Shown here: piece after piece, positions 1 to 64,000 of the stretch
Layout of the letters: every line of letters starts with the position of its first letter
Numbering within the stretch: position 1 is the first letter of the stretch
IMG/VR virus record: IMGVR_UViG_3300022752_000054
Coordinates: 1 to 64,000 of that record
Length of the DNA stretch: 64,000 nt
Source of the DNA: a virus
Strand: one strand, 5' to 3'
Translations under genes and position numbers: made by a program
Notes under the pieces: generated by a model
What the model was told of the DNA's origin: nothing
Databases searched by the model: none
The model's input: the letters and a program-made list of their open reading frames with translations, nothing else

Positions 1-34
1 GGTGGAACGAGGATCTAGAGATTTTGGAGGAACC

Positions 35-250
35 GTGAAAACATTTCGAATTGAATCCAAGGATTTTCTAACCTGTTACAAGGCTCTCCGCCATTCCGAG
101 AGGATTTTCAAGGAGGCAATTCTGAGGAAGGATTTTCCAATGGAATCCAGTGAGGGTGAGTTTATTGGTTATCTTGCCGATATTCAGGAAACCAAGGAGA
201 AGATTGAGATGATTATGAAGGGTGATGAACCAAAGGAGGAGTTGCACTGA
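35..250 (+). CDS. small hypothetical protein (71 aa)
   Basis: I start this gene at the GTG at 35 because a GGAGG sits five bases upstream; the frame is also open to the left edge. The product is charged and probably helical (it begins MKTFRIESKDF and ends in a Lys/Glu-rich tail). No family recognised. Its TGA overlaps the ATG of the next gene by one base, so it heads a run of seven coupled small genes. Confidence 0.6.
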   Translation: MKTFRIESKDFLTCYKALRHSERIFKEAILRKDFPMESSEGEFIGYLADIQETKEKIEMIMKGDEPKEELH

Positions 251-678
251 TGAATACCGAACAAAAATACCTGATCAAGTACATGAGTGATATCGTGAAT
301 AACCCGGATGATCCACGAAAAAACCTGTATTGGGGAGAGAGTGGTGAGAGGTGGTATACCGATCCAAACATGGCAACCAGGTTCAATAATCCTGAAGGAA
401 TCTCAGAGGTTGGTAGGTTGCTTGTGGAACACGAATGGGTTACTCGATTGATTCGTGTGGAGGAGGTTCCAATGGTAAAACCAATCTCTCCACCGAATTC
501 TGGATTCATTCTCGTGGTGGATTGTGATGGAGATCCTCAGGAGGTATTCCCAGGAAATACCAGCATCGATCAGGTGTTTCAAGCGATCCAAAAGCTGGAT
601 AAGGATTCAGGTTATCATCCTCATTCCGCTTGGAAGTGGGGTACAGGTGGATTTTCCAGGGTTTTAGATAGGATCTGA
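250..678 (+). CDS. hypothetical protein (142 aa) with a C-terminal domain duplicated downstream
   Basis: Not recognised. The C-terminal half (hydrophobic strand, then VVDCDGDPQEVF, a helix, then HSAWKWGTGGF) aligns by eye with most of the 63-aa product at 1664-1855 (ILDKDGDVVDFC ... HTAWVWNRGW). The two are therefore probably paralogues sharing a small alpha/beta domain, here fused to an extra 80-residue N-terminal part. Starts by TGATG overlap with the preceding gene. Confidence 0.6.
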   Translation: MNTEQKYLIKYMSDIVNNPDDPRKNLYWGESGERWYTDPNMATRFNNPEGISEVGRLLVEHEWVTRLIRVEEVPMVKPISPPNSGFILVVDCDGDPQEVFPGNTSIDQVFQAIQKLDKDSGYHPHSAWKWGTGGFSRVLDRI

Positions 679-679
679 T

Positions 680-892
680 ATGTGTGAGGAATACTGTGGT
701 AAGGTATCATGGTGGTTAACCGATGAGTTCAAGGGGGTGAAAACATCGGAGATTCCAAACGCAAAGGATTTTCCTTGTTTCAATCCGAATTGTGAGGTGA
801 GGTTCAACCTTGCATTGGGGTATAGTGTTGGTGGTAGGAGTTATTGTTCCATTGAGTGTTTGAATCGCGCGGAGGAAATGAAACATGAGTGA
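680..892 (+). CDS. small treble-clef zinc-finger-like protein (70 aa)
   Basis: The C-terminal half shows CFNPNC and then YCSIEC, two Cys pairs about 25 residues apart. This is the pattern of short treble-clef or MYM/TRASH-like zinc knuckles. The N-terminal half (MCEEYCGKVSWW) carries two more Cys. Zinc binding is inferred from the spacing; a nucleic-acid or protein-binding role cannot be assigned. Overlaps the next gene by 8 bp. Confidence 0.6.
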   Translation: MCEEYCGKVSWWLTDEFKGVKTSEIPNAKDFPCFNPNCEVRFNLALGYSVGGRSYCSIECLNRAEEMKHE

Positions 893-1142
893 TAAAATCG
901 ATCTGGAAGGAAACAAGGTGATTCCTGTACCAGGCCCAACCGCCACGAGCACAAAAGTTACTGCTGAGATGATCGTTGGATCGGTTGAGATCGATGATGA
1001 TGGAAACTCCAAGGTGAATTATTTTGTGAAGTTCTCCACCGAGAACAGCAACCATCACATTCTTTACCCCTGGGAGGGATTGAAAAGTTTAGTGCTTCAA
1101 TGGGTAAATATTGAAAAGGAGATGGGAAAGAATGTTGAATGA
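885..1142 (+). CDS. hypothetical protein (85 aa)
   Basis: ATG overlaps the upstream stop, with GGAGG just before it. The sequence has a low-complexity N-terminus (PVPGPTATSTK) and then a predicted strand-rich region ending in a helix. I recognise no family. It sits in the coupled small-gene run. Confidence 0.55.
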   Translation: MSDKIDLEGNKVIPVPGPTATSTKVTAEMIVGSVEIDDDGNSKVNYFVKFSTENSNHHILYPWEGLKSLVLQWVNIEKEMGKNVE

Positions 1143-1410
1143 TTGGAAACCTTTCACCGTGATTCCGGCCGGAGAGTTTAAGAATTCCAAAGGTGAAATG
1201 GAGGATTTCTACTATGTTGTTCTTCAGGTTCCGGGGTTTCAAACATTGGAACAATTCGAAGGAACTCTTCAGGAATGCCGGGAGGAGTGCCATGAGTTGA
1301 ATGTGAGAATCGGAGCATCACTATCACAACACATCATGGATGAGAATAAGAAACCAGGTAGGGTTACAATGGATCCTTGGGGTTCCTTGATGGGTAGGAA
1401 GGAAACATGA
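1132..1410 (+). CDS. hypothetical protein (92 aa)
   Basis: I prefer the ATG at 1132, preceded by AAGGAG, over the in-frame TTG at 1111. The protein has a beta-rich N-terminal half (FTVIPAGEF, FYYVVLQVPGF) and a central helix with two Cys (ECREECHEL). No recognisable motif. Overlaps the genes on both sides. Confidence 0.55.
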   Translation: MLNDWKPFTVIPAGEFKNSKGEMEDFYYVVLQVPGFQTLEQFEGTLQECREECHELNVRIGASLSQHIMDENKKPGRVTMDPWGSLMGRKET

Positions 1411-1667
1411 GTGATTCCTACAAGTATGGGTACCAATCAGGGCCTTTCTACCGAAAGTTTCTGGCCGGTGATAATGTTTGGTGTGAGGTGAATAGGGATG
1501 GAGATGGTGGGCTTTGGTTACACCTTGGAAATTCCTTTGAGGGCCATCCATCACCGGAATCCAAACCAATTCACTTCAGTTCCGAGGAACAATTCATGGA
1601 GTTCTGCACCAAACTTCTAGGTGTGGATCACAATGGATTTGAGGAGTTCTGGTTGAGGTGGGGATGA
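1407..1667 (+). CDS. hypothetical protein (86 aa)
   Basis: Starts by ATGA-type overlap with the preceding gene. Aromatic- and Gly-rich (YKYGYQSGPFYRKF ... GGLWLHLG), ending in a helix rich in Phe and Glu. Not recognised. Confidence 0.55.
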   Translation: MSDSYKYGYQSGPFYRKFLAGDNVWCEVNRDGDGGLWLHLGNSFEGHPSPESKPIHFSSEEQFMEFCTKLLGVDHNGFEEFWLRWG

Positions 1668-1855
1668 AGAAGGATGAGATCCAGTTCCCCAATGAGTTTG
1701 TGGCCATCCTGGATAAGGATGGTGATGTGGTGGATTTTTGTTCACCGAATGATGATGTGATTCAATCCTTACGAAGGTTGTTGGATGGAGAGAATCCTGA
1801 GGATGTTCCTCATACCGCCTGGGTTTGGAACCGTGGGTGGAGAAGGTGGGATTGA
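1664..1855 (+). CDS. hypothetical protein (63 aa), paralogue of the 250-678 C-terminal domain
   Basis: ATG at 1664 overlaps the upstream TGA; an in-frame GTG at 1658 is the alternative. The product is essentially one small domain: strand with LDKDGDVVDF, helix, then HTAWVWNRGWRRWD. It matches the end of the product at 250-678 in order and spacing, so a local duplication is likely. Function unknown. Confidence 0.55.
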   Translation: MKKDEIQFPNEFVAILDKDGDVVDFCSPNDDVIQSLRRLLDGENPEDVPHTAWVWNRGWRRWD

Positions 1856-1892
1856 GGTGGAATTTTTGTTGGGTGAGGAATAATTAGATACC

Positions 1893-2192
1893 ATGAAACT
1901 AACCGCAACACAACTACGTAGGATAATCGCAGAAGAAGTTAAGAGAGCAACCCTCAAGGAGGAACTGGGGTATGGTACCGGTTCAGCCGAGTTACAAACC
2001 ATGTTAGATGTGGTTTGTGATGGTTGGAAATCCCAGTTTGATCCCAAGGATCCAAGCATGGATGCCAGTGGGGGTAAACAGGTTTGGGAAGCCCAGTGCG
2101 AAGCGGCTTGCGAAGTTCTCGGTGAAAAAATTGAGGAACTCATCATGCAGGTTGAGGAAGATCTTCACCTCGGGCAGTTCTATAAGGGTTGA
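1893..2192 (+). CDS. helical-tag protein (99 aa)
   Basis: The first 17 residues (MKLTATQLRRIIAEEVK) form the amphipathic helix seen at the start of about 19 products in this window. They are nearly identical to those of the genes at 52565 and 52853, some 50 kb away. The remaining 80 residues are acidic and helical with two Cys, and match nothing I know. A TGAGGAAT lies upstream of the ATG. I infer that the N-terminus is a targeting or packaging tag and the rest is cargo. Confidence 0.65.
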   Translation: MKLTATQLRRIIAEEVKRATLKEELGYGTGSAELQTMLDVVCDGWKSQFDPKDPSMDASGGKQVWEAQCEAACEVLGEKIEELIMQVEEDLHLGQFYKG

Positions 2193-2194
2193 TC

Positions 2195-2488
2195 ATGAAG
2201 ATCACAGTATCACAGTTGCGTAGGATTATCCGTGAAGAGGTGGAGAGAGTAACCGGAGCTCCATTGAAGGATGGTGGTGTTGTTAACCGTGATTCCGGTG
2301 AGATTCTGGATATGGATAGTGTTCCTCCTCAATACCTCGATCACATTGAGGTTGATGAGATGGGTTATACCACCCTTCCAAATGATAAGTTTGAGGAACT
2401 TCGTGGTGAACTGAAGGGTTTATCCGCGGGGAAACCAAAGAAACAAAGGTTGGCCCCGTTTCAAATCAACAGGATGCACAAAAGGTAA
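2195..2488 (+). CDS. helical-tag protein (97 aa)
   Basis: Starts MKITVSQLRRIIREEVER, the second tagged gene in tandem, two bases after the preceding stop. The ATG at 2195 is preferred to the TTG at 2189 because the tag begins there. The body is acidic in the middle and ends in a basic segment (GKPKKQRLAPFQ). Function unknown beyond the shared tag. Confidence 0.65.
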   Translation: MKITVSQLRRIIREEVERVTGAPLKDGGVVNRDSGEILDMDSVPPQYLDHIEVDEMGYTTLPNDKFEELRGELKGLSAGKPKKQRLAPFQINRMHKR

Positions 2489-2516
2489 CCCTGGATTACC
2501 TTCCGTGTAAAACCCG

Positions 2517-2765
2517 GTGAGGGTTGGATATTATCGAACCATGTTACCGAGTGTTGGGGATATGGTTCGAATACATTTTGATGGGTTGGGTTCCTCCGGT
2601 GAAACCCTGGATGGAATTGTGTTGGATGTGATGTTTGTGGATCACATGGCCAAGTTGAACCGGGATAACAACTCACGGTGGATTTCATCACGAATGTTGG
2701 TGGATGGTAGGCCGAGGGTGGTGGATCTGTATTGGGATGATGAAGTGGAAGTGTTAAATACATGA
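2517..2765 (+). CDS. SH3-like small barrel protein, array member 1
   Basis: First member of the tandem array. Pattern: VGDMVRIHFDG, LDGIVLDV, MAKLNRDN, then DEVEVLNT. The start may be the GTG at 2517 or the ATG at 2541; the latter gives the usual spacing of start to GDxV. Small barrels of this type resemble KOW/SH3-like folds that bind RNA or protein; this is inference from pattern only. Confidence 0.5.
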   Translation: MRVGYYRTMLPSVGDMVRIHFDGLGSSGETLDGIVLDVMFVDHMAKLNRDNNSRWISSRMLVDGRPRVVDLYWDDEVEVLNT

Positions 2766-2941
2766 GTTTCCAGGTAAAAGATCTGGTGTTTGTGAAGGGT
2801 TCACGAACCTTGTATCAAATTCCACTCATCATTGTTGATATTCAAAGTTTTCAAGATGGTGTTGATTACATCCTACTTGATCCACAAACAGGAAATCGTT
2901 ATGCATATCAAAAACATGATCTAATGGATTCTCCACAGTGA
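2762..2941 (+). CDS. SH3-like small barrel protein, array member 2 (59 aa)
   Basis: A short ORF beginning ATG overlapping the previous stop and ending CCACAGTGA, where the next gene's GTG starts. Product MSFQVKDLVFVKGSRTLY, then IPLIIVDIQ, then YILLDPQTGN. It keeps the N-terminal KDLV strand and the central IIV strand of the family. Coupling on both sides supports it as real despite its length. Confidence 0.55.
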   Translation: MSFQVKDLVFVKGSRTLYQIPLIIVDIQSFQDGVDYILLDPQTGNRYAYQKHDLMDSPQ

Positions 2942-3156
2942 AAATTGGAACATTGGTAAAACCAAGGAGAAACAAAGGAATTCCTATCGATCTAATATCA
3001 CCTGATATTAAGTGTTATGTACCAATGGGATTGAATCAGGTTGGTATTGTAATCGATCCACTACCAAGTTCCTATGGAACCTTTGTTAGGTTATTGGTTG
3101 ATGGAAGGATTGGAGATGGATATCGAGTTGATTTTGAGGTAATAAGTGATCAATGA
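2938..3156 (+). CDS. SH3-like small barrel protein, array member 3
   Basis: GTG start in a GTGA overlap. Family pattern MKIGTLVKP, VGIVIDPLPS, VRLLVDGRIGD, FEVIS. Basic N-terminal loop (KPRRNKGIP). Coupled to the next gene by ATGA. Confidence 0.6.
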   Translation: MKIGTLVKPRRNKGIPIDLISPDIKCYVPMGLNQVGIVIDPLPSSYGTFVRLLVDGRIGDGYRVDFEVISDQ

Positions 3157-3413
3157 AATTCTCGGTTGGAAACCTGGTGTTGGTAAATGGATACCAAAGA
3201 AAACTTTGGGGAAGTGAAGAGGAATTGGTTAGAGGTTATAAAACCTATCCAGGTGAATATGGTTATCATGGTTCCATATGGGTTGAACCAGGTTGTGGTG
3301 TGGTTTTAGGTGTAAAAAAAGAATTCATTCAGGTTTTAATTCATTCCTATTTTATTTGGTTTGAAAAAACTCAACTTGAACCGGTGAGGCACCATGAAGT
3401 ACCGTTACCCTAA
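3153..3413 (+). CDS. SH3-like small barrel protein, array member 4 (86 aa)
   Basis: ATGA start. Begins MKFSVGNLVLVNG and continues GCGVVLGVKKEFIQVLIHS; a long, Tyr- and Gly-rich loop (LVRGYKTYPGEYGYHG) makes this one of the longer members. Overlaps the next gene by 20 bp. Confidence 0.55.
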   Translation: MKFSVGNLVLVNGYQRKLWGSEEELVRGYKTYPGEYGYHGSIWVEPGCGVVLGVKKEFIQVLIHSYFIWFEKTQLEPVRHHEVPLP

Positions 3414-3630
3414 AAAGAAGTATAAGATAGGTGATATGTTCACCGCAAATTTTCCATGGGAATCCCAGGAGGTTTGGAGTGAACTTCATGGTTTCATTCC
3501 TGAAGGAATTCATAGAGGAGATTCTCTACTGGTACTTCAGGTGGTGGATAAAAGATTGAAGGTTTTAACACCTCAGGGTACCGTTGGTTGGGTTTCGGTG
3601 AACATATTCGAGGATGATCACCATTTGTAA
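3394..3630 (+). CDS. SH3-like small barrel protein, array member 5
   Basis: Starts with a basic MKYRYPKKKYKIGDMF. Ends in RLKVLTPQGTVGWVSVNIFE, a strand-turn-strand segment shared with members at 5304 and 5546 (LTPNGAVGWV, LFHGGSVGWI), which form a subgroup with a Gly-Trp after the turn. Last gene before the lipoprotein. Confidence 0.6.
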   Translation: MKYRYPKKKYKIGDMFTANFPWESQEVWSELHGFIPEGIHRGDSLLVLQVVDKRLKVLTPQGTVGWVSVNIFEDDHHL

Positions 3631-3685
3631 CAATCAAATTTCAATGATGAAACCGAGGAGAGTTTGATGAATTTTAGTTATCACC

Positions 3686-4726
3686 ATGAAGAAAATTTCC
3701 TCAGTGGTGATGGGTTTTTTATCTTTGTTGTTCATCGCAAATTGTAGGATTCGTGTTGAGGATCCGTTGGGGGAAAATCAATCCACCCTCAAATCTCAGG
3801 GAAAAACGAAGGTTGTTCTTCTAACCATCGATGGTGTAAGATGGGAAGAGGTGTTCTTTGGAACTGATTCAAGGTTATACAAGAAACACAGTTTAACACC
3901 TGAGGAACTTCTACCGAACATATACCATTACTTTGTGGAGAAAGGTTCATCCTACGGAAGAGAATCACCTGTTGTTGTTTCAGGAGAGAACCATATATCT
4001 CTTCCTGGTTACCTGGAGATGATGAGGGGTTATCCCACAATGGATTGCGTTACCAATCTTTGTGAACCTGAAGTGAAACCAACATTGGTGGATAACTTTG
4101 AGAAAGTTGCGGTTTTTTCATCTTGGGATACCGTGAGGAAATCCATAAATGGTTATCCCAATCATTTCGTGGTGAACTCAGGCAGGAATCATAGATCCCA
4201 AGGTTTCCACAACATGAAAATGAAGGATGATCAGGATTTCGATTGTTATGTTGGGCATTTTGATTACCGCCCTGATGAGTTCACGATGAAATCCACCTTT
4301 GATTATCTATCCAAAGAAGTACCCAATTTCTTGTGGGTATCCCTCGGAGACACAGATGAACACGCTCACTCCAATAACTACGAAGGTTACCTCTTCGCGT
4401 TGAAGAGGTTCGATTTCTTTGTGGGTGAGATCATCAGGGAGTATGATGATGATACAATCTTCATCATCACCACAGATCATGGTAGATCTTTGGACTGGAC
4501 TCAACACGGATACGATCCACAATCCTCAAGGGTATGGTTGATGATCCATGGAAATGGGATCCCTCACTCGGGCCACGTGAAACTAGCGGGGGCAAGAACC
4601 CTATCGGATATCACCCCCACAGTTCTTCAGTTAACTCATGGGATACAGAGCAACAGATCTTTCTTGAGAACCACCGGTGAATCACTTCAATACCAACGAG
4701 CATCCTTGAAGAATGAAAACCGGTGA
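3686..4726 (+). CDS. alkaline-phosphatase-superfamily lipoprotein (346 aa)
   Basis: Probable secreted phosphatase, phosphodiesterase or sulfatase-like hydrolase. The N-terminus is a signal peptide with Cys20 in an FIANC box (Asn at -1 is atypical), so export and lipidation are likely. Seen: TIDGVRWEEVF near residue 47 (metal-binding Asp49), ENHISLPGY with Ser105 as the likely nucleophile, GDTDEHAH near 227, TDHGR near 266, and a following His. These are the spaced metal ligands of the superfamily. Substrate unknown. Its 3' end overlaps the next SH3-like gene and it interrupts the array in the same orientation. A plausible role is remodelling the host surface or scavenging phosphate; both are inference. 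Confidence 0.75.
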   Translation: MKKISSVVMGFLSLLFIANCRIRVEDPLGENQSTLKSQGKTKVVLLTIDGVRWEEVFFGTDSRLYKKHSLTPEELLPNIYHYFVEKGSSYGRESPVVVSGENHISLPGYLEMMRGYPTMDCVTNLCEPEVKPTLVDNFEKVAVFSSWDTVRKSINGYPNHFVVNSGRNHRSQGFHNMKMKDDQDFDCYVGHFDYRPDEFTMKSTFDYLSKEVPNFLWVSLGDTDEHAHSNNYEGYLFALKRFDFFVGEIIREYDDDTIFIITTDHGRSLDWTQHGYDPQSSRVWLMIHGNGIPHSGHVKLAGARTLSDITPTVLQLTHGIQSNRSFLRTTGESLQYQRASLKNENR

Positions 4727-4889
4727 TTGTGTGGTGGTTAATAGAACCTTGTATCGTAGAAAAACGATTGGAATTATTCTACGTGAGGAACCTCATGCAT
4801 GGGAAACCAGGTTTTTTACGGTAATTTTACCGGATGGAAATACCGAATTGTTTTCAGAGAATAATCTAGAGGTGGTTCCAACCAAATGA
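4713..4889 (+). CDS. SH3-like small barrel protein, array member 6 (58 aa)
   Basis: ATG inside the end of the lipoprotein gene; stop shared with the next ATG. Product MKTGDCVVVNRTLYRRK, IGIILREEP, FFTVILPDGN, NLEVVPTK: a compact example of all four strands of the family. Short, but its pattern and coupling are convincing. Confidence 0.6.
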   Translation: MKTGDCVVVNRTLYRRKTIGIILREEPHAWETRFFTVILPDGNTELFSENNLEVVPTK

Positions 4890-5098
4890 AGATGGATTTT
4901 GGTACCGGTAAGAGTATTGATTTGGAACCGGGAGATCTTGTGAAATATGTTCCGGTGTATGGTGGTGTTAATTTTGGTGTTTTTGTTGGAACAACCAAGA
5001 AGGGTTATCCAATGAGAAGATTGAAGATGAGGTTTTTGGTGGATGGTGTTGTTCAAGAGATACCAACCGGTTTGATATTTAAGATGGAAGTTGTGTGA
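4886..5098 (+). CDS. SH3-like small barrel protein, array member 7
   Basis: ATGA overlap start. LEPGDLVKYVPV, FGVFVGTTK, LKMRFLVDG, FKMEVV. The N-terminal extension MKMDFGTGKSID precedes the usual start of the fold. Ends in TGATG coupling with the next gene. Confidence 0.6.
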   Translation: MKMDFGTGKSIDLEPGDLVKYVPVYGGVNFGVFVGTTKKGYPMRRLKMRFLVDGVVQEIPTGLIFKMEVV

Positions 5099-5307
5099 TG
5101 AAAACCGGGGATCTCATTTGGTACTATGATGAACATAATTCCTTGAGGAATGATTTCCTTGGGATATACCTGAGTTCCAGGGGAACCAAATGGAGTGATA
5201 AACATATGTTCCATAAGGTGATCCTGTGTGGGGGAGGAATAGATGAGTTTGTTTTGAGGATTGGTGGAGAAGGTAGGATAGAGGTGGTTCAGGGGTGGGA
5301 GGAATGA
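5098..5307 (+). CDS. SH3-like small barrel protein, array member 8
   Basis: ATG in a TGATG overlap; a GTG three bases earlier is the alternative. MKTGDLIWYYDEHN, FLGIYLSSRG, HKVILCGGG, RIEVVQG. The central strand has GIYL instead of GIVL. Confidence 0.6.
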   Translation: MKTGDLIWYYDEHNSLRNDFLGIYLSSRGTKWSDKHMFHKVILCGGGIDEFVLRIGGEGRIEVVQGWEE

Positions 5308-5549
5308 AAATTCGCTCAGGAGATTTGATGTTTTCCAATGTTGGAACCAATGTTTGGGATACCCCTGGAGATCATTCTCCTTCCAGTGTTGTTGATCTTC
5401 TGGAGGAAAAACAACCGGTGATTGTGTTGGAAATTTACAAGAGAAAATACTATGAACACAACCTCACCGAGATAAAGGTTCTCACCCCCAATGGTGCGGT
5501 TGGGTGGGTTGCGATAGAGAAGGTTGATAAGGTTTGGGTGATAATGTGA
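5304..5549 (+). CDS. SH3-like small barrel protein, array member 9
   Basis: ATG at 5304 follows GGGAGGA and overlaps the upstream stop. MKIRSGDLMFSNVG, PVIVLEIYKRK, IKVLTPNGAVGWVAIEKVD. Same Gly-Trp subgroup as the genes at 3394 and 5546. Confidence 0.6.
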   Translation: MKIRSGDLMFSNVGTNVWDTPGDHSPSSVVDLLEEKQPVIVLEIYKRKYYEHNLTEIKVLTPNGAVGWVAIEKVDKVWVIM

Positions 5550-5806
5550 TCCCTGGTGATTCGGTACGAGTTTTATCTGTAAAGAACCACCACAATGATC
5601 TCCACCGGGTATACGATATCCCTGTTAAATTCCGTTGGGTAGGTGAATCCGTGGTTCCACGTTCCTTCATCTTCAAGGTTCCAGGTGGATCACTTGGAAT
5701 CATTCTGGAAATCCAAGGTGAACAACTCAAGGTTCTGTTCCACGGTGGTTCCGTGGGGTGGATCAAGAGTGAACTTGTGGAAGTTGTGGATATCCACACC
5801 CTGTGA
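5546..5806 (+). CDS. SH3-like small barrel protein, array member 10
   Basis: I use the GTG at 5546, which overlaps the upstream TGA; this gives MIPGDSVRVLSVK. Then LGIILEIQGEQLKVLFHGG and VGWIKSELVEVVD, very close to family consensus. A His/Arg-rich loop (NHHNDLHR) separates strand one from strand two. Confidence 0.6.
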   Translation: MIPGDSVRVLSVKNHHNDLHRVYDIPVKFRWVGESVVPRSFIFKVPGGSLGIILEIQGEQLKVLFHGGSVGWIKSELVEVVDIHTL

Positions 5807-5838
5807 AATCCTCCACCCACAGGTGATACAATATACCT

Positions 5839-6057
5839 ATGGAATACCACTCCGGTGATCTCATCCTGGTAAAACCCGGAACCCATGTTCCACCAGGATC
5901 CAGGTATTCTTCAGGGATCATCATCAAATCCTACGAGGATCCCATGTTTCCACGTGTAACTCCTGAAATCTTCCTCGATATCCTGTGGGTGGATGGGCAT
6001 CAATCAACCCAAAGCATCAGGCTCGTAAAACCCTACTATGAATTCATCAAACCTTAA
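5839..6057 (+). CDS. SH3-like small barrel protein, array member 11
   Basis: One of few members with a real gap before it (32 bp) and its own ATG. MEYHSGDLILVKPG, SGIIIKSYED, FLDILWVDGHQS, RLVKPYYEFIKP. LWVDGHQS is shared with the member at 9491 (LWSDGHQT), suggesting a recent common ancestor of those two. Confidence 0.6.
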   Translation: MEYHSGDLILVKPGTHVPPGSRYSSGIIIKSYEDPMFPRVTPEIFLDILWVDGHQSTQSIRLVKPYYEFIKP

Positions 6058-6286
6058 ACCCGGTTCACTTCTCAAGGTAAACCACCACGTGGTTCCGAAA
6101 CTTCGTTTCAACCACGAACTTCCCGATGATATCCATTGGGATGGAAAATCCATGGTTTACCCCAACGATATCCTCATTTACCTCGGGGTGGAAATCATCC
6201 GTTTCGTTCACTTCGCTCGTGTTTTCTCATCCTCCCACGGCCGAACCGGTTACGCGGCCCTCCAATACCTCTCGGATCTCAAATGA
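6038..6286 (+). CDS. SH3-like small barrel protein, array member 12
   Basis: Starts inside the previous gene. LKPGSLLKVNHHVV, PNDILIYLGVE, HFARVFSSSHGRTGYAALQYL. It pairs closely with the next gene (same length, same HxxVFSxxHxRxGY segment), so the two look like a direct duplication. More diverged from the array consensus than most. Confidence 0.55.
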   Translation: MNSSNLKPGSLLKVNHHVVPKLRFNHELPDDIHWDGKSMVYPNDILIYLGVEIIRFVHFARVFSSSHGRTGYAALQYLSDLK

Positions 6287-6528
6287 AACACCCCGAATTT
6301 CCAGGAGGAACCCTTCTCAAACTCCACGGTTCCCTTCTCTCCACCTCATTCCACAATGATGGTGTGGATAACCTATGGAATGGAGAACATCGCATCCATC
6401 CCCAGGAAATCCTCATTTCCCTAGGAAAAACCCTCAGGACTTTCACCCACTACACCCTCGTTTTCTCTCCCACCCACAATCGGGCAGGTTACATTAGAAC
6501 GGATCACATCTCGGAAATTCAACCATGA
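6283..6528 (+). CDS. SH3-like small barrel protein, array member 13
   Basis: ATG at 6283 overlaps the previous TGA. MKHPEFPGGTLLKLHGS, HPQEILISLGKTL, YTLVFSPTHNRAGYI. Sister of the preceding gene: PNDILIYLG against PQEILISLG, and SSSHGRTGY against SPTHNRAGY. Confidence 0.55.
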   Translation: MKHPEFPGGTLLKLHGSLLSTSFHNDGVDNLWNGEHRIHPQEILISLGKTLRTFTHYTLVFSPTHNRAGYIRTDHISEIQP

Positions 6529-6713
6529 AAATTGGAGATCTACTTCAAAAACGCAGGATAACCTCCACCTCCTCTAAAATCCTTGGAATCCTACTGGATG
6601 AACCACAATTCCCCAGGTATGGAAACCATCCAAAGTACTATAGAATCCTAACCCCACAAGGAACCGTGGAAATCATAACGGATCAACACAAATACCTCAT
6701 AGAGGTTGTTTGA
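6525..6713 (+). CDS. SH3-like small barrel protein, array member 14 (62 aa)
   Basis: ATGA start. MKIGDLLQKRR, ILGILLDEPQFPRYG, YRILTPQGTVEII, YLIEVV. Near-minimal version of the fold; ends in TTGA coupling. Confidence 0.6.
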   Translation: MKIGDLLQKRRITSTSSKILGILLDEPQFPRYGNHPKYYRILTPQGTVEIITDQHKYLIEVV

Positions 6714-6925
6714 ATCCCCCTCCACTCGGATCCCTGGTTCTATACCACTTTGGAAATTCCAAGGTTTTTGGGATCATCACATCAATAATTCGAGGAGGAG
6801 AAGAACAATTTTACCCTATCCCATCATTATTCACACTTGAAATAATGGAAACCGGTGGAAGAAAAACATGGTGGGATATACACGAATCGGATCTTCTCAA
6901 CGGTAAATTTCAGGTTCTCCAGTGA
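6710..6925 (+). CDS. SH3-like small barrel protein, array member 15
   Basis: TTG start overlapping the previous stop (TTGA). PLGSLVLYHFGN, VFGIITSIIRG, FTLEIMETGG, GKFQVLQ. The use of TTG here, GTG in the next and ATG elsewhere fits start codons being set by the overlap geometry. Confidence 0.55.
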   Translation: MNPPPLGSLVLYHFGNSKVFGIITSIIRGGEEQFYPIPSLFTLEIMETGGRKTWWDIHESDLLNGKFQVLQ

Positions 6926-7134
6926 AAATTGGTGATCTGGTGAGCATCACCCACATCGTTGGGATTCGCATGGAAACCAAAACCACGGTAGGAATACTTC
7001 TCTCCTACGAACCGGTTGAACCCAACATGTACGATAACATCTACGATCTTGAGATACTCACCACCGAAGGTAACGTAATCGGGCTCGGAATTTTTCACGG
7101 TGATAAACTGGAGGTGATCAGTGAAGATTGGTGA
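6922..7134 (+). CDS. SH3-like small barrel protein, array member 16
   Basis: GTGA start. MKIGDLVSITHIVG, TVGILLSYEPVE, YDLEILTTEGNVIG, DKLEVISEDW. Close to consensus. Its last 14 bases contain the start of the next gene. Confidence 0.65.
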   Translation: MKIGDLVSITHIVGIRMETKTTVGILLSYEPVEPNMYDNIYDLEILTTEGNVIGLGIFHGDKLEVISEDW

Positions 7135-7333
7135 TCTACTGGTTCCACTCAACTCCTCCACATCCCATAAACATCATCCAGGATTGGTAACAGGTTTAAC
7201 CGATAAAAGCTCCAACTTCAACGTGGTATACATCACCTGGAGGAATGGGGTAACCGATGGTTGGGATCACAACTTCGTTATCAAAAACTTCGAGGTGATC
7301 AGTGAACAAAACCCGGATCCCAAGTGTAAATGA
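7121..7333 (+). CDS. SH3-like small barrel protein, array member 17
   Basis: GTG within the preceding gene's end. MKIGDLLVPLNSST, PGLVTGLTDKS, NVVYITWRNGVTDG, NFEVISEQ. Both this and the previous gene end with a GTGATCAGTGA stretch that supplies the next start, which points to duplication including the junction. Confidence 0.6.
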   Translation: MKIGDLLVPLNSSTSHKHHPGLVTGLTDKSSNFNVVYITWRNGVTDGWDHNFVIKNFEVISEQNPDPKCK

Positions 7334-7490
7334 TGTGATTCCAGGGGTACTGGTTCTCCACCATCTCACCCCAGAAATCGGAATTGTTCTCCGTGTAAAT
7401 TGGGAGATGGTTGAGTTACTATCGTGCAATGGATCGGTGGTTAGTTGGGAATTCGATTCATTTCGAAGCACCTATGAGATTCCACTATGA
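7302..7490 (+). CDS. SH3-like small barrel protein, array member 18 (62 aa)
   Basis: GTG start overlapping 32 bp of the previous gene. VNDVIPGVLVLHHL, EIGIVLRVNWEMVELLSCNGSV, then a diverged C-terminus. The first strand reads DVIPGVLV rather than KIGDLV. Confidence 0.55.
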   Translation: MNKTRIPSVNDVIPGVLVLHHLTPEIGIVLRVNWEMVELLSCNGSVVSWEFDSFRSTYEIPL

Positions 7491-7675
7491 AAAAAGGTGA
7501 TCTGGTTCTAATCGATCATTATCATCCCAGGGATTCACCACAATCCTATGGGATCTACATCAAGGATATTCAACTACGAGATCCTCGATACACACCATCA
7601 TTTCCAACCTGTGAAATCATCACCTCCAATGGTTTACAGGTAATTGGAGTGGAAAGAATCCATGTACTACTATGA
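7487..7675 (+). CDS. SH3-like small barrel protein, array member 19 (62 aa)
   Basis: ATGA start. MKKGDLVLIDHYHP, SYGIYIKDIQLRDPRY, TCEIITSNGLQVIGVERIHVLL. Consensus layout with a basic loop between strands two and three. Confidence 0.6.
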   Translation: MKKGDLVLIDHYHPRDSPQSYGIYIKDIQLRDPRYTPSFPTCEIITSNGLQVIGVERIHVLL

Positions 7676-7854
7676 AACCCTCTGAGGTTCAGGTTGGAGA
7701 TCTTATGATCACAACAGATTTTCTAGATGCGGATCTACAACTGGTACTTCGGGTGGATCACAACCGGGATCTCGTTGATGTTTTCACCCCCAGGCTCGGG
7801 AAGGTGGAACAATATCGTTCCTCCTGGATTAAAGGTTGTGAAAAGGTTTGTTAA
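7672..7854 (+). CDS. SH3-like small barrel protein, array member 20 (60 aa)
   Basis: ATGA start. VQVGDLMITTDF, LQLVLRVDHNRDLVDVFTPRLG. Last member of the first sub-array; its stop overlaps the stop of the convergent gene at 7851, so transcription meets head-on here. Confidence 0.55.
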   Translation: MKPSEVQVGDLMITTDFLDADLQLVLRVDHNRDLVDVFTPRLGKVEQYRSSWIKGCEKVC

Positions 7855-8306
7855 ACCTCAATGATTTCCTTTATCCAACCCCTAGGAATCGAAGGTAATG
7901 ATGTTCCTATTTCTCCATCCACACCATCAGGAAATTCATTCATAAACTCATAGTAACCATCATCACCACTTCCAAACCTATCATCAGGAACCACAAACTG
8001 GGGATTCAAATATTTCTTTGGAATTTCAACCCTAACCATCACCCCTTCTTTGGTTACCCACCTCGGAGAATCATACCAACCCACGGTAAAATAAATTCCA
8101 TGTGATTCCGATTGAAGTTTTAATCCACCCTTCTCAATCGAATCCTTGTTACTCAATGGTGATTCATGGGTTACACGAAGAAAACCTCCACTTCCATCCG
8201 CAAGATGATTTAAGGTGGAATAAAACCAAACCTTCTCAGGAATCCAATCCTCTTCCTCCAGGTTTTCCCTTATCAATCTTCTCAAATCACCAAGTGAAAT
8301 CTTCAT
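7851..8306 (-). CDS. helical-tag protein with ADP-ribosyltransferase-like body (151 aa)
   Basis: Residues 1-17 (MKISLGDLRRLIRENLE) are the shared helical tag. The rest resembles small proteins of the ART/KptA/DarT-like fold: FLRVTHESPL then DSIEKGGLKL (the common H/Y-x-T ... SIxxxGL start), GIYFT near the middle, VMVRVEIPKKYL, and a late SIPRGWIKEI. I see no unambiguous R-S-E or H-Y-E set, so catalytic type is open; the fold call is inference. It lies on the minus strand between the two SH3-like sub-arrays, with TATAAT on the minus strand just upstream. If the tag directs packaging, this could be a delivered effector like the one at 51409. Confidence 0.5.
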   Translation of the reverse strand: MKISLGDLRRLIRENLEEEDWIPEKVWFYSTLNHLADGSGGFLRVTHESPLSNKDSIEKGGLKLQSESHGIYFTVGWYDSPRWVTKEGVMVRVEIPKKYLNPQFVVPDDRFGSGDDGYYEFMNEFPDGVDGEIGTSLPSIPRGWIKEIIEV

Positions 8307-8313
8307 GGGGTTA

Positions 8314-8319
8314 ATTATA
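8314..8319 (-). promoter_or_regulatory. candidate -10 element (TATAAT, minus strand)
   Basis: Reading the minus strand, TTGTATAATTAACCCC immediately precedes the ATG of the tagged gene at 8306. The TG ahead of the hexamer fits an extended -10. No clear -35 box seen. Confidence 0.35.
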
Positions 8320-8364
8320 CAATTGAGTTGATATTATGAATTCCAATCGAATTGGAGATCTGTT

Positions 8365-9207
8365 TCAACTTTCTTGTTGAAGTTTTTTTAACTTTCGTTT
8401 TTCCCATGCTTTCTTCATGGATTCACTAACACGTTTTCTATGCTCAGGATCTTCCCACATTTTTTTATTTCTTTCTTTCATTTTTTCTTTATATTCAGGA
8501 TCTTCCCATAATTTTTTACTCATTTCACAATGATTTTTTCTATATTCAGGATCTTCCCATAATTTTTTACTCATTTCACTCATCTTTTCTTTATGTTCAG
8601 GATCCTCCCATAATTTCTCACTCATTTCACTCATCTTTTCTTTGAATCCTGGTTTCTCCCACATTTTCTTGCTCAATTCACCAACTTTCTTCTTAACCTC
8701 GGGATCTTCCCAAACCTTTCTACTTGCTTCTTTCCAATGTTCTCTGTATTTAGGATCCTCCCATTTTTTCTTCAATGATTCACTTACGGTTTTTTTGTGT
8801 TCAGGATCCTCCCACATTTTCTTGCTCAATTCACTCATTTTTTCTCTATGCTCAGGATTCACCAAAGTTTTTTTCAGTGATTTACTCAATTTTTCTTTGC
8901 TCTCAACCGTATGTTTACATCCTGAAAAACCTTCTCCACCATGGGTAAAATTAGCTCCACCTTCACCAAGATCAAAATAGGTTTTTAATTCCTGGATGAG
9001 TTCAATTTCTTTCTGAAAAGCTTCCTGTTCACTGTGAGTTTCAAGAACGATTTTCCTAACCATCCCATGTTTGTTTTTGATGTTGGTATGAAGAGGATTT
9101 CTTTTCTCTAATTTCACTCGTTTATCCAAACCTTTTCCAACGTAAAAAGGTTTCCCATCATCTTCTCTGAAATCAACATACACGAAGAATTTTTGTTCAG
9201 TTTTCAC
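8365..9207 (-). CDS. GIY-YIG homing endonuclease with tandem NUMOD-like repeats (280 aa)
   Basis: Selfish DNA endonuclease. Residues 1-100 show a GIY-YIG variant: FFVYVDFREDDGKPFYVGKG followed by a basic loop and helix, as in Seg/Mob-type enzymes. From about residue 97 the protein is built of nine to ten 17-residue repeats of the form KKMWEDPEHKEKMSEMS, the NUMOD3-type minor-groove binding motif, here unusually many. It is inserted against the direction of the SH3-like array and follows two 17-nt inverted repeats at its 5' side. The repeat number probably changes easily, since the 51-bp DNA units are similar to each other. Confidence 0.85.
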   Translation of the reverse strand: MKTEQKFFVYVDFREDDGKPFYVGKGLDKRVKLEKRNPLHTNIKNKHGMVRKIVLETHSEQEAFQKEIELIQELKTYFDLGEGGANFTHGGEGFSGCKHTVESKEKLSKSLKKTLVNPEHREKMSELSKKMWEDPEHKKTVSESLKKKWEDPKYREHWKEASRKVWEDPEVKKKVGELSKKMWEKPGFKEKMSEMSEKLWEDPEHKEKMSEMSKKLWEDPEYRKNHCEMSKKLWEDPEYKEKMKERNKKMWEDPEHRKRVSESMKKAWEKRKLKKLQQES

Positions 9208-9215
9208 ATCAATAA

Positions 9216-9232
9216 ATATACTTCAAGTATAT
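9216..9232. promoter_or_regulatory. perfect 17-nt inverted repeat (ATATACTT-C-AAGTATAT)
   Basis: Two 8-base arms around one base, nine bases before the endonuclease start on the minus strand. Geometry suits a dimeric repressor operator controlling the divergent endonuclease and SH3-like sub-array; function is inferred. Confidence 0.45.
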
Positions 9233-9283
9233 GAAAAGATAACAAAAACCATGGATTTCGTATGGTTTTGTGTAAATTTAAGG

Positions 9284-9300
9284 TACCATAAGTTATGGTA
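9284..9300. promoter_or_regulatory. perfect 17-nt inverted repeat (TACCATAA-G-TTATGGTA)
   Basis: Eight-base arms around one base, ending five bases before the ATG at 9306. Same geometry as the repeat at 9216 but a different sequence. Between them lies a third, looser hairpin (ACCAT ... ATGGT). Could be an operator or could fold in the mRNA and affect start access. Confidence 0.45.
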
Positions 9301-9305
9301 AAATA

Positions 9306-9494
9306 ATGTTTCGTGTTGGTGATTTGATCAAGTACATCAACCTAACACCGTATGGTGAACCTGAGTACCTAGGTGTTGTTCTGGAATACCATGAAACCTG
9401 GGTGAAAATGTTGTGGTGTTTCAATTTTCCTGGAAAAATTCACATTCAGGATTTCAACATCAAAGATCCAGAACAATGGAAGGTTATCCAGTGA
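9306..9494 (+). CDS. SH3-like small barrel protein, array member 21 (62 aa)
   Basis: First gene of the second sub-array, with its own ATG and an upstream inverted repeat. MFRVGDLIKYINL, YLGVVLEYHETWVKMLWCF, QWKVIQ: close to consensus. Ends in GTGA coupling. Confidence 0.65.
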   Translation: MFRVGDLIKYINLTPYGEPEYLGVVLEYHETWVKMLWCFNFPGKIHIQDFNIKDPEQWKVIQ

Positions 9495-9685
9495 AAACCG
9501 GTGATTTGCTTAGAAACAAACAACCAGGTACCACCCACATCACCGGGTTGATCCTAGAAATTTTTCCAAATGGAACTGTGAGGAACAAAGCACAACAAAC
9601 ACTCACAAAAATGTTATGGAGTGATGGGCACCAAACCGTGGAATTCTTGGAAGATCTAAAGGAATACTATGAGGTTATCCAGTGA
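9491..9685 (+). CDS. SH3-like small barrel protein, array member 22
   Basis: GTG at 9491 overlaps the upstream stop. (M)KTGDLLRNKQ, ITGLILEIFPNG, TKMLWSDGHQTVEFLEDLKEYYEVIQ. The junction sequence AAGGTTATCCAGTGA at its start recurs as GAGGTTATCCAGTGA at its end, again pointing to duplication of gene plus junction. Confidence 0.6.
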   Translation: MKTGDLLRNKQPGTTHITGLILEIFPNGTVRNKAQQTLTKMLWSDGHQTVEFLEDLKEYYEVIQ

Positions 9686-9897
9686 GTTTCATTGGTAAAT
9701 TGGTTAGAATGGATCTTCCTCCACCTCATCCTCACTATGGTGAAACCGGTGTGATTATCCGGGTAAGGAAACCAACCGGTGGAACCGGAGATGGTTATCG
9801 TGGATCCAGGATTCTATATGATATCCTGTGTGAGGGGGAGATATTAGAGGATCAACTATATGAATACTTTGTTGAAGTGGATATGAGGGAGTGGTGA
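9682..9897 (+). CDS. SH3-like small barrel protein, array member 23
   Basis: GTGA start. MSFIGKLVRMDLPPPHP, ETGVIIRVRKPTGGTGDGY, ILYDILCEG, YFVEVD. Has a long Gly/Thr-rich loop after strand two. Confidence 0.55.
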   Translation: MSFIGKLVRMDLPPPHPHYGETGVIIRVRKPTGGTGDGYRGSRILYDILCEGEILEDQLYEYFVEVDMREW

Positions 9898-10091
9898 GAA
9901 ATATTCGCATTGGTGAATTATACCACTGTAGGTGGATGGAATGGGATGAAGATATCCTTGAGGTTTGTTTGGTGATTGGAAAAGAAAAAATCTACCATGG
10001 GTTTGAGAATCCTTACCAATACACGGTGTTGAGATCCAATGGAAAACTTCATCATCTTCATTCCAATGGAATTGGAGAGGAAATCAGGTGA
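9894..10091 (+). CDS. SH3-like small barrel protein, array member 24
   Basis: GTG at 9894 gives GTGA coupling; the in-frame GTG at 9891 is possible. MRNIRIGELYHCRWMEW, VCLVIGKEKI, YTVLRSNGKLHHLH. Weaker match to consensus, with His and Trp enriched. Confidence 0.5.
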   Translation: MRNIRIGELYHCRWMEWDEDILEVCLVIGKEKIYHGFENPYQYTVLRSNGKLHHLHSNGIGEEIR

Positions 10092-10324
10092 AGGTAGGTG
10101 ATCTTGTTCGCACTCATATGTTTGGTGATCATGTATTCCTTGGTATTGTATTGGATATCCAACCAATGAAGGATGTTTACAAGGATTCACGCCGTGGTGA
10201 GAGAATGAATTCGGTAAAGATACTATGGGAAAAACCTGTACCTGGTTGGTTGGGTGAAGGAAGAATTTGTGAAGTAACTGATTCAATTCTTCAGGTGGTG
10301 GAACCGGAGGAATTAGGTGAGTGA
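10088..10324 (+). CDS. SH3-like small barrel protein, array member 25 (78 aa)
   Basis: GTGA start. MKVGDLVRTHMFGD, FLGIVLDIQPMKD, NSVKILWEKPVPG, ILQVVEPEE. A textbook member of the family. Confidence 0.65.
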   Translation: MKVGDLVRTHMFGDHVFLGIVLDIQPMKDVYKDSRRGERMNSVKILWEKPVPGWLGEGRICEVTDSILQVVEPEELGE

Positions 10325-10514
10325 TAAACACCGCGGATTTTTACCTGGAGATCAGGTGAAGGTGGTTAATCCCTGGTACACCAGGAAACCCCCACAACTC
10401 GGTGTTGTTATCGAGGTGGTTCCTAGTGGTGGTGTGGTTAATTCTAACAGGATAAAATTGGTGGTTCCTGAAGGAATTACCTGGAGATGGGATCATGAGT
10501 GCGAGAGAATTTGA
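10317..10514 (+). CDS. SH3-like small barrel protein, array member 26
   Basis: GTG start eight bases inside the previous gene. FLPGDQVKVVNPWYTRKPPQ, LGVVIEVVPSGGVV, IKLVVPEG. The C-terminal strand is short, ending HECERI. Confidence 0.55.
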   Translation: MSDKHRGFLPGDQVKVVNPWYTRKPPQLGVVIEVVPSGGVVNSNRIKLVVPEGITWRWDHECERI

Positions 10515-10725
10515 GTTAGGTTCTCTGGTGAAATTGACCAGAACCTATATTCAACACCCATCCAAACCTGTTCTTGGTATCCTGCTTGAATATGAAAAGT
10601 TTGATGATAACAATGGGGCCTTTGGAAAGGTTTCAAAAATAAAACTATTGTTATCCAATGGAATTTCCAAAGATTATTTCCTGTTCAAGGAGGATGAATT
10701 GGAGGTGGTTGGTGAAGGTAGGTGA
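10495..10725 (+). CDS. SH3-like small barrel protein, array member 27
   Basis: ATG start overlapping 20 bp. MSAREFELGSLVKLTRT, VLGILLEYEKFDD, SKIKLLLSNG, DELEVVGEGR. Good match to the four-strand pattern. Confidence 0.6.
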   Translation: MSAREFELGSLVKLTRTYIQHPSKPVLGILLEYEKFDDNNGAFGKVSKIKLLLSNGISKDYFLFKEDELEVVGEGR

Positions 10726-10907
10726 GTTATACCGTGTTTGGAAATTTGAGGAGGAATACCTGGTTGGGATGTACCTTGGGGCCCGGGAGGGAGAAGGTAA
10801 CCGGGGAACTTTTGTTTCCGAAGTTCTATAGGTTCCTAACCTTGAATGGTGAGGTTATGGATGTTGATTTGAATAACAAATTGGTTTATGGTAGTGAGAA
10901 ATTGTGA
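10722..10907 (+). CDS. diverged SH3-like array member 28 (61 aa)
   Basis: GTGA start. VFGNLRRNTWLGC, VTGELLFPKFYRFLTLNGEVMDV. It lacks the GDLV start and the GIVLEI core, so it is assigned to the family mainly by position, length and the LTLNGEV turn. Confidence 0.45.
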   Translation: MSYTVFGNLRRNTWLGCTLGPGREKVTGELLFPKFYRFLTLNGEVMDVDLNNKLVYGSEKL

Positions 10908-11089
10908 GTATTGGTTCAATATCCCCAGGTGATTTGGTGATTCATTCCTATGGAATTCCAATGATCGGTATGGTGTTGGAGGTTAGGGGTGAATTTCCTT
11001 GGAGTTACCGAGTGGTGTGGAATTCAGGGGAGATAAAGGATTGTGAGATGGGTACCGTGAGGAGAGTATGGTGTTATGAAGGTAGGTGA
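10904..11089 (+). CDS. SH3-like small barrel protein, array member 29 (61 aa)
   Basis: GTGA start. ISPGDLVIHSYG, MIGMVLEVRGE, YRVVWNSGEIKDC. The two-strand VVWNSGE segment is typical of phage small barrels of this type. Confidence 0.6.
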   Translation: MSIGSISPGDLVIHSYGIPMIGMVLEVRGEFPWSYRVVWNSGEIKDCEMGTVRRVWCYEGR

Positions 11090-11324
11090 TTTGGTTACCC
11101 CAGATCCCCGGGGATGTACCGATAGGGGTTTACATGTTTACCCATTTTGGGGTTCCAAGGATACCGGAATACCGGTACCGGTGGGAAGTTGGAAGTTGGG
11201 TGAGGTTGGTGTGATACTGGAATCACTTGAGGTTCAAGGTGGAAATGGTTGTAAGGTGTTGTGTGGTGGTGTTTCAGGTTGGGTTTACCTATGTTACCTG
11301 AAAATTGTGGATGATGAAAAGTAA
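11076..11324 (+). CDS. SH3-like small barrel protein, array member 30 (82 aa)
   Basis: ATG inside the end of the previous gene. MKVGDLVTPDPRGC, then a long Pro/Gly loop, GEVGVILESLEV, CKVLCGGVSGWVYLCYLKIVDD. Belongs to the Gly-Trp subgroup. Followed by an 87-bp stretch with no convincing gene. Confidence 0.6.
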   Translation: MKVGDLVTPDPRGCTDRGLHVYPFWGSKDTGIPVPVGSWKLGEVGVILESLEVQGGNGCKVLCGGVSGWVYLCYLKIVDDEK

Positions 11325-11411
11325 AATGAGGTTTTACTTTGGTGTAGGAAAGGTAACCCCAGGGATATTTTTGTGAGGAAGAGGAGTACCTCAGGAATAT
11401 GGCCTTTGGAT

Positions 11412-11594
11412 ATGATCACCGGTGATTTGGTGTTGCGTGAGGATTTTGATGGGAGAAATATATTGATTTTTATGGGATGGGTGGATAGAAACAAATACCA
11501 TGCCATGATTTATGATTATCAGGGTTATAGGTCTTTTTGGTTTAACCCGAATTATTCGATGGAGAAATGGTGGATTATAAACCCGATAGAATAA
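11412..11594 (+). CDS. SH3-like small barrel protein, array member 31 (60 aa)
   Basis: I choose the ATG at 11412 (MITGDLVLREDF) because it aligns the GDLV motif; the GTG at 11373 would add 13 residues. Continues ILIFMGWVDRN, HAMIYDYQGYR. Diverged after strand one. Confidence 0.5.
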   Translation: MITGDLVLREDFDGRNILIFMGWVDRNKYHAMIYDYQGYRSFWFNPNYSMEKWWIINPIE

Positions 11595-11779
11595 CCGTTG
11601 GTGATCTGGTGAATTGGTATGAGAAGGAACTTGGGGCCAGTGTTACCGGTTTGGTTTTGGGGGTGAAACCCCATACATTTTATCCGGAAGTTGATACATA
11701 TTCGATTCTGGATCTTGAAGGTTTGAAGAGGGAGATACATTCCTCGGTGTGGCCGGAGTATAGGATTTTGAATCGATGA
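11567..11779 (+). CDS. SH3-like small barrel protein, array member 32
   Basis: ATG within the previous gene. ITVGDLVNWYEKELG, VTGLVLGVKPHTF, YSILDLEGLKREI. Coupled by ATGA to the last member. Confidence 0.6.
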   Translation: MVDYKPDRITVGDLVNWYEKELGASVTGLVLGVKPHTFYPEVDTYSILDLEGLKREIHSSVWPEYRILNR

Positions 11780-12021
11780 AGAATGTGTGGAATAGTAGTG
11801 ATAATGGGGGAAATCCACCTGAGGGGTTGGATGAAAAGGTGAGGAAGGGTGATCTGGTTAGGTTTACCCATTTTCCTTCATTTAATGGTTTTGTGGGGAT
11901 TTACCTGGGTGTTGAGGATAATGGTGATGGTAGATCCAAGTGGAAGTTTGCTACCGATAAGGGAATGGAATGGGTGGATCCAAAGGGGTTGTCACATTAC
12001 CGGGTGGATTTGGTGGATTGA
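11776..12021 (+). CDS. SH3-like small barrel protein, array member 33 (81 aa)
   Basis: Last gene of the array. An N-terminal extension rich in Asn and Gly precedes VRKGDLVRFTHFP, FVGIYLGVEDNGD, YRVDLVD. Ends one base before the convergent LamG gene. Confidence 0.6.
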   Translation: MKNVWNSSDNGGNPPEGLDEKVRKGDLVRFTHFPSFNGFVGIYLGVEDNGDGRSKWKFATDKGMEWVDPKGLSHYRVDLVD

Positions 12022-12022
12022 A

Positions 12023-13567
12023 TCAAGCGATGTTGTAACGATTCATCAAATAAGCTTCTATCGCAGCCCGACCAGCTTCAGGTAAGGTTCCGCTGAATAT
12101 GAGAAGCTCCGCCTGTGATGATTCAAAGTGCCAAACATCTTGCCACAATGAACCAATTCGAAAGTGCGATGGATTAGAAGTACCAGCACCCACTAGTGTT
12201 GTGGGCCCTGACACTGAAGAACCGTTAATCCATGCTTCACAATTAGTGCCGGAAGATCCTGTACGCCAATTGACTGTGAATACTAGGGGCACATTGTCTG
12301 TAGGTCGTGTAAATGATAGGGTTGGTGTGACCCCAGATCTCACAATACCTATAGGCGGATTACCGTCCGGACCCCATGCCGCTAGACCGTAAGTATTCGT
12401 GAGCTGGTTGGGGCTCATATCCCACACGCCCTTGCTGGCGCCTGTCGTTCGGGACGCAAAGACATGGAACACAGTGTAACCGACATCCGACGCATCATCA
12501 AGATTCCAGATAGTTCCTGTCATGTACTGCGGGGAGCCTGAGAATCTCCATGTGTCATAGTTTCCAAATGTACCACCTGTATTTGTTTCTATGGTTGGAT
12601 AATAGGTATTTCCATTACTTTGCCCAAGATGCCTACCATTGCCGCTCTTGTCGTTTATGACGGTTACATAAGAGCCATCGAGCGTAACATTGTCAGATCG
12701 ATACCAAGATAAAAGATAATTCGACCAAGTGATTGGTGCTTCTGGCGTAGGTTGGCTGACAGATTTCACCTTAAATCCACTACCACTTCCCTTGCTTATA
12801 AAGCTTCCTACAATTTTCACGGGTGTTATCGGTATTCCATACTTGTTAGCAAGGTATCTCTCGATCCTTCCGCGGGTGACTTCATTGTGGGTGGTATTGA
12901 AAACAAGCACTTCAGCCACAGCTCCTGTCCAGCGTTCTGTCGCCGCTGTAGCAGGACGACCAATCGTGATCTCTGCAACAGGATTGCTAATGTTAGGAAC
13001 ACCAGACTGTCCCATATTCGACCCGGCGGCACTGACTCCATCAAGATATGACACAGCCTCAGTTACGTTAGCACCTGTAACATATGGATATGAGAATATA
13101 AAAGACTGATTCGCAGAAACTGAACGTGCTAGTGTACCAATTCCACCGTTCTCAAATATCATGCCGCCGTAGTATCCTGCACCCATTCTGGCGCCTGTAT
13201 ATGCATTAGATCCCCATGTGAACATGTCAGCCGTTGATGATGCACCACTCCAATAACCTACAACATATGTAGTGCACGCAGAAGATCCTACAGGAAGTCC
13301 CGTGGGGTTGGATCGATAGTTGGAATCGTTACCGTCATATGTGACAGAAGGCATGCCATTTAGCAATGCGTCGGATGAATTATAGATAGGAGCACTTTCA
13401 TAATTGTCCAAGTCATTATTATTCGGAGAATCGTCGGGCCAATTAGTCACCGTTGCCCCGTTGCTCAAAGCCAATGAGTCAGCCTTGTACCAAGCGACAA
13501 GATCGGGCATGCCGGTAGGATCTAAAGGAGAAACTGACAATCCTTGATTTTTCAATTTAAGCGCCAT
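12023..13567 (-). CDS. two-domain LamG/concanavalin-like adhesin (514 aa)
   Basis: Probable tail-associated carbohydrate- or receptor-binding protein. Two copies of one domain are visible: residues ~22-255 open with VAWYKADSLALSNGATVTNW and close with VLVFNTTHNEVTRGRIERYL; residues ~280-514 open with LSWYRSDNVTLDGSYVTVIN and close with LLIFSGTLPEAGRAAIEAYL. Both have the WxDxSxNxxxL turn near the start and an ANKYGI or MNRYNI end. The same fold recurs at 23266. No signal peptide. It converges on the SH3-like array. Confidence 0.65.
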   Translation of the reverse strand: MALKLKNQGLSVSPLDPTGMPDLVAWYKADSLALSNGATVTNWPDDSPNNNDLDNYESAPIYNSSDALLNGMPSVTYDGNDSNYRSNPTGLPVGSSACTTYVVGYWSGASSTADMFTWGSNAYTGARMGAGYYGGMIFENGGIGTLARSVSANQSFIFSYPYVTGANVTEAVSYLDGVSAAGSNMGQSGVPNISNPVAEITIGRPATAATERWTGAVAEVLVFNTTHNEVTRGRIERYLANKYGIPITPVKIVGSFISKGSGSGFKVKSVSQPTPEAPITWSNYLLSWYRSDNVTLDGSYVTVINDKSGNGRHLGQSNGNTYYPTIETNTGGTFGNYDTWRFSGSPQYMTGTIWNLDDASDVGYTVFHVFASRTTGASKGVWDMSPNQLTNTYGLAAWGPDGNPPIGIVRSGVTPTLSFTRPTDNVPLVFTVNWRTGSSGTNCEAWINGSSVSGPTTLVGAGTSNPSHFRIGSLWQDVWHFESSQAELLIFSGTLPEAGRAAIEAYLMNRYNIA

Positions 13568-13627
13568 ACCCGTCTAAATATCCTTCCTCGTGTAAATCGT
13601 ATAGTTTCTGTTGTAGTGTATAGAGCG

Positions 13628-14626
13628 ATGAGCGGAATTTTACCTCTAATCGGCCTGATAGGCTCCACACTTCTTTCAGTTTGGGCTGCATTCAAATACC
13701 TGTTGACATCATCTTATCGGCTTGAGGATGGTGTGTCGAAGCTTCTCCTGTCGCGTATACGAAAAGAAAAGCCCCTATCCTGGATGTTCGGCGGAGAACA
13801 TGTAACACCACCACGATTCCCTGAACTGTGGGAAGGCTTCCTGTTATTGGATAAAATTCCCCTGTATTTCCACCGCAACGAGAGGTTGATGACCGCCGGC
13901 TGGAAATCAAAGGAATCGGTGTCAACCCTGTCGTTCTTCAGGTGGAATAGATCACAGGTGGATAGGTTGCTTGTCCATGTGAACACAGGTGAATCGATAC
14001 AGGTTTCTGCTTTGACTCCCCACGGAACCGATAGGCTTGGTGAACTTGAGCCCGGGGGTGAAGGTGAGTTGTACCTGAATCCTGGAAGTTATGAAGACGT
14101 TGAGGAGGATGTGAAGAGAGTTTTGGCAGGCGAATTGAACAAGACCAGCGCTCTTCTCTATGGATCTCCGGGAAATGGAAAGACGCGATTCGTTCGTTAC
14201 CTATCAAAGAAGTATTCGTTGCCAATCAATGTTGTCTACCTTCTTCCGGACTACAACAACCTTGACATCAGTCTCATGTTCTCCAATATTCCTCAACGAT
14301 CAATCGTTCTTCTCGAGGACTTCGACAACCTGTTCGACGGTCGGAAGTGCACCATTCCAAACGACCAGATAAAGTTCACTTTTGATTCGATCATCAACGC
14401 CCTCGATGGGGTACACAACGATTATCGCCAGGTGGCGTTCATCATGACCGTGAATGATATTGGAAAGGTGGATGACAGCATCAAGGAGAGGCCATCAAGA
14501 TTTAAATTTGTCAAGGAATTTGGTCCGCCTAATATCGATGTGAGGGAGAGAATCTTGGGTGATAGGAACCTTGCTATCATTGCTGAAGGATTATCATTAG
14601 ATAAGGTGGTTCATTTTAAAAATTAA
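13628..14626 (+). CDS. membrane-anchored BCS1-like AAA ATPase (332 aa)
   Basis: I start at the ATG at 13628 (MSGILPLIGLIG); the frame is open upstream but overlaps the neighbouring gene's 5' end. Residues 3-24 are a single transmembrane helix. An ~150-residue middle region precedes the AAA core: Walker A YGSPGNGKT near 177, SNIPQRSIVLLEDFD near 220-233 (Walker B with LEDFD), NALDGVH, and a sensor-1 Asn in MTVND, all in the order of the mitochondrial BCS1/bacterial BCS1-like family. The family translocates folded proteins across membranes or remodels complexes; the phage role is unknown. Followed closely by a cupin gene. Confidence 0.8.
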   Translation: MSGILPLIGLIGSTLLSVWAAFKYLLTSSYRLEDGVSKLLLSRIRKEKPLSWMFGGEHVTPPRFPELWEGFLLLDKIPLYFHRNERLMTAGWKSKESVSTLSFFRWNRSQVDRLLVHVNTGESIQVSALTPHGTDRLGELEPGGEGELYLNPGSYEDVEEDVKRVLAGELNKTSALLYGSPGNGKTRFVRYLSKKYSLPINVVYLLPDYNNLDISLMFSNIPQRSIVLLEDFDNLFDGRKCTIPNDQIKFTFDSIINALDGVHNDYRQVAFIMTVNDIGKVDDSIKERPSRFKFVKEFGPPNIDVRERILGDRNLAIIAEGLSLDKVVHFKN

Positions 14627-14670
14627 AAAGAAGACATTTGTAAATGTGATTGATATTTAGGCTGCAATAT

Positions 14671-15018
14671 ATGAGAAAAGTTAATAAGCCTTGGGGTTAC
14701 GAATTGATCTGGGCAGAAAATCCAAAATATCTTGGTAAGATTCTTTACGTCATGGCTGGTAAACGTTTATCCTTGCAATACCACAAAGTGAAGGATGAAA
14801 CAATCATGGTGAAGAAAGGCACCATGAAGCTAGAGTTTGGAAATTCGAAGACCGGTCTCCAAGAGATTGAAATGAATGAAGGAGACTCCTTCCACATCTC
14901 GCCCGGGCTTCTTCACAGAATGGCTGCCGTCACTGACTGCGAAGTCATCGAGGTCTCGACTTCCGAGCTAGCAGACGTAGTCAGAGTAGAAGATGATCAT
15001 GGTCGCGTGAAACCCTGA
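14671..15018 (+). CDS. cupin, mannose-6-phosphate isomerase type II C-terminal-like (115 aa)
   Basis: ATG at 14671 gives MRKVNKPWGYELIWAE, the hallmark opening of the ManC/GMP-PMI cupin. Then SLQYHKVKDETIMVKKG, EGDSFHISPGLLHRMAA, EVIEVST: metal-binding His and Glu positions of the cupin fold. It is a stand-alone cupin without the nucleotidyltransferase half, so a sugar-phosphate isomerase or sugar-binding role is likely but unproven. It could modify host surface glycans or sugar nucleotides. Confidence 0.75.
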   Translation: MRKVNKPWGYELIWAENPKYLGKILYVMAGKRLSLQYHKVKDETIMVKKGTMKLEFGNSKTGLQEIEMNEGDSFHISPGLLHRMAAVTDCEVIEVSTSELADVVRVEDDHGRVKP

Positions 15019-16566
15019 TCACTGGTCTTCGAACCACGAGATTGAAAAAGTTGCTTCAGAACTTAGTTTATTCGTCTTTGCTGCGATCGTCAATGTCTCA
15101 CCACTCGTGAGGAAGAAGTTTTCTGCTTGTATAGTCAAGATGGTAGCCTCGTTCGAACCAACTATGAAGCTTTTGACGAGTTGAGTATTAGGTCCGATGC
15201 TTATCGAAGTCGCAGACAGATCAGCTGCTGCTATCGATTTGTTTGTATCAACGTGTTGAAAGTTGACAGGGCCTCCGAGCACGGCATTCTTGTATACATA
15301 GACTTCCGTCAAAATTGTACTCGCGGCGTTGCCCGTATCAGTACCGACCGATATGTTGAAAAGATCTATCTCGCCGTAGTTACATTGACCCAGGAAGTTT
15401 CTGTTGGCACGTATGGTCAACACAGGTGTGAGCGTGGTGTCAAGATCAAGTGCTGCGCCGACGCGAGCAGAACCCGTAGCAAATGCTGGTCCTATGTTAC
15501 GAATCACCAATCCTTCAGCGAAAACTCCTGCTGAAGCACCTTTGATGGTGACAGGTGTAGCCAACGATCCGCTGTTGTAGACACCCCACTTGGCGGTCAT
15601 CTGGGGATTTCTGAGGACTGTGGTGGTCCTACTGTTGGCGTTCTTTATCATGTGGCACCCAGCCAACAGGCCCGTTTCGGAGTTCTCCACCGCAAAGAAT
15701 GCATTGCCGAACCCGAGATACTGGAAGCCGACGGAGTAAACATTTCCATACCTCGGGTTCAAGGCAAATCTCGATTCACCGGTTCCATCCATTTTATCAA
15801 TGTTCCACTGGGACTGTGAGATGAATGTCTCGATTGGTAGTTCTCCCGTTTGAACCACCGCTGTTGTGGCTATCTGAGTTGCTCCGTTGAACAGAGAAAA
15901 AGTTCCTCCTACGGGCCCTGGGCGTCTCGATACGAAGAAGACGGTTCCATCGATGGATTCTGCATCCCAGCCTGAACCGACCTGTGAGTAATCTGCCTGT
16001 GATAATTGGTAAGAAGTCTGGTTGTTTGAACTTCCACCATTTATCGCGACAGTTCTTGAGGCCCCTCCGAGGGTGACCGTGATGGTGGCAGCTCCGGCTG
16101 GTGGGGTGGTGATGGAGAAGCTTCTGATCTCCCGCTTGGATCTCTCGCGGTGCAGTATGCCGAACTCGCTGTTCCGTTGAGCGAAGAAGTAACCGGTCTC
16201 TTCGTTACCGATTCCTGCCAGCTGAAGCGTGTCGGGTGCGCCTGGATCGAAGATCGCCGTCATCCTACACATGGAGCCCTGTCCAGGGCGATACTTGAGA
16301 CTTCGAGACAGCCTCACCTCGGCGGATCCTGATGTAGATGTTCCTGAAGAGCTCGTCATGATTCCCAGCGAAGCGGTCACGAATGCACCAGCCCCAGCTG
16401 ACGATGTGGTCCATTGTACTGGATTTACGGTATAGATGAACGCAGCCTGAGCCGTGGGGTGCGCTTCGGACACAAGGGGAGAACCGAAAGGTCCGACGGC
16501 ATTCGCATTGATGCTTCCCTCGCTGGCAAATAAAGATTTCTTACCAATCGTCGTAAATCCTGACAT
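15019..16566 (-). CDS. phage virion structural protein (515 aa)
   Basis: Resembles a widespread family of large-phage structural proteins: YRPGQGSMCRMTAIFDPG, IGNEETGYFFA, EFGILHRERSKREIRSF, an internal Ig-like stretch (TITVTLGGASRTVAING), QWNIDKMDGTGES, and GNVYSVGFQYLGFGNAFF. The N-terminal and C-terminal parts are Ala/Thr/Ser-rich beta structure. RBS GGGGAGA before the ATG. Exact position in the virion (head decoration or tail) unknown. Divergently transcribed from the structural gene at 16620. Confidence 0.6.
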   Translation of the reverse strand: MSGFTTIGKKSLFASEGSINANAVGPFGSPLVSEAHPTAQAAFIYTVNPVQWTTSSAGAGAFVTASLGIMTSSSGTSTSGSAEVRLSRSLKYRPGQGSMCRMTAIFDPGAPDTLQLAGIGNEETGYFFAQRNSEFGILHRERSKREIRSFSITTPPAGAATITVTLGGASRTVAINGGSSNNQTSYQLSQADYSQVGSGWDAESIDGTVFFVSRRPGPVGGTFSLFNGATQIATTAVVQTGELPIETFISQSQWNIDKMDGTGESRFALNPRYGNVYSVGFQYLGFGNAFFAVENSETGLLAGCHMIKNANSRTTTVLRNPQMTAKWGVYNSGSLATPVTIKGASAGVFAEGLVIRNIGPAFATGSARVGAALDLDTTLTPVLTIRANRNFLGQCNYGEIDLFNISVGTDTGNAASTILTEVYVYKNAVLGGPVNFQHVDTNKSIAAADLSATSISIGPNTQLVKSFIVGSNEATILTIQAENFFLTSGETLTIAAKTNKLSSEATFSISWFEDQ

Positions 16567-16593
16567 ATTTCTCCCCTAACAAAAATCTTGTAG

Positions 16594-16599
16594 TATAAT
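16594..16599 (+). promoter_or_regulatory. candidate -10 element (TAGTATAATT)
   Basis: TATAAT 21 bases before the ATG at 16620, in the 53-bp divergent gap between two structural genes. No clear -35. The same GTATAAT-type hexamer precedes several other genes in the window. Confidence 0.35.
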
Positions 16600-16619
16600 T
16601 AGGTAAGGGATCATAAAAT

Positions 16620-17012
16620 ATGTCGCTAAGTTGGCCACAGAATGGAGAGTATTACGCACCAGCCTACCAGGTATCGGCGTTACCCTATCTGTCCTCATCA
16701 ATTATATCTGTCGGGAACGTGCACAAGTATGAGTTCCCCTACGTCACCAAGTTCATCAACATTGTTAATAGAGGTGCCAATATCGGTGACAAAATTGCCC
16801 TGGCGTTTACCGAAAACGGCCTCCGGACAGGAAACTACATAACTCTCGACCAAGGCGTCGCCATCGATCAAGAGATCAGGACTTCCGTGCTCTTCATCTC
16901 AGGATCCGATGGAACAAACATCGACTATCAGATCTTCTGCGGGCTCACGACGATCCCAACCAAAAACTTCTTGACGCTCACCGGTTCCAACGGGCACTCA
17001 GGCGTCGGCTGA
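16620..17012 (+). CDS. small structural-type protein (130 aa), paralogue of 26000-26404
   Basis: Short beta-rich protein: YEFPYVTKFINIVNRGANIGDKI, LAFTENGLRTGNYITLDQG, YQIFCGLTTIP, ending GSNGHSGVG. The product at 26000-26404 has the same motifs (VTKSITFVNTD, VGFTENGINGTNYVLVNGG, YSIYCALTTID, YWDGVG) and length. The two surround the PilY1/TilS region. Likely a virion decoration or fibre-associated protein; that role is inferred from its structural neighbours. Confidence 0.6.
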   Translation: MSLSWPQNGEYYAPAYQVSALPYLSSSIISVGNVHKYEFPYVTKFINIVNRGANIGDKIALAFTENGLRTGNYITLDQGVAIDQEIRTSVLFISGSDGTNIDYQIFCGLTTIPTKNFLTLTGSNGHSGVG

Positions 17013-17131
17013 TCTCAACAGAAAAATAATTGAGCGACGGCGTGTAAAACACTCTGACCCTAGGTTACTATAGGATCATCAAACAACGGAGGAAACGAAA
17101 ACAAAAGGTTGAGTTTGCAGATTGAATGTTT
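17013..17131 (+). promoter_or_regulatory. leader region of the split tRNA gene
   Basis: A 119-bp gap with a CTCAA ... TTGAG hairpin just after the upstream stop, then TACTATAGG about 60 bases before the tRNA, which could serve as its -10 element. No coding sequence seen. Confidence 0.25.
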
Positions 17132-17443
17132 CCGCCTCTAGCTCAATAGGTCAGAGCAGTGCGCTTAAAGGTTCATAATACTAAACAGTAAAATGCATGT
17201 ATTATGAATCAGGGCTGCCGGATGAAACACTCCGGTATAACTTGACAAATTCGGGGAACGCTAAGTGGGGAAACTCATATGCCAATCCCGAGCCAAGCCT
17301 GGTAAAACAGGAAGGTGTAGAGACTAGACGTCAAGCCCGAGAGGGAAGGGATAGTCCAGACCACAAACAACGTAAGTTGGCGATGAAAATCGCAGTGGAA
17401 CTGCATAACGCAAAGTGTTACGGTTCAAGTCCGTAGGGGCGGA
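17132..17443 (+). tRNA. tRNA with CAU anticodon (Ile2 or Met), interrupted by a group I intron
   Basis: Exons 17132-17165 and 17404-17443 join into a 74-nt cloverleaf: acceptor CCGCCTC/GGGGCGG with discriminator A, U8-A9, D-stem GCTC/GAGC, anticodon loop CTCATAA, T-arm TACGG-TTCAAGT-CCGTA. CCA is not encoded. The only blemish is a G-A mismatch at 27-43. Loop CTCATAA fits both tRNA-Ile2, whose C34 is converted to lysidine, and elongator tRNA-Met. The TilS gene 7 kb downstream favours Ile2. The intron sits between U33 and C34. Confidence 0.85.
17166..17403 (+). ncRNA. group I self-splicing intron, 238 nt (IC3-like)
   Basis: Catalytic-core landmarks are all present: a 12-bp hairpin after the 5' splice site (GGTTCATAATAC with GTATTATGAATC), P2 CCGGA/TCCGG, P3 strands TTGAC and GTCAA, the P4/P6 region TTCGGGG ... 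CCCGAGCC, the conserved GTGTAGAGACTAGACG followed by GATAGTCC for P7, P8 CCCGAGAGGG, and a terminal G at 17403. The core closely follows the Azoarcus tRNA-Ile(CAU) intron. U17165 ends the 5' exon; a GGC at the base of the hairpin could pair with GCU as the guide. It encodes no endonuclease of its own. Confidence 0.85.
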
Positions 17444-17450
17444 CAAATAT

Positions 17451-17490
17451 AAGGAATCTTTAGACTAATCCTCTAAAGGTTCCTTTTTTT
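17451..17490 (+). terminator. rho-independent terminator after the split tRNA
   Basis: Stem AAGGAATCTTTAGA with TCTAAAGGTTCCTT around a short loop, followed by seven T. Ends the tRNA transcript and faces the convergent endonuclease gene. Confidence 0.8.
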
Positions 17491-17543
17491 ATTGCTTCGA
17501 TTTCATCCTTCATGATAATCTTTAATTTCTTGGGAAAACTTTT

Positions 17544-18242
17544 TCATTTGGCTTTGTCTCTGTCTGTTGCACAACCCTTTACTTCTACGTAGAGTTTTAA
17601 TGAATCTATGTAGAAGTCAGGAAAATATTTCCTCTGGCCTTCCCAATCATACTCAAAGTATTCTAGGCATCTTTGTGGGTTCAATCCTTCATTTTTAGCC
17701 CAATCATAAAATATTATTTCCCACGTGCTGTCAAATCTCACGCCATCTATTGTTACTTTTTTAGCACGAAAACGATTTAAGTTTGAATAAGATTCCGGGT
17801 GTTCTTCAACTGCTTTCTTCATGTAAGCGCGTATCTGATCTTTTCTTTCTTGCGAATATTGCCGACCAGACAATTTCTTTCTTAATTTCTCTTTTGTTTC
17901 TTCGGTGATTGGATTCCTGATTCTACGCGGATTGTCTGGACATTGTGATTCATGACACATGAGACTTAAGAAAGAAGATTTGAACTTCCCAAGATCACAA
18001 TCTTTTTGGCAGAATTTACATAAGAATTTTTGAGTCTCTGTGCACTCTTTTCTTCTCTCTTTGACCGCTTTTCTCTTTAAGGTTATCGGGGAAGCTTCTC
18101 CACCCACATATTTTCCTTTTCTAGAAGGAATTTTCAAGTTCTTGCTTCTGTTAGGATTTGATTCACACCAAGCTTCATGAATCCTCAGCGACATTAGGTT
18201 CGGCTTCTTCGATTCTTTCCCGCAATATTGACAATGATGCAT
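17544..18242 (-). CDS. putative homing endonuclease, zinc fingers plus PD-(D/E)XK/Vsr-like nuclease (232 aa)
   Basis: Start set at the ATG at 18242 (MHHCQYCGKESKKPN). The N-terminal region has two zinc-finger-like units (CQYCGK ... HEAWC and CKFCQK ... HESQC), then a NUMOD-like basic stretch, then the nuclease: RFDSTWEIIFYDWAKNEG, YFEYDWEGQRKYFPDFYI, LYVEVKG. The F-x-S-x-WE and PDF ... EVKG elements suit the Vsr-like/EDxHD class. The protein at 56466-57074 has the same layout. The frame runs on upstream through a tRNA-like sequence and a terminator, so no clean RBS is seen; the gene may be an insertion that uses a tRNA target. Confidence 0.65.
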   Translation of the reverse strand: MHHCQYCGKESKKPNLMSLRIHEAWCESNPNRSKNLKIPSRKGKYVGGEASPITLKRKAVKERRKECTETQKFLCKFCQKDCDLGKFKSSFLSLMCHESQCPDNPRRIRNPITEETKEKLRKKLSGRQYSQERKDQIRAYMKKAVEEHPESYSNLNRFRAKKVTIDGVRFDSTWEIIFYDWAKNEGLNPQRCLEYFEYDWEGQRKYFPDFYIDSLKLYVEVKGCATDRDKAK

Positions 18243-18289
18243 AATGATATAAGTATCAGCTACTCTTACCAATTGAGCTTTTCCACAAA
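18241..18289 (-). other. tRNA-like 5' half at the endonuclease start (possible remnant)
   Basis: On the minus strand GTGGAAAAGCTCAATTGG and then TAAGAGTAGCTGATACTTAT looks like acceptor, D-arm and 5' anticodon arm of a tRNA. No matching T-arm follows; instead the endonuclease frame begins. Could be a tRNA broken by endonuclease insertion or a chance similarity. Confidence 0.3.
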
Positions 18290-18324
18290 TAAAAAACCGG
18301 CCCGAGATTTCTCCCAGGCCGGTC
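18290..18324 (-). terminator. rho-independent terminator (minus strand)
   Basis: On the minus strand ACCGGCC ... GGCCGGT with an 18-base loop region and a run of T. It closes the transcript of the gene at 18354-18866 and would also separate it from the endonuclease. Confidence 0.75.
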
Positions 18325-18353
18325 ATGTTAGGTACGATTATGTGGTCAAATCA

Positions 18354-18866
18354 TCATGATGGTCCGCCGCCGAAGCCACCACCACCGAAGCCTCCACCAC
18401 CGCCGCTAAGCACTCCGACAGCGATCTTGAAGGTCACGCCGGAGACAGTTGCGATAAAGTAATAATAAGTTGCCGGTCCCATTACGGCTGAATAAGTGCT
18501 GCCGTATGAAGCAGCGAAGTTTATGTCGCCGAGGGTGAGTGGCACGTTTCCGCTGGCTATTTGAGAGACAGCGTTGTAAGAAGCATCTGAAGTTGATATC
18601 GTGTATGCTTGAGATGCATATGTTGATGTCAACGAATTGAATGCTGCAGATGAGTTCTGGAATACAACGTCGCCACCTTCGTTGACCGTTGTTGTTTCGG
18701 TTCCGCCTCCAAACATTGCCGGTCTGGTCCAAGATACCGCCTCGCCACCACCACCACCACCGCCGCCAAGCGGAGCAGTTCCAGCGGCCATTGAGCCACC
18801 AGATCCGGTGAACTTGATTTGTTGCCCAGCTGTGTGATTTTCTGTTTTCTTGTATTTAATGGCCAT
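18354..18866 (-). CDS. Gly-rich virion-type protein with shared N-terminal anchor (170 aa)
   Basis: ATG at 18866 has AGGAGAT upstream. The N-terminus has IKFTGSGGSM followed by a poly-Gly stretch, matching IKFSGTGGSL plus poly-Gly in the LamG protein at 23266-24201, so the two share an anchor and linker. The middle is Ser/Thr/Ala-rich beta structure; the tail is GGGGGFGGGGFGGG. Probably a tail fibre or decoration protein; the Gly-rich end could be an adhesive or tip segment. Inference from composition and neighbours. Confidence 0.55.
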   Translation of the reverse strand: MAIKYKKTENHTAGQQIKFTGSGGSMAAGTAPLGGGGGGGGEAVSWTRPAMFGGGTETTTVNEGGDVVFQNSSAAFNSLTSTYASQAYTISTSDASYNAVSQIASGNVPLTLGDINFAASYGSTYSAVMGPATYYYFIATVSGVTFKIAVGVLSGGGGGFGGGGFGGGPS

Positions 18867-18952
18867 AAAGATCTCCTGATCGAACGCGATGTCGAGCGTC
18901 CGACGCAAATATAATTATGTAATCTTTAGTAGAATCGTTGTAATATAGAATC

Positions 18953-21900
18953 ATGTTCCGAAAATTCGAAATTGTTTTTTCGATGGTTCTGTTCGTTGTT
19001 GCAGGAGTCTACTCTACCGCTCGAGCCCAATTCACGCCGCCGCTTGATTCCAAAGTGAAGATTCCAAATGTGCTGTTGTTAATCGACACGAGCGGATCAA
19101 TGACATGGTCCCTTGACGGTGGCAACGCGGACTGCAAGGACACTTTAAATCCCAAGAAAGCCAGGTACACGATTCTAGGCGAGGTCCTTACGGGAACCGT
19201 GGACGATTTGGATTGTTGGTCTGGGATCGATCCCTTGAGCCTTGGAACATCTGCTGTTCCACTCATGTCTAATTCAGAGAGACATCAACCAGGTGGACAG
19301 AATTGTGTTCCTACATTAAACCTTGATGTTGATATCATTAATTCTCTCAAGGCACAACCCTTTGGTTGGCCTTACGAGGCGGCCGATAAAGACAACTCAT
19401 CCGCCATCACTTACTGCGGTGCTAAGACATCGTCGAGGTTCACACGTTGTTTCAACGCTTCGACGTGGGGTACCCGTGACGTGTGCAACAAGGCTAACAT
19501 CGGTTGGAACCAGGCTGCCGATGGTTTGCTTGACACCTATGGATCCAAGATTCGTTTTGGAATGATGTCATTTGATTCACTCGTGTGGTCAGGATACTCC
19601 ACGGCTGATTTCTATTCCAATAAAACGATGGCATGGTGGACTCCTGAGACCGGTGGAACTGTAACATACACGTATGATCCCCTGTGCCGAAACAACACGA
19701 TGGGTCACTATTGCTTCCTATATTATTTCCCATACATGTACTATGACGTGGCTGAATGGTCGTATTGGCATGGAACCGGTACCACGTTGAGTTCTACATG
19801 GCTCACAGGAACTAGATCGGCCACGTTGTTTCCTTCCACAGCTATCGTAGGTGGGATGTACTCGTTGGCTTCATCAGATATTGGTGCCAGGAATTCCCGA
19901 GCTTTGCCCCACAAGGGAAGACTGATTGGATTCGGACATCCGGATGCAGTTGCTACTGATACGGTTGCACACAACGAAATGGTGCAGGATTCTATCCTTG
20001 GTTTGTCGATGAACCTAGAACATAATACTCCTCTTGCAGCTCTAATGAGGGATGCCTATGAGTTCATTTCAAACGATGTTTCTACCAACGGTGTGACCAT
20101 TCCCCATCCAACGACTTCAGCACCTACGCTCACCACAATTGGACCTCAAACTGATGTTTATTTTTCCAATGCTGCCCGTTGTAGAGACACACTAGTGATT
20201 CTTGTGACAGATGGTGAGCCTACAGGAGATTTGAACGACAGGATGTCGTACTGGGCAGGAAAGCTCGCTGTCGAACAGGATGTCAAGACGATCGTGTTCG
20301 GCATTGGATTGGAGACAGCAAGGTGGAAACCTAATTCTACAATCCTCTCCAAGAAGTGTAGCGATCTAGTTCCTGCTGATTACAGTTCTGTTTCGACAGG
20401 AACTTCGATCTGTACTCGTGATGGATTGAACTGGAAGTACGCGGACAATCCACTGTTCACTTCCGGACTTACATCCACCGATAGATCTGCCATTCGTGCC
20501 TGTTGCAACCTTCTTGAGACCGCGATCCTTGGAGATCCAACAAATTCCTACGGACAGGTTCCGTACTTCCCCAACGATCAGGCTCAACTCAAGCAAACCC
20601 TTGATACGATCCTCAAATCAATCGCAGGAACAACAGTAAGCAGAACTGTTCCGGTCTTCGCCAATATCTCTTCAACCTTTCAATCAGGTAACGCCCCAGC
20701 TTCATACTATGAACTACGATCAGCTCTCATTCCTGCCTCAAAACCCACCAGTGGAACCCTCGAGCGGGTGAGGTATGCCTGCGATAATTCATCCGAACCT
20801 GTTCGACAAAACATCGAAGAGATCAAGGGGGATCAATTCCACAAGAACCTCGATGCTACATCTGTCAGGCCTCGAAAGTTCATTACTGTTGTTCCGTTGA
20901 AGGTTGGAAATGTTGTAAAACCAATGTGGACCATCAGGCCTTCCACCGTTGTTGAGGATCAACTAATGGGATCTCCTGCAACTTCAGGAAACTTTGTCAG
21001 GTTGGATGGAACATCACCCGATCTTACAGCACCATATCAATCTGATTTTGGTGTTACGATCGATAATTTATCTTCCACTATCACAGCCTTGGGCGGAACA
21101 TATCCGAAAGGATCAGAACTGTTGAACCTTTCGTCGACCGATGCCTCCACATGTCTGAGCCAGGTTGGTACCAACACATTAGAAGAATGTGCTAAAAGAG
21201 TGCTGCAGTGGTACGGAGGAAGTTCTCAGGTATACCCTCTGTCAAATGGCAACATGTCACCTTCACGAGATCCAAACGTTTGTGGTGGTTGGGACAAGTG
21301 CGGTCCGCTAGGAGCAATCTTCAGGTCCAATCCCGTGATTGTTGAACCGCCCACACCCAATGCAGCTGAGCAATCATTCTCATCCAATAAACCATCGGGC
21401 GCTCAATCATTCTACCAACAACAACGAACTCGTCCAACGATGCTGTATTCCCAAACGATCGATGGAATCCTACACGCATTTGTCATGTCCAAGAATGCTG
21501 CCCTTCCTGATCCATACGGAAACGTATCCACGGTGGATTCTCTGGAGAACAACGAGCTATGGAGCTTCATTCCTCCCGCGATCCTTCCACAGATCTGGCC
21601 TAACTTCAAGACAGAGGCTCGATTGTTGGATGGACCTCTCACAGTTGGAAACGTTGTGTTCAGCAGGAACATGACTCAGACTTCCGAGGGTGCAACAGAT
21701 CTCTCAGGGTTCAGAACTGTGTTGGTTGGTTCATCCGGTTACGGAGACTCAGGATTCTACTATGCGATGGATGTCACCAATCCGATGGAACCACGGTTCC
21801 TGTGGCAGCTCGTCAACTCATCGGGTGGAAACGCGTTGTTCGGAAAGGTCTTACCGGGAGCCGCAATCACAACGCTAAAGATCAAGGATCCAAAGGATGG

Positions 21901-23197
21901 AATCATCAAACAGGTCGGTGTTGCAATCCTTCCAGGAGGAAGAGATCCAGGTACACCCACGGTCACAATGTCTCGTAGGATCTTTTCTACATCACGTTCA
22001 CCAATCTTCTCATGGAACGGGCAGTATTATCCGCGTGCCCTGATCAGAAGCTGGGGCGCAAAGGTACCTTCTCGATCGTTGACCATCGTTGAGCTAGAGA
22101 CGGGTAGAATCATCGCCCGCATGGCAGGCGAATGGGGTGATAACCCAGGAAAGACATCGACAGTAACATGCTCAGGCGGTCCCAGCGGAGCTGATGCAAC
22201 AACTTGTGGTTTATCACCGAGTGTCATCGTGAATCCGACTCGTGTTAGCTTTGATTCGCCCCTAACAGGAACACCAGTGGCATTTCCATCCGGTGTTGCA
22301 CAAACATCCACACGGGTATACGTTGGTGATGCAGACGGTGTTGTTTGGCGTGTCAACATGATCGACCCAGAACCTCTAAAGTGGACTGCAGAGATTGCAT
22401 GGGATGCCTACAATCACTCTTCTGTCCCTAATAATTCTCTAAAACTATCCTATGTTGTCAATGGAATCAATTCAGGAAACCCTTTAAACCTATCCACAAC
22501 ATCACTGTCAGCTGCTACAATGGGCCAGCCTATCGAACAACAACCAATTATTTCCGTAGATTCTCGAGGAGTTCTAACTGTGACGCTGACAACAGGCGAT
22601 GGAGAATCTTTCAACACCGTTTCTCCAGGAACTCTCAACTTCCTTACAACATTTGTTGATGGTTTGAACACAAGTGGTACGGCATTCGAGCCAATCATCA
22701 ATGCCACACAAGGTATTTCAATGGTGTTTACCGACGGTGGAAGGGTGACAGGACCCCCTACGCTCTTCGATGGTAAACTATTCTTCAGTTACTTCTCGCC
22801 TCAAACGGCGACAGTTTGCACCTCAGGTAAAAGTGGTTGGTGCGCCGTTGATTTCCTGAATGGTAACAACTCAACTCCAATGGCTGTCATGGATGTGGAT
22901 CCGTTTCTTCCAGGTAACGATCGTTGCACCACATTCCAGAACGGTGAGGTCGTCTTCGGTCTTGCAATCAATGCTGTTCCATCCTGCGTTCAAACGGAGG
23001 ACAACTTCAACGATCAGTGGTTGGCAGGTCAATACAACAGTTATTCATCTTCGAAAGGTATGAACTACCAACTCGTGATGCAGACAAGCCAAGGTGGAAC
23101 ATCTGAGAATGGTTCAACAATCAACTCCACACGAATCGCTCTTCCTCCGCCCCGAGCGAAGTCTCGACTACAATCATGGGTCTCCGTGATGCAGTGA
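18953..23197 (+). CDS. PilY1/PilC-like protein with vWA domain (1414 aa)
   Basis: Large exported protein. Residues 1-25 are a signal peptide ending ARA-Q. A von Willebrand A domain starts at VLLLIDTSGSM, with MIDAS residues D45, S47 and S49, and contains the conserved VILVTDGEP near 415. From about residue 800 the PilY1-type beta-propeller appears: SQTIDGILHAF near 831, ENNELWSFIPPAIL, and VYVGDADGVVWRVN near 1122, the modified-propeller DxDG signature. Many Cys in the N-terminal half suggest disulfides. PilY1 caps type IV pili and binds surfaces. In a phage context it could mimic the pilus tip, bind pili as a receptor, or be exported to alter host adhesion. It sits between adhesin genes on the other strand. 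Confidence 0.8.
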   Translation: MFRKFEIVFSMVLFVVAGVYSTARAQFTPPLDSKVKIPNVLLLIDTSGSMTWSLDGGNADCKDTLNPKKARYTILGEVLTGTVDDLDCWSGIDPLSLGTSAVPLMSNSERHQPGGQNCVPTLNLDVDIINSLKAQPFGWPYEAADKDNSSAITYCGAKTSSRFTRCFNASTWGTRDVCNKANIGWNQAADGLLDTYGSKIRFGMMSFDSLVWSGYSTADFYSNKTMAWWTPETGGTVTYTYDPLCRNNTMGHYCFLYYFPYMYYDVAEWSYWHGTGTTLSSTWLTGTRSATLFPSTAIVGGMYSLASSDIGARNSRALPHKGRLIGFGHPDAVATDTVAHNEMVQDSILGLSMNLEHNTPLAALMRDAYEFISNDVSTNGVTIPHPTTSAPTLTTIGPQTDVYFSNAARCRDTLVILVTDGEPTGDLNDRMSYWAGKLAVEQDVKTIVFGIGLETARWKPNSTILSKKCSDLVPADYSSVSTGTSICTRDGLNWKYADNPLFTSGLTSTDRSAIRACCNLLETAILGDPTNSYGQVPYFPNDQAQLKQTLDTILKSIAGTTVSRTVPVFANISSTFQSGNAPASYYELRSALIPASKPTSGTLERVRYACDNSSEPVRQNIEEIKGDQFHKNLDATSVRPRKFITVVPLKVGNVVKPMWTIRPSTVVEDQLMGSPATSGNFVRLDGTSPDLTAPYQSDFGVTIDNLSSTITALGGTYPKGSELLNLSSTDASTCLSQVGTNTLEECAKRVLQWYGGSSQVYPLSNGNMSPSRDPNVCGGWDKCGPLGAIFRSNPVIVEPPTPNAAEQSFSSNKPSGAQSFYQQQRTRPTMLYSQTIDGILHAFVMSKNAALPDPYGNVSTVDSLENNELWSFIPPAILPQIWPNFKTEARLLDGPLTVGNVVFSRNMTQTSEGATDLSGFRTVLVGSSGYGDSGFYYAMDVTNPMEPRFLWQLVNSSGGNALFGKVLPGAAITTLKIKDPKDGIIKQVGVAILPGGRDPGTPTVTMSRRIFSTSRSPIFSWNGQYYPRALIRSWGAKVPSRSLTIVELETGRIIARMAGEWGDNPGKTSTVTCSGGPSGADATTCGLSPSVIVNPTRVSFDSPLTGTPVAFPSGVAQTSTRVYVGDADGVVWRVNMIDPEPLKWTAEIAWDAYNHSSVPNNSLKLSYVVNGINSGNPLNLSTTSLSAATMGQPIEQQPIISVDSRGVLTVTLTTGDGESFNTVSPGTLNFLTTFVDGLNTSGTAFEPIINATQGISMVFTDGGRVTGPPTLFDGKLFFSYFSPQTATVCTSGKSGWCAVDFLNGNNSTPMAVMDVDPFLPGNDRCTTFQNGEVVFGLAINAVPSCVQTEDNFNDQWLAGQYNSYSSSKGMNYQLVMQTSQGGTSENGSTINSTRIALPPPRAKSRLQSWVSVMQ

Positions 23198-23202
23198 GCC
23201 AA

Positions 23203-23236
23203 ATAAAAACGACCGGGAGTTTTAGTTCCCGGTCGA
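23203..23236 (-). terminator. rho-independent terminator (minus strand)
   Basis: Stem GACCGGGA/TCCCGGTC; reading minus, it is followed by CGTTTTTATTT. Serves the convergent LamG gene at 23266. In the plus direction the stem is followed by A residues, so it is weaker for the PilY1-like gene. Confidence 0.7.
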
Positions 23237-23265
23237 AAAACTAGGTTAAGTTTTTAGTGTGTAAA

Positions 23266-24201
23266 TCAAACAGCGATTCCATGCTTGGCAGAGAGGTATG
23301 CCAATACTTGATTTCTCTCTGATGCTGTATGTTGTGTCTTGTAGAGAATTATTTCAGCTATTCTACCGCTGAAACCGTGAGCAATTCTTCCGTCGTAACC
23401 CATAAAGCCTCTTTCACCAGCTAGACCGCCGAGCACGATTTCAGTATTACCTGCGCTTGGCAAATTCATGGTAGTTGTGGATGTCGAATTTGAAATCACT
23501 CCGGAAGAAGAACCATTTATCAAGTACTCTGAATTCTGTAATTGTTCTCCTGATCCGATTATGAATGAAGTAATTTTTGCGTCTGTATTTGCTTGGTACA
23601 GATCGCTACCACCCCCTGTGAAGTTTGTATCTGAGACCCAGTTTGCAGTTCCGCTACTATTCTGAGGTGACCCTGCCGCCCAACCGTTGACGCCATTTGT
23701 ATCAGCACCACCCCATGTAATTAATCTATTGTATGTTTGACCGATAGATATAACTGGTTGCATAGCAAAGGGTATTGCCAAATCTGGTTTGAAAACTGCA
23801 TACAATGATATTGGATCAGAGCCTGCTGGAATGTTTCCTGCTGTAGGATCTCCTGCGAAATACATTGAGAATCCCACAGGGTAATATGGGTCTCCTCCGC
23901 GAACGTGATCAAATTTTACTGATTTTTTACCGTTAAAATAAGTTCCTGTTGTATCTAATCTTGGTTTCCAGTCGCCGCCATAATTGTATGGACTTAGATT
24001 GTTTCCATTTCCGCTCTTATCAGTCCAGCTAGTGATGTCTGAATCATCTGCTTGCATGATATCTTCTGCATCATACCAGGCTGACATTAGTGTCATCGGA
24101 GGCGCTCCGCCTCCGCCTCCGCCTGATGAAGCAATGCTTAAGCTTCCTCCCGTTCCGCTAAATTTGATGGATCCTCCGGATCCTTTTGTCACTATGGCCA
24201 T
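23266..24201 (-). CDS. LamG-type adhesin with Gly-rich anchor (311 aa)
   Basis: ATG at 24201, AGGAGAT upstream. Residues ~8-35 are the IKFSGTGGSL plus poly-Gly anchor shared with 18354-18866. The rest is a LamG/concanavalin-like domain: MSAWYDAEDIMQADDSDITSW, DKSGNGNNL, VKFDHVRGG, and the closing AEIILYKTQHTASERNQVLAYL. This matches each of the two domains at 12023-13567. Likely host-surface binding. Confidence 0.65.
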   Translation of the reverse strand: MAIVTKGSGGSIKFSGTGGSLSIASSGGGGGGAPPMTLMSAWYDAEDIMQADDSDITSWTDKSGNGNNLSPYNYGGDWKPRLDTTGTYFNGKKSVKFDHVRGGDPYYPVGFSMYFAGDPTAGNIPAGSDPISLYAVFKPDLAIPFAMQPVISIGQTYNRLITWGGADTNGVNGWAAGSPQNSSGTANWVSDTNFTGGGSDLYQANTDAKITSFIIGSGEQLQNSEYLINGSSSGVISNSTSTTTMNLPSAGNTEIVLGGLAGERGFMGYDGRIAHGFSGRIAEIILYKTQHTASERNQVLAYLSAKHGIAV

Positions 24202-24364
24202 AAAATCTCCTTCTGAACAGTATAAACTCTGTTCAGTCAATCATAAATATCGTAATTGATTTATATTATAGTTGATTTTTGCATATTACCTGGTTGATCG
24301 AGATAATTCTTCGCAAAATAAGCCTGTGAAAACCTCATCTCAATTATGTTAGTATTATCAAACC

Positions 24365-24973
24365 ATGATCAGGTTCCTTGGAAAGCTGCCTCGCAAGTGT
24401 GTGGTTGCCTTCAGCGGTGGTGTTGATTCCGTGGCAGTGACTGATTTTCTTCTCAACGGAAAGCGTGATGTTCACCTGGCATTTTTTCACCATGGAACTG
24501 TGACATCCGATGAGGCAGAGAAGTTTGCAAAGGAATTCGCCAGGGAGAGGAACCTCAACTTATCCATCGGGCGGATCAGCAATGAAAAGTCACCGGGTGA
24601 ATCCATGGAGGAATACTGGCGGAACGAGAGGTATCGATTCCTTTCCATGTACAATTTCCCGGTGATTACTGCACATCACCTTGGAGATGCCGTGGAGACA
24701 TGGATCTTCAATTCTCTGCACGGAAATCCCCGAATCTTGCCTTATCAGAGGAACAACATCATCAGGCCTTTCCTTATCACCCCTAAGTCTGAGTTGATTG
24801 ATTGGGCTAAAAGGAAAGGATTGAAGTGGATGGAGGATGAATCCAACAACGATCTGAAGTACATGAGGAACCTGATCAGGCACAAGATCGTCCCTGAGGC
24901 AATGGTGATTAATCCTGGTCTTGACAAGGTTGTAAAGAAGATGTATATTAAGGAAGAGATGAAAGAGGGGTAA
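24365..24973 (+). CDS. tilS: tRNA(Ile)-lysidine synthetase (202 aa)
   Basis: Ligates lysine to C34 of tRNA-Ile(CAU), switching it from reading AUG to AUA and from Met to Ile charging. Seen: PP-loop AFSGGVDS at residues 15-22, HHGTVTSDEAE, the TilS-typical TAHHLGDAVETWIFNSLHG, RPFLITPKSELIDWA, and WMEDESNNDLKYMRNLIR. The protein is only the N-terminal catalytic domain and lacks the C-terminal tRNA-binding domains of long TilS enzymes. The split tRNA(CAU) gene at 17132 is an obvious substrate. Two small genes and a SpoU methyltransferase follow. Confidence 0.9.
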   Translation: MIRFLGKLPRKCVVAFSGGVDSVAVTDFLLNGKRDVHLAFFHHGTVTSDEAEKFAKEFARERNLNLSIGRISNEKSPGESMEEYWRNERYRFLSMYNFPVITAHHLGDAVETWIFNSLHGNPRILPYQRNNIIRPFLITPKSELIDWAKRKGLKWMEDESNNDLKYMRNLIRHKIVPEAMVINPGLDKVVKKMYIKEEMKEG

Positions 24974-24976
24974 ACT

Positions 24977-25228
24977 ATGGAAATGTTTAGAAAATCCACG
25001 TGGATTGAGTTGCGAGTTCCGCCTCCTGCAGCTGGGATAGTTTTCATCCACGTTGCAAGGCCTGATCGACCATTAATGATAACGGATATCCTAGAGGATG
25101 AGATACAACGCGTAGACGTGGCAGGCGTCACGGCACCTTGGGGGTCCATCGAAGATTGGCGAGATGAGGTTCGCCATAGAAATATAGAGATTGTTTATGA
25201 CCCAAAGCATTACATTCAAAAAAGGTGA
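24977..25228 (+). CDS. hypothetical protein (83 aa)
   Basis: Starts four bases after tilS. Beta-rich first half (WIELRVPPPAAGIVFIHVARP) and a charged second half. No family recognised. Overlaps the next gene by 32 bp, so it is in the same transcript. Confidence 0.5.
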   Translation: MEMFRKSTWIELRVPPPAAGIVFIHVARPDRPLMITDILEDEIQRVDVAGVTAPWGSIEDWRDEVRHRNIEIVYDPKHYIQKR

Positions 25229-25433
25229 TTTGGTTCTCTACGATAAGTTTGGATCTTATCATGAGTCAGTATCCCCCTCTGTCTTCATTGACGATTTTGC
25301 TGTAGGAATTATTCTTGAAATCGTAGAGGAAAAAAGTGGGGGTGTTGACAACGCTTTCGCAGAGATCATGAAGGAAGATGGGTCAAAAGGTTTCTTTTCT
25401 TTATCTTACCTAAATTCGTTCGAACAGCCATAA
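25197..25433 (+). CDS. SH3-like small barrel protein outside the array (78 aa)
   Basis: FKKGDLVLYDKFG, VGIILEIVEEKSGG, AEIMKEDGSKGFF, YLNSFEQ: clear relative of the 2.5-12 kb array, alone here between tilS and the methyltransferase gene. ATG at 25197 preferred to the TTG at 25191. Confidence 0.6.
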   Translation: MTQSITFKKGDLVLYDKFGSYHESVSPSVFIDDFAVGIILEIVEEKSGGVDNAFAEIMKEDGSKGFFSLSYLNSFEQP

Positions 25434-25445
25434 AAAGGAAATTTG

Positions 25446-26021
25446 ATGAGTGACTTGAAAAATCCGTCGTGGCCGCAGGGACAGTTCGATCATAGGAATG
25501 TCATCGATTATTACAAATATTGGGAGCATGATGCGATCCTAGCCGACCAAGACAAGAACAGGTGCCGTTTGAAAATCGTGGCTGAGAATTTTGGAAATGA
25601 CTTCAACATCTCAACCGTCGTGAGATCTTCCAACGCTTTCTTGTGTAATGAAGTGATCATCGTTGGTCGAAGACGCTGGGATCGCCGCGGAGCTTGCGGA
25701 ACGCATAATTACGAGCACGTAAACTATGAAGAGAATATTGGGAGCGTCATTTCCAAGCATCCGAATCATAGAGTGGTCGTGCTAGATAATGTTCCAGGAG
25801 CCTCTTCGATTTATGACTATAAATGGCATGAAGATACATTGCTTGTTTTAGGACAAGAATCAATTGGGGTATCTCCTGAATCGATGGTGGCGGCCCACGA
25901 TGTGATCTACATCCCGCAGTGGGGTTCTGTTAGATCGTTGAACGTTGGATCAGCCGCCACAGTAGCCATGGCGTTTTATCGAGGGCAGTGGGGTAAAGAT
26001 CAGCCGACACCGTCCCAATAA
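25446..26021 (+). CDS. SpoU/TrmH-family RNA 2'-O-methyltransferase (191 aa)
   Basis: SPOUT-class methyltransferase acting on tRNA or rRNA ribose. Motif 1 AENFGNDFNISTVVRSSNAF, motif 2 LVLGQESIGVSPE, motif 3 IPQWGSVRSLNVGSAATVAMAFY are all intact, including the NVGSA knot loop. The N-terminal ~40 residues precede the catalytic fold. RBS AAAGGAAA; ATG at 25446. With tilS and the tRNA genes it suggests active tRNA modification during infection. Substrate position not determinable here. Converges with the structural gene at 26000. Confidence 0.85.
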   Translation: MSDLKNPSWPQGQFDHRNVIDYYKYWEHDAILADQDKNRCRLKIVAENFGNDFNISTVVRSSNAFLCNEVIIVGRRRWDRRGACGTHNYEHVNYEENIGSVISKHPNHRVVVLDNVPGASSIYDYKWHEDTLLVLGQESIGVSPESMVAAHDVIYIPQWGSVRSLNVGSAATVAMAFYRGQWGKDQPTPSQ

Positions 26022-26404
26022 TTGGACCCGTCGACGGAACCGGTTAGAATTGGCATGAACCTTCCATCAATCGTGGTTAACGCGCAATAAATGCTGTATG
26101 TATATGCGCCTGAAGCATTTGCTCTAACGAATATTTCTTTCACTCTTGCATCAAGGGTTATAGTCTGACCACCATTTACTAATACGTAATTTGTTCCATT
26201 AATTCCATTCTCAGTAAATCCAACCCTGATTCTATTGGTGGCCGTCGTGTCGGTATTCACGAAAGTTATACTTTTAGTGACTTTTGGTAAAGAGTACTTG
26301 GCGACGATTACTCCGCTCGTGGCAGCTGTAACTGTCCATGGCAAACCTGAAGTTTGAAATTCTGGTGTGCTAAAAAAGCCTGAACTTGGATTATTAAGTG
26401 ACAT
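26000..26404 (-). CDS. small structural-type protein (134 aa), paralogue of 16620-17012
   Basis: Shares VTKSITFVNTD, RVGFTENGINGTNYVLVNGG, YSIYCALTTID and the DGVG end with the protein at 16620. N-terminal ~35 residues differ, as expected if that part selects the attachment point. TATAAT-like element upstream at 26416-26426 is shared divergently with the next gene. Confidence 0.6.
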   Translation of the reverse strand: MSLNNPSSGFFSTPEFQTSGLPWTVTAATSGVIVAKYSLPKVTKSITFVNTDTTATNRIRVGFTENGINGTNYVLVNGGQTITLDARVKEIFVRANASGAYTYSIYCALTTIDGRFMPILTGSVDGSNYWDGVG

Positions 26405-26420
26405 AATTTCTCATTATATG

Positions 26421-26426
26421 TATAAT
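26421..26426 (+). promoter_or_regulatory. candidate extended -10 element (TGTATAAT)
   Basis: TATAAT preceded by TG, 25 bases before the ATG at 26451. No convincing -35. Confidence 0.4.
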
Positions 26427-26450
26427 GGGAGCGAGTAAACGGAAGCTAAA

Positions 26451-26816
26451 ATGAAAGTATTGGTTCTAAACGATTCTGAGAGTGAGTTTCTTACAATTGC
26501 AGCGCACCACGAAAATTCTGATGTGTTTCACGCACACCGTTACCTACAATTTTTACAGCAGATGGATGGACAAGATTGGGACATCGTGTACCTCGATGAT
26601 GACCTTTCTTCTACAGCTGAACCTGATTCCTGGTTCGACGGTAACGGGTTCAAGAGACTTTACGATGGCATTCACGCCGCAAGGGCGATAGCTACGTTGG
26701 CTGAAATTGGGAAGAACCCCACGAAGCGAGTCATCATTTCTTCGGCCTCCACCGCCGCGAGCAAAATGCTACAGATTTTATCTGACGTCGGAGTAAACGT
26801 CACAAAAAGTACTTGA
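26451..26816 (+). CDS. receiver-like (cyclic-phosphate-processing receiver) domain protein (121 aa)
   Basis: MKVLVLNDSESEFLTIAAHH, HAHRYLQFLQQ, WDIVYLDDDLSS, GIHAARAIA, KRVIISSAS: order and spacing of a CheY-like fold, with His-rich features and YLDDDL typical of the cREC type in phages and toxin systems rather than a classical phosphoacceptor. No output domain. Function unknown; the fold assignment is by pattern. Confidence 0.5.
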   Translation: MKVLVLNDSESEFLTIAAHHENSDVFHAHRYLQFLQQMDGQDWDIVYLDDDLSSTAEPDSWFDGNGFKRLYDGIHAARAIATLAEIGKNPTKRVIISSASTAASKMLQILSDVGVNVTKST

Positions 26817-26852
26817 GTTTGAACAAAGAATCTTACATTGATTAATTTAGCA

Positions 26853-27359
26853 ATGATGAAAATTACATCTTCACAAAAGTTGTTTCTACATAACGTTCTT
26901 TTTCACTATCTCACCCTTCCAGATGTCAGCGTCAGAACTCAAGATAAAGTTGAAGAGATCATGCAAATTCTTGAAAATGAACTCATTCATCATGATCATG
27001 AAGATGATGATTTAGATGACGAACAAAATGAAAACGTAAAAGTAGAACTTCACCCTTACGATGAAGAAGTTTCTGCATGGAATTTGATGGATTTGCCTCC
27101 TTGCAGGGTAAAAACGCCCCGTGGCGAATCTGGTAATCTATCTTTCTTCGGTGATGACGAGGATCTTCGATTTGATGTCATCGATGACGACGGCACAGTC
27201 ATCGATGACGGAGAAAAAGTATTGCAGATTGTCCGCCGTGGTAAAGAGATTGCACTTCTTAATGAAGATGGTGATGAAAAGACCTTTCAAGTCGCAAAAT
27301 TCCCGAAGGAGTGGACTAGCTTACTTAAGGCTAACGTAATTCATGGTGTGGTGGATTGA
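26853..27359 (+). CDS. hypothetical acidic protein (168 aa)
   Basis: N-terminal helix (SSQKLFLHNVLFHYL), a very acidic His/Asp linker (HHDHEDDDLDDEQ), then a beta-rich C-terminal half (RFDVIDDDGTVIDDGEKVLQI). No family recognised. Either ATG at 26853 or 26856; no strong RBS. Coupled to the next gene by TTGA/ATG overlap. Confidence 0.5.
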   Translation: MMKITSSQKLFLHNVLFHYLTLPDVSVRTQDKVEEIMQILENELIHHDHEDDDLDDEQNENVKVELHPYDEEVSAWNLMDLPPCRVKTPRGESGNLSFFGDDEDLRFDVIDDDGTVIDDGEKVLQIVRRGKEIALLNEDGDEKTFQVAKFPKEWTSLLKANVIHGVVD

Positions 27360-27361
27360 GT

Positions 27362-27679
27362 ATGATGTTACAGCTATCACCTCAAGAATTGCTTGACTTA
27401 TATAAAGCCGTATTACTTTCGAACGACTCTGTTTCACGTCATGATATTCTCATGAAAATAGAGCATATAATGCTTTCTTCGTTAGAAAATTCTTGGCAAA
27501 AAACCGTAACGACAGGGTTTGATAAATGGTTAAAGTCTGAGACAAACAAGATTAAAGATCTAGAAGACGAGATTAAGAAAATAAATGAATCAATACCTAG
27601 GGAAGAATTAATTAAAAAATTTGTGCCTGCTTCTTCCTCAAGAAATAAGCAAAAAGGAAGACCGAGAAAAAACAAATGA
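27362..27679 (+). CDS. hypothetical helical protein with basic tail (105 aa)
   Basis: Two long helices (LSPQELLDLYKAVLL; FDKWLKSETNKIKDLEDEI) and a strongly basic end (RNKQKGRPRKNK) that could bind nucleic acid. Overlaps the preceding gene. Not recognised. Confidence 0.5.
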   Translation: MMLQLSPQELLDLYKAVLLSNDSVSRHDILMKIEHIMLSSLENSWQKTVTTGFDKWLKSETNKIKDLEDEIKKINESIPREELIKKFVPASSSRNKQKGRPRKNK

Positions 27680-27683
27680 TTCA

Positions 27684-27768
27684 GGGGCCAAAATAGTTTC
27701 GACGAAGTTCTAATGCCAAATGACACAGGCCCAAGTGAACGAGTATCAGCATACTTATATAAAAATAT
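27684..27768 (+). ncRNA. tmRNA 5'-end-like sequence (incomplete)
   Basis: GGGGCCAAAATAG followed by TTTCGACG and, 13 bases on, ATGCCAAATG resembles the 5' end of bacterial tmRNA (GGGG, then UUCGAC, then GCAUGCCGAGG). No 3' T-arm/acceptor half is found before the next gene at 27769 or just after it. So this is either a relic, part of a split gene, or chance. Its place directly upstream of clpP is notable. Confidence 0.3.
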
Positions 27769-28371
27769 ATGAACATCATTAAAGACATCTCAAAGCGTTT
27801 AGAAAAAGTCGAGCTGCGTTACAGCCCGGTGATCATCAGGGTGAATAAATTTGACGAGGAGGCCGCTGAAAAGTTCTCCAACCAAATGTCGGCCGCTCAG
27901 TCCACGGGTCAAACGATGATCCCCGTGGTCATAGACTCTTATGGGGGTCAAGTCTACTCTCTCATGTCCATGATCGCAAACATTAAGGCTTCAAACATTC
28001 CGGTGGCAACAATCGTCGAAGGTAAGGCTATGTCATGCGGAGCTTTGTTATTCAGTTATGGTGCTTCTGGATATCGCTTCATGGATAAACATGCAACCAT
28101 CATGATCCATGACGTCTCCAGTGGTGCGCGCGGCAAGATCGAAGAGATCAAGGCCGACGCAAAAGAAGGTGACAGGTTGAATCAGCTTGTGTATAGAGAA
28201 ATGGCCGCAAATTGTGGTAAAGAACCTGAATTCTTTTTGAAGCAAATTCATGATAGGTCACACGCCGACTGGTATTTGGACGCAGAAGAAGCCCAATCGA
28301 TCGGTCTGGCAAACCATTTACGAGTTCCTAGCCTCAAGGTGAAGGTCGACGTGTCTTATAGCTTTGAGTGA
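27769..28371 (+). CDS. clpP: ClpP-like serine protease (200 aa)
   Basis: Self-compartmentalising protease subunit. Catalytic Ser89 in EGKAMSCGALL, His114 in ATIMIHDVSSG, and the third residue Asp in WYLDAEEAQSIGLA; the oxyanion-region IDSYGGQV precedes. Length is normal for ClpP (about 200). The N-terminal axial-loop region differs from cellular ClpP. Phage ClpP-like proteases can act in head maturation or with a host ClpX; without capsid genes nearby, either is possible. It follows the tmRNA-like sequence. Confidence 0.85.
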   Translation: MNIIKDISKRLEKVELRYSPVIIRVNKFDEEAAEKFSNQMSAAQSTGQTMIPVVIDSYGGQVYSLMSMIANIKASNIPVATIVEGKAMSCGALLFSYGASGYRFMDKHATIMIHDVSSGARGKIEEIKADAKEGDRLNQLVYREMAANCGKEPEFFLKQIHDRSHADWYLDAEEAQSIGLANHLRVPSLKVKVDVSYSFE

Positions 28372-28402
28372 TCAAACAATTATAATTCGTTGGCGATTTT
28401 AA

Positions 28403-28456
28403 GCCATAATTATTCTTGTGGGACATCTACAGATGTCTCTGAGGAGTAATTATGGC
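28403..28456 (+). promoter_or_regulatory. leader hairpin covering RBS and start of the fibre gene
   Basis: GCCATAATTATTC at 28403-28415 can pair with GAGTAATTATGGC at 28444-28456 (12 pairs and one G-U). That would bury the ATG at 28452, while a nested hairpin GACATC-TACA-GATGTC (28422-28437) forms the inner arm. This could repress translation until opened. The second fibre gene keeps only the inner hairpin. Confidence 0.45.
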
Positions 28457-28504
28457 TATAAATTTTAATGGTGTGAGAATAAAACCCGCATCTGGTGGTG
28501 CAGG
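28426..28504 (+). repeat. 79-bp direct repeat, copy 1 (leader plus fibre N-terminus)
   Basis: Identical to 29687-29765. Spans the hairpin end, RBS and the first codons of both fibre genes, so the two genes share translation signals and virion anchor. Confidence 0.85.
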
Positions 28505-29579
28505 TGGCGGAGTTTCTTGGCCTGGTGATGGAACTAAGTTGCTATCCGGTGACGGTTCACAGGTTATTGTTGGTGATGGTTTGACTTTGTCTGCCGGAAC
28601 ATTATCATCTAGTGGATCAGTTGGACCTCAAGGTCCTCAAGGTCCTCAAGGTCCTCAAGGTCCTCAAGGTCCTCAAGGTGCTACAGGTGCTACAGGTGCT
28701 ACAGGTGCTACAGGTGCTACAGGTGCTACAGGTGCTACAGGTGCTACAGGTGCTACAGGTGCTACAGGGTCTTCGGGATCTACATATATAGCAACGGTAG
28801 GAGACTCAACAGTTTCTTTGCTTCTTCACATGAATGGAGCAAACAACAGCACAACATTTACCGACAATTCTTATACACCAAAAGCTGCCACGGTTAGTGG
28901 CAATGCAAAGATTAGTACAACCGATAGCAAATTTGGCGGGTCTAGCGGATATTTTGATGGAAATGGCGACTATTTCTATTATTCGTATAATAACGATTTC
29001 AACTTAAGTACAGGAGATTTTACGATAGAAGGTTGGGTAAACCCCAGCTCTCTTGCATCTCAAATGTGTCCAATTGCAAAACATCAAACTACCATTTCTC
29101 AAGATTGGCAATTTTATATTATAAACTCTACGACAATTGGCTTTGCTGCATCTGGTCTTGTGACGAGAACGGTTCCAACGATAACAACGGGAACCTGGTA
29201 TCACTTTGCCGTAGTAAAACTCTCAGGTAACACATCCATCTATTGGAATGGTATTAGACAAGGAGCAACTTTTGCCAATGTACCAACTAATTCCGTAGCT
29301 GCAGTTGTAATTGGCGCTGACAGATTGAATGCTATTCAATATCCATTTCACGGATATATCGATGAAATTAGAGTCAGCAAAGGTATCGCAAGATATTCTA
29401 CTGATTTCACACCTTCTGCAACAGCTTTCGCAAATCCAGATGGCTCGGCTGAACTGCCTGCCGCCCCTGCAGTAGGAAATGTCGTTTACTCCGACACGGG
29501 AATCTACGTTTGCTCTAGTGCTTCTCCTGTTGTTTGGAAAAAATTTGACGGAGCACCAACACAAACTATAACAATCTAG
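28452..29579 (+). CDS. collagen-like tail fibre with LamG tip (375 aa)
   Basis: Modules in order: conserved N-terminal anchor ([20 protein letters not shown], continuing to about residue 50), a collagen-like stalk of six GPQ and ten GAT triplets (about 57-107), then a LamG/concanavalin domain ([57 protein letters not shown]). Glycine triplets form trimeric stalks in phage fibres. Likely receptor binding. The perfect 9-bp DNA repeats of the stalk invite length change by slippage. GAGGAG RBS. Confidence 0.8.
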
Positions 29580-29600
29580 TCGTTAAACACAACAAAAACT

Positions 29601-29640
29601 ATTCAGGACCTCGGCCTTTCAACCTTGGTCCTGAATTTTA
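29601..29640 (+). terminator. rho-independent terminator after fibre gene 1
   Basis: ATTCAGGACC ... GGTCCTGAAT with TTTTA. An almost identical terminator follows fibre gene 2 at 30734, so the duplicated unit includes its terminator. Confidence 0.8.
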
Positions 29641-29686
29641 TTAATGACTAATTCATTAATTATGTCATATTTATTCTTAAGAGATG

Positions 29687-29765
29687 TCTACAGATGTCTC
29701 TGAGGAGTAATTATGGCTATAAATTTTAATGGTGTGAGAATAAAACCCGCATCTGGTGGTGCAGG
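29687..29765 (+). repeat. 79-bp direct repeat, copy 2
   Basis: Second copy of the leader and anchor sequence found at 28426-28504; divergence begins just after codon 20 of the fibre gene. Confidence 0.85.
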
Positions 29766-30714
29766 GGGCGGTGTTTCCTGGCCCGGGGATGGAACAAAGC
29801 TTCTAGCTGGTGACGGTTCGCAGGTCGTTGTTGGCGATGGTCTGGATTTGTCTGCGGGTACGCTAACTGCAGGTGGTTGGCAGACAGTTTTAGATATAGA
29901 CTTTACAACTCAAGCTGCGCAGACTTTCAGCACTGACGGCACGTACACGATCGCCGGAAAAACTTTTACTAAAGGAAATTCTTCAGCTGATTCAACCGCG
30001 GCCGCGTTGGTTCCTTCTGAAGGATTGAAGTTCATGCCTAATGCTGGTTCTGACTACAACGGATCTACACGTGGCATGCCATACCTGTGGACTCCGTTGA
30101 ACGGAATACTGCCAGCAGATCTTGCGTACAGCTGGAGTAGCAGGATTAGATTGTATGTTTCGTTGGGATCTAATAATATCAGCGCAAATTTCGACAATTT
30201 CGTTCTTGGACTTGACACAAATTCAACGACTTGGGGGATCATCATAAAATTGGGTTATGGCACTGGTGGTACAAATCCAACTACTGCTATGTTTTGGGAC
30301 ATAAATGGTACGGGTGGTAGCGTTGCTGGTAACGGAACTACATTCTTGAATGGTTCAAACTCTTACTCACTGGGTGCAGGTGGGATAAGAACTTTTTGTT
30401 TTGAATTTGGGTCGGTGAACAATTCGGGACCTGCCTTTACAAATGTAATGGAGTATAGAAACGGAAGCATGAATCCTGGTGATGCATTTCCTTCCATAAA
30501 AACATTCTCTCCTGGTCTATCTTGCAGTCTTAGAAATTATGCACAATTGCAAGATTGGTCTAGCACAGCACAAGGGTTTAATTCACATGGAAGCCCTTAC
30601 ATGAGTGGTGGACCTTGGGAATCTTTAGGAATTTTACTTGGCATGCAGAGAGCAGGAGGAACAGCCGGCTTGCATGGTAGATATCAAAGAGTCAGACTAG
30701 ACGTGCTAGTATAA
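29713..30714 (+). CDS. fibre-like protein with the same anchor (333 aa)
   Basis: Residues 1-50 match the preceding fibre ([20 protein letters not shown] against [20 protein letters not shown]), after which the two are unrelated. The body (WQTVLDIDFTTQAAQTFSTD; YSWSSRIRLYVSLG; VRLDVLV at the end) is a beta-sandwich-like single domain without a stalk. So one anchor carries two different tips: either alternative receptor-binding proteins or two fibres in one virion. Confidence 0.7.
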   Translation: MAINFNGVRIKPASGGAGGGVSWPGDGTKLLAGDGSQVVVGDGLDLSAGTLTAGGWQTVLDIDFTTQAAQTFSTDGTYTIAGKTFTKGNSSADSTAAALVPSEGLKFMPNAGSDYNGSTRGMPYLWTPLNGILPADLAYSWSSRIRLYVSLGSNNISANFDNFVLGLDTNSTTWGIIIKLGYGTGGTNPTTAMFWDINGTGGSVAGNGTTFLNGSNSYSLGAGGIRTFCFEFGSVNNSGPAFTNVMEYRNGSMNPGDAFPSIKTFSPGLSCSLRNYAQLQDWSSTAQGFNSHGSPYMSGGPWESLGILLGMQRAGGTAGLHGRYQRVRLDVLV

Positions 30715-30733
30715 TTAAAAATCATTTAAAACT

Positions 30734-30774
30734 ATTCAGGACCTCGGCCTTTCGACCTTGGTCCTGAATTTTTA
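30734..30774 (+). terminator. rho-independent terminator after fibre gene 2
   Basis: ATTCAGGACC ... GGTCCTGAAT then TTTTTATTT; sister of the terminator at 29601. Confidence 0.8.
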
Positions 30775-30830
30775 TTTATTTGCGTTTGTGCAACATCAAA
30801 TAATTATTGAAAGAATATTCTTGATGTCTC

Positions 30831-32765
30831 TCAAGCGTCACGCCACAAATTATTTGAAGCATACACAAGAATCTCTTCTGCGCTTTCGGCGGTGTATCCA
30901 TGATCCTTGATGAGTGTTGCCACCATCTCATTGTACTTTTCCTTCTGCTCCTCGTCACGAGTTTTGCTCTTGGTCACGACTCTAGCAAGTGATTTGACCG
31001 ATGAGATGAGGAATGATTCAATGGCCTCACGGAGTGGTTCATAAGAACGGAATCCGACCTTTTCGCCTCGACGCATTTTGGCGAACATGTAGGCGGCAAC
31101 GTCAGATCGGAATCCGTCGCGTGCGGAGCCGCTGATACCAATTTGCTCCTCAATTGAAGCCATGAATTGCTCGTCTGGCTTTCTCTCTTCTTTTGTGACG
31201 CGATCCTTGAGCTTAACGCGTGTGGTATAAGCCTCTGCATTGTCAAGGTAAGTGTCGAAGAGGGATTGAGCCTGTTCCTCGTAGGCGGAAATGAATGCCT
31301 TTGCGATCTCGTTCTCGAGGATCTTAAGGTATTCTTCACGAACTGTCTTCTGGAGAATTTCAAGGCACTTTGTCTTGAATGTCTCATCGTTGATCTGCTC
31401 TTTCACCATCTTGGTTAATGACTCAATGACAGAAACCGGCGTGATCATTCCTTTGTCGGATGCTGTGAGGGCATTATCCAACGCTTTGGTGATGAAGCGC
31501 GTGGAGATTCCATCCATACCCTCGTGTTTTGCTTCCTCACGAAGGTCTTTAATGTCGACCTTACGAACGCGACCTTTCTCTAAGACGTCCTCGCCGTTAT
31601 AGATCTTCATTTTCGTCAACAAATCGCATTTAGCCGAGGGTTTCAGGCGGCTCATGACTGAGAACATTGAAGCAACCTTGAGGGTGTGCGGTGCGATATG
31701 CGCTTTGAAGTCCGACTTACCGAGCATCTTTTCGTAGATCTTCTGTTCCTGATCAACTTCAAGGCAGTAAGGAACTGCGATCTTGACGATGCGGTCCATG
31801 ATAGCCTCATTGGTGTGCTCCGACTGGAATCGGTTCCACTCAGCCTCGTTGCAGTGGGCGAGAATGACGCCGTCGAAGTGAAGCATGTCCGATTTACCAG
31901 GTGATGGAACCCTCTTCTCCTGTGTGGCGGTGATGATGGTGTGGAGGAACTCGATCTCATTCTTGAAGACCTCGACCAGCTCCACGATGCCACGGTTGCC
32001 CACGTTGAATGCACCTGTGAGTGAGAGTGCTCGTGGATCATCCTCTGCGTATTTGTCAAGCTTAGAGATATCCACCGAGCCGATGAGGACAGAAACGTCC
32101 TGACTGTTGGCATCCATTGGAGGAACAGCAGCTACGCCTCTCCGTCCCCTCTGAGAGAACGTGGTCTCCTCGACCTCAAAATCCTCATACTTACCGCCAT
32201 AATCGTTGAGGAGCTTGTGACGTGCAACGGGAGAGATATCTCCATCAATCTTCACGTTGAGTGCCTTCTCAAATTCCGAACGAAGAGAACGTGGGACGAG
32301 TTGTAGGGGCTCACCACGATGAGGATCTCCCTTGAGGTGATAGTACTTCTTGCCTTCGAGCGCACGTTTAATGTGCTCTGTTAATGCTGATTTACCAGCT
32401 CCGACTGGTCCCATTAAGAGTAGAACCTGGCGAGATTCCTCACCCTTGTGTGCTGCTGAAGACAGGAACGACATGATCTTGTCAATGACCGTCTCCATTC
32501 CGAAGAACTCACCCTCAAAGTACTTGTGGACTTTAACGGCGTCGCCGTCAAACACCTTGAACTTGCGTGAGTCTGAGTCAGGCATCACGTAGGAACCGTG
32601 CTCCTCGATGGCCTCATAGAGCCTGCGATGCGCCGATTTTACTATTGATGGTTCCTTTTCGACGAGGTCGACGTAATCCATAAGATTACCAGAGAACTTT
32701 TTTGTTTTGGATGACTCTTCTCGAGCCGTTTGAATTTGTTTGAGTAGTTGCTTCTTGACGCTCAT
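30831..32765 (-). CDS. prkA: PrkA-family serine kinase/AAA protein (644 aa)
   Basis: Full-length relative of YeaG/PrkA. AAA domain with Walker A GPVGAGKS at 119-126, then HLKGDPHRGEPLQLVP, TGAFNVGNRGIVELVEVFKN, and ITATQEKRVPSPGKSDMLHFDGVILAHCNEAEW, all hallmarks of the PrkA N-terminal domain. The C-terminal kinase-like region follows from about 400. In bacteria PrkA acts with YeaH and SpoVR under starvation and nitrogen stress. It is the last gene of the three-gene minus-strand operon, 33 bp after spoVR. Finding the whole set in a phage-like region suggests takeover of this stress circuit. Confidence 0.9.
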   Translation of the reverse strand: MSVKKQLLKQIQTAREESSKTKKFSGNLMDYVDLVEKEPSIVKSAHRRLYEAIEEHGSYVMPDSDSRKFKVFDGDAVKVHKYFEGEFFGMETVIDKIMSFLSSAAHKGEESRQVLLLMGPVGAGKSALTEHIKRALEGKKYYHLKGDPHRGEPLQLVPRSLRSEFEKALNVKIDGDISPVARHKLLNDYGGKYEDFEVEETTFSQRGRRGVAAVPPMDANSQDVSVLIGSVDISKLDKYAEDDPRALSLTGAFNVGNRGIVELVEVFKNEIEFLHTIITATQEKRVPSPGKSDMLHFDGVILAHCNEAEWNRFQSEHTNEAIMDRIVKIAVPYCLEVDQEQKIYEKMLGKSDFKAHIAPHTLKVASMFSVMSRLKPSAKCDLLTKMKIYNGEDVLEKGRVRKVDIKDLREEAKHEGMDGISTRFITKALDNALTASDKGMITPVSVIESLTKMVKEQINDETFKTKCLEILQKTVREEYLKILENEIAKAFISAYEEQAQSLFDTYLDNAEAYTTRVKLKDRVTKEERKPDEQFMASIEEQIGISGSARDGFRSDVAAYMFAKMRRGEKVGFRSYEPLREAIESFLISSVKSLARVVTKSKTRDEEQKEKYNEMVATLIKDHGYTAESAEEILVYASNNLWRDA

Positions 32766-32798
32766 GTTGTTATGTATACCTCTCCCTGCTCCAGTGTA

Positions 32799-34109
32799 TC
32801 AAATCTCCCAAGTTTCATCTTCAATAATTGTGAAGAATTTCACGTCGCTACCCCACAGAGTCTTGACGTGTTCCACGACTTTATTGGCATGGCTTAATTC
32901 TAGATCTCGACCATCATGTTCATGTTTGATGATCAATGTACCATCTCTCTTTACGTCATCCACAAAGACAGCTGGAATGGATCCACCTGCCACTTGGTTG
33001 ACGAGATCTTTCTTCACCTCTTCCCACCCTAAGTCATCTGAAACTTCATCGACTGTAATTCCCTCGTGGCGCTTCGATGAATATGTGAAGAGATTGAGAT
33101 CCACGCAGTCCTCTTCCGTGAGATATTGGCGGAGGAAAGAAGCGTCATGGCATGTCTCTCTTGCGATGAAGCACTCTTCGATGCCATGCCTCTCCTTAAT
33201 CTTCTGGAATAGATGGAAGCCTAAGTGATAAGGATTGATCGCTCCCACGTGTGGTCTGACCACTTGGTTGTGCATTTTGATAAAAGGTAGATGCATACCA
33301 TCAGGTAGGTCCAACTCATGACACATGGTGTAGTGCCAGTAGGAAGCCCATCCTTCGTTCATGACCTTCGTTTGTATCTGTGGCCAGAAGTACTGGCCTT
33401 CGTCACGGCAAACGTCAATGATGTCGCGTTTCCAATCAGGCATCTTACCGTGTTCCGAGATGAAACCTAATAGATCATAATCAGGTTCTAGCGGAATTCT
33501 ATTGACATCGAAATTCTTATATTCATTTTTCTTGTCGTTGTTCATCAGTTCGACGTATTCGGCTCTGAGCTCTGCATGAGTCCTGCGGGTTTGTCCGTAC
33601 TTCGTCGTCTGGAACTGTATTGCGTGACAGGAGTCTATCACCTCTTCCACGTTTTCCACACCGATGTTGGGATTCTCAATGTAAGATTGGATTCTCTTCT
33701 TCGCCGCTCTGAACCGAGGCACAACTGTCTCAGGTCGTGTGGCCTTGAACATCCTGTTGTTCTTAAAGAAATCGCTATGTCCGACGCAATGCGCCATGAT
33801 GAGGATCTGCAGGTATAGTGGATTCTCACGCATGAGGTAAGCGATCGATGGATCACTGTTGATGATTAATTCATACGGCAAACCTTCCATACCTAGGTTA
33901 TAACGGTGGAATGTTTGTTCGAACGTTTTACCATAGGACCAATGATCGAAGTGTGTAGGAAGACCATGATAGGCCATGGCACCGATCATTGAATAATAAT
34001 CGAGAGTTTCATAGGCAATCTCAAACCAATCGAGATTGTGACCCTTGGCCAACTTGCAGATCTTATCATCCCATTCTGCCAATGTATCTAATGTGTAATC
34101 CATTTTCAT
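32799..34109 (-). CDS. spoVR: SpoVR/YcgB family protein (436 aa)
   Basis: Recognised from NLDWFEIAYETLDYYSMIGAMA, GLPTHFDHWSYGKTFEQT, GMEGLPYELIINSDPSIAYLM, MAHCVGHSDFFKNN, NEGWASYWHYTM and YHLGFHLFQKI, the conserved blocks of the family. It is somewhat shorter than the E. coli YcgB type (about 510 residues). Biochemical activity is unknown; His- and Glu-rich motifs suggest a metal-binding enzyme-like fold. ATGA overlap with yeaH shows translational coupling in the order yeaH-spoVR-prkA. Confidence 0.92.
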   Translation of the reverse strand: MKMDYTLDTLAEWDDKICKLAKGHNLDWFEIAYETLDYYSMIGAMAYHGLPTHFDHWSYGKTFEQTFHRYNLGMEGLPYELIINSDPSIAYLMRENPLYLQILIMAHCVGHSDFFKNNRMFKATRPETVVPRFRAAKKRIQSYIENPNIGVENVEEVIDSCHAIQFQTTKYGQTRRTHAELRAEYVELMNNDKKNEYKNFDVNRIPLEPDYDLLGFISEHGKMPDWKRDIIDVCRDEGQYFWPQIQTKVMNEGWASYWHYTMCHELDLPDGMHLPFIKMHNQVVRPHVGAINPYHLGFHLFQKIKERHGIEECFIARETCHDASFLRQYLTEEDCVDLNLFTYSSKRHEGITVDEVSDDLGWEEVKKDLVNQVAGGSIPAVFVDDVKRDGTLIIKHEHDGRDLELSHANKVVEHVKTLWGSDVKFFTIIEDETWEI

Positions 34110-35278
34110 CCTTTGGTCAAAGACACGCCTGTACCACCCATCAATGTTCTAAAAGCAGGCCATACGTCTGCCTTCTCTACCACCCTAACGGTCTTTAATT
34201 TTGGTCCGACGAGAGGTTGCATCGTTGTATGGAGCTTGTCTTGATTGTAATACCTTTCAGGTTCAATCTCGCAGTAACCGTACAGCTGACAGATGTCTTT
34301 TAGTTCACGGGCGAGACCTATGAACTTCTCATTGTCCGACGAGAAGTTATCACCGTCGGACGCCTGAAACGTGTAGATGTTCCATGATGACGGATGAAAT
34401 CGTTTACTTATCTCTTGTAACGTCAACTCCAAAGCGCTGGATGCGATCGTTCCTCCGCTGGTGGCTTCGGTAAAGAATTCTTTCTCTTCGACCACCCTCG
34501 CCTCGGTGTCGTGTGTGATGAAAACGACCTCAACCGTTTCGTACTTGGATCTAATGAACTGGTAGAGCAAGAAGAAGAAGGATCTTGCTAGGAACTTCTT
34601 GTCTTGCGTCATTGACCCGCTGACGTCCATCAAGAAAAATATGACTGCGTTGGTGCAAGGTTTCGGCGTGACCTTGAAGTGTCTGTACCTCAAATCGTCT
34701 TCGTGGAAAGAGAAGGTCTCTCCTTCTTCGGCCTTCTCAGGATCAAATCCTGCCGCCTTCATTCTCTTGATTCGAGCGATTGCAGACTTCTTCTTGTCTA
34801 GGCGTGGAAGAATACCATCGGTGCGATATCCATTCCTTTTCAGCTTGTCAGCTGATATGTTTGATAGTTGACGTCTCTGCAACTCGGGAAGTTGTAGTTC
34901 AGCGAAGAGATACTCTGCGAGTTCTTCTAACGTGATCTCAACATCGTAATACTCTTCTCCTTTTTTGTCGCTGGCTTTTTGAGGTTTTCCTTGACCTTGT
35001 TGCTGTCCCTCACCTATCTTTTGGCCACGTTTAACGTCTTTACCTGGAGCTGATCCAACTTGCTTGTTGCCGTTATTGTCGCCATAGACGAACTTGTATT
35101 CCTTAATTCCCCTGACAGGAACCCTGAATTTTTTCTTACCGTCTTGGCCTATGATGCTTTCATCTGCAACGATGTGATGGATTCCATCTCGAATTGCCTT
35201 CTCAATTTTCTGTTTGTGACGACGTCGATCGGAGGCAGATCGATCAGCGATTGTCTTATGTTCCTTAAAGATCGACAT
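34106..35278 (-). CDS. yeaH: YeaH/YhbH (DUF444) vWA-like protein (390 aa)
   Basis: N-terminal RSASDRRRHKQKIEKAIRDG and SIIGQDGKKKFRVPVRGIKEY are typical of YeaH. A Gly/Gln/Lys linker follows, then a vWA-type fold with the MIDAS-like FFLMDVSGSMTQDKK near residue 217 and the late ASDGDNF. Partner of PrkA and SpoVR in many proteobacteria. First gene of the operon; GTATAAT lies 10-16 bases before the ATG on the minus strand. Confidence 0.92.
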   Translation of the reverse strand: MSIFKEHKTIADRSASDRRRHKQKIEKAIRDGIHHIVADESIIGQDGKKKFRVPVRGIKEYKFVYGDNNGNKQVGSAPGKDVKRGQKIGEGQQQGQGKPQKASDKKGEEYYDVEITLEELAEYLFAELQLPELQRRQLSNISADKLKRNGYRTDGILPRLDKKKSAIARIKRMKAAGFDPEKAEEGETFSFHEDDLRYRHFKVTPKPCTNAVIFFLMDVSGSMTQDKKFLARSFFFLLYQFIRSKYETVEVVFITHDTEARVVEEKEFFTEATSGGTIASSALELTLQEISKRFHPSSWNIYTFQASDGDNFSSDNEKFIGLARELKDICQLYGYCEIEPERYYNQDKLHTTMQPLVGPKLKTVRVVEKADVWPAFRTLMGGTGVSLTKG

Positions 35279-35285
35279 AGTTTTT

Positions 35286-35291
35286 ATTATA
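35286..35291 (-). promoter_or_regulatory. candidate -10 of the yeaH-spoVR-prkA operon
   Basis: On the minus strand GTATAATAAAAACT runs straight into the ATG at 35278. The leader would be very short. Confidence 0.4.
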
Positions 35292-35310
35292 CTTCATTAA
35301 GAGGTTATTT

Positions 35311-35982
35311 TTAACCCAAACGTTCTCTTTCAAATCTTTCGACACCAGCCTTCGAGATTCGTGCCAATAGCGAATTAACGTCTACGGTTTTATCCTTAAG
35401 ACTTTCAACGAAGTTATCGTGATTCAATAATAACTTTTGAAAGATGGAATTTTCATTTCCTTTCGGGAAATACGCATTATCAAGTACGGGGTCTCCTAAC
35501 CACTGTCCTGTTTCTTTATCGCGACTCCAATTTCTGACTTTACAGTCATCAGAGTCATCTTCAGGAGTGGCCTTTTTCTCATCATCTACGTAGAAATTGT
35601 CAAGAGCTGTTTTTTTACGAGAACCTTGTTTGCTCCACCCTTTTACAGCGTCATCGGTAAGCGAGTTTCTATCAGGTATGAGTGGTCCTCCGACTGCAGC
35701 GAACATTGCAGGATATAAAACGCCTCCGTATCCACGACCACCTGCCATCTTAATTTCCCACGCCCCTGCGCAACGTTGCTTAGGCTTTTGAGCTGCGATG
35801 TATCCAACTACCGCTTGAGAAACGTCGTCTGCGTCTGGTTCGATTTTAGAAGGATAATACAACGTAATTGCCTTCATCCCCCAATCGCTTGCGTCTTCAT
35901 AGAACCCTGCTAATTCTTCCGTAGGAGAACTAACTTCCATTAACACTTGTCTGATGAATCTTCTAAGCTGTGTTTCTGACAT
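35311..35982 (-). CDS. helical-tag protein, DR-motif family copy 1 (223 aa)
   Basis: ATG at 35982 gives MSETQLRRFIRQVLMEV, the shared tag. The body belongs to a four-member family in this window (with 46767, 49381 and 50622): Cys-Ala-GAW-E-I, a Gly-rich turn, YPAMFAAVGGPLIPDRNSLTDDAV, KGWSKQG, then EDDSDDCKVRN and a C-terminal helix. The invariant core is (I/V)-x-DR-x-S-(V/L/M)-x-x-x-A. Unknown function. It follows yeaH in orientation but is upstream of it, probably a separate transcript. Confidence 0.65.
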   Translation of the reverse strand: MSETQLRRFIRQVLMEVSSPTEELAGFYEDASDWGMKAITLYYPSKIEPDADDVSQAVVGYIAAQKPKQRCAGAWEIKMAGGRGYGGVLYPAMFAAVGGPLIPDRNSLTDDAVKGWSKQGSRKKTALDNFYVDDEKKATPEDDSDDCKVRNWSRDKETGQWLGDPVLDNAYFPKGNENSIFQKLLLNHDNFVESLKDKTVDVNSLLARISKAGVERFERERLG

Positions 35983-36057
35983 CCATGTGTAAATATACAA
36001 ACTGTTGTGGTAATCTTTCAAAAGAAAGCATAAAAGCTCGTAAGGAGGGTTGTTCTA

Positions 36058-36885
36058 GTGCCTGAAGGTCCTGAGCTTCGTCATTCAAGAGATCTTTTAC
36101 GTGAGATTTTGCTCAACAAACGCGTCAGAAAGTTCGAAGTAGTTGGTGGTAGATATATTAAGAAACCAGTCGAAGGATTGTCCGGATTTTTGCGAGACAA
36201 TGAAGCCAATTCCTATGTTATCGAATCCATCGACACCAAAGGCAAATTCATGTGGTGGAAGATGGGTCCCTGGAGGTTATGGTGTACCTACGGCATGTCG
36301 GGCCAATGGACCACTACACCTCCAGATAGAAACACTGCCGTTATACTCTCATACGGTGACGATCCGAAGAGCATCGGATTTCACGACGTTCGTAGGTTCG
36401 GCACGTTAAAATTCGTCAAAGATGAAAGAGAACATAGGAAGAAGTTGGAGAGTCTTGGACCTGATGTTCTCGGAGACGATGTATTACCACCAGAAATATT
36501 CGCAAAAAGAATGCTGAGTAAACCTAACAGGACGATTTGTGAGGCCCTCATGGACCAATCTGTGGTGGCTGGGATAGGAAATTACCTTCGCGCGGAACTC
36601 CTGTTTTCTTGTGGTATCGACCCATGGCGTAACGTGACGGACATTTCATCTCAGGAGTATGTGAGGTTGTGTGAGGAATCAGTGAGGATCTCTCGTCAGT
36701 CCTACTCATCTCAGGGAGCCTCCATCAAGACCTATAGAGACGTGAACGGATCGACAGGAACATCTCAATTTTCTTTCAAGGTGTACGCTAGGTCCAAATG
36801 TCCCAAGGGTCATGAAATTAACAATGAACGTGATGGCGGGGGAAGGATGGTTCACTGGTGTCCACAATGTCAACCGGCACGGTGA
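36058..36885 (+). CDS. Fpg/Nei-family DNA glycosylase (275 aa)
   Basis: Excises oxidised bases and nicks the abasic site. GTG start, RBS AAGGAGGG. MPEGPELRHSRD supplies catalytic Pro2-Glu3; then DTKGKFMWWKM, the helix-two-turn-helix region (ICEALMDQSVVAGIGNYLRAELLF), and a zinc finger CPKGHEINN ... HWCPQCQ, in which one Cys is replaced by His. VDRRFG-like loop (DVRRFGTLKF) also present. The PEGPEL start fits Nei or Fpg, so the substrate preference is left open. Single-gene repair function inside the accessory region. Confidence 0.88.
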   Translation: MPEGPELRHSRDLLREILLNKRVRKFEVVGGRYIKKPVEGLSGFLRDNEANSYVIESIDTKGKFMWWKMGPWRLWCTYGMSGQWTTTPPDRNTAVILSYGDDPKSIGFHDVRRFGTLKFVKDEREHRKKLESLGPDVLGDDVLPPEIFAKRMLSKPNRTICEALMDQSVVAGIGNYLRAELLFSCGIDPWRNVTDISSQEYVRLCEESVRISRQSYSSQGASIKTYRDVNGSTGTSQFSFKVYARSKCPKGHEINNERDGGGRMVHWCPQCQPAR

Positions 36886-36917
36886 AAAGTCCCTATCTTT
36901 CATGTTATGTTAGATCC

Positions 36918-37256
36918 ATGCTAAGAGAATGTGTGGAGTGTAGCTGCATGTTCGATACAAATTCGCCTGCGAAGATTCGTGCCGGTGGCCGAGTCAACAC
37001 GTGCCCGGAGTGTTCGGTAGAATCTACGGTGAAATACCTGGGATTGGCCAACGGCGACGGCAAACAGGCTTCTGTCACCGTTCTTGCTTTTGACTCTACT
37101 GCTGATCGCGAAAAGTACTCATCATTTTACAGGAACAACGCAGGATACCATAAGGGCAAGAGCTGTCAATTAGGATCTCATCTGTCCACTGATCCAGGTG
37201 TAAGATTCAAGACGATCACTCAATCTTCGGCAACTAATCACAAAGGAAGAATGTAA
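36918..37256 (+). CDS. small zinc-ribbon-like protein (112 aa)
   Basis: ATG at 36918 gives MLRECVECSCMF; a second pair CPEC follows after a basic segment (KIRAGGRVNTCPEC), forming a CxxC-x20-CxxC ribbon. The remainder is polar (YSSFYRNNAGYHKGKSC). Probably a nucleic-acid or protein-binding ribbon; not recognised further. Overlaps the next gene by one base. Confidence 0.55.
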   Translation: MLRECVECSCMFDTNSPAKIRAGGRVNTCPECSVESTVKYLGLANGDGKQASVTVLAFDSTADREKYSSFYRNNAGYHKGKSCQLGSHLSTDPGVRFKTITQSSATNHKGRM

Positions 37257-37486
37257 TGACTTTAAAGGCAGCTGTGTCACTCGCTTTTTTGACAGCTTTG
37301 GCATTCGTTGGTTTCAAATCGTTCTCAAATCCCGATTCAGCGATGATAGGTATGACCATCCTTTGTTATGGCTGGGTGGCTACGCAAATAATCGCTGAAG
37401 GATTTGTTGCGATTATTTGGCTTACTTTTAAACGAATTATCGAAAAAACGTTAGATCAAAATCCTGATGACCATGACGAAAGCTGA
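37256..37486 (+). CDS. small membrane protein, two TM helices (76 aa)
   Basis: Helix one about residues 4-20 (AAVSLAFLTALAFVGF), helix two about 29-58 (MIGMTILCYGWVATQIIAEG continuing to IIWLTF), with a charged cytoplasmic-type tail (LDQNPDDHDES). Start by TAATG overlap. Could be a lysis-accessory or superinfection-type membrane protein; no evidence decides. Confidence 0.55.
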   Translation: MTLKAAVSLAFLTALAFVGFKSFSNPDSAMIGMTILCYGWVATQIIAEGFVAIIWLTFKRIIEKTLDQNPDDHDES

Positions 37487-37503
37487 TAATTATTGATAAG
37501 AAA

Positions 37504-37788
37504 ATGATGAGCGCAGCTGAGACCAGCGAGCCTGACGAAATTCTTCAAGATTTGCGGAAAATCAGCATGCCGTGTCATCTTCCTCAAAATAAACCCATTG
37601 TTGGTGATATAGTTCGCTGGATTTACGAATGGGTTGAAGATCCTCTATACGGATCTCTCTACATTGTCGCTGGATTTCATGCTGAAGTTCAAGACATCGC
37701 CGTCGTTAGAGTCTTGAATAACCCCTTTGAAGTTCGAGAATTTCACGTGTCTCAATTAGAAATAGTCTCTAACAAATCTACGTCTTAA
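37504..37788 (+). CDS. SH3-like barrel protein with N-terminal extension (94 aa)
   Basis: Residues 33-90 follow the small-barrel pattern: IVGDIVRWIYEWV, SLYIVAGFHAEV, IAVVRVLNN, QLEIVSNK. A 30-residue acidic extension precedes. A dispersed relative of the large array. ATG at 37504 or 37507. Confidence 0.5.
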   Translation: MMSAAETSEPDEILQDLRKISMPCHLPQNKPIVGDIVRWIYEWVEDPLYGSLYIVAGFHAEVQDIAVVRVLNNPFEVREFHVSQLEIVSNKSTS

Positions 37789-37849
37789 GCCCCAGAGTCG
37801 CCAGGAATATTCCGATTCCTACGAGAAGGAACAAGATGCCTGCCAACAT
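37778..37849 (-). CDS. candidate 23-aa membrane microprotein
   Basis: TGATG coupling to the stop of the gene at 37849-38265. Product MLAGILFLLVGIGIFLATLG plus three residues: one perfect transmembrane helix. Too short to be sure, but hydrophobicity and coupling are suggestive. Confidence 0.35.
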   Translation of the reverse strand: MLAGILFLLVGIGIFLATLGLKT

Positions 37850-38265
37850 CACTTTTCTTTCAGAATTTCTTTTATAAATTCTCTGACGATCGTTTCACCA
37901 ATGTCCAACGTCTTTGGATAACCCTTTTCGCCTGGGCGTTTTGGACGTTTCCCAGCCTTTCGTCGTGCGTGGATGTTGGCCCATAACCCTCTTTTCTTCT
38001 TTTTACGACCTTCAAAAACGCCACTTGGCTGTTGAGTCTCATCATGAGATTCGTACTCTATATATGCGAAAGCATCGTTCAAATCGTTGTATGCTCGAGT
38101 GATCTTGTATTGTATCCAGCCTGGGATTTCATCATTTTCTCCCATCACTTCTAACATCATATCAGCCATTTCTGATATTCTGTGGAGTTGTGCGACGGCC
38201 ATGTAACCTTCATGGTCTTCTTCTCCACCATTCCAGTCTTTACCAAAAGATTCATCGTTCATCAT
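37849..38265 (-). CDS. phage protein with C-terminal tag-like helix (138 aa)
   Basis: The N-terminal domain (YMAVAQLHRISEMADMML, then EIPGWIQYKITRAYNDLNDA) looks like a helical domain common in marine-type phages. The middle is basic (RKKKKRGLWANIHARRKAGK), followed by RPGEKGYPKTLD. The last residues, TIVREFIKEILKEK, look like the shared helical tag placed at the C-terminus instead. Virion association is plausible but unproven. Confidence 0.6.
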   Translation of the reverse strand: MMNDESFGKDWNGGEEDHEGYMAVAQLHRISEMADMMLEVMGENDEIPGWIQYKITRAYNDLNDAFAYIEYESHDETQQPSGVFEGRKKKKRGLWANIHARRKAGKRPKRPGEKGYPKTLDIGETIVREFIKEILKEK

Positions 38266-38325
38266 GACAATATGTATTCAAAATTCTTAAAGATGACGAG
38301 ATAAATCCATATATAGAATTTGCGT

Positions 38326-38505
38326 ATGAAATTACGATTACTCGAACTTCGCAAAATAATCAGAAAAATAATTGAGGAAGAAGCGTGGATGCCTGGTCGT
38401 TGGATGGGTTCCGCGAACGATCCTTTGGACGCAGAGGAACTAGAGATGTTGGGATCGCAAGGTTTCATCGAGGAAGATCTCGAAGATGAAAACGATCAAG
38501 ATTAG
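38326..38505 (+). CDS. helical-tag miniprotein (59 aa)
   Basis: MKLRLLELRKIIRKIIEEEAW is followed by only 38 residues, Pro/Gly- and acid-rich. The tag makes up a third of the protein, so little cargo exists. ATATATAG lies 13-20 bases before the ATG. Overlaps the next tagged gene. Confidence 0.6.
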   Translation: MKLRLLELRKIIRKIIEEEAWMPGRWMGSANDPLDAEELEMLGSQGFIEEDLEDENDQD

Positions 38506-38791
38506 CCTAAGAGAGTTGCGGAGGATCATCAGAAAATTACTTCAGGAGGGTCCATCAGGCCCTGGAGTGACAGCTGACCCTACCGAAAAATCTGGATTTT
38601 ATCCCTATGAAATCGACAGAGGCGTTGACGTGCAGGGCTATTGGTATAGATCCCCAGGTCGTTCTCCAGGCTCTGACGGAGATCCCGGTCGTCCCGCTGA
38701 CGCTGCTGAGTACATCGGATTTAAGACCAAGGGAGCAACTCCTGAAGATGCTGCGGAGGCCGCCGCGCCAAAAGAAGTTACCGCAACGTAG
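38486..38791 (+). CDS. helical-tag protein (101 aa)
   Basis: MKTIKISLRELRRIIRKLLQ begins the protein; the rest is Pro/Gly/Asp-rich and low in hydrophobic residues (YRSPGRSPGSDGDPGRPADA), ending in an Ala-rich segment. Looks unstructured. Unknown function. Confidence 0.6.
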   Translation: MKTIKISLRELRRIIRKLLQEGPSGPGVTADPTEKSGFYPYEIDRGVDVQGYWYRSPGRSPGSDGDPGRPADAAEYIGFKTKGATPEDAAEAAAPKEVTAT

Positions 38792-38838
38792 TTTATCGTG
38801 ATACGATATAGTTATCGTAAGAATACCAAGGATTTCAA

Positions 38839-39237
38839 ATGCAAGTTACCATAGGCGTTTTAAGAGAAATAATAAGTGAAGCCTTCATATTGATGGAAGC
38901 TGGTGTTTTCGAGGATTACGAACTCAACTTGGAAGAAATCAGCCTCTTGTCAGAAGCAGAGTACAAAGGCCGCGAAGTTCAGCTTGGAAAACCGATGAAA
39001 GGTGACGTGAAGAAATACAAGGTGTACGTCAAGGACAAGAAAACAGGAAATGTGAAGAAAGTAAATTTCGGAGACCCCAATATGGAAATACGCAGGGACA
39101 ATCCGAAAGCTCGTAAATCTTTCAGGGCACGCCATGGTTGCGGCACTTCCAGGGCTTCTGATAGGACAAAAGCTGCTTTTTGGAGCTGCAGAATGTGGTC
39201 TAGAAAGCCAGTTTCAAAGATCTTAAAAGGAAAATGA
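38839..39237 (+). CDS. helical-tag protein with conserved phage basic domain (132 aa)
   Basis: MQVTIGVLREIISEAFI is a diverged tag. From residue ~48 comes a domain I know from many large phages: LGKPMKGDVKKYKVYVKD, KTGNVKKVNFGDPNMEI, NPKARKSFRARHGCG, AAFWSCRMWSRK. It is basic with paired Cys and often found linked to head proteins. The joining of tag and this domain supports a virion or prohead connection. A TATCGT-GAT-ACGATA inverted repeat lies upstream. Confidence 0.65.
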   Translation: MQVTIGVLREIISEAFILMEAGVFEDYELNLEEISLLSEAEYKGREVQLGKPMKGDVKKYKVYVKDKKTGNVKKVNFGDPNMEIRRDNPKARKSFRARHGCGTSRASDRTKAAFWSCRMWSRKPVSKILKGK

Positions 39238-39323
39238 TTTAATTGAATACAGTGTAAACAATACATGAACGTGATATATTCTTCACATCAGCCGTACTTT
39301 CGGTTGACAAGGTTAAAGAAAAA

Positions 39324-39584
39324 ATGATCAAGAATACTATCGCATTGTTCACCGCCGCCGCCGTCGCTCTTGCTGCTTGTGGTGATGATTCAGGTTCGAC
39401 TGGTACTGGCACCGGTGGAGCCGGTGGTGCTGGTCAAGGTGGTGCAGTTACTTCGACGGGCGGTGCGCCCGGAACTGGTGGTGCAGGAGTCGGTGGCGTT
39501 GCAACGGGAGGAGCACCTGGCGTCGGTGGCGCAGGTGGTACAACAGTCACGACTGGTACAGGTGGCGCAGGCGGCGGCGTCTGA
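39324..39584 (+). CDS. Gly-rich lipoprotein (86 aa)
   Basis: Signal peptide with lipobox ALAAC (Cys19), then about 65 residues of Gly/Thr/Ala repeats (GTGGAGGAGQGG, GGAPGTGGAG). Such lipid-anchored Gly/Thr spacers are common at the start of Myxococcota surface proteins, here with no domain after the spacer. Could be a truncated acquisition from the host or a small surface-masking protein. Strong terminator follows. Confidence 0.7.
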   Translation: MIKNTIALFTAAAVALAACGDDSGSTGTGTGGAGGAGQGGAVTSTGGAPGTGGAGVGGVATGGAPGVGGAGGTTVTTGTGGAGGGV

Positions 39585-39604
39585 TTTAAACTTAAAAAAT
39601 AATT

Positions 39605-39640
39605 AAAAGCTGTGGAGGAATATTCCTCCACAGCTTTTTT
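39605..39640 (+). terminator. rho-independent terminator
   Basis: Perfect palindrome AAAAGCTGTGGAGGAAT/ATTCCTCCACAGCTTTT followed by TT. Very stable, works in either direction. Confidence 0.85.
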
Positions 39641-39663
39641 ATTTACTCGAGATAAGTATTGAC

Positions 39664-39891
39664 GTGAATTCTGACGAAAAAGCATTAAGAATTTTAATAA
39701 ATGAATTTGTGAAAGAATATTCTTCTCGTGCAGGATCTCATCCAGAAGAGAGCTATCACGAGGATCTGCTAGATGATCCTGCTTATAAAGCAGATAGCGT
39801 CTACGTTCCTAATGATGTAAAGGGTAAGATAAACAAGTGGGCAGAAGACATGGGTCTGAAATCTAAGAAAAGTAAAAAGGAAACTAAGTAA
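39664..39891 (+). CDS. tag-like helix protein (75 aa)
   Basis: GTG start. EKALRILINEFVKEY is a diverged form of the tag. An acidic/Tyr middle and a Lys-rich end (GLKSKKSKKETK) follow. Overlaps the next gene by one base. Confidence 0.55.
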   Translation: MNSDEKALRILINEFVKEYSSRAGSHPEESYHEDLLDDPAYKADSVYVPNDVKGKINKWAEDMGLKSKKSKKETK

Positions 39892-40232
39892 TGCAACAGA
39901 GCGAGAAGCGTTTGAGAAAACTCATTAGAGAGTTTCTAGAAGCAGCCAATTTAAATGAGATGTCCGCGAAAGGTCTCAAGAAGACCAGCTTTGAAGAAAT
40001 ACAAAAGAAGTTTCCAAGGTTCGCCGAGATGCTTCAGGCAAAATACAAACAATCTGAACTAGCATCAGCATCATTCGCAATACAAGGTTCAGGAAGTATG
40101 TTTGGATTTGGAACAAAAGTTCCAATGATGGTCACTAAAGGTTATGATGATCCTGTTGTCCTGTGGCAAGACGATTTCCTAAAATACAATGGTAGCGAGA
40201 CGTTGGCTGATGCAGTAAGAAATGCTCAGTAA
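39891..40232 (+). CDS. helical-tag protein (113 aa)
   Basis: MQQSEKRLRKLIREFLEAAN opens the protein. The body contains FAEMLQAKYKQSELAS, a Gly/Ser/Phe turn (GSGSMFGFGTKV) and YDDPVVLWQDDFLKYNGS. Not recognised; probably a small folded cargo domain. Confidence 0.6.
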   Translation: MQQSEKRLRKLIREFLEAANLNEMSAKGLKKTSFEEIQKKFPRFAEMLQAKYKQSELASASFAIQGSGSMFGFGTKVPMMVTKGYDDPVVLWQDDFLKYNGSETLADAVRNAQ

Positions 40233-40296
40233 ACCCAGAAATTTAAATGGGTATCATCGAATGACAGGCTAATGATGGAATGGAAGAAAAGGTAAT

Positions 40297-40446
40297 ATGT
40301 GTTATAGAAGACGTTGCGATATTTGCAACAAGCTGACATATGGAGGTTGCGGAAAACACGTTGAATATGTGCTGGCTGATGTGCCGCAAGAAGACAGGTG
40401 CCAAGGGCATGGTATCGTTCAAAGTGATGAAGAAGATTCAGATTAA
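40297..40446 (+). CDS. small zinc-binding protein (49 aa)
   Basis: MCYRRRCDICNKLTYGGCGKH then VPQEDRCQGH. This is the short CxxC ... CGKHV ... VPxxxRCxC type found in many bacteria (often CATCGKTTWAGCGQHV); here the last CxC is CQGH. Zinc binding likely; function unknown. A GGTAA lies before the ATG. Confidence 0.65.
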   Translation: MCYRRRCDICNKLTYGGCGKHVEYVLADVPQEDRCQGHGIVQSDEEDSD

Positions 40447-40763
40447 TAAGGTTCAGGGCAACCTAGATTTATGATGTTCTGTATTGGATCACAAAAAACC
40501 TGAATTTCTATCATATACTTCACACCATCTTTTTCAAGAATTAAATACGTGTCAACTGGACATGGTCCACCAAAGCTTTTGTCGTCGTGATCATCTTTTG
40601 TTACAGGTTCTGGTTTTTGATCATGATTTTTCGGAAGCTGAGAGATCTCAGTGGATTCTTCGTCGGCCATTTCTTCGCTTTCTTCAAAAGAAGAATCGTT
40701 GCCGACACAACCAGATAAGGTCACGCAAAAAAAACATACCGCATTCAGGAAACGTAAGTTCAT
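40443..40763 (-). CDS. small lipoprotein (106 aa)
   Basis: Signal peptide ending TLSGC (Cys19). An acidic linker (EESEEMADEESTE) leads to a short domain with three Cys (GPCPVDTYLILEKDGVKY; FCDP; LGCPEP). No family recognised. Second of three lipoproteins in the window. Confidence 0.6.
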   Translation of the reverse strand: MNLRFLNAVCFFCVTLSGCVGNDSSFEESEEMADEESTEISQLPKNHDQKPEPVTKDDHDDKSFGGPCPVDTYLILEKDGVKYMIEIQVFCDPIQNIINLGCPEPY

Positions 40764-40840
40764 AATGAACCCCCTGCCGTATAATAATAGTTATAGAAAA
40801 AACAAAGGTTTTTTAGATAATTTTACAAGATAGAGAACAA

Positions 40841-41212
40841 ATGCCATACAAGATACGCAAACAAAAATGTAAGCAGAGTGACGGAGATTCTGGCGGTTAC
40901 GTGCTTTCCTATACTGATAAAAAAGGTAAAAAGCACAGGGCTTGTCATACATCTAAAAAGAAAGCCAGGGGTCAAATAGCTGCCATAGAGGCTGAAGGTA
41001 CAAAGATGAATAACGAAGATAGTCTTTTGGAGTTAAGAGCTTTTATTAGAGATGTTGTGAAAGAAGAACTACATGCAGAGGGATCGCAAGAAGATTTAGA
41101 CAAAGACGATGACGGAGATAAAGATTTTGCTGACGTTTTGATATCCAGAATGATGGCAGGCGGGCTGTCCAAGAAAAAAGCAATAAAAAAGTCTAGGAAA
41201 TACGATTCTTAA
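40841..41212 (+). CDS. phage basic domain plus tag-like helix and acidic loop (123 aa)
   Basis: N-terminal MPYKIRKQKCKQSDGDSGGY with KKHRACHTSKKKARGQIAAI is a compact basic domain found in many large phages. In the middle, LLELRAFIRDVVKEELHAEG matches the tag. Then DLDKDDDGDKDFADVL resembles a calcium-binding EF-hand loop. So the tag helix can be internal. Virion role inferred. Confidence 0.6.
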   Translation: MPYKIRKQKCKQSDGDSGGYVLSYTDKKGKKHRACHTSKKKARGQIAAIEAEGTKMNNEDSLLELRAFIRDVVKEELHAEGSQEDLDKDDDGDKDFADVLISRMMAGGLSKKKAIKKSRKYDS

Positions 41213-41329
41213 TCGTATTTCCATTAAATCTTTTCATTTTTTGTACGTCTCAATTTGAGCTTAGTTGTGAATAAAACTTCACAACCACCGTAAAAAAGGT
41301 GTTCATAAAAGTGATAAAACGTTCATAAG

Positions 41330-41662
41330 ATGAACTTAATAATCGATAATTATAGATCAATGAATTTAGGCTCGAAAGAGCCAGCACGAAAATATAGTAT
41401 GAAGACAAGGGGAAACTCAAATATTCCGATTAGCGAATGCACTGAGTTTACCATGCATATTTCTCAAAAAACAGAATTCGCGAATTCAAAGCAAAAACTT
41501 GTTGATTACACTGAACACAAGTTAAGAAAATACATTGAAAAGATCAGAGACAAACAACAAGAATTAATCTTAAACGTTATGTTGGTCGATTATGTCAAAG
41601 GTAATATAGCCGTTGCTTGGAGAAAAGGACAACCCGTGTACGTGAATGTTACAAAAGGATAA
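41330..41662 (+). CDS. hypothetical protein upstream of groEL (110 aa)
   Basis: Not a GroES: it lacks the mobile-loop and barrel pattern. Central helix ANSKQKLVDYTEHKLRKYIEKI followed by strands LILNVMLVDYV and IAVAWRKGQPVYVNV. This helix-strand order resembles a ribosome-hibernation-like or dsRBD-like small fold, but I cannot assign it. 39 bp before groEL. Confidence 0.5.
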   Translation: MNLIIDNYRSMNLGSKEPARKYSMKTRGNSNIPISECTEFTMHISQKTEFANSKQKLVDYTEHKLRKYIEKIRDKQQELILNVMLVDYVKGNIAVAWRKGQPVYVNVTKG

Positions 41663-41701
41663 AATCCTGTACAAATACGTCAGTGAGCTTACTATATTAC
41701 C

Positions 41702-43324
41702 ATGTCTTTTGAACCCCAATCTCTGAAGTCTAATAGTCGCGTCTTGTTTTCTAGCGATGCAAGAAAGAAATTATACGCTGGTCTTAGTATAGCAGCTGAA
41801 GCTGTCAGTTGTACTTTGGGTCCAAATGGAAAAACAGTTTTAATTCAAAATGGGAATGATTCTCCGATTATCACTAAAGATGGTGTGACGGTCAGCAAGT
41901 CTATAAGATTAGATGACCCAGTAGAGATGATGGGAGTAAGACTTTTGAGAGAAGCTGCGTCTCAAACCAACGATACGGCTGGTGATGGAACAACCACCTC
42001 TACTGTTCTTACTCACGCTTTAGTAAAAAATGGGTTAAATTTGCTAGAGGCAGGTTACAACGCAAAAAAGCTTGTAGAAGGAATGGATATTGCGATAAGG
42101 TTAGTAACAGATGCTGTTGTTTCTCAAGCCCATCCGGTTGAAACAGCTGAAGAAATTGCGCAAATTGGTACCATTTCAGCTAATGGTGACAAGAAAATAG
42201 GAGAGCTAATTTCAGCTGCAATGGAAAAAGTTGGAAGAGATGGAATCATTACTGTAGAGGATGCTAAAGGAATGGCAACCACTCTTGACGTGGTTGACGG
42301 AATGCAGTTTGACAGGGGTTATTTAAGCCCTTACTTCGTTACGAATAACGAAAAGATGCATGCTTCTTATAATGATGCATATGTTCTAGTTACAGATAAA
42401 AAAATATCTGCATTAAAGGATCTTATTCCTATTCTTGAAGCAGTGGTAAACTCTAGAAAACCTCTTCTCATCATTGCTGATGATGTTGATGGGGAAGCAT
42501 TACAAGGATTAGTTCTTAACAGGGTAAAATCTCAATTACCAGTTGTCGCCATTAAATCTCCTGGATTTGGAACTTCAAAAGATGAATACATCATTGATAT
42601 TTCAAAGCTGACAGGAGCTAAACTGATTTCTAGCTCTACTGGTTTGTCTCTGGACAAGGTAAAACTAACGGATTTAGGAATTGCAAAGAAGTTTGTGGTC
42701 GATGCAAAGACCACAACCATCGTTGGTCCCTCATCTGCAAGAGAGCAGGTTCAAGAACACGTTTCTGATCTAAAAGAGAGGCTTAGCGACGTAACAATAA
42801 GCTCTCTTGAAATGAACAACCTTCGAACCAGGATCGCTCGTCTTGCTTCTGGAGTTGCTGTCGTCCGAGTCGGCGGCGCGACCGAGATGGAAATGATTGA
42901 ACGTAAATATAGAATAGAAGATGCTCTTCATGCAACACGTGCGGCAACAGAAGAAGGAATAATTCCAGGCGGAGGAACGGCTTTATACACGGCCTCAATA
43001 GCTGCTAGAAAAGCTACAAAAAATGTTTCTTATGAAAGAGATGTTTTGGCTGGAATTGAAATGGTTTTTAAATCTTGTGTAGAACCACTAAGAAGAATTG
43101 CTCATAATAGTGGCAAGTCACCAGATGTCATTGAAGAATGTATGAGTAAGAATGTCAATAGTAACTTCGGATATGATGCTTCTTCAGGAGAGTTTGTCGA
43201 TCTTGTGGCAGCTGGTATTATCGATCCTGTCAAAGTTACTAAAATGGCTCTTAAGAATTCTTCTTCAGTTGCTAGACTATTTTTAACTTTGGACGCTGTC
43301 TTGGTCAATGGAGAAACTGCTTGA
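41702..43324 (+). CDS. groEL: phage GroEL-like chaperonin (540 aa)
   Basis: Full-length group I chaperonin: VSCTLGPNGKTVLIQ (equatorial), DGVTVSKSI, NDTAGDGTTTSTVLTHAL (ATP site), apical GYLSPYFVTNNEKM, and EEGIIPGGGTALY. Compared with cellular GroEL it has an N-terminal extension (MSFEPQSLKSNSRVLF) and lacks the GGM tail, ending at LDAVLVNGETA. No GroES is adjacent, so it may use host GroES or work alone, as reported for some jumbo-phage chaperonins. TTGA overlap links it to an SH3-like gene. ACTATATTACC precedes the ATG. Confidence 0.95.
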   Translation: MSFEPQSLKSNSRVLFSSDARKKLYAGLSIAAEAVSCTLGPNGKTVLIQNGNDSPIITKDGVTVSKSIRLDDPVEMMGVRLLREAASQTNDTAGDGTTTSTVLTHALVKNGLNLLEAGYNAKKLVEGMDIAIRLVTDAVVSQAHPVETAEEIAQIGTISANGDKKIGELISAAMEKVGRDGIITVEDAKGMATTLDVVDGMQFDRGYLSPYFVTNNEKMHASYNDAYVLVTDKKISALKDLIPILEAVVNSRKPLLIIADDVDGEALQGLVLNRVKSQLPVVAIKSPGFGTSKDEYIIDISKLTGAKLISSSTGLSLDKVKLTDLGIAKKFVVDAKTTTIVGPSSAREQVQEHVSDLKERLSDVTISSLEMNNLRTRIARLASGVAVVRVGGATEMEMIERKYRIEDALHATRAATEEGIIPGGGTALYTASIAARKATKNVSYERDVLAGIEMVFKSCVEPLRRIAHNSGKSPDVIEECMSKNVNSNFGYDASSGEFVDLVAAGIIDPVKVTKMALKNSSSVARLFLTLDAVLVNGETA

Positions 43325-43539
43325 TTTTACCTAGATTTTCCAAGGGAGACCTTGTCAAATTTAAAATGAAAAGTCCTGAAAAAAATGGTATTGTTATAGA
43401 CGTACATCGTTCTAATTCATGTAAAAGCAAGCACGTCGAGCACATGTCCAACAGCTATTCTCAAGTCTACTATGTTCTTGTAGATGGAATTTCAGTTGAA
43501 GGACCATATTTTTTTGACGAGTTATTGAGGGTGGTTTGA
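43321..43539 (+). CDS. SH3-like small barrel protein outside the array (72 aa)
   Basis: TTG start inside the groEL stop. FSKGDLVKFKMKSPEKNGIV, IDVHRSN, YYVLVDGISVEG, ELLRVV. A dispersed relative of the array, coupled both ways by TTGA. Confidence 0.6.
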   Translation: MILPRFSKGDLVKFKMKSPEKNGIVIDVHRSNSCKSKHVEHMSNSYSQVYYVLVDGISVEGPYFFDELLRVV

Positions 43540-43925
43540 AAAATCATGCAAGGATTTCTTCATCTGGAAAAGTAGAAGAGATTATCTTACCCAGATACAT
43601 GTCATCTCTATGTGAGGAAGAAATTCTAGTAATAAAAGAAAAAATGAGAAAGAATGTGATAATTGCTTGTGGTTATCACCATTCGTCTAGGCGAATCGTT
43701 GTCCTGAAAGAAGATTCTAACGTTTTGGAATTGATCCCTGAAGATTTTTTTGGTATGAATTTAACGATTCTACGAGCGGCTCCTATAAAATCTGGGTCTA
43801 AAATTGAAATCACCACATCCAAGACTTTTATAGAAGTTGATTCAAGAGATGTCATTAATGCATCTAACTGCATCGACATGTCGAAATTGGAAATAGATAT
43901 GATACATGAAAATAACGTTATCTGA
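43536..43925 (+). CDS. hypothetical protein (129 aa)
   Basis: TTGA start. Alternating strands and helices: VEEIILPRYM, LVIKEKMRKNVIIACGYHHS, RIVVLKEDSNVLELIP, KIEITTSKTFIEVD. No family recognised. Overlaps the next tagged gene. Confidence 0.5.
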   Translation: MKNHARISSSGKVEEIILPRYMSSLCEEEILVIKEKMRKNVIIACGYHHSSRRIVVLKEDSNVLELIPEDFFGMNLTILRAAPIKSGSKIEITTSKTFIEVDSRDVINASNCIDMSKLEIDMIHENNVI

Positions 43926-44121
43926 ATTAAGAAAGATTATAAGAGAAGAAGTTGAAAGAAATTTACGCTGGTCTGCAGGATACTTTGGAGGAGATTTAAG
44001 TAGTCCTCAAAAGGGAATAAACTACGTGCCACTCCAAGGGTTGGGAAGTTCGACAGAAGAAAAAAATAAAATAGAAAATTATGAAGAAGAAGAAGAACTC
44101 GAAAGAGACACCACAGATTGA
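43906..44121 (+). CDS. helical-tag protein (71 aa)
   Basis: MKITLSELRKIIREEVERNL, then an aromatic/Gly-rich stretch (WSAGYFGGDLSSPQKG) and an extremely acidic end. The reading frame overlaps the start of the IF-1 gene by 41 bp, so the acidic tail shares sequence with the Lys-rich start of that protein. Confidence 0.6.
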   Translation: MKITLSELRKIIREEVERNLRWSAGYFGGDLSSPQKGINYVPLQGLGSSTEEKNKIENYEEEEELERDTTD

Positions 44122-44332
44122 AAGAGAAGATAGTCTAGAGCTCACAGGAACTGTTGAAGAGGCGTTGCCTGGCACTCTATTTAAGGTGAAAACCACGACG
44201 GGTCAGACTGTGCTAGCAACGTTGTCAGGAAAACTACGACAAAATCACATTGTAGTGTTACCAGGCGACGATGTAACGGTCGAAGTTTCAATCTATGACA
44301 CCACAAGAGGTCGAATCTCGTGGCGCAGATGA
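44081..44332 (+). CDS. infA: translation initiation factor IF-1 (83 aa)
   Basis: OB-fold factor that occupies the ribosomal A site during initiation. After a basic N-terminal extension (MKKKKNSKETPQ), the sequence runs DSLELTGTVEEALPGTLFKV, VLATLSGKLRQNHIVVLPGD, VTVEVSIYDTTRGRISWR, matching cellular IF-1 almost end to end, with GKLRxNxI and LPGDxVxVE intact. Only the extension is unusual. Lies in a tightly overlapping cluster of tagged and membrane genes. An IF-1 in a phage could bias initiation toward phage mRNAs; inference. Confidence 0.9.
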   Translation: MKKKKNSKETPQIEREDSLELTGTVEEALPGTLFKVKTTTGQTVLATLSGKLRQNHIVVLPGDDVTVEVSIYDTTRGRISWRR

Positions 44333-44504
44333 ATGGGAGAATGAAATGATCCAATGGGCGCTTGAACATCCTTATCTCTTTTTTACCATGTTTTTGTTCT
44401 CGCTCGTAACGATGGTAAGCATCACAGCGGAAATTAGCAACTCTATAACATTATGTTTTGCTAAGAACAGAATAGAAAAAGAAAAGTCTGCCAAGGAATC
44501 CTAG
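44295..44504 (+). CDS. single-TM small protein (69 aa)
   Basis: An acidic N-terminus, one transmembrane segment (PYLFFTMFLFSLVTMVSITA), then a basic tail (KNRIEKEKSAKES). Overlaps the IF-1 gene by 38 bp. Function unknown. Confidence 0.5.
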   Translation: MTPQEVESRGADEWENEMIQWALEHPYLFFTMFLFSLVTMVSITAEISNSITLCFAKNRIEKEKSAKES

Positions 44505-44514
44505 TTATAAGCAT

Positions 44515-44802
44515 ATGAAAAACAAAATCTTGAGAGAGTATATTAAAGAAACGATTAGAGAGGTGTTAGAAGGACCTCACATTAGCAATGTACTTTCTCA
44601 AGATTTAACTTCAAGAGAACAGCTGGGTTCTATTGCAGATCCTGAAGATGAAAAGATTATATCTCATCTTTCAGAACCAGAAGTAGATCTTGAAGATTGT
44701 TATGGGCCTGTTCCACCAACTTCAGATGATGTAGGCGTCTTTCCAGACATGTATACGAAAGATTATCATGTGATTCCACATAGCCCGATATACAGGTCAT
44801 GA
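44515..44802 (+). CDS. tag-like helix protein (95 aa)
   Basis: MKNKILREYIKETIREVLEG is a tag variant. The remainder is acidic and Pro-rich (VPPTSDDVGVFPDMYTKDY), probably extended. Coupled by ATGA to the HNH gene. Confidence 0.55.
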   Translation: MKNKILREYIKETIREVLEGPHISNVLSQDLTSREQLGSIADPEDEKIISHLSEPEVDLEDCYGPVPPTSDDVGVFPDMYTKDYHVIPHSPIYRS

Positions 44803-45137
44803 ATACTTTTAAGCATGCCTTTAATGTCTTTTTTGCTATCGTCAGAGAAAAATCTAAGGCGCTTAGAAGAGACAAACTATGGCCGATGGTTAGAGCAGCG
44901 CATTTAGAATCCAATGATTCTTGTGCAGCATGTGGAAAGAAAAAGAAAATACAAGTTCATCATATAATTCCAGTGCACATTGATCCTTCTTTCGAACTAG
45001 ATAGCGAAAATTTGATCACTTTATGCATGGATCAATACGAATGCCATTTGAACGTAGGTCATAAAGGTTCATGGCGTAATCACAATCCTAATGTAAGAAA
45101 AGATGCTCAAGATTTCTACTTAAAGTTAAAAACATGA
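44799..45137 (+). CDS. HNH endonuclease (112 aa)
   Basis: Zinc-dependent nuclease domain: CAACGKKKKIQVHHIIPVH, then NLITLCMDQYECHLNVGHKG, with two CxxC/CxxxH-type pairs and the HH-N-H residues. The GHKGSWRNHNPNV end resembles phage HNH proteins acting in DNA packaging as well as homing enzymes. Coupled to tagged gene upstream and a small gene downstream. Confidence 0.75.
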   Translation: MNTFKHAFNVFFAIVREKSKALRRDKLWPMVRAAHLESNDSCAACGKKKKIQVHHIIPVHIDPSFELDSENLITLCMDQYECHLNVGHKGSWRNHNPNVRKDAQDFYLKLKT

Positions 45138-45295
45138 AAAAATCAGAAAAAGATCTGTATTCGTCGATCGTAGAAAAAACCGCTTCTGGCATTTCTCTTA
45201 AAATTAAAGAAGAGCAAAGAAAAGATGCTCTTTCACTCGTTGATCAAGAACTGTGTTATTGGAGTCTAGATTACGATCACATTTGCTCTTACTAG
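45134..45295 (+). CDS. small hypothetical protein (53 aa)
   Basis: ATGA start from the HNH gene. MKKSEKDLYSSIVEKTASGI, helical and charged, ending DYDHICSY. Last gene of this plus-strand run; no family recognised. Confidence 0.45.
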   Translation: MKKSEKDLYSSIVEKTASGISLKIKEEQRKDALSLVDQELCYWSLDYDHICSY

Positions 45296-45296
45296 A

Positions 45297-45722
45297 TCAA
45301 CCGATCATATTCCACATAATGTTATATACATCATGTTGCTTAATCAACATGTTGAAAACTCCTGTATTTTCTCCACCCAGCAAAAACCCAAGAGCTACAT
45401 TAGAAGATCCATCGATATCAATAATTTTCTTATCAAGAACTATCCCTAATCCCAATGACATATTTGGAATTGAATGATAAGGTTCCCAAGCACCATCATT
45501 CAAAGGTTTCCATATTATGCTTCTATCTGGAAGTATGGGATCTCCGTTCTTTGCGCAACCGATAATCAATAACTTGTCATAATCTGTCGGGCTTTTATCA
45601 AAAAAGCCCCAACAACCAAGCGAGGGTGACCACACCCTCGCTGAGTTTTTTTCTTTTGCAAAAAATTCTTTTGCAATTCTTTCTATAAGTTCAAGTCCGC
45701 AAACTTCATGTAATCCTGGCAC
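45297..45722 (-). CDS. hypothetical protein (141 aa)
   Basis: GTG start at 45722 with AAAGG five bases upstream. ELIERIAKEFFAKEKNS, LLIIGCAKNGDPILPDRSI, NMSLGLGIVLDKKIIDIDG. The frame continues open upstream without an ATG, so translation might begin earlier at a rare codon. Not recognised. Contains a plus-strand terminator in its antisense strand. Confidence 0.5.
   Translation of the reverse strand: MPGLHEVCGLELIERIAKEFFAKEKNSARVWSPSLGCWGFFDKSPTDYDKLLIIGCAKNGDPILPDRSIIWKPLNDGAWEPYHSIPNMSLGLGIVLDKKIIDIDGSSNVALGFLLGGENTGVFNMLIKQHDVYNIMWNMIG
45619..45652 (+). terminator. plus-strand terminator embedded in an antisense gene
   Basis: AGCGAGGGTG-ACCA-CACCCTCGCT, then GAG and seven T. It would stop transcripts coming from the 41-45 kb genes, but lies inside the coding sequence of the gene at 45297-45722 on the other strand. 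Confidence 0.65.
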
Positions 45723-45847
45723 GGTTGCCTTTGGAAAAGTAAGTACAATGTCCTGAATCGTTGGAATAAATAATCTTGTATATAACTTAATAGTTTTCGA
45801 TTGGAAGATTTTTCCGAATTATTCAGGCCATCATACATAACTATGTA

Positions 45848-46309
45848 TCAACATCCGCCAGACTTCGTGCAACGTTTTTCAACTAAAGTCTTCATACCAC
45901 CACACTTACCTGATGCATATGCACCGAGAGCTGGTCGAAGACCTCCGCAGGTTTTATTTAATGAACGAATCACGCCCAGTCCTGCTTTGAAGCCTGCCAC
46001 TGCCGAAGAACGTAGCTTATCGCAAGACACGCCTCCTGTTCTTGGCATTACTTGCATAATTCCGCAAGATCGACCACCATCGCCCAACGCGTCATGCTTC
46101 CATGATGATTCCCAGTATGACCAAGCAATGAGAAGTTTACCTAACTTTTCTTTCGCGGCTTTCGGGTCATTGGACAATTCAGGGTATAGTTCGGTCGCAT
46201 CCACGTCTGCAATAACTACAGAGATGGCATCAACTGCTGTTCGAGCCCTTGTCTCTGCTCCACCACCCGAAAGCGTAAGAGCGAGGGCAATAAGTGCTTC
46301 TTTCAACAT
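45848..46309 (-). CDS. exported lytic transglycosylase-like protein (153 aa)
   Basis: Peptidoglycan-cleaving enzyme of the SLT/goose-lysozyme fold. Hydrophobic N-terminus (LKEALIALALTLSGGG) acts as a signal or anchor. Catalytic Glu67 in AWSYWESSWKHDA, followed by CGIMQVMPRTGG, the GxMQxxP motif. Several Cys near the C-terminus suggest disulfides. Could be the endolysin or a virion cell-wall hydrolase; no holin is adjacent. Confidence 0.75.
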   Translation of the reverse strand: MLKEALIALALTLSGGGAETRARTAVDAISVVIADVDATELYPELSNDPKAAKEKLGKLLIAWSYWESSWKHDALGDGGRSCGIMQVMPRTGGVSCDKLRSSAVAGFKAGLGVIRSLNKTCGGLRPALGAYASGKCGGMKTLVEKRCTKSGGC

Positions 46310-46449
46310 ATCATGTCTACCTTTCTAATTCGTCAGCGAATATTCAAGACGCTGCCTCCTTAAATATGGAGGTTGCTCAAATGTAATCAACTTAAGTACG
46401 TTGTATTCCGTTCACATGTTTAATCTGAATAAAACTTTTAGAAGTAGAA

Positions 46450-46455
46450 TATAAT
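46450..46455 (+). promoter_or_regulatory. candidate -10 element (GAATATAATT)
   Basis: TATAAT seven bases before the ATG at 46463, implying an almost leaderless mRNA if used. Confidence 0.35.
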
Positions 46456-46462
46456 TAATGTC

Positions 46463-46759
46463 ATGAGTTCACCTGGAAAAGTAACGGAAAATCTTCTCAG
46501 GAAATTGATAAGAGAAATCATATTAGAGAAGAAAAAGCCGGGCGGAGGAATTACAAAAATAGGGGCAAAAAAGATTGTAGATCCTAGTTCAGCTGACATA
46601 GAAATTAGGAATGCTCTTGCAGACGAGCAAGGATCCGTTTCTGACGCTGCTGAAACATTAGATGTCTCTACAAGAACTCTTTACAATTATATCGACGATG
46701 ACTCTAGACTGAAGAGAGTAAAAGACAAATTTGAAAAAAATGACGAAAAGAACAAGTGA
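46463..46759 (+). CDS. helical-tag protein with Fis-type HTH (98 aa)
   Basis: ENLLRKLIREIILEKKK is the tag near the N-terminus. Residues ~50-85 (IRNALADEQGSVSDAAETL, VSTRTLYNYIDDD) form a helix-turn-helix of the Fis/NtrC C-terminal type. So a DNA-binding domain is joined to the tag; it may be packaged with DNA or act as a regulator. Overlaps the next gene slightly. Confidence 0.65.
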   Translation: MSSPGKVTENLLRKLIREIILEKKKPGGGITKIGAKKIVDPSSADIEIRNALADEQGSVSDAAETLDVSTRTLYNYIDDDSRLKRVKDKFEKNDEKNK

Positions 46760-46766
46760 GTCATAC

Positions 46767-47597
46767 ATGAAAAGAAACAACTACGTTCTAGAGAAAATCT
46801 ACAAAAGACTCTTAAAAGAGGCTGAAGAAGATAAGCAGCTTTCAGCTCAGCAAATAGATTACGCAAAAAAAATCGCTGAAAAACTTGCGAGTGCTGCCAA
46901 AAAAGACGTAGGTCTTCTAACTGAAAAATATGGAGATACGGGAATTGCAATAGTCCTATATAAAACAAACGTATTTGTTGGTAATGTGTTAGCCAGTTTA
47001 AACACAGAAGAAGGTAGGGGAGGAGACACACAGGCCATAGCTGATGCCACTGAAAATAGCATCGTTGGCATGATTGTTATAGACAAAGCATCTGATAGGT
47101 GTAATGACGCGATGGTCGTCAAATATGTCTTTGCAAAAGAGAAGTATGGACCATTATTGTACATAATAGCTATGCAATTCTCGCCTTCAGGTAGGATTAT
47201 ATCTGACAGAACAGCGGTAAGCGATGACGCGAGACCAATGTACGTTACCCTAGGCCAACGTGGCGATATTGAGAAAAAAGCATTGGATGACAATCTTCTT
47301 CCAATGCACAAACGCCTGACGCCTGACGATCCATCTGACGATTGCGAAGTCTGGAACCACAAAGGACAACGTCCTGAAGCAGAGTTCCTTGATTACTCAT
47401 ACGGCGGTGCTTCCATCGACATTAACAAACTGAAGAATCACCACAAAGAATCTATGGAGATGCTGAACAGATACGTGCAGAAGTATCTCGGGTGGTCTCC
47501 AGACTTTGCGGCTGACTATCTGTCAAAAGTGGCATCTATGCTGTTTATGAGAATTTACCACGCAATGCCGATATCAAAAAGAGGATTAAAAAATTAA
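46767..47597 (+). CDS. DR-motif family copy 2 (276 aa)
   Basis: I choose ATG 46767 (MKRNNYVLEKIYKRLLKEAE, a weak tag); TTG 46731 and ATG 46740 are alternatives. Family core: CNDAMVVKYV, LYIIAMQFSPSGRIISDRTAVSDDA, KKALDDNLLP, DDPSDDCEVWN, LDYSYGGASIDI. Aligns with 35311, 49381 and 50622. It carries extra N-terminal helices (YAKKIAEKLASAAKKDVG). Function unknown. Confidence 0.65.
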   Translation: MKRNNYVLEKIYKRLLKEAEEDKQLSAQQIDYAKKIAEKLASAAKKDVGLLTEKYGDTGIAIVLYKTNVFVGNVLASLNTEEGRGGDTQAIADATENSIVGMIVIDKASDRCNDAMVVKYVFAKEKYGPLLYIIAMQFSPSGRIISDRTAVSDDARPMYVTLGQRGDIEKKALDDNLLPMHKRLTPDDPSDDCEVWNHKGQRPEAEFLDYSYGGASIDINKLKNHHKESMEMLNRYVQKYLGWSPDFAADYLSKVASMLFMRIYHAMPISKRGLKN

Positions 47598-47608
47598 AAG
47601 TTAAAGAG

Positions 47609-47911
47609 TCATAGCTTCCAATCTTTTCTCCTTAATTTTAACCATTCAATGGGAAATTGACCACAAGAATCTACCCATTCCCTCACGTTGGATAAAAATT
47701 CATCCTCCCAACCTTCTGTTTTCGACTTTTCTCTTAGTTGATCCATCAGTTGCCACAGGGCTGAAATTTCTTCACTACTCCAGGCAGTGGGATCTGCAAT
47801 TTCATTTTTTAATCGCATAGAATATGTAGGATCCCACGATTTGCTATAGCGAGCAAACGGCAAAATGCAGCTTTTTAATCGATGACATTGCGCGTTCTTA
47901 CTGCGATTCAT
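47609..47911 (-). CDS. hypothetical protein (100 aa)
   Basis: Begins with a Cys/Arg/Lys-rich segment (NRSKNAQCHRLKSCILPFAR), then two helices with many Trp (SSEEISALWQLMDQL; WEDEFLSNVREWVDS). Not recognised. Confidence 0.5.
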   Translation of the reverse strand: MNRSKNAQCHRLKSCILPFARYSKSWDPTYSMRLKNEIADPTAWSSEEISALWQLMDQLREKSKTEGWEDEFLSNVREWVDSCGQFPIEWLKLRRKDWKL

Positions 47912-47922
47912 ACATATTCTTT

Positions 47923-48147
47923 ATGAAGATTCGTAAGACATCCAAGCAAAATGCTAGAGAACCCTCATATAAAGATCTTCACGACGCGTGGTGGTGCATC
48001 TACAACGCTCTTAAACACATAAAACCAAACATCGTAAGAGATTATTTCGTGCGAATCACATTCGAATCTCTGCTGGAACAGTGTAACTGGAAAATAGAAG
48101 AATGGAACGAACTAACTTTGTTAGCAAAGAAAAAAGGCCTTGAATAA
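47923..48147 (+). CDS. hypothetical protein (74 aa)
   Basis: Basic N-terminus and a helical body with paired Trp (LHDAWWCIYNALKHIKP; LLEQCNWKIEEWNEL). Divergent from the preceding gene across a 12-bp gap. Not recognised. Confidence 0.5.
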   Translation: MKIRKTSKQNAREPSYKDLHDAWWCIYNALKHIKPNIVRDYFVRITFESLLEQCNWKIEEWNELTLLAKKKGLE

Positions 48148-48162
48148 AAATTCAAGGCCTTT
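48133..48162 (-). terminator. bidirectional hairpin, stronger on the minus strand
   Basis: AAAGGCCTTGAA-TAAAAA-TTCAAGGCCTTT. On the minus strand it is followed by six T, suiting the gene at 48182-48748; it overlaps the end of the plus gene. Confidence 0.7.
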
Positions 48163-48181
48163 GGACGTTAGGATTTATCTT

Positions 48182-48748
48182 TTAATCGACGCCAGCAGCT
48201 TTTCTCGCTTCGAACAAGTCACGAACCGCAGACAATAGTTTACTCTCGTATAATTCTACTGGAGGATTTTTCGTCCAGTATGGAACTTGCTGACTGTCTT
48301 CATCCTTATCTCCATAATTGTTCAGACAGAAGATAGATTCAGGAAACATGTCTGTCGTTGGCAATTCGACTTTTTCCCAAACGATCTGAGGTCTACAGAC
48401 TTTCCCGCTTTCAGATTCCAAAAACGACACTTTTAGATCCCACCTCCAGGGACGAATTGAAGAATTTGAGCATTGATCGACGAATTGCTTGACCCACTCT
48501 TCCGTGGTATCAAGATACTGAGCAACTTTTGCGATCCAAATGTCTGGTGGTGGGATCCAAAAGGTGTCATATTCGTTACCTTCTTTTCTCGTTTCAAAGT
48601 ACCAAAGGACGCACATTGCAGGAGAAAATTCTTTCTTATCCCAGTTCGCCCATCTCACCCGAGTCGTCACTTTGCATGCGTCTCGAGTTCCGACGCCCTT
48701 TGAATTAACCCATTGACACGCTTCCATGATACGATCTAGTCGTTCCAT
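48182..48748 (-). CDS. hypothetical protein (188 aa)
   Basis: Trp-rich (RVRWANWDKKEF, YFETRKEGNEYDTFWIPPP, IRPWRWDLKVSF) with a C-terminal helix (LLSAVRDLFEARKAAG). No motif recognised. Starts after TCCATGGAACG; stands alone between opposite-strand genes. Confidence 0.5.
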   Translation of the reverse strand: MERLDRIMEACQWVNSKGVGTRDACKVTTRVRWANWDKKEFSPAMCVLWYFETRKEGNEYDTFWIPPPDIWIAKVAQYLDTTEEWVKQFVDQCSNSSIRPWRWDLKVSFLESESGKVCRPQIVWEKVELPTTDMFPESIFCLNNYGDKDEDSQQVPYWTKNPPVELYESKLLSAVRDLFEARKAAGVD

Positions 48749-48805
48749 GGAATTTATCTTACACCATTTGATCTCTTTATTTCACGACAACAAAAAACGT
48801 GATAC

Positions 48806-49318
48806 TCATGCTGGGTTGATTATCAGATAAGAAACTGTGTCAGAATCTCCTGCGGCGTTCGAAACCACCGTAAAACTACCATTGGATTTCGAAGACACCA
48901 AAGGCGCGCCAGCTGGGTATGTCGCGGACTGTTTCGTCAAAAAAACCATGGAAGAAGTTTTTGCAAGGGCGTTGGTTATCGTGACGGGATTGCTTCCACT
49001 TAATATCAATGTACCCATTGGAACATTAGAACCACTGCTCAACGATATTTCCCCAGTTACCAATAGAGAACCCGTCACGATTAGAGATCCAACATCATCG
49101 ATGATGAAGTCTCCACCAGTCATCGAAAAAGAACCAGTCATCTCAAAAGCCATCGAAGAATCGCCAGTTATTTCGAGCGGACCATCTATTGTTGTTGATC
49201 CTGAAACCGCAAGAGAACCAGAAACAACAACGCTAGTAAATGTAACGTTGTCCGCTAAATCATCAGACGTTATTGTCCCGTCCTGTATCTGACCGCCCCT
49301 TATCTGTGTTCTCGTCAT
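48806..49318 (-). CDS. tail-fibre-like structural protein (170 aa)
   Basis: Begins TRTQIRGGQIQDGTITSDDL, a common opening of phage fibre or baseplate decoration proteins, followed by repeated beta strands rich in Thr/Ser/Val/Gly (VVVSGSLAVSGSTTIDG, SLIVTGSLLVTGEI). Typical of a short trimeric beta-helical fibre. The C-terminus (SKSNGSFTVVSNAAGDSDTV) is a small beta domain. Confidence 0.65.
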   Translation of the reverse strand: MTRTQIRGGQIQDGTITSDDLADNVTFTSVVVSGSLAVSGSTTIDGPLEITGDSSMAFEMTGSFSMTGGDFIIDDVGSLIVTGSLLVTGEISLSSGSNVPMGTLILSGSNPVTITNALAKTSSMVFLTKQSATYPAGAPLVSSKSNGSFTVVSNAAGDSDTVSYLIINPA

Positions 49319-49380
49319 TTTCTCACAATAATTATATGCTTCAAAGTATTTGATAATTATATAGACGAGACAAGGTAAAA

Positions 49381-50079
49381 ATGAAGATCAGGTTATCACA
49401 GTTAAGAAAAATTATAAGAGAAGAAATCGCAAAACCTGCTCTGCTAGAAAACCTTGACGATCTCATAACTTCTGATATGGCCGCTGTTGTCTCCGACACG
49501 GGAACTTCTCGCACGGCCGTCGTTTATAACGTCGATGCATTAATAACGGCCCTTGGCCGCCGGCGGCTTGACACTTTCAAGGTTGTAGGAATCGTTCAGA
49601 TATCTGAACCTCGTGGGGCTCCTTGTAGAGGAGCTTGGATGATTCGCGGCATCACAGGACCTGGAAAGATTATGTACGGTCTTGCGTACGCCATGTCGCC
49701 TACAGGACTCGTAGTCCCAGATCGATCGAGCGTGTCACCATCGGCCACCGCTGCGTGGAAGAAATATTCATCAAAAGTAGGTCCAGACAAGATGTTACCT
49801 CTTGACGATGCCAGTCATCCGAAACCTGGGACTGACCCTCATCACGATAAACATCACACAGAAGACCCCAACGATGATTGCTTCACGTCACACGATGAAG
49901 AGTTTCTCAACGCTGCGTACAAGGGTCCTGGGGGAGAAGCAGCGCTTCTCGATCGTTTGACCAATAATCACGAAAGAGCGTTGAAGATGATCGATCCCTC
50001 GGGCCACCGGCGAGAAGAGATAGAGTCAGAAATTCGCGACGCGGGATTCATGGCTTTCGACATTGCAATGGATTTTTAA
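49381..50079 (+). CDS. helical-tag protein, DR-motif family copy 3 (232 aa)
   Basis: MKIRLSQLRKIIREEIAK is a near-consensus tag. Body: CRGAWMIRGITGPGKIMYGL, AYAMSPTGLVVPDRSSVSPSAT, AWKKYSSKVG, then a His-rich insertion (HHDKHHTEDPNDDCF) and a C-terminal helical segment with NNHERALKMI. Matches copies at 35311, 46767 and 50622 over the Cys, Gly-rich turn and DRxSV motifs. Conserved Asp/Cys suggest an enzyme or a metal site, unproven. Confidence 0.7.
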   Translation: MKIRLSQLRKIIREEIAKPALLENLDDLITSDMAAVVSDTGTSRTAVVYNVDALITALGRRRLDTFKVVGIVQISEPRGAPCRGAWMIRGITGPGKIMYGLAYAMSPTGLVVPDRSSVSPSATAAWKKYSSKVGPDKMLPLDDASHPKPGTDPHHDKHHTEDPNDDCFTSHDEEFLNAAYKGPGGEAALLDRLTNNHERALKMIDPSGHRREEIESEIRDAGFMAFDIAMDF

Positions 50080-50104
50080 GATTCGCTATACGCAATATAC
50101 ACTC

Positions 50105-50611
50105 TCAACGACGCCTAGAACCCATGGAAAGATTTCCTGGGGCTGAGGCGTCCCACTTCTTCCCGCTACCCATAGCACCAGGACCACCACCCATCCCGAA
50201 TCCAACGGGACCTGCTGAGTTGATTCCCATGCCAGATCCAGAATGCATTCCAACATATGGACTAGATCCGTGAACGCCTGATGTGACGCCTCGAACGCTC
50301 TTCAGCGGTTTGCGGCCGACGAATTTGAACCCCAGCCCTTCTAGTTCATCACGGATTTTATCCACTGTTGCTTGAGAAGCAGACGACACTTGAACCCTTG
50401 AACGAGACACATCTTTCTGGTCCACGTTACGTGCCAGCGCCTGAAGCTCAACGAAGTTGTACTCAAACTCTTCATTGTCCAACTTCATGTCTGCGAACAA
50501 CTCGACGTTCTTGAACTCAGGTTGACCTTGCAGATCCTCGATCTGCTCCTCCACATCATCTTCTAAAACTTCACGAATAATCTGTCTTAAATCGTCTAAT
50601 CGTATTTGCAT
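50105..50611 (-). CDS. helical-tag protein (168 aa)
   Basis: ATG at 50611 gives MQIRLDDLRQIIREVLEDD. A charged helical region and a small alpha/beta part (VDKIRDELEGLGFKFVG) follow, then a Gly/Ser/Met-rich end (GSGMGINSAGPVGFGMGGG). The Gly-rich tail resembles flexible ends of virion proteins. Overlap-free but only 10 bp from the next tagged gene on the same strand. Confidence 0.6.
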   Translation of the reverse strand: MQIRLDDLRQIIREVLEDDVEEQIEDLQGQPEFKNVELFADMKLDNEEFEYNFVELQALARNVDQKDVSRSRVQVSSASQATVDKIRDELEGLGFKFVGRKPLKSVRGVTSGVHGSSPYVGMHSGSGMGINSAGPVGFGMGGGPGAMGSGKKWDASAPGNLSMGSRRR

Positions 50612-50621
50612 GTTGTCTCCA

Positions 50622-51302
50622 TCACCACGCGGCCCTGTAACGAGTCCTCCAATAAGATAGACCGGCCGTGTCCAAGGCTTTCTCCACTTCATCACGTGAC
50701 AGAATACCGCTCTTTGTCACCCTAGCGATCACAGCTTCATGGTTGTCATTCATCGTCTCTAAGACGCTCATCTCCCAACCTTGTGCCTCATAGGCGTAGT
50801 TGAGGAAATCGTCCTTCAGGACGGCACAGTCATCCGCGGGGTCAGGAGTCTCAGGTTCAGTGACATTGTCTAACTTCTTCTTGCCACGGGTTCCTTTTGC
50901 AGACATGTTGCGCCAGGCAGAGACCGCGACGTTCGTCATGGAATCACGATCGGAGATCAAGAGACCGGAGGGAGATAAAGCATATCCGATGCCATACATC
51001 AGCTTGCCAGGACCAGCGATGGAAGCAATCATCATCGCATCCCAACAAGGATCCTTCGGTTTCACCACCTGGACCCAACCGACCATATACTTTTTCAACT
51101 TCGCCATCAGTTCAGGCGACCGGTCAACAACATCACCAGGCAACTTACGCATCATGTTCTCAATGGGCATTGGATGATATACCACCACCTTGGCGCCACC
51201 ATCATCTTCAGTCAACATCGCAGCAAGCTCGTCGGTGTTGAGACTCGCCCCTTCGGCTGCCTCGCGAATAATCCGCCGTAATTCATCCAACCGTATCTTC
51301 AT
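50622..51302 (-). CDS. helical-tag protein, DR-motif family copy 4 (226 aa)
   Basis: MKIRLDELRRIIREAAEG starts the protein, matching the ART gene at 51409 in 15 of 18 positions. Body: CWDAMMIASIAGPGKLMYGIG, YALSPSGLLISDRDSMTNVAV, AWRNMSAKG, PADDCAVLKDDFLNYAYE, then NDNHEAVIARV. Divergent from the ART gene, so the two tagged genes flank a shared control region. Confidence 0.7.
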   Translation of the reverse strand: MKIRLDELRRIIREAAEGASLNTDELAAMLTEDDGGAKVVVYHPMPIENMMRKLPGDVVDRSPELMAKLKKYMVGWVQVVKPKDPCWDAMMIASIAGPGKLMYGIGYALSPSGLLISDRDSMTNVAVSAWRNMSAKGTRGKKKLDNVTEPETPDPADDCAVLKDDFLNYAYEAQGWEMSVLETMNDNHEAVIARVTKSGILSRDEVEKALDTAGLSYWRTRYRAAW

Positions 51303-51408
51303 ACCATTTATCTCGAATATTCGTGTATAACTATACGCCTCACGCGGGAAGATAAATTAAGATCTACTTTGCAGGTATCATCGACGGATCTCACAATAAA
51401 TATGTCCC

Positions 51409-52473
51409 ATGAAGATACGCCTCGGAGAACTCAGAAGAATCATTAGAGAAGCAGCGGAAGGCAGCGGACCACTGGAGAGCAGGACCTACGTGGAGATAGG
51501 ATGGCAGAGCCCAGCGATAAACTTCGATGGGACTCCCATCTGGAATTCCGGGTTCCGCAACAAGGCAAACCCAGGAGAATCGTTGTCCGACTTCATGACG
51601 AGACACACCCTGGAAAATCCTGAACACTACCCTTATGACGGTGAGGAAGAGCTCGGGGTCCACTTCTGGCTCGTCACCATGAAGGACAAACCGGACGTCC
51701 ACCCAGGTTACGTTGAGGCGTATGAGAGGGAGATAAAATGGACGGACCGCCAGAAGCAAAACGTGCTCAGCATGATCCGCAAGAGGGTCCAAAAGACGCA
51801 GAGCATGAGAGCCTCAGGAGCTGACAAGCTTCCACCTGAAGGTGGAGAGGACGACGCCTACGGGAAATACGCATTCGCAGGGGACGGAAGACGACAGGAC
51901 GCACCGGATGAGGACGACACAGAGAAGGAAAAGAAGTTCTTCAGCGACATCTATAATGTCATATGGGGAATCCCCGGAAGTTCCTTCGATGGGGAAACAA
52001 TGCAGACCTACAGGGACCTGCTGGGATCAGGGAAGTACAAGAAGGCACTCGACGACGTCACACCATCGAAGTCTGCGGGATCGATAACCAAGGCCTACAG
52101 GGGGATGTACGTCGACGAGGTGTGGCTCAGGGAAGCATTGGGCCTTGACGAATCAGAACCACTACCGGCCAAGGGATCGTCACAGGTCAACTACACCTAC
52201 AAGTCCAAGTACGCCGGCGTGTCGTCGTGGTCCTGGGACAAGAGCATCGCAGAAGACTCTGCCGAACCGGACCCAGAGGCGGAGAAACAAGGCAAGGTCT
52301 ACAGCGTCGTGATGCACGCACCCGCCTCTCTCGACGGACCCAACACCTTCGTCCACGTCACCAAGCTGATGTACACCCTCATCAAACCTCAGTTCTCAAA
52401 CGAGAGGGAATCCATCGGAGTGGGAGACATCACCGTGGATCGGATCGAATGGAAGAAGGCGGGAAGGAACTAA
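51409..52473 (+). CDS. helical-tag ADP-ribosyltransferase (354 aa)
   Basis: Residues 1-18 (MKIRLGELRRIIREAAEG) are the tag. Residues ~190-354 look like a mono-ADP-ribosyltransferase: ITKAYRGMYVDE (motif R), YAGVSSWSWDKSIAEDSAE (motif S, STS-like), VYSVVMHAP, and FSNERESIGVGDITVDRIEW (ExE). That is the R-S-ExE class, which includes T4 Alt and ModA. The N-terminal ~170 residues are a separate domain. T4 Alt travels in the head and is injected to modify host RNA polymerase. Here a transferase with the tag suggests packaging plus injection; this remains inference. Higher GC than the left half of the window. Confidence 0.72.
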   Translation: MKIRLGELRRIIREAAEGSGPLESRTYVEIGWQSPAINFDGTPIWNSGFRNKANPGESLSDFMTRHTLENPEHYPYDGEEELGVHFWLVTMKDKPDVHPGYVEAYEREIKWTDRQKQNVLSMIRKRVQKTQSMRASGADKLPPEGGEDDAYGKYAFAGDGRRQDAPDEDDTEKEKKFFSDIYNVIWGIPGSSFDGETMQTYRDLLGSGKYKKALDDVTPSKSAGSITKAYRGMYVDEVWLREALGLDESEPLPAKGSSQVNYTYKSKYAGVSSWSWDKSIAEDSAEPDPEAEKQGKVYSVVMHAPASLDGPNTFVHVTKLMYTLIKPQFSNERESIGVGDITVDRIEWKKAGRN

Positions 52474-52564
52474 TCCCACGAGCGCAAGACAAATTCCAGA
52501 AAGTCTGCAACCCTCCATAATACATATAGACGACCCCCACGACGGGAGAAAGACAAACACCCAC

Positions 52565-52819
52565 ATGAAACTGACAGCAACACAACTAAAGAAGATCATA
52601 GCAGAAGAAGTACAGAAGGCCCACAAACTTCAGGAAGCCAACCCAATGATGATGAGCCCACGATATCCAGCCCGTGACAAAGTCAGGCTGAGCGTCACCT
52701 TCTTCGCCTCAGGCGACAAAATAATGGCGAACTGGAAAGACTCCATGTACGTCGAAGAGAACGAAGGATCGCTTGACGACCTCCTGGACTACGTCCACAC
52801 AGAACTAGAAGTGGATTGA
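52565..52819 (+). CDS. helical-tag protein (84 aa)
   Basis: MKLTATQLKKIIAEEVQKAH is almost the same as the start at 1893, though synonymous codons differ, so protein sequence is what is kept. The short body (KVRLSVTFFASGDKIMANW, LLDYVHTELEVD) is a possible mini-domain. Not recognised. Confidence 0.65.
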   Translation: MKLTATQLKKIIAEEVQKAHKLQEANPMMMSPRYPARDKVRLSVTFFASGDKIMANWKDSMYVEENEGSLDDLLDYVHTELEVD

Positions 52820-52852
52820 TACCCCAACAACGTACTCACCGGGAGAAGACAA

Positions 52853-53149
52853 ATGAAACTCACAGCAACCCAACTAAGATCAATCATCAGAGAAGAAGTG
52901 AAGAGAACAAAGAGACTCCACGAGGCCCCGGAACTGGATGCAGGCCTCATCAAACAAGACATGGTCTCAATCCTCAACGCGTACGAAGGCCTCAACGATC
53001 ACCTCTCTGGGGATCTAGAAGACGGGTCGTTCGAAGAACTAATGCGCGACATCTTCAGCGCCAAGAGCCTCCTCGAAGACCTCCTCGACAACGCAGAAGA
53101 ACTGCGCGGCCTCCACGGCTCCAACAAGTCCCCCACAGGATACTACTGA
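52853..53149 (+). CDS. helical-tag protein (98 aa)
   Basis: MKLTATQLRSIIREEVKRTK, then an all-helical body (DMVSILNAYEGLNDHLSG; LLEDLLDNAEELRG). Preceded by GGGAGA. Last tagged gene in the window. Confidence 0.65.
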   Translation: MKLTATQLRSIIREEVKRTKRLHEAPELDAGLIKQDMVSILNAYEGLNDHLSGDLEDGSFEELMRDIFSAKSLLEDLLDNAEELRGLHGSNKSPTGYY

Positions 53150-53615
53150 ACCACGCAACCAATCTCCCACCTCCCACCGACCCCGCAGCGGACCCTACAT
53201 CCCTCCGGGGTCGACGTGCATCTACTACACGGACACACCACCCACGCTGCCCTCTCCTACCACCCTCCACCACTCCCTACCACCTGCCTCCACTCTATGC
53301 TGCAAATGCCACCCCACGAGCGAGGACAAGTGGACACAATCTCGAGTGCCTCTGGTGAGTCAGGAGGGCAGCTGATCTGCAAATGTGCCCTGGCGGGTGC
53401 GGGATGTGCAGGAGTTGCTAGTGACCTCTTGGCGCGTTATCCCAGACGAACCCCGCTCTGAGGCCCTGTGTGCCCCCATGCTCACCCATGACCCTTTCGG
53501 TCTGCTTGCTCCGGTGGTGGACAGTTGCCCGTCGCCCGCCGCGGCCTCTCGTCGCTCGTGAAGAGGGGTGGTCCTCTTGTCATCGCGATGACGTGTGCCC
53601 CCATGCGTCGTGGTG
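53150..53615. other. 466-bp gap at a strand switch, no convincing gene
   Basis: Lies between plus-strand genes to the left and minus-strand genes to the right. Pyrimidine-rich at first (many CCACC/CTCC runs), then mixed and GC-rich. The open frames here are low-complexity with unlikely composition. Contains the 14-bp direct repeat GTGTGCCCCCATGC at 53468-53481 and 53593-53606. No clear terminator hairpin with a T-run seen. Confidence 0.5.
53468..53606 (+). repeat. 14-bp direct repeat pair (GTGTGCCCCCATGC)
   Basis: Two exact copies, 53468-53481 and 53593-53606, 125 bp apart within the gap between convergent transcription units. Role unknown; could be binding sites. Confidence 0.45.
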
Positions 53616-53843
53616 TCAGGTTCGGTCTGCTTTTCGTGCTAGTCGACATGAGCCGTTGTGTATCCAGGCCGTGCCGCCGGAGGGTAGGATGATGTTGAGG
53701 TAGAAGTCGTGGGCTGCGATGACGAGAGCGGAGGTGTAGTCCCACCCCGAGGTGGGCGCGCCGACGGGGGCTGAGTAGGCGGATGGGTAGAGGGGGGTGT
53801 GGGGTGCTAGGGCGATGAGGTCTCCTCGTTCGATTTTGATCAT
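53616..53843 (-). CDS. SH3-like small barrel protein (75 aa)
   Basis: ATG at 53843: MIKIERGDLIALAPHTPLYP, SALVIAAHDFYLNIILPSGGTAWI, family-like but GC-rich. Third of three minus-strand barrels coupled to the vWA gene at 54247. Its start lies five bases after a TGCAACTAGTTGCA palindrome. Confidence 0.55.
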   Translation of the reverse strand: MIKIERGDLIALAPHTPLYPSAYSAPVGAPTSGWDYTSALVIAAHDFYLNIILPSGGTAWIHNGSCRLARKADRT

Positions 53844-53847
53844 GGGG

Positions 53848-53861
53848 TGCAACTAGTTGCA
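53848..53861. promoter_or_regulatory. palindromic site 1 (TGCAACTAGTTGCA)
   Basis: Perfect 14-bp palindrome five bases upstream of the start at 53843; overlaps the stop codon of the gene before it. Recurs at 58682 and, with one change, at 63269, each time just upstream of a minus-strand gene. Confidence 0.55.
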
Positions 53862-54053
53862 AGGTGGGGTCAGTTCGTCGAGGTGGATGAGGTCGTGGGC
53901 AGCTTCCCAGCGGAGGCCTGATGGAAAGAGGACCTGAGTGTCAGTCAGCGCGTGGTTGAGGTCCTGTTGGACGACGACGCCGTGATCGATCACCTTGTTG
54001 TCCCAATTGATCTTGGCGACGAGGGAACCTGCCGCGAAGTGTCGTATCTTCAT
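53853..54053 (-). CDS. SH3-like small barrel protein (66 aa)
   Basis: ATG at 54053 overlaps the upstream stop. MKIRHFAAGSLVAKINWDN, DHGVVVQQDLNHALTDTQVL, FPSGLRWEA, LIHLDEL. Keeps strands one to three of the family. Confidence 0.55.
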   Translation of the reverse strand: MKIRHFAAGSLVAKINWDNKVIDHGVVVQQDLNHALTDTQVLFPSGLRWEAAHDLIHLDELTPPCN

Positions 54054-54250
54054 GTCTCCCCGCTCGAGTGGACTGTGAAGGTGGGTGCCCATTCCCAGAA
54101 GGTGTCCCCGTGTGGGGAGAGGACGTGGACCATCGTGTCTGATCCATTGGGTGATTCCACCTTGATGACCGGGTAGACCGCCGATCGATCTCGTTCGTTC
54201 CAGGTCAGTACGCCGTGGCGGAAGGTGACCATGTCTCCCACGCGGATCAT
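54050..54250 (-). CDS. SH3-like small barrel protein (66 aa)
   Basis: ATG at 54250 overlaps the end of the vWA gene (ATGA). MIRVGDMVTFRHGVLTWNE, VYPVIKVESPNGSDTMVHVL, SPHGDTFWEWA. First of the three barrels in this operon. Confidence 0.6.
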   Translation of the reverse strand: MIRVGDMVTFRHGVLTWNERDRSAVYPVIKVESPNGSDTMVHVLSPHGDTFWEWAPTFTVHSSGET

Positions 54251-55554
54251 CGCCAGGCTCCGGACTTGGGGGTCGTGGGATCGAGGGAGATGGTGATCTC
54301 GTTGGTGGGGAACTCCAGCTTGTGGCCGGGGGAGATGACCCAACCGCGCTTGACTCGGGAGGGGCCGGGGGCGGAGCACTCACCGTCGGTCATGATGAGC
54401 ATGCCGTCCCACTTGCCCCGGTTCTTCGGGTCGTTGACGATCTTGGTGGGGGCGTTGAAGTCAGTTCCACCGCCTCGGACCCGCTTGGCGTCCACGTTGC
54501 TGCCCTTCTTCCATTCGAAGGCATCGCGGAGGTCTGCTGCGCAGTCGAAGGGGAGGATGGTGACCGAGACCTTCTTCGTGAGGGTGGCGAGTTCGTTGAA
54601 GAAGAGGGCGAGCTGGCGGTCATCCACGCTTCCGGATTGGTCGATGGCGATGAGGAGCTTGGCTACGTAGCCGCGCTTCGTGCCGGGGTGGATGTAGGGG
54701 AAGCGCTTGTTGATGCGCTTGATGGTGGTGGTGCGTTCACCGCGGGCGATGTTGCCGATGAATTGGCGGAGAACGTTGCGCCAGTCGACGAGCTTGCTGA
54801 CCGAGCGGCGGATCTCCTCACGTAGCTCCGAGGGGATGTTGCCCCAGCCGTTGGCCTGGGAGTCGGCGTGCTTCGTGGCCTTCTCCACCATGCCGTTGAC
54901 CTTGGAGGCGACCATCTCCTTCTGTTCGTCGGTCAGCTCATCCCAGGCCGAGTGGTCGTCGAAGGAGTCGAGGCCGCCGAAGGGGTCACCGTCGGGGTGA
55001 GGGGTGCCCTTGGCGTTGTCACCCTTCTTGCGTTCCTCCTCAACCTTGTCCTTGAGCTTCTCGAAGTACCACTCCGAGGATTGCCCCTTGGGGAAGTCAG
55101 CGATGAGTTGGGCGATGGGCATGGCGGCTTTCTCCTCCGCCGTCCACTCGCGACCTTCGGGACCGGCAGGGAAGACGCCTGGCATGAGGCAACCGGCCGG
55201 CAGTGTCATGTTGCTGTGGCCGCTGATGATCGAGTTGATGGCGAGGTCCGTCGCCACGTTCCACATCTTCGCCGGCTTCTTGCGGCGGGTCGTGAGGTGG
55301 CAGAAGATGAGGTGGTAGAACTCGTGGGTGAGGACGCCACGGATCTCCTGGTCGCTCATCGGCCGGAAGAACTCAGGGTTCCAGTACAGGGTGATGTCGT
55401 CGAACTCCGGGTCGAAGGCCACCGCCGCCGTGGGCATGTCGAGGGTGGGCGTCTTCCGGATGTGCCGGCTCAGTTCCGCAAAGAACGGCGTGTCCTGGAG
55501 GAACGAGATGAGGTGCCGGTCCAGGTTGAAGTCTGTGTCCGTGTGGCTGAACAT
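54247..55554 (-). CDS. DUF2201-type vWA protein with HExxH motif (435 aa)
   Basis: Putative metallopeptidase-like protein of the VWA-like family that pairs with MoxR ATPases. N-terminal zinc-site motif LTHEFYHLIF (HEFYH at 77-81) followed by DLAINSII; then an acidic linker and a C-terminal vWA fold with KLLIAIDQSGSVDDRQ (MIDAS near 305), VRGGGTDFNAPTKI and MLIMTDGECSAP. In bacteria such pairs form chaperone-like units for metal insertion or complex assembly. The partner MoxR gene lies 5.5 kb away at 61001, also minus strand, with tRNAs between. Confidence 0.8.
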   Translation of the reverse strand: MFSHTDTDFNLDRHLISFLQDTPFFAELSRHIRKTPTLDMPTAAVAFDPEFDDITLYWNPEFFRPMSDQEIRGVLTHEFYHLIFCHLTTRRKKPAKMWNVATDLAINSIISGHSNMTLPAGCLMPGVFPAGPEGREWTAEEKAAMPIAQLIADFPKGQSSEWYFEKLKDKVEEERKKGDNAKGTPHPDGDPFGGLDSFDDHSAWDELTDEQKEMVASKVNGMVEKATKHADSQANGWGNIPSELREEIRRSVSKLVDWRNVLRQFIGNIARGERTTTIKRINKRFPYIHPGTKRGYVAKLLIAIDQSGSVDDRQLALFFNELATLTKKVSVTILPFDCAADLRDAFEWKKGSNVDAKRVRGGGTDFNAPTKIVNDPKNRGKWDGMLIMTDGECSAPGPSRVKRGWVISPGHKLEFPTNEITISLDPTTPKSGAWR

Positions 55555-55631
55555 AGATACATCCTATCACGGGTGGTGTATACTTTGCACCGGTCCCGAA
55601 AAAAAATCTCAAGAGAAAGATAGTTATATTG

Positions 55632-55811
55632 GTGAAGGGCCTCAGGTCATCCGAGTCGTGGAGGACGTTTCTTGCAGGATTCCTGTTGGGGTACCTGGCA
55701 GCGTGGGGGTTCCACTGGGCCACCACCTTCTACGCGGGGGGTGTACCTACCCATCATCACATTCCGGGTCTCACCCCTGAGCCACCGGCCGTGGAGCGCC
55801 ATGGACGATAA
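55632..55811 (+). CDS. small single-TM protein (59 aa)
   Basis: GTG at 55632 (TTG at 55629 is possible). One transmembrane helix (TFLAGFLLGYLAAWGFHWAT) followed by a Pro/His-rich periplasmic-type tail. TAGTTATATT just upstream may be its promoter. Overlaps the next gene by 11 bp. Confidence 0.5.
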   Translation: MKGLRSSESWRTFLAGFLLGYLAAWGFHWATTFYAGGVPTHHHIPGLTPEPPAVERHGR

Positions 55812-56061
55812 ATCCTGCAAGAAGTGTGCGGAACGGGAGGAGGCGTGGGACATGCTCTTCCAGGTGAAGGATATGTTGGCATCCGTAGACACCATGATCT
55901 ATCAGGCCACCGAGGCAGGATTGGACCAAGGTCGCATCGTAGGACTCCTTGAGGCCGCCACGGCCCTGGAAAAAGCCGGATATGGGGAACTTGGCGCGAT
56001 TATTCGTAAGTTGGTCCAGGAGGACGTGATGATCCTCGGGAAGCACGACGGAGAAGCCTAA
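55801..56061 (+). CDS. hypothetical helical protein (86 aa)
   Basis: ATG at 55801: MDDKSCKKCAEREEAWDMLF with a CxxC, then helices (MLASVDTMIYQATEAGLD; ALEKAGYGELGAIIRKLVQE). Not recognised. Stop overlaps the convergent gene's stop. Confidence 0.5.
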   Translation: MDDKSCKKCAEREEAWDMLFQVKDMLASVDTMIYQATEAGLDQGRIVGLLEAATALEKAGYGELGAIIRKLVQEDVMILGKHDGEA

Positions 56062-56258
56062 AGTCCTGACAGGTTCTCGAACGTTTCCGAGACCCGTCCC
56101 ATCATGGACACCGCGTCGACGAGGCTCATGATCCGGCTTTCTTCTCCGACCTTCACGTGGATTCGTCCGTGATTCGAGACAGAGAAGACGAGATCGCCCA
56201 GTTCGTAGGCGGTGGTCCAACGTTCGAGGCGGGAGGCTAGATCGATGACTTTGAACAT
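56058..56258 (-). CDS. hypothetical protein (66 aa)
   Basis: Short beta-alpha protein (YELGDLVFSVSNHGRIHVKV; SRIMSLVDAVSMMGRV). The ELGDLVF segment hints at a distant relation to the SH3-like family, but the order does not fit well. Confidence 0.45.
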   Translation of the reverse strand: MFKVIDLASRLERWTTAYELGDLVFSVSNHGRIHVKVGEESRIMSLVDAVSMMGRVSETFENLSGL

Positions 56259-56371
56259 GGTGTCAGGGTATCATGTTCTGACAGGACATTACACTGAGAA
56301 TTTTAATTTTCTACCCTTCATCCACCCATCTTCTAGATAGACCTGAGTACAAAAAGTGTTACCGCTCTTCG

Positions 56372-56459
56372 CGGAGAAGGAGAGATTCGAACTCCCGGTG
56401 GGCTTTCACCCACGACGGTTTTCTAAACCGTTGCTTTACAACCACTCAGCCACTTCTCC
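56372..56459 (-). tRNA. tRNA-Ser (AGA)
   Basis: 88 nt class II cloverleaf: acceptor GGAGAAG/CTTCTCC, discriminator G (serine-typical), anticodon loop TTAGAAA, long variable arm GTGGGTGAAAGCCCAC, T-loop TTCGAAT. CCA not encoded. Anticodon AGA (A34) is rare in bacteria. Confidence 0.9.
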
Positions 56460-56465
56460 AAATAT

Positions 56466-57074
56466 TTACTCGTACAACTCAATAAAGTTTTGTCCATATT
56501 TCATGACAACATAGTCCAATATAGGCCGCATGTCATCTTCGTACAAAACTTTAATATCGGGATTTGATTTAATTTTTTCTTCCCATTGAGGAGTCTTATA
56601 TCCTTTTATCTCGACTAGAGAATCTTCTACCAAGAAATCCGGGATATAATTCTTGTCTTTACCTTCCCATGTATATGATCTTTTTTCTAGATTCCTGACA
56701 ATGCTAATTCCCTTGTCAAGACAATAGATAACATAAGCTAATTCCCAGCTGCTGTCACAAAAAAATCCTTTATACCATCCTTTTTTACCTCGACCTGAAC
56801 CTTTAATGTAACCTCCTAAATTTCTTTTCTTTGCTAGTTCAGATAATTTTTGTTTGAATTCTTCTGAATGTTTGCAACCCTTTAATCCCTTTAACCCCTT
56901 GTTCCAAGATTTAAATCCGGTTTTACCTTTATTCCAAGGTACGCTTCCTTTTTGTGCACCAGCTTTTTCAGAATGAATAAATTTTACTTTTTCTGGATTT
57001 AATTTGCAACGCATTTGGTGCGCCACAAGAGAACCTCTATTATTGATTTCTTTGCTGCAGAATTTACAATTCAT
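56466..57074 (-). CDS. putative homing endonuclease, zinc finger plus Vsr-like nuclease (202 aa)
   Basis: One zinc-finger-like unit (CKFCSK ... HQMRC), NUMOD-type basic repeats (WNKGKTGFKSWNKGLKG), then the nuclease: FFCDSSWELAYVIYCLDKG, YTWEGKDKNYIPDFLVE, LVEIKGY. Layout and nuclease motifs match the gene at 17544. It sits directly upstream of tRNA-Ser, six bases from its end, and has TATAAT on the minus strand before its ATG. GC-poor compared with its flanks, as expected of an invading element. Confidence 0.7.
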   Translation of the reverse strand: MNCKFCSKEINNRGSLVAHQMRCKLNPEKVKFIHSEKAGAQKGSVPWNKGKTGFKSWNKGLKGLKGCKHSEEFKQKLSELAKKRNLGGYIKGSGRGKKGWYKGFFCDSSWELAYVIYCLDKGISIVRNLEKRSYTWEGKDKNYIPDFLVEDSLVEIKGYKTPQWEEKIKSNPDIKVLYEDDMRPILDYVVMKYGQNFIELYE

Positions 57075-57132
57075 GCTTTAATTATAAAGCAAAAATTAAG
57101 ACTGTAACATTAAACCAATTTTCTTTGTGCGG

Positions 57133-57204
57133 AGCCCCCGACTGGAATCGAACCAGCTTTCTCCTCATTACAAGTGAGGTGCATGACCATTATGCTACAG
57201 AGGC
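57133..57204 (-). tRNA. tRNA-Thr (UGU)
   Basis: 72 nt: acceptor GCCTCTG/CGGGGGC, D-stem GCAT/ATGC, anticodon loop CTTGTAA, T-arm GCTGG-TTCGATT-CCAGT (ends in a G-U pair). Discriminator U is unusual for Thr, which normally carries A. Confidence 0.85.
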
Positions 57205-57210
57205 GTATAG

Positions 57211-57285
57211 TGGACCTGGACGGGATCGAACCGACGAAACCTCCTGAATGCAAATCAGGCGCTCTCCCAACTGAGCTACAGGCCC
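57211..57285 (-). tRNA. tRNA-Ala (UGC)
   Basis: 75 nt: acceptor GGGCCTG/CAGGTCC, D-arm GCTC/GAGC, anticodon loop TTTGCAT between CCTGA and TCAGG, T-loop TTCGATC. G3-U70, the alanine identity pair, is not obvious; charging assignment rests on the anticodon. Confidence 0.85.
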
Positions 57286-57320
57286 AACATGTCATATATA
57301 TTCTGTTGTCAAGAATTTTG

Positions 57321-57402
57321 TGGGGCATGATGGACTCGAACCACCGAAGTCTTTGACAGCTGATTTACAGTCAGCCCCCTTTGCCGCTCGGGACAATACC
57401 CC
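57321..57402 (-). tRNA. tRNA-Tyr (GUA)
   Basis: 82 nt class II: acceptor GGGGTAT/ATGCCCC, anticodon loop CTGTAAA in stem CTGA/TCAG, medium variable arm, T-loop TTCGAGT, discriminator A. Confidence 0.9.
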
Positions 57403-57408
57403 ATGTGG

Positions 57409-57480
57409 AGCGGGGTACCGGTAACGATCCGGTCTTTCAGGCTTGGAAAGCCCGTGCACATCCACCTATACCAACCCCGC
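57409..57480 (-). tRNA. tRNA-Gly (UCC)
   Basis: 72 nt: acceptor GCGGGGT/ACCCCGC, anticodon loop TTTCCAA, discriminator U as usual for bacterial Gly. CCA is encoded at 57406-57408. Confidence 0.9.
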
Positions 57481-57502
57481 ATGATTTTTACTATACTTTG
57501 TG

Positions 57503-58066
57503 TTACGTACTTTGTACAGATTTTCTTTGAAATGTTTTGATTTCTGGAAAGTACTTTTTCATGACTCTTCTTACATGAGTGTGAGAACAATTCATAGAAG
57601 AAGATAATTTTGATATCCACCCAAAATGGGTAAGATCAACTTCTTTGATTGCTTGTTTCCATATAACTAATTGTTTGTCAGACAACGCGTTCCATCCGCC
57701 ACCAACTTTCCCTGCTTTAGAAGCGATGTTTGAAAGAATTTCAGATGTTTTCTTTTCTCCATACTTCTTTAGTGTTCTTGAATGAATAGACGTCCATCTT
57801 CCAGCATCTTTTGCGTCTTGCCAATTGTCCTTTGGCGTTCCCCAATAGAGATGAACTGGGTTTGAACAATGTGGATTGTTACACGCGTGGCAAACATAAA
57901 TGTTTCTATTTCCTATAGTTGTTTTTAGGAAGTGTGCCAACAATCCTCTGAAAAGCCTAGAGTCTCCTCCTATTTCTATGCATTCTTCATGCAGTTTGAG
58001 ATGCAATCTTCTCTCTTCACGAGAGAGTTTCATGTGTTCGTGAATGTCTACAAATTCTTGTTTCAT
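57503..58066 (-). CDS. HNH homing endonuclease (187 aa)
   Basis: HNH core VCHACNNPHCSNPVHLYWGT with PKDNWQDAKDAGRW is the phage homing type (I-TevI-neighbour or mob-like HNH). The C-terminal part (MNCSHTHVRRVMKKYFP) looks like a helix-turn-helix DNA-binding domain. GC-poor and inserted between tRNA-Gly and tRNA-Gln, splitting the tRNA cluster. Confidence 0.8.
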   Translation of the reverse strand: MKQEFVDIHEHMKLSREERRLHLKLHEECIEIGGDSRLFRGLLAHFLKTTIGNRNIYVCHACNNPHCSNPVHLYWGTPKDNWQDAKDAGRWTSIHSRTLKKYGEKKTSEILSNIASKAGKVGGGWNALSDKQLVIWKQAIKEVDLTHFGWISKLSSSMNCSHTHVRRVMKKYFPEIKTFQRKSVQST

Positions 58067-58114
58067 TTGAACCTACAACATATATATATTGCAAGTTCGA
58101 ATTTGTATCGGTGG

Positions 58115-58186
58115 CTGGGGAACAGGGACTCGAACCCCAATTCGCGGATTCAAAGTCCGCTGTCCTAACCATTGAACGATTCCCCA
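58115..58186 (-). tRNA. tRNA-Gln (UUG)
   Basis: 72 nt: acceptor TGGGGAA/TTCCCCA, anticodon loop CTTTGAA in GCGGA/TCCGC, discriminator G, CCA encoded at 58112-58114. U1-A72 is a typical Gln feature. Confidence 0.92.
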
Positions 58187-58191
58187 ATCAG

Positions 58192-58265
58192 CGTCCTTGA
58201 GAGGGCTCGAACCTCTGGCCGGGTGCTTAGAAGGCACCTGCTCTATCCAACTGAGCTACAAGGAC
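58192..58265 (-). tRNA. tRNA-Arg (UCU)
   Basis: 74 nt: acceptor GTCCTTG/CAAGGAC, anticodon loop CTTCTAA in GGTGC/GCACC, T-loop TTCGAGC, discriminator G. CCA not encoded. Confidence 0.92.
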
Positions 58266-58270
58266 ATGGG

Positions 58271-58342
58271 CTCCGGGGGTTGGGATCGAACCAACGACCG
58301 GGCGGTTAACAGCCGCCAGCTCTGCCACTGAGCTACCCCGGA
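58271..58342 (-). tRNA. tRNA-Asn (GUU)
   Basis: 72 nt: acceptor TCCGGGG/CCCCGGA, anticodon loop CTGTTAA in GGCGG/CCGCC, discriminator G. The 3' side reads CCC rather than CCA. Confidence 0.92.
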
Positions 58343-58373
58343 AAAACCTCCACCCCGACCTGCAGGGTGGAGG
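58342..58373 (-). terminator. hairpin terminator between protein gene and tRNA cluster
   Basis: On the minus strand CCTCCACCC ... GGGTGGAGG then TTTTT. The T-run touches the first base of tRNA-Asn. Ends the transcript of the gene at 58386. Confidence 0.7.
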
Positions 58374-58385
58374 CAGTCACAGCAA

Positions 58386-58637
58386 TCAGCGACGACGCGT
58401 TGGGCGCTCTACTGGTCGAACCTCCGCGAAGTAGGCTGAGTAACCGTCTGGGCGTCGATAGTTGATGTTTGACGCGCATGACTGCGCCTCCTCGCGGGTG
58501 TCGAATGTCGTGGCCTCATCGAACGTACCCCAGACGCCCTGAACTCGACCACTGTACGTTGGCCGGGTAAGGAAGCGGCGGCTGTTGGCCTCACGAACGA
58601 CGTATGCTGTGATTGTGTTGTTGCTCTTGTTTGTCAT
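58386..58637 (-). CDS. hypothetical protein (83 aa)
   Basis: Arg-rich small protein: TAYVVREANSRRFLTRPTY, VWGTFDEATTFDTREEAQSC, ending RPVERPTRRR. The DEATTFDTREEAQ segment resembles short phage domains with a conserved 'A..F.t...A' helix. Not recognised. Preceded by palindromic site 2 at 58682. Confidence 0.5.
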   Translation of the reverse strand: MTNKSNNTITAYVVREANSRRFLTRPTYSGRVQGVWGTFDEATTFDTREEAQSCASNINYRRPDGYSAYFAEVRPVERPTRRR

Positions 58638-58681
58638 GGTCTTTATTCTACTCTTTCTTTTTTTGTTTTACAAGCGTGCCA

Positions 58682-58695
58682 TGCAACTAGTTGCA
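58682..58695. promoter_or_regulatory. palindromic site 2 (TGCAACTAGTTGCA)
   Basis: Exact copy of site 1, 45 bases upstream of the start at 58637, separated from it by a T-rich stretch. The flanking 58696-58842 region holds no gene. Confidence 0.55.
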
Positions 58696-58842
58696 CGACG
58701 AAATCTTTTTGGAAGGTGGTTACTACCCCGATGTGTGGCCCGGGGATTCACCTGCATATAACATGAGCTTTCCCTGCGACGCCAGGGTCCACAGCTGCAA
58801 TATATAATCTAAGTCTCCTGGATGCGTCGGTCTAGGAGATGG

Positions 58843-58915
58843 TGGGTCCGGTGGGGTACGATCCCACAACTTATCGCTTAAAAGGCGACTACTCTACCAA
58901 TTGAGTTACGGACCC
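58843..58915 (-). tRNA. tRNA-Lys (UUU)
   Basis: 73 nt: acceptor GGGTCCG/CGGACCC, anticodon loop CTTTTAA in TCGC/GCGA, discriminator A, CCA encoded at 58840-58842. Confidence 0.9.
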
Positions 58916-58925
58916 GTAACAGTAA

Positions 58926-59135
58926 TCAATCTTCCGACCAAGAGATGACTTCGGTCAGAGAATTGAGAACCTCTTTTTCAATTTCTGATTTGATCGTATC
59001 GCTGCTCGGAGATTCAGTATACTTGAACGCTCGATTCCATCCTCGATGGATTCCATCCTCCACCGCACGAGAGATAACCACGTATGTGTTGATCTTCAGT
59101 TCTGCATGCGGTCGAAGTCTTCTTGTGAGCTTCAT
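58926..59135 (-). CDS. small hypothetical protein (69 aa)
   Basis: ATG at 59135 gives MKLTRRLRPHAELKINTYVV; the longer frame would run into the tRNA. Helical C-terminus (IKSEIEKEVLNSLTEVISW). Lies between two tRNAs. Not recognised. Confidence 0.45.
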   Translation of the reverse strand: MKLTRRLRPHAELKINTYVVISRAVEDGIHRGWNRAFKYTESPSSDTIKSEIEKEVLNSLTEVISWSED

Positions 59136-59145
59136 TGTTGCGTGG

Positions 59146-59218
59146 TGCCTACCGTGGGATTCGAACCCACCCTGTATCGATTTTGAGTCGACTGCCTCTG
59201 CCACTGGGCTACGTAGGC
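59146..59218 (-). tRNA. tRNA with CAA anticodon (Leu by codon) but class I body
   Basis: 73 nt: acceptor GCCTACG/GGTAGGC with a G-G mismatch at the last pair, D-arm, anticodon loop CTCAAAA in GTCGA/TCGAT, five-base variable region, T-arm GTGGG-TTCGAAT-CCCAC, discriminator A, CCA encoded. Leu tRNAs normally have a long variable arm; this one does not. Charging is therefore uncertain. Confidence 0.8.
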
Positions 59219-59261
59219 GTGTTGTTTGGATGTTCTTAATCTACCCCATCGGGGTATCTTT

Positions 59262-59750
59262 TTACACCACTCGAATCATGTTAGGATCGTCGAGGAGATA
59301 TTTGTTCTGACCGACGAGGACCGTGCGGAAAGCACGATCGACAACGTTACCTTCGATGTGCGAAGAGCCTGCCGAGCGCTTCATCTTGACGGTGGTCATG
59401 CCGAGGTACACTGCAAATGTTCCTTGAGGAAGTTGCTCACCGCCAGGGATGTTTGCATACGTCACCGGCCCTCGCATGGTCAGAATGGGCGTTCCTTCTG
59501 ATTTCTTCAAGACAGGAAGCGGGAAGCCAGGAGATGACACTACCTTGGCCGCTGTGGCGAAGGTAATGGGCGATCCTTGGTTGATCTCGTCCCACGCCAC
59601 CCGAGCGGCATCGCTCATTGGAGGTTCAAGGTAGAACCATGGCTCATTGGTCACGCGAGCGATGCCGCTCGGGCGTGGGCGTCGAGGAGCCTTCTTGACC
59701 GCGGGTGTCGCAGACGGATTGGTCCACGTGATCTTCGGCCTGGGCTTCAT
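59262..59750 (-). CDS. hypothetical protein (162 aa)
   Basis: Basic, Pro-rich N-terminus (KKAPRRPRPSG), a central part (EPPMSDAARVAWDEINQG), and beta-rich C-terminal half (TFAVYLGMTTVKMKRSAG; FRTVLVGQNKYLLDD). No family recognised. Confidence 0.5.
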   Translation of the reverse strand: MKPRPKITWTNPSATPAVKKAPRRPRPSGIARVTNEPWFYLEPPMSDAARVAWDEINQGSPITFATAAKVVSSPGFPLPVLKKSEGTPILTMRGPVTYANIPGGEQLPQGTFAVYLGMTTVKMKRSAGSSHIEGNVVDRAFRTVLVGQNKYLLDDPNMIRVV

Positions 59751-59789
59751 GGTCCAATGGTATCCTATTGGACTTTGACTTTACACTGG

Positions 59790-60413
59790 TCAATCTTTTT
59801 TCTTGGGTTTCATGCCTTTAGACTTCATGTAGGCCGCGAGGATGACATCACGTTTTTTCTGGGGGGCAGAGGCCCATTGCCATAGGATGGAATTCTCGAT
59901 ATTTTTCAGGCGTCCTTCTAGGTCCCCTGCGACCTTCTCCAGTCTGGTCACCGCCGCCATGGATGCCTCAGGTAGGTCCATGCCTAGCTCTAGTGCGACG
60001 GCCACGATCTCGTCGATGGACCCGTCCGCCATGGCTGCTGCAGCCCGCCTGTAGAGTTCCGACTTGGCTACATCTCCACCGGTCTTGTCAGGGTGGGTGG
60101 CGACGGCGATCTTCTTCCAAAGAGCTTTTATTTCGTCTGGGATTTCTGGATCTTCACGCGTCGGAAGATCGGGTTCAGAGGTATGATCCCCTTCGGTCCG
60201 ATCTTCGACGACGGTTGTGGCAGGGCTGGGAGGCGCAGGCGAAGCTGGTTGTTCAGGAGGTTCTTCTGTGTCAGCTACTTTCGAAAGTTCTTCCATGAAC
60301 TGTTTGGTGATGTCGTCCATCGTTTCTTCGTGGTCTTCGATTTCGAGGCGAAGATGTTCCACCTTCAACGTCAGGCTTTTCCACTTGCGTTTGCCGTTGC
60401 CCTTCATGGGCAT
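59790..60413 (-). CDS. J-domain protein (207 aa)
   Basis: Helical N-terminus, Pro/Glu linker (EEPPEQPASPAPPSP), then a DnaJ-type domain: IPDEIKALWKKIAVATHPDK with the HPD motif, TGGDVAKSELYRRAAAAMADG, IDEIVAVALELGM. The rest is a helical tail. It likely stimulates an Hsp70, host or phage; lacks the Gly/Phe and Cys-rich regions of DnaJ. Confidence 0.75.
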   Translation of the reverse strand: MPMKGNGKRKWKSLTLKVEHLRLEIEDHEETMDDITKQFMEELSKVADTEEPPEQPASPAPPSPATTVVEDRTEGDHTSEPDLPTREDPEIPDEIKALWKKIAVATHPDKTGGDVAKSELYRRAAAAMADGSIDEIVAVALELGMDLPEASMAAVTRLEKVAGDLEGRLKNIENSILWQWASAPQKKRDVILAAYMKSKGMKPKKKD

Positions 60414-60435
60414 AAATATTCATGAAAGAATTATT

Positions 60436-60996
60436 CTAGGGGTGGCTCTCGAAATCTGGGTCTTTTAGAGCCCACCGCATGTAAGACTTGATGAACTTTG
60501 ATTTCAGTTCATTCCAACGCATATCGTTGATCTCTATGTTCAATTTCTTGGCGAGCTTGCGACCTCTGTGCCATGCCTCAAATTCTTCTTCGATGACAGC
60601 ACAACGGTGGATGAACTTGCCCTTGACTGCTGGGTCATAAATCGAAGGGTAGCCTAAGGTGAACCTTGGATTGGTCATCCCGTCGCCTGATCCTACGAGG
60701 AGGTGACCACACTCGTGGAGGAGGATGAAGAGTTGGTTCTCGTATGATTGAGTGGAGTTGACGTAAATCTTTTTTTCGTCAGACACGAAGGATCCTGCTT
60801 CACGTCTGTTCGTAAATTCTACTTCTATTTTTCGGGAGGCACACCATGCGACAACGAGGTTTAAACTCGCAGAGGATGTTATATCTACATCCAAACGGGC
60901 CCGAGCCTTGGGCTCGGTGGCAGGATCCTTTGACCTCTGCTTTTCATACCGGGCCCAGGCTCGTTCCTCCCAGAGTCCGCGCTGGAAGGATGGCAT
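60436..60996 (-). CDS. ImmA/IrrE-type or related HExxH metallopeptidase (186 aa)
   Basis: Zinc-peptidase motif LLHECGHLL (HECGH at 94-98) after a strand IYVNS; a downstream Glu/His-rich helix (IEEEFEAWHRGRKLAKKL) can supply the third ligand, as in IrrE/ImmA proteins. Those enzymes cut repressors. Here no adjacent repressor is visible. Arg/Lys-rich N-terminus. Confidence 0.7.
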   Translation of the reverse strand: MPSFQRGLWEERAWARYEKQRSKDPATEPKARARLDVDITSSASLNLVVAWCASRKIEVEFTNRREAGSFVSDEKKIYVNSTQSYENQLFILLHECGHLLVGSGDGMTNPRFTLGYPSIYDPAVKGKFIHRCAVIEEEFEAWHRGRKLAKKLNIEINDMRWNELKSKFIKSYMRWALKDPDFESHP

Positions 60997-61000
60997 GTGT

Positions 61001-62119
61001 TCACTTCTTCTTCTTCGGCGTCGTTACCGACTTCGTCTCTGCCGGGGTGAGGGCCTTGGCAGCCTCTCCCTTGTCGACCCCGAAGACCGAGAGGATGTGG
61101 TTGACACACCACTTGTGGACCGACTTGGCGAGCTCGAGGTTGTTGACCCCGCCGGCCGTGAGCTTCGACCAGGCCGCCACTCGGAGCTCCGCGGGGAGGT
61201 CACCCATGAAGTCTCGGAGGTTGGCACCTTGGTTGTCGTCGAGAACCTTCAGGTTCTTCGTGACGTAGTCGGCCACCTTCTCGATGGATACGTTGAGCTT
61301 CTCCTGACCGAGCTTGGCGATCTTCGACTTGACCTTAGCGTAGCCCTCGATGATCTCCTCACCGGTGACCTGAGCGTCGATGGTCTTGACGTAGCCGTGG
61401 AAGGCAATGGTCGCCTCCGTGCCGACGTAACCGAGGCACATCGGGTAGAAGAGGGCGTCATCCGGGAGGTCCGCGACCCCGTTGGAGACCAGAGCGTGGG
61501 ACAGACGCTCCCAGCTGCGGCGGCTGGGGGAGACGGCCGAGGCCTCGCCACCCTTGGGCGGGTCGAGCCACTTCTCGTTGCCGGCGATGAAGGTGATGAT
61601 GTTCTCGTGGATGGCCCCGGACTCCTTGGCCCAAGTGAGCCAGTCCTGCGTGTCCGGCGTCAGGTCGATGGCCCAGAAGCGATCGAGGAGTGCAGGGTCC
61701 ATCTCGTTGACCGAGTAGGCCGCCGAGGAGTTGATGGCCGCGTAGACTCGGGTCTGCGGGTGGAGCTTCCAGCCGTTGAGCTCACGATCCAGGACGACCT
61801 GGAAGGCGGCCTGCATGACCTCGGGAGTGGCGCGGTTGAGCTCGTCGAGGAACAGGGCCACCGGCTTCTTGCAGGCGTTCTTGTACCACTCCGGCGGGTT
61901 GAACCGCGTGACCTCGCCGTCCGTGGACGGGAGACCGATCATGTCGCCTTCGCTCATCTGTGAGAGGCGGCGGTCGATGACCTCGAGACCGAAGCCCTTG
62001 GCCACCTGGCGGACGACCTGGGACTTACCGATGCCGTGGTTACCACGGAGGAGGACCGAGGTCTCCACGGGGAGCTTGGAGGAGACCTTGAGGAACGTGC
62101 GGACGGACATGGTGGTCAT
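61001..62119 (-). CDS. MoxR-type AAA+ ATPase (372 aa)
   Basis: Chaperone-like ATPase. Walker A GNHGIGKS at 26-33, Walker B VALFLDELNRA near 90, DPALLDRFWAIDL (sensor/arginine finger region). The N-terminal MTTMSVRTFLKVSSKLPVET leads into the core. MoxR proteins work with vWA partners, here most likely the protein at 54247-55554. C-terminal Lys-rich end. Possible starts: ATG 62119 or 62110. Confidence 0.85.
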   Translation of the reverse strand: MTTMSVRTFLKVSSKLPVETSVLLRGNHGIGKSQVVRQVAKGFGLEVIDRRLSQMSEGDMIGLPSTDGEVTRFNPPEWYKNACKKPVALFLDELNRATPEVMQAAFQVVLDRELNGWKLHPQTRVYAAINSSAAYSVNEMDPALLDRFWAIDLTPDTQDWLTWAKESGAIHENIITFIAGNEKWLDPPKGGEASAVSPSRRSWERLSHALVSNGVADLPDDALFYPMCLGYVGTEATIAFHGYVKTIDAQVTGEEIIEGYAKVKSKIAKLGQEKLNVSIEKVADYVTKNLKVLDDNQGANLRDFMGDLPAELRVAAWSKLTAGGVNNLELAKSVHKWCVNHILSVFGVDKGEAAKALTPAETKSVTTPKKKK

Positions 62120-62247
62120 TGCGTTGTTTCCTTGTTAGGAGGTATGGTTAGATACTACCAGGATGTCTGCGGACTTTGCACAGCTTCTCAAAAAAAGTTT
62201 CGACGAAGGGGTCCAGTCTGGATGAGGACCCCAGGTCGAGATGGTGG

Positions 62248-62925
62248 TCACCCCACGGCTGCGACGGGAGATGACTCGTTCGAGAGGGGCTCTTGGATCT
62301 GGAGGACCTCAACATCGCTGGTGAATAGGTACACGGGACGCTTGGCACCGGGGACGTTGACGTAACACCGAATCCGCTGTGCACGATCGACCGTACCGAA
62401 CTTGCCGACGAACCGTGGATCACCACCAATGATGCGGACCTTGGCACCTGCCACGACTCGCTGGCCGAGGGCTCGTTCCGTGGCCTTCGCCCTGTTGAAG
62501 TGCTGGAGGTGGAGCGCAAGGGCCATCGTCTGCTCTGCAGAGAAGTTCGTCGTTGCCTCGTCGAACAAGCGCTGAACCTCGTTCTGCATCGCAGGCAACT
62601 TTGCCGCAGCCGTCTCGATCTTCTTCATGTGGACGGGCTTCTTACCTGAAGTTGCTTCTGCCTTCTCCTCGCGGCGCTTCTGGCGCTCTGCGTCACGGAC
62701 CGCCTTTGCTGCCTCGCGCGCCGCCTTCAGAGCCTCTGTCTTCTGCGACTTCACGACCTCGGGGTGCGTTTCCTTCTTTACCTTAGGCTGCTTCGCAGGT
62801 GCATCGGCCTCTGTGGCGGGTGCCTCACTTGCCTGGCGAGCTGCCTTGCGGGCCTTGGCTGCCGCGAGAGCCTTGTCGATGGCCGAGAGCTTCGTGTCGA
62901 GGTTCGTGTCATTCGTGGTCTGCAT
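62248..62925 (-). CDS. Ala/Lys-rich protein with C-terminal KOW-like domain (225 aa)
   Basis: Residues 1-95 are Ala/Lys/Glu repeats (ALAAAKARKAARQASEA) typical of an extended nucleic-acid binding arm. A helical part follows, then VVAGAKVRIIGGDPRFVGKFG and YVNVPGAKRPVYLFTSDVEV, which fits a KOW/SH3-like barrel (GxxVRI ... GxxGxV). A longer cousin of the small barrels; ribosome or RNA association is plausible. Confidence 0.6.
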   Translation of the reverse strand: MQTTNDTNLDTKLSAIDKALAAAKARKAARQASEAPATEADAPAKQPKVKKETHPEVVKSQKTEALKAAREAAKAVRDAERQKRREEKAEATSGKKPVHMKKIETAAAKLPAMQNEVQRLFDEATTNFSAEQTMALALHLQHFNRAKATERALGQRVVAGAKVRIIGGDPRFVGKFGTVDRAQRIRCYVNVPGAKRPVYLFTSDVEVLQIQEPLSNESSPVAAVG

Positions 62926-63032
62926 GTTGTAATCCTTTCCGTGGGTTAGGCTGTTTGCCTGTTGATGTTTCTGTTATACCTTGTTGGCCGGGAACTTTAC
63001 ACTGACGTTTTTTTTATTTTTCTTCCGAGAAT

Positions 63033-63242
63033 TCAGCTGGGTTTGTTACGGTCAGACAGGAGGCGTTTCGCCTCACCTGCTCCTGCTTTCAATCCTCCGC
63101 TGGCGCCTGCGCTGAGAGCTCCGATCTTGGTCTTGATTCCCAGCAGGAACATCTTGAACTTCAAGAACGCCAGCTGAACGTAGGTCTTGGTGACGAGCGG
63201 GATGTAGAAGAACAACCAGATGAGACGTTTGAGAAACTGCAT
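63033..63242 (-). CDS. small membrane-associated protein (69 aa)
   Basis: Hydrophobic, aromatic N-terminus (FLKRLIWLFFYIPLVTK) and a basic Gly/Ala tail (SAGASGGLKAGAGEAKRLL). One membrane helix likely. Start lies 27 bases after palindromic site 3. Confidence 0.5.
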   Translation of the reverse strand: MQFLKRLIWLFFYIPLVTKTYVQLAFLKFKMFLLGIKTKIGALSAGASGGLKAGAGEAKRLLSDRNKPS

Positions 63243-63268
63243 GAAGTTTTTTCTTGCTGGAGGAATGT

Positions 63269-63282
63269 TGTAACTAGTTGCA
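63269..63282. promoter_or_regulatory. palindromic site 3 (TGTAACTAGTTGCA, one change)
   Basis: Differs from sites 1 and 2 by one base. Sits 27 bases upstream of the start at 63242 and downstream of the RadA-like gene. Confidence 0.5.
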
Positions 63283-63316
63283 ATGAAAGGGGTAGGTTAC
63301 CCTACCCCGTGGATGA

Positions 63317-64000
63317 TCAGTCGTTGTAGCTGATGACTCCCTTCTCGTAGAGTCCCTTCTTCTCGAGGCCGAGGATGAAGGTCTTGCCGGAGCAACCGAA
63401 CCGGTTCTTCTGCACCTCGAAGAGGCGCTCACCGAAGGTCTCAGAGTTCTTCTTGTCGTCGATGTAGAGGTGGGCGTGGGCATCCACCGTGTGCTTGATC
63501 TGTTGCTTGCCGGCGAACTCGCCACCCTTGGTGACCTGGCCGATGATGATGGCCACACCGAACGTCTCCTTGCACCAGTTGGTGATCATCTCCGTGGCGC
63601 GAACCTGGCTCATCGAGTTGGTGAAGCCGTCCTTGTACTTGCCGTCGTCCAGCGTCTGGAGCGAATCAACGACGATGAAGACCTGCTTACCGGGGTTCTT
63701 CTTGCGCAGCTCATCGCCGTGTTTGAGGATGTCCGAGACGAGAGTGTCCTGGCCGGCGACGAAGCCGTTCTTCATCTCGAGGCGTTTGGCCACCTTACGA
63801 ACCTGGAAGAGCGACTCCTCGCCGGTGTTGAAGAGGCAGATGTTGCCGGCGCCAGTGATGGCATCCGCGAGCTGAAGGCTGAGCGTCGTCTTGCCGGCGC
63901 CGGGGGTACCGGTGAAGAGGAGGGCCGTGGAAGGCGTCATGCCCTCACCACCCATGGCATCGTCGAAGAACTTGACGCCGGTGCGAACCGTGCGCTCGAG
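63317..64000 (-). CDS. RadA/RecA-like ATPase, truncated by window edge
   Basis: The frame is open to the right edge. Reading up from the edge: RTGVKFFDDAMGGEG, then Walker A FTGTPGAGKTTL, NICLFNTGEESLFQVRKVAKR (Sms/RadA-type), VFIVVDSLQTLDDG (Walker B), and GVAIIIGQVTKGGEFAG, the KNRFG-like loop QKNRFGCSG close to the RadA KNRFG signature. It probably functions in recombination or replication. The 5' part, possibly with the RadA zinc finger, lies outside. Confidence 0.8.
   Translation of the reverse strand, partial: LERTVRTGVKFFDDAMGGEGMTPSTALLFTGTPGAGKTTLSLQLADAITGAGNICLFNTGEESLFQVRKVAKRLEMKNGFVAGQDTLVSDILKHGDELRKKNPGKQVFIVVDSLQTLDDGKYKDGFTNSMSQVRATEMITNWCKETFGVAIIIGQVTKGGEFAGKQQIKHTVDAHAHLYIDDKKNSETFGERLFEVQKNRFGCSGKTFILGLEKKGLYEKGVISYND

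Follow-up and report, generated by a model that had tools for sequence, protein, structure and literature searches.

A phage tRNA(CAU) gene split by an IC3-like group I intron, with a tilS gene and a gene of a tRNA-linked endonuclease family in its neighborhood

A tRNA(CAU) gene carried by a large bacterial virus is split by a group I intron located between U33 and C34 of the anticodon loop. The gene was analyzed in a 64-kb stretch of DNA (hereafter the window), taken from a viral record of 73,430 bases. We regard it as highly probable that the locus as a whole is a phage tRNA-Ile2(CAU) gene with a self-splicing IC3-like intron at U33|C34, carried on a mobile block where an endonuclease family linked to tRNA(CAU) has its place. 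The intron site is less unusual than had been thought in the earlier note on this DNA, and what makes the locus interesting is that it lies in a phage, with tilS as a partner and an endonuclease gene linked to it.

Anatomy of the interrupted gene and its intron

The following features were assigned to the gene and the intron.

17132..17165, + strand: 5' exon of the tRNA(CAU), probably tRNA-Ile2, from the acceptor strand to U33
17166..17403, + strand: group I intron, IC3-like, 238 nt, with omega-G 17403 at its end
17170..17210, + strand: P1 extension, 12 bp (17170–17181 with 17199–17210)
17212..17215, + strand: internal guide sequence GGGC, which pairs with exon G31, C32, and U33; U33.G wobble at 17213
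17218..17235, + strand: P2 hairpin CCGGA/UCCGG, with compensatory changes in L012
17241..17335, + strand: P3 (17241–17246 with 17330–17335) enclosing P4 (17251–17256 with 17286–17291), P5, and P6
17322..17356, + strand: P7, GACUA 17322–17326 with UAGUC 17352–17356
17336..17345, + strand: P8, CCC-GAGA-GGG, between the P7 strands
17361..17398, + strand: P9 (CCAC/GUGG) plus P9a and P9b, whose loops are GUAA and GAAA, respectively
17404..17443, + strand: 3' exon, from C34 A35 U36 to discriminator A73
17451..17485, + strand: strong intrinsic terminator directly 3' of the tRNA, 14-pair stem and T run

Once joined, the two exons (34 and 40 nt) form a tRNA of 74 nt whose anticodon is CAU and whose loop reads CUCAUAA, and CCA is not encoded in the 3' exon. 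ARAGORN recognized a tRNA(CAT) in the ligated exons, and its four arms (acceptor, D, anticodon, and T) contain G27.A43 as the sole mismatch; homologues agree with this cloverleaf and its 7-nt anticodon loop containing U33. The cloverleaf and the intronless relatives bear out the coordinates, the exon total, and the U33|C34 junction that had been read from the letters in the earlier note, and also support its view that the intron has to be removed for a working anticodon loop. Without its intron option, ARAGORN called nothing in the unspliced DNA of the gene, and ordinary tRNA scans of the window returned ten other tRNAs, all 39–42 kb away, and missed this one. With the intron option, the precursor was read as tRNA-Phe(GAA), which was rejected as a misplaced junction. 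A 5' junction one U later gives either an 8-nt loop or an intron that ends in C and leaves UAU as the anticodon; it was dismissed, since the terminal-G rule and the intronless homologues speak against it. The 7-nt loop of the intronless relatives arises only from U33|U with a terminal G (G17403); the exon finder presupposed this G, and the intronless L004 backs it independently. No sigma-70-like promoter for the gene was found by a simple scan, and the intron contains no long reading frame of its own.

In the intron, P1, P2, P3, P4, P5/P5a (GAAA loop), P6/P6a, P7, P8 (GAGA loop), P9, P9a, and P9b are readable, and the region from P3 to P9 is complete. The P3–P8/P4–P6 core, the paired P7, the U.G wobble at the 5' splice site, and the terminal G are those of a group I intron. 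All of the landmarks first noticed from the sequence (P3, P4, P6, P7, and P8) are therefore present, and P1, P2, P5/P5a, and P9 can be added to them. P1 is short, with three exon pairs followed by a mismatch or bulge; P9.0 amounts to AG/CU at most, and no P10 was recognized in the intron. The minimum-energy fold of the precursor lacks the pseudoknotted core and was not used as evidence.

A full-length alignment of the Rfam model RF00028 to the intron scored 41.1 bits (E 3.8e-9), below the gathering score of 50, which a member of the same intron clade (L106) clears with 52.1 bits. A second covariance model (R1) was built from 20 other tRNA(CAU) introns (6 viral and 14 genomic), with a hand-written group I core as the structure on the aligned introns; the window intron and its nearest relatives were left out of this set. 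R1 matched the window with 134.5 bits (E 5.5e-35) at 17240–17402, which was its sole match in the 64 kb. The covariance search suggested in the earlier note thus falls short of the cut-off with RF00028, but P7 is fully paired and the intron scores well with R1. In the R1 alignment, 95.2% of cells pair and 27 of the 41 core pairs change on both sides, counts that lean towards the structure because it was partly fitted on the same alignment (the window is not in it). Counts this high occurred in 0 of 500 shuffles, and neither the shuffles nor six slid versions came close. Among 107 tRNA(CAU) introns, guide base 4 covaries with exon position −3, as the pairing of P1 demands (A-U 32, G-C 59, and others 16; Fisher p 1e-12, calculated over related sequences that are not independent). 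The guides were placed by a simple motif rule, and thus the 16 exceptions may include misplaced guides. The core, which is as in bacterial tRNA introns, the P2 hairpin, and the GNRA loops of P9 suggest that the intron is IC3-like, as judged with a model built solely from tRNA introns and not an official IC3 model.

Empty sites, block exchange, and the endonuclease family

Relatives were found via the neighboring tilS gene. Uninterrupted tRNA(CAU) genes lie close to tilS in L004, L006–L010, L013–L015, and L019–L021, and the exact empty site of the U33|C34 intron is seen in intronless relatives. L004, whose TilS is 82% identical to that of the window, has the same acceptor and D-arm plan and the sequence CUCAUAA across the junction, and the stem differences between the two tRNAs are compensatory changes. 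An intron at U33|C34 is also present in L002 and L012, and a different one, with merely 62 bits in R1, interrupts U36|A37 in L005 and L011. In a tree of 113 intron cores, the window groups with L002, L012, L106, and L116 in a single clade (support 100/94) consisting entirely of viral contigs, and this clade adjoins introns of Rhodocyclales and their relatives with weak support (80/67). The 361-kb contig of L106 has the tRNA–intron, the convergent endonuclease gene, and tilS in the same order as the window. A 278-kb relative (G004, with locus L005) carries a terminase, and the window encodes tail and baseplate-like proteins.

Between the window and L002, the exons are 100% and the introns 98.7% identical, whereas the upstream flanks are 78% identical. 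Between the window and L005, the flanks are 94% identical, whereas the exons (47–57%) and the introns (58%) differ widely. These identities show that a block from ~17,100 to 18,300 is swapped between phages independently of its surroundings, and close relatives have thus exchanged the whole tRNA–intron–endonuclease block.

Other genes of these phages were also recorded. A tmRNA gene lies 3 kb after tilS in L002 (13323–13699), L003, and L005; it was searched for in the window and is absent there, and the alignment to the relatives breaks at that place (27743–27760). Phage copies of PrkA, SpoVR, and DUF444 are adjacent in the window (30831–35278, − strand), and a GroEL-like phage chaperonin of 540 aa is encoded at 41702–43324.

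The gene facing the interrupted tRNA belongs to a family of free-standing endonucleases.

17460..18326, − strand: PD-(D/E)XK endonuclease gene, convergent and free-standing, a member of the family linked to tRNA(CAU) (phrog_15137 endonuclease, E 7e-14)

Among 152 viral loci matched in a profile search, the 80 best, comprising 58 non-identical ones, were analyzed. In 48 of these 58 loci, a tRNA(CAU) starts at most 46 nt from the endonuclease stop codon, often overlapping with it, and three further loci abut an interrupted tRNA(CAU), which brings the number to 51 of 58. Among the other tRNAs near the loci of this same set, CAU accounts for 21 of 260. The overlap with the tRNA start is frequently ~10 nt, where tRNA bases 8–10 (UAG) form the endonuclease stop codon (L275–L354). 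The cultured Kuttervirus PhaxI and Kujavirus have the same 10-nt overlap with a gene labeled tRNA-Met, and T4-like relatives are located at other places. Since the endonuclease also occurs at intronless loci, it is tied to the tRNA gene and not to the intron.

P210-D211 and E222-x-K224, which constitute a PD..ExK motif, are invariant in 46 members of the family. A search of the endonuclease sequence against the PDB found nothing useful. The structure of the C-terminal domain was predicted with confidence, and the predicted fold weakly resembles Vsr-like and homing PD-(D/E)XK nucleases; the structural matches to 3hrl and the homing endonuclease I-Bth0305I are weak, and none has E < 0.001. In the window, an in-frame TGA (17544–17546) removes the last conserved part of the gene, and thus the enzyme may be inactive here. 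Homologues are intact elsewhere, for example in L005.

tRNA identity and the proposed mechanism

A tRNA with the anticodon CAU can be tRNA-Met, tRNA-fMet, or tRNA-Ile2. The gene that bears on this choice lies 7 kb downstream.

24365..24973, + strand: phage tRNA(Ile)-lysidine synthetase (TilS), consisting solely of the N-terminal catalytic domain, 202 aa

Its product matches TIGR02432 with 118.2 bits (cut-off 93.6), is recognized as the N-terminal domain, and matches the solved TilS structure 1wy5 (E 7e-31). TilS is found in all five members of the intron clade (the window, L002, L012, L106, and L116), and AUA makes up 126 of the 630 Ile codons (20%) in 36 long ORFs of the window. The genetic linkage with tilS and the AUA share thus suggest tRNA-Ile2 as the best reading and the most likely identity. 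The label Met given to CAU by ARAGORN would fit an elongator or initiator tRNA-Met, with TilS acting on a host tRNA. We consider this improbable, because tRNA(CAU) and tilS are neighbors in most relatives (only ~17 nt apart in L006), C1–G72 is paired, and the anticodon stem is without the GGG/CCC run of initiators.

Here, we propose a mechanism for the locus with its tRNA taken as tRNA-Ile2. The transcript would end at the terminator, and G31-C32-U33 of the exon would pair with the guide GGGC. A guanosine bound in P7 would cut the chain behind U33, whose freed 3' end would then attack behind G17403 to give the spliced tRNA, to which the host would add CCA. The phage TilS would convert C34 to lysidine, and the tRNA would then read AUA as Ile. 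TilS is expected to work on the spliced tRNA only, since C34 and U33 lie apart in the precursor, with the intron between them. The interrupted gene would be part of a mobile block at the spot used by the endonuclease family: intronless tRNA(CAU) genes may be cut by an endonuclease that comes either from this phage or from another one infecting the same cell, and the repair would spread the intron with its flank.

The score below the RF00028 cut-off, the short P1, the G27.A43 mismatch, the minimal P9.0, the lack of a recognized P10, the truncated endonuclease, and a possible charging with methionine speak against this explanation. The first three of these would also be expected if the intron were decayed and no longer spliced, leaving the tRNA a pseudogene. 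The core is intact, however, and the score with the held-out model is like those of other tRNA introns. The exons are the same in the window and L002 though their flanks differ by 22%, and the acceptor and anticodon stems keep their pairing through compensatory changes relative to L004; decay therefore appears quite improbable. The intron might instead benefit the phage, if the unspliced precursor keeps the anticodon loop out of reach of host anticodon nucleases or if splicing sets the time at which the AUA-reading tRNA appears. In related phages, this loop is indeed interrupted at two different sites, but intronless alleles are common at this locus, and we hold a benefit of this kind to be very improbable.

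How the block spreads is a further point. Ordinary homologous recombination between co-infecting phages could suffice, with the endonuclease as a bystander; the truncated gene in the window and the absence of a full endonuclease gene from L002 and L004 are in line with this. On the other hand, the family adjoins almost only tRNA(CAU) genes among the best 80 of the 152 loci, and a remnant of the gene persists in L012 and probably in L002. We thus find recombination by itself rather unlikely, and favor the spread of the block with the help of the endonuclease family. A wider proposal, which we make tentatively and with slightly less than an even chance, is that phages maintain a mobile tRNA-Ile2(CAU) module in which a free-standing PD-(D/E)XK enzyme, specialized on the tRNA(CAU) gene, cuts intronless alleles, that the unrelated introns at the neighboring loop sites U33|C34 and U36|A37 both immunize the gene, and that entire modules take each other's place in different phages.

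Distribution of such introns and comparison with known systems

Viral sequences were scanned with the core pattern (68 stretches) and with a tRNA(CAU)-specific search (48 stretches), and the two were read together. They contain 25 distinct tRNA(CAU) introns at U33|C34, the window included, 2 at U36|A37, and ~29 further distinct introns in tRNA-Leu(UAA), tRNA-Lys, tRNA-Arg, and other tRNAs; not every contig counted here need be from a phage. In bacterial genomes, U33|C34 is interrupted in at least 82 distinct tRNA(CAU) genes and is thus a common intron site. The statement in the earlier note that introns in phage tRNA genes are rare is not supported by these numbers. The exon finder mislabels some Leu intron loops and missed the tRNA-Leu of a 735-kb phage, and these rows were judged by eye. 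In this uncultured phage (L263, LR756501 188796–191924), a group I intron interrupts a tRNA-Leu(UAA) gene at U34|A35 (145 bits). In the cultured Agrobacterium jumbo phage Atu_ph07 (L262, MF403008 111431–114667), a group I intron of 278 nt splits a tRNA-Leu(UAA) gene at the same position (129 bits); the gene is unannotated, and the genome paper of this phage makes no mention of introns. Microcoleus phage OR578706 has an annotated tRNA-Arg of 286 nt. A 280-kb viral contig (L045) contains three group I introns of the window's class in 1.4 kb, at least two of them in tRNA genes (Arg UCU and Lys UUU), with a TilS gene nearby. Many viral contigs (L026–L093) have the same core inside an apparent conserved protein gene, not a tRNA.

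A defined catalytic class now accounts for one phage tRNA intron, and the survey shows further cases. As tRNA searches without intron options miss interrupted genes, phage tRNA sets are under-counted; the tRNA-Leu(UAA) of Atu_ph07 is an example in a cultured phage. With tRNA(CAU), TilS, introns, and a tRNA-bound endonuclease at one locus, the spread of introns through phage tRNA genes becomes directly testable.

Self-splicing introns are present in tRNA genes of bacteria. The Azoarcus pre-tRNA-Ile(CAU) ribozyme belongs to class IC3 and is inserted after the anticodon, at U36|A37. The likeness to it proposed in the earlier note therefore holds for the class and the host tRNA species, but not for the position; we take the Azoarcus site to be that of the distant intron lineage in L005 and L011. 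The IC3 introns in tRNA-Ile(CAU) and tRNA-fMet genes of Rhodocyclales (L146, L177, and L219) share with the window intron the U33|C34 site, the P3–P9 core, and a guide fitted to the exon, whereas the window intron belongs to a separate all-viral clade and has a long P1 extension.

As to phages, a 2014 review placed all phage introns then known in protein genes, despite the many phage tRNA genes. Introns in tRNA genes were later described in Lak megaphages as previously unreported and enigmatic (PMC6784885); the main text of that paper does not assign them to group I, whereas the window intron is classed as group I. The literature searched, which mostly lay outside subscription journals, contained no report of a phage tRNA gene with a group I intron. 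The TilS proteins of the jumbo phages MIJ3 and PA5oct (PMC6892783) are similar in length to that of the window and 41.5% identical to it, but their tRNA(CAU) genes are annotated as uninterrupted. TilS is cut down to a catalytic domain of ~200 aa in the window, and the TilS of PA5oct-like phages is similar in size. The endonuclease family resembles SegB of T4, a free-standing endonuclease among phage tRNA genes that drives their inheritance (PMC2988022), and by analogy collaborative homing, as described for T4, may operate in the family of the window. SegB is a GIY-YIG enzyme, whereas the members of the window family are PD-(D/E)XK-like and keep to a single tRNA species.

Follow-up and report, generated by a model that had tools for sequence, protein, structure and literature searches.

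What is a relative of PilY1, the tip protein of type IV pili that pairs with PilX by β-strand complementation, doing in the DNA of a virus? The gene that raises this question lies on the plus strand at positions 18953 to 23197 of the window, the 64,000-nucleotide stretch analyzed here, which itself belongs to a virus record of 73,430 bases. It starts with ATG, runs without an internal stop, and encodes 1,414 amino acids.

Full-length, intact relatives are present in four viral contigs of IMG/VR (94, 89, 70, and 69% identity), and a fifth contig holds the C-terminal part only (last 532 residues, 93% identity). The second-closest relative lies at 11 kb in G002, a 278,435-base contig with the terminase, portal, sheath, tape measure, and replication genes of a jumbo myovirus. 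The flanks are colinear among the window, L002, L003, and L005, and ω is approximately 0.05 to 0.10 (Nei-Gojobori, pairs with computable dS), which indicates strong purifying selection, the values being rough because the more distant pairs are near saturation. Four further full-length copies with such ω values make this more than a chance finding. Moreover, a motif search revealed a second lineage, represented by a 1,206-residue homolog with 30% identity in G006, a 361,490-base contig. This is also a jumbo myovirus, with its own terminase (best PHROG 675, versus PHROG 2 in G002), portal, sheath, and baseplate, and it shares only some genes with G002. Both contigs are large phages, which is where the original prediction had suggested looking for homologs. 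The proteins of the two phage groups score approximately 410 to 450 bits against each other over most of their length and approximately 27 to 57 bits against three bacterial PilY1 proteins, and on these scores they form a phage-side family relative to the three PilY1 compared. No relatives were found in 50,697 phage records or in 72,556 plasmids, where the sole match is a true PilY1 at noise level, and two GTDB seed scans, which distant homologs can escape, returned no close cellular relative. Two generic motifs revealed no further PilY1-like genes in IMG/VR; their five matches are unrelated phage morphogenesis-type proteins. The intact copies, the colinear flanks, the virion genes of G002, and ω exclude both a chimera with host DNA and unselected cargo, and a placement among chromosomal sequences only, raised beforehand as a danger, is excluded by the six viral contigs of one clade and the second jumbo phage. 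The open reading frame is a real, intact phage gene and not host contamination, and well-kept PilY1-related genes occur in giant bacterial viruses of two distinct kinds.

A rule-based scan and an alignment placed a Sec signal peptide of the n/h/c type at residues 1 to 25 (positions 18953 to 19027, plus strand), with predicted cleavage between ARA and QF. Every full-length homolog has a signal peptide, its hydrophobic region being kept despite sequence divergence. An N-terminal vWA domain follows at approximately residues 38 to 555 (19064 to 20617, plus strand), with a complete MIDAS, D45xS47xS49, that reads DTSGS at residues 45 to 49 and in which T359 and D420 are assigned from motifs as the probable remaining residues. 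All five residues are identical in 6/6 full-length homologs, down to 30% identity. All 24 cysteines are kept across the five-member clade, and 13 of them also occur in the 30%-identical homolog; together with the signal peptide, they indicate an oxidizing compartment outside the cytoplasm. The signal peptide and the MIDAS vWA domain of the original prediction are borne out. AlphaFold models of both halves, built with only 5 to 6 sequences as input, reached pLDDT values of 27 to 30.

The similarity to PilY1 lies in residues 786 to 1414 (21308 to 23194, plus strand), a β-propeller with the C terminus. The window protein alone gave no Pfam match, two clade members match PF05567 in colinear pieces below the cutoff (best E value, 0.0019), and the G006 homolog matches it above the cutoff (33.3 versus 28.1 bits). 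The PilY1 structure 3HX6 was found by the family profile at 7e-7 and by the G006 homolog alone at 6e-10. Comparison by hhalign with PilY1 of Legionella, Cupriavidus, and Aeromonas gave a probability of 99.1% over columns 788 to 1293, against 0.1 to 0.7% for one reversed and eight column-shuffled controls; the N-terminal profile comparison gave 9.9%, which is not significant. Matches of the family profile in a Legionella plasmid and a Cupriavidus megaplasmid fall on PilY1 genes, and the Aeromonas PilY1 was not reached. Identity to the compared PilY1 is approximately 25%, and the similarity is low and significant in the propeller only. Judged from these comparisons, the propeller of the original prediction is real but divergent.

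The phage proteins differ from the compared bacterial PilY1 at the site of the calcium loop. In 3/3 bacterial PilY1, an acidic loop (DSDGNFIAD, DRNGDGYVE, or DSDGDGKVD) directly precedes the motif YVGDxxGxxW. The corresponding calcium-loop position of the window protein (22274 to 22348, plus strand) reads PVAFPSGVAQTSTRVYVGDADGVVW, without an acidic loop, and alignment and motif scan showed that the loop is absent at that position from 6/6 full-length phage proteins. Substitution of the loop abolishes PilY1 function in P. aeruginosa, K. kingae, and N. gonorrhoeae (PMC8833165). Calcium motifs are, however, also absent from some bacterial PilY1 (PMC13190605), and the missing loop therefore does not prove inactivity.

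Otherwise, the protein shares with the vWA-bearing class of PilY1/PilC (PF05567 T4P_PilY1; 3HX6 of P. aeruginosa) the signal peptide, the C-terminal propeller with LDG, DVTxP, and YVGDxxGxxW motifs, the richness in cysteines, and the N-terminal vWA domain with MIDAS, which is found in about a third of the characterized PilY1/PilC members (PMC13190605). It differs in being phage encoded, in lacking the calcium loop before YVGDxxGxxW, and in lacking a pilV/W/X/fimU operon. A regular-expression scan for co-encoded minor pilins found no prepilin signature in the window or in the 278-kb and 361-kb records; in contrast, the Legionella PilY1 gene sits in pilV-pilW-pilX-pilY1. A minor-pilin operon (pilV/W/X/fimU) is usual for PilY1/PilC genes but does not occur in Neisseria, so it is not decisive for membership in the family, and neither is the calcium loop, since it is usual and not universal.

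A conserved, exported PilY1 relative without the usual calcium loop suggests interference with the host's pili, which the virus would change or block. The idea that a phage-encoded protein could mimic the pilus-tip protein is supported by the homology and by the phage contigs. Our preferred explanation, offered tentatively, is an exported PilY1 mimic that would engage the minor-pilin priming complex of the host and alter or block its pili. After synthesis in the infected cell, the phage version would leave the cytoplasm through the host Sec pathway and fold with disulfides in the periplasm; its propeller would bind the host minor-pilin priming complex, and the protein would replace host PilY1 at the base or tip of the pilus. 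The outcome may be either a stalled pilus, in which case pili, motility, and pilus-dependent superinfection would be lost, or a pilus re-tipped with a phage-specified adhesin. Both outcomes are suggested by the missing calcium loop combined with the protein's own MIDAS adhesive domain, and the missing loop makes blocking somewhat likelier than re-tipping. We infer the localization, the minor-pilin partner, and the blocking or re-tipping effect, and it is homology that points to pili as the proposed target.

The alternative that survives best is an exported surface adhesin without a link to pili, in which the vWA domain with its MIDAS would stick infected cells to neighbors or surfaces and so aid the spread of progeny, either free or surface bound as in CglB. 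The preservation of the MIDAS residues in all homologs and the failure to find co-encoded minor pilins are consistent with it, as is the match of the vWA start (residues 27 to 65) to the NCBIfam model of CglB (E value, 6.6e-6; approximately 5e-6 to 7e-6). This match is, however, far below the cutoff, reaching approximately 25 bits of the 200 required for the equivalog. CglB, a myxobacterial gliding adhesin, shares with the phage protein the start of the vWA domain with its MIDAS motif, but its model describes a lipoprotein of approximately 400 residues without a propeller. Moreover, strong selection keeps in the phage protein a PilY1 propeller that is otherwise tied to minor pilins, and no surface anchor (lipobox, C-terminal transmembrane segment, or sorting motif) is visible. 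We consider an adhesin of this kind rather unlikely.

Re-tipping without blocking is a special case of the preferred explanation, in which the phage protein would functionally replace PilY1, leaving the pili working with changed adhesion, comparable to the remodeling of flagella by temperate phages (PMC13418256). The whole protein is conserved, MIDAS included, beyond the needs of a simple blocker, and the bacterial PilY1 that lack calcium motifs (PMC13190605) also fit. Since host minor pilins would have to accept a propeller only approximately 25% identical to the compared PilY1, we hold this variant to be unlikely.

An improbable reading is that of a virion tail or fiber adhesin that binds a host receptor. 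Fiber and virion structural genes do surround the gene in the window and in its nearest relatives: a Laminin_G_3/collagen fiber with family matches lies at 28452 to 29579, and virion structural PHROG matches lie at 12023 to 13567, 15019 to 16566, and 23266 to 24240. The LamG and Gly-rich neighbors originally described are indeed there, but the Gly-rich one (18354 to 18908) has no family match. Membership in an adhesin cluster, by contrast, was not supported: in the window, the nearest fiber genes run on the strand opposite to the PilY1-like gene, and two other members, L006 and G006, have no fiber neighbors. The order in L006 is endolysin (named from its similarity to the G002 endolysin), tRNA-Met, PilY1-like gene, PP-loop ATPase, and PrkA; in G006 the gene stands in a replication block, between a DnaE-like gene and a BCS1-like AAA gene on one side and UvsX and an SSB-like protein on the other. 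A virion adhesin or tail fiber is assembled in the cytoplasm with the tail genes and has no signal peptide, whereas here a signal peptide is present and the context is not kept. The signal peptide and the 24 fully conserved cysteines disfavor a virion protein, and the PilY1-like protein has no PHROG virion match. A host gene brought in by a chimeric assembly, or functionless cargo acquired by chance, would fit a cellular family such as PilY1, but the same gene with the same flanks in several contigs, the ω values, the second phage lineage, and the two GTDB seed scans refute it and leave it with virtually no probability.

Inhibitors of PilB or PilZ, namely, Tip, Aqs1, and Zip, are a known means by which phages disable type IV pili (PMC11656802). 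The shared element is a phage product that alters host pili, which for the PilY1-like protein is only proposed; the difference is between small peptides that target PilB or PilZ and a 1,414-residue exported homolog of the tip protein. In the open literature, whose coverage leaves out most subscription papers, we found no description of a phage-encoded PilY1. It is possible, if somewhat doubtful, that jumbo phages re-tip or lock host type IV pili with a PilY1 of their own, a takeover of the tip protein and not an inhibition of the motor. If so, phage control of these pili, known so far at the cytoplasmic motor, would extend to the pilus tip, and the phage proteins would provide a natural test of the roles played by the calcium loop and by the MIDAS. 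They would also offer a way into the question of how large phages control host adhesion, motility, and superinfection.

No usable T4-type late promoter motif was found upstream of the PilY1-like gene, and a PADLOC search for a defense function gave no match for its protein. Downstream on the same strand, in the window (24365 to 24973, plus strand) and in L006, lies a PP-loop (TilS-like) ATPase. A tRNA-Met gene with a terminator-like hairpin directly precedes the PilY1-like gene in L004 (9865 to 9941) and L006 (8640 to 8716).

In the window, a membrane-anchored BCS1-like AAA ATPase (13628 to 14626, plus strand) is encoded 4.3 kb upstream of the PilY1-like gene; in the 361-kb phage it stands directly before that gene, with a gap of 6 bp. 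It is kept in several jumbo-phage contigs (window, L061, L064, and L065; 42 to 97% identity). A two-gene module was considered and rejected: three other viral contigs carry the ATPase without a detectable PilY1-like gene, and in L006 it was not found near that gene. The association of the two is weak.

Several other features of the window deserve mention. Tandem fiber genes in the window (28452 to 29579 and 29713 to 30714) and in G002 (21849 to 25634; L017) have similar N-terminal anchors and differing C-terminal domains (collagen, LamG, and others), an arrangement suggestive of adhesin cassettes that can be exchanged. PrkA, SpoVR, and DUF444 are consecutive at 30831 to 35278, and the trio also occurs in the otherwise distant 361-kb phage, at 65 to 81% identity (G002 copy). 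A predicted exported lipoprotein of a metalloenzyme/phosphodiesterase superfamily, with a lipobox-like IANC, is encoded at 3686 to 4726. Finally, a DUF2201 metallopeptidase-vWA protein (54247 to 55554) and an AAA_5 (MoxR-like) ATPase (61001 to 62119) resemble the MoxR-vWA chaperone pair of jumbo phages (PMC7824862).
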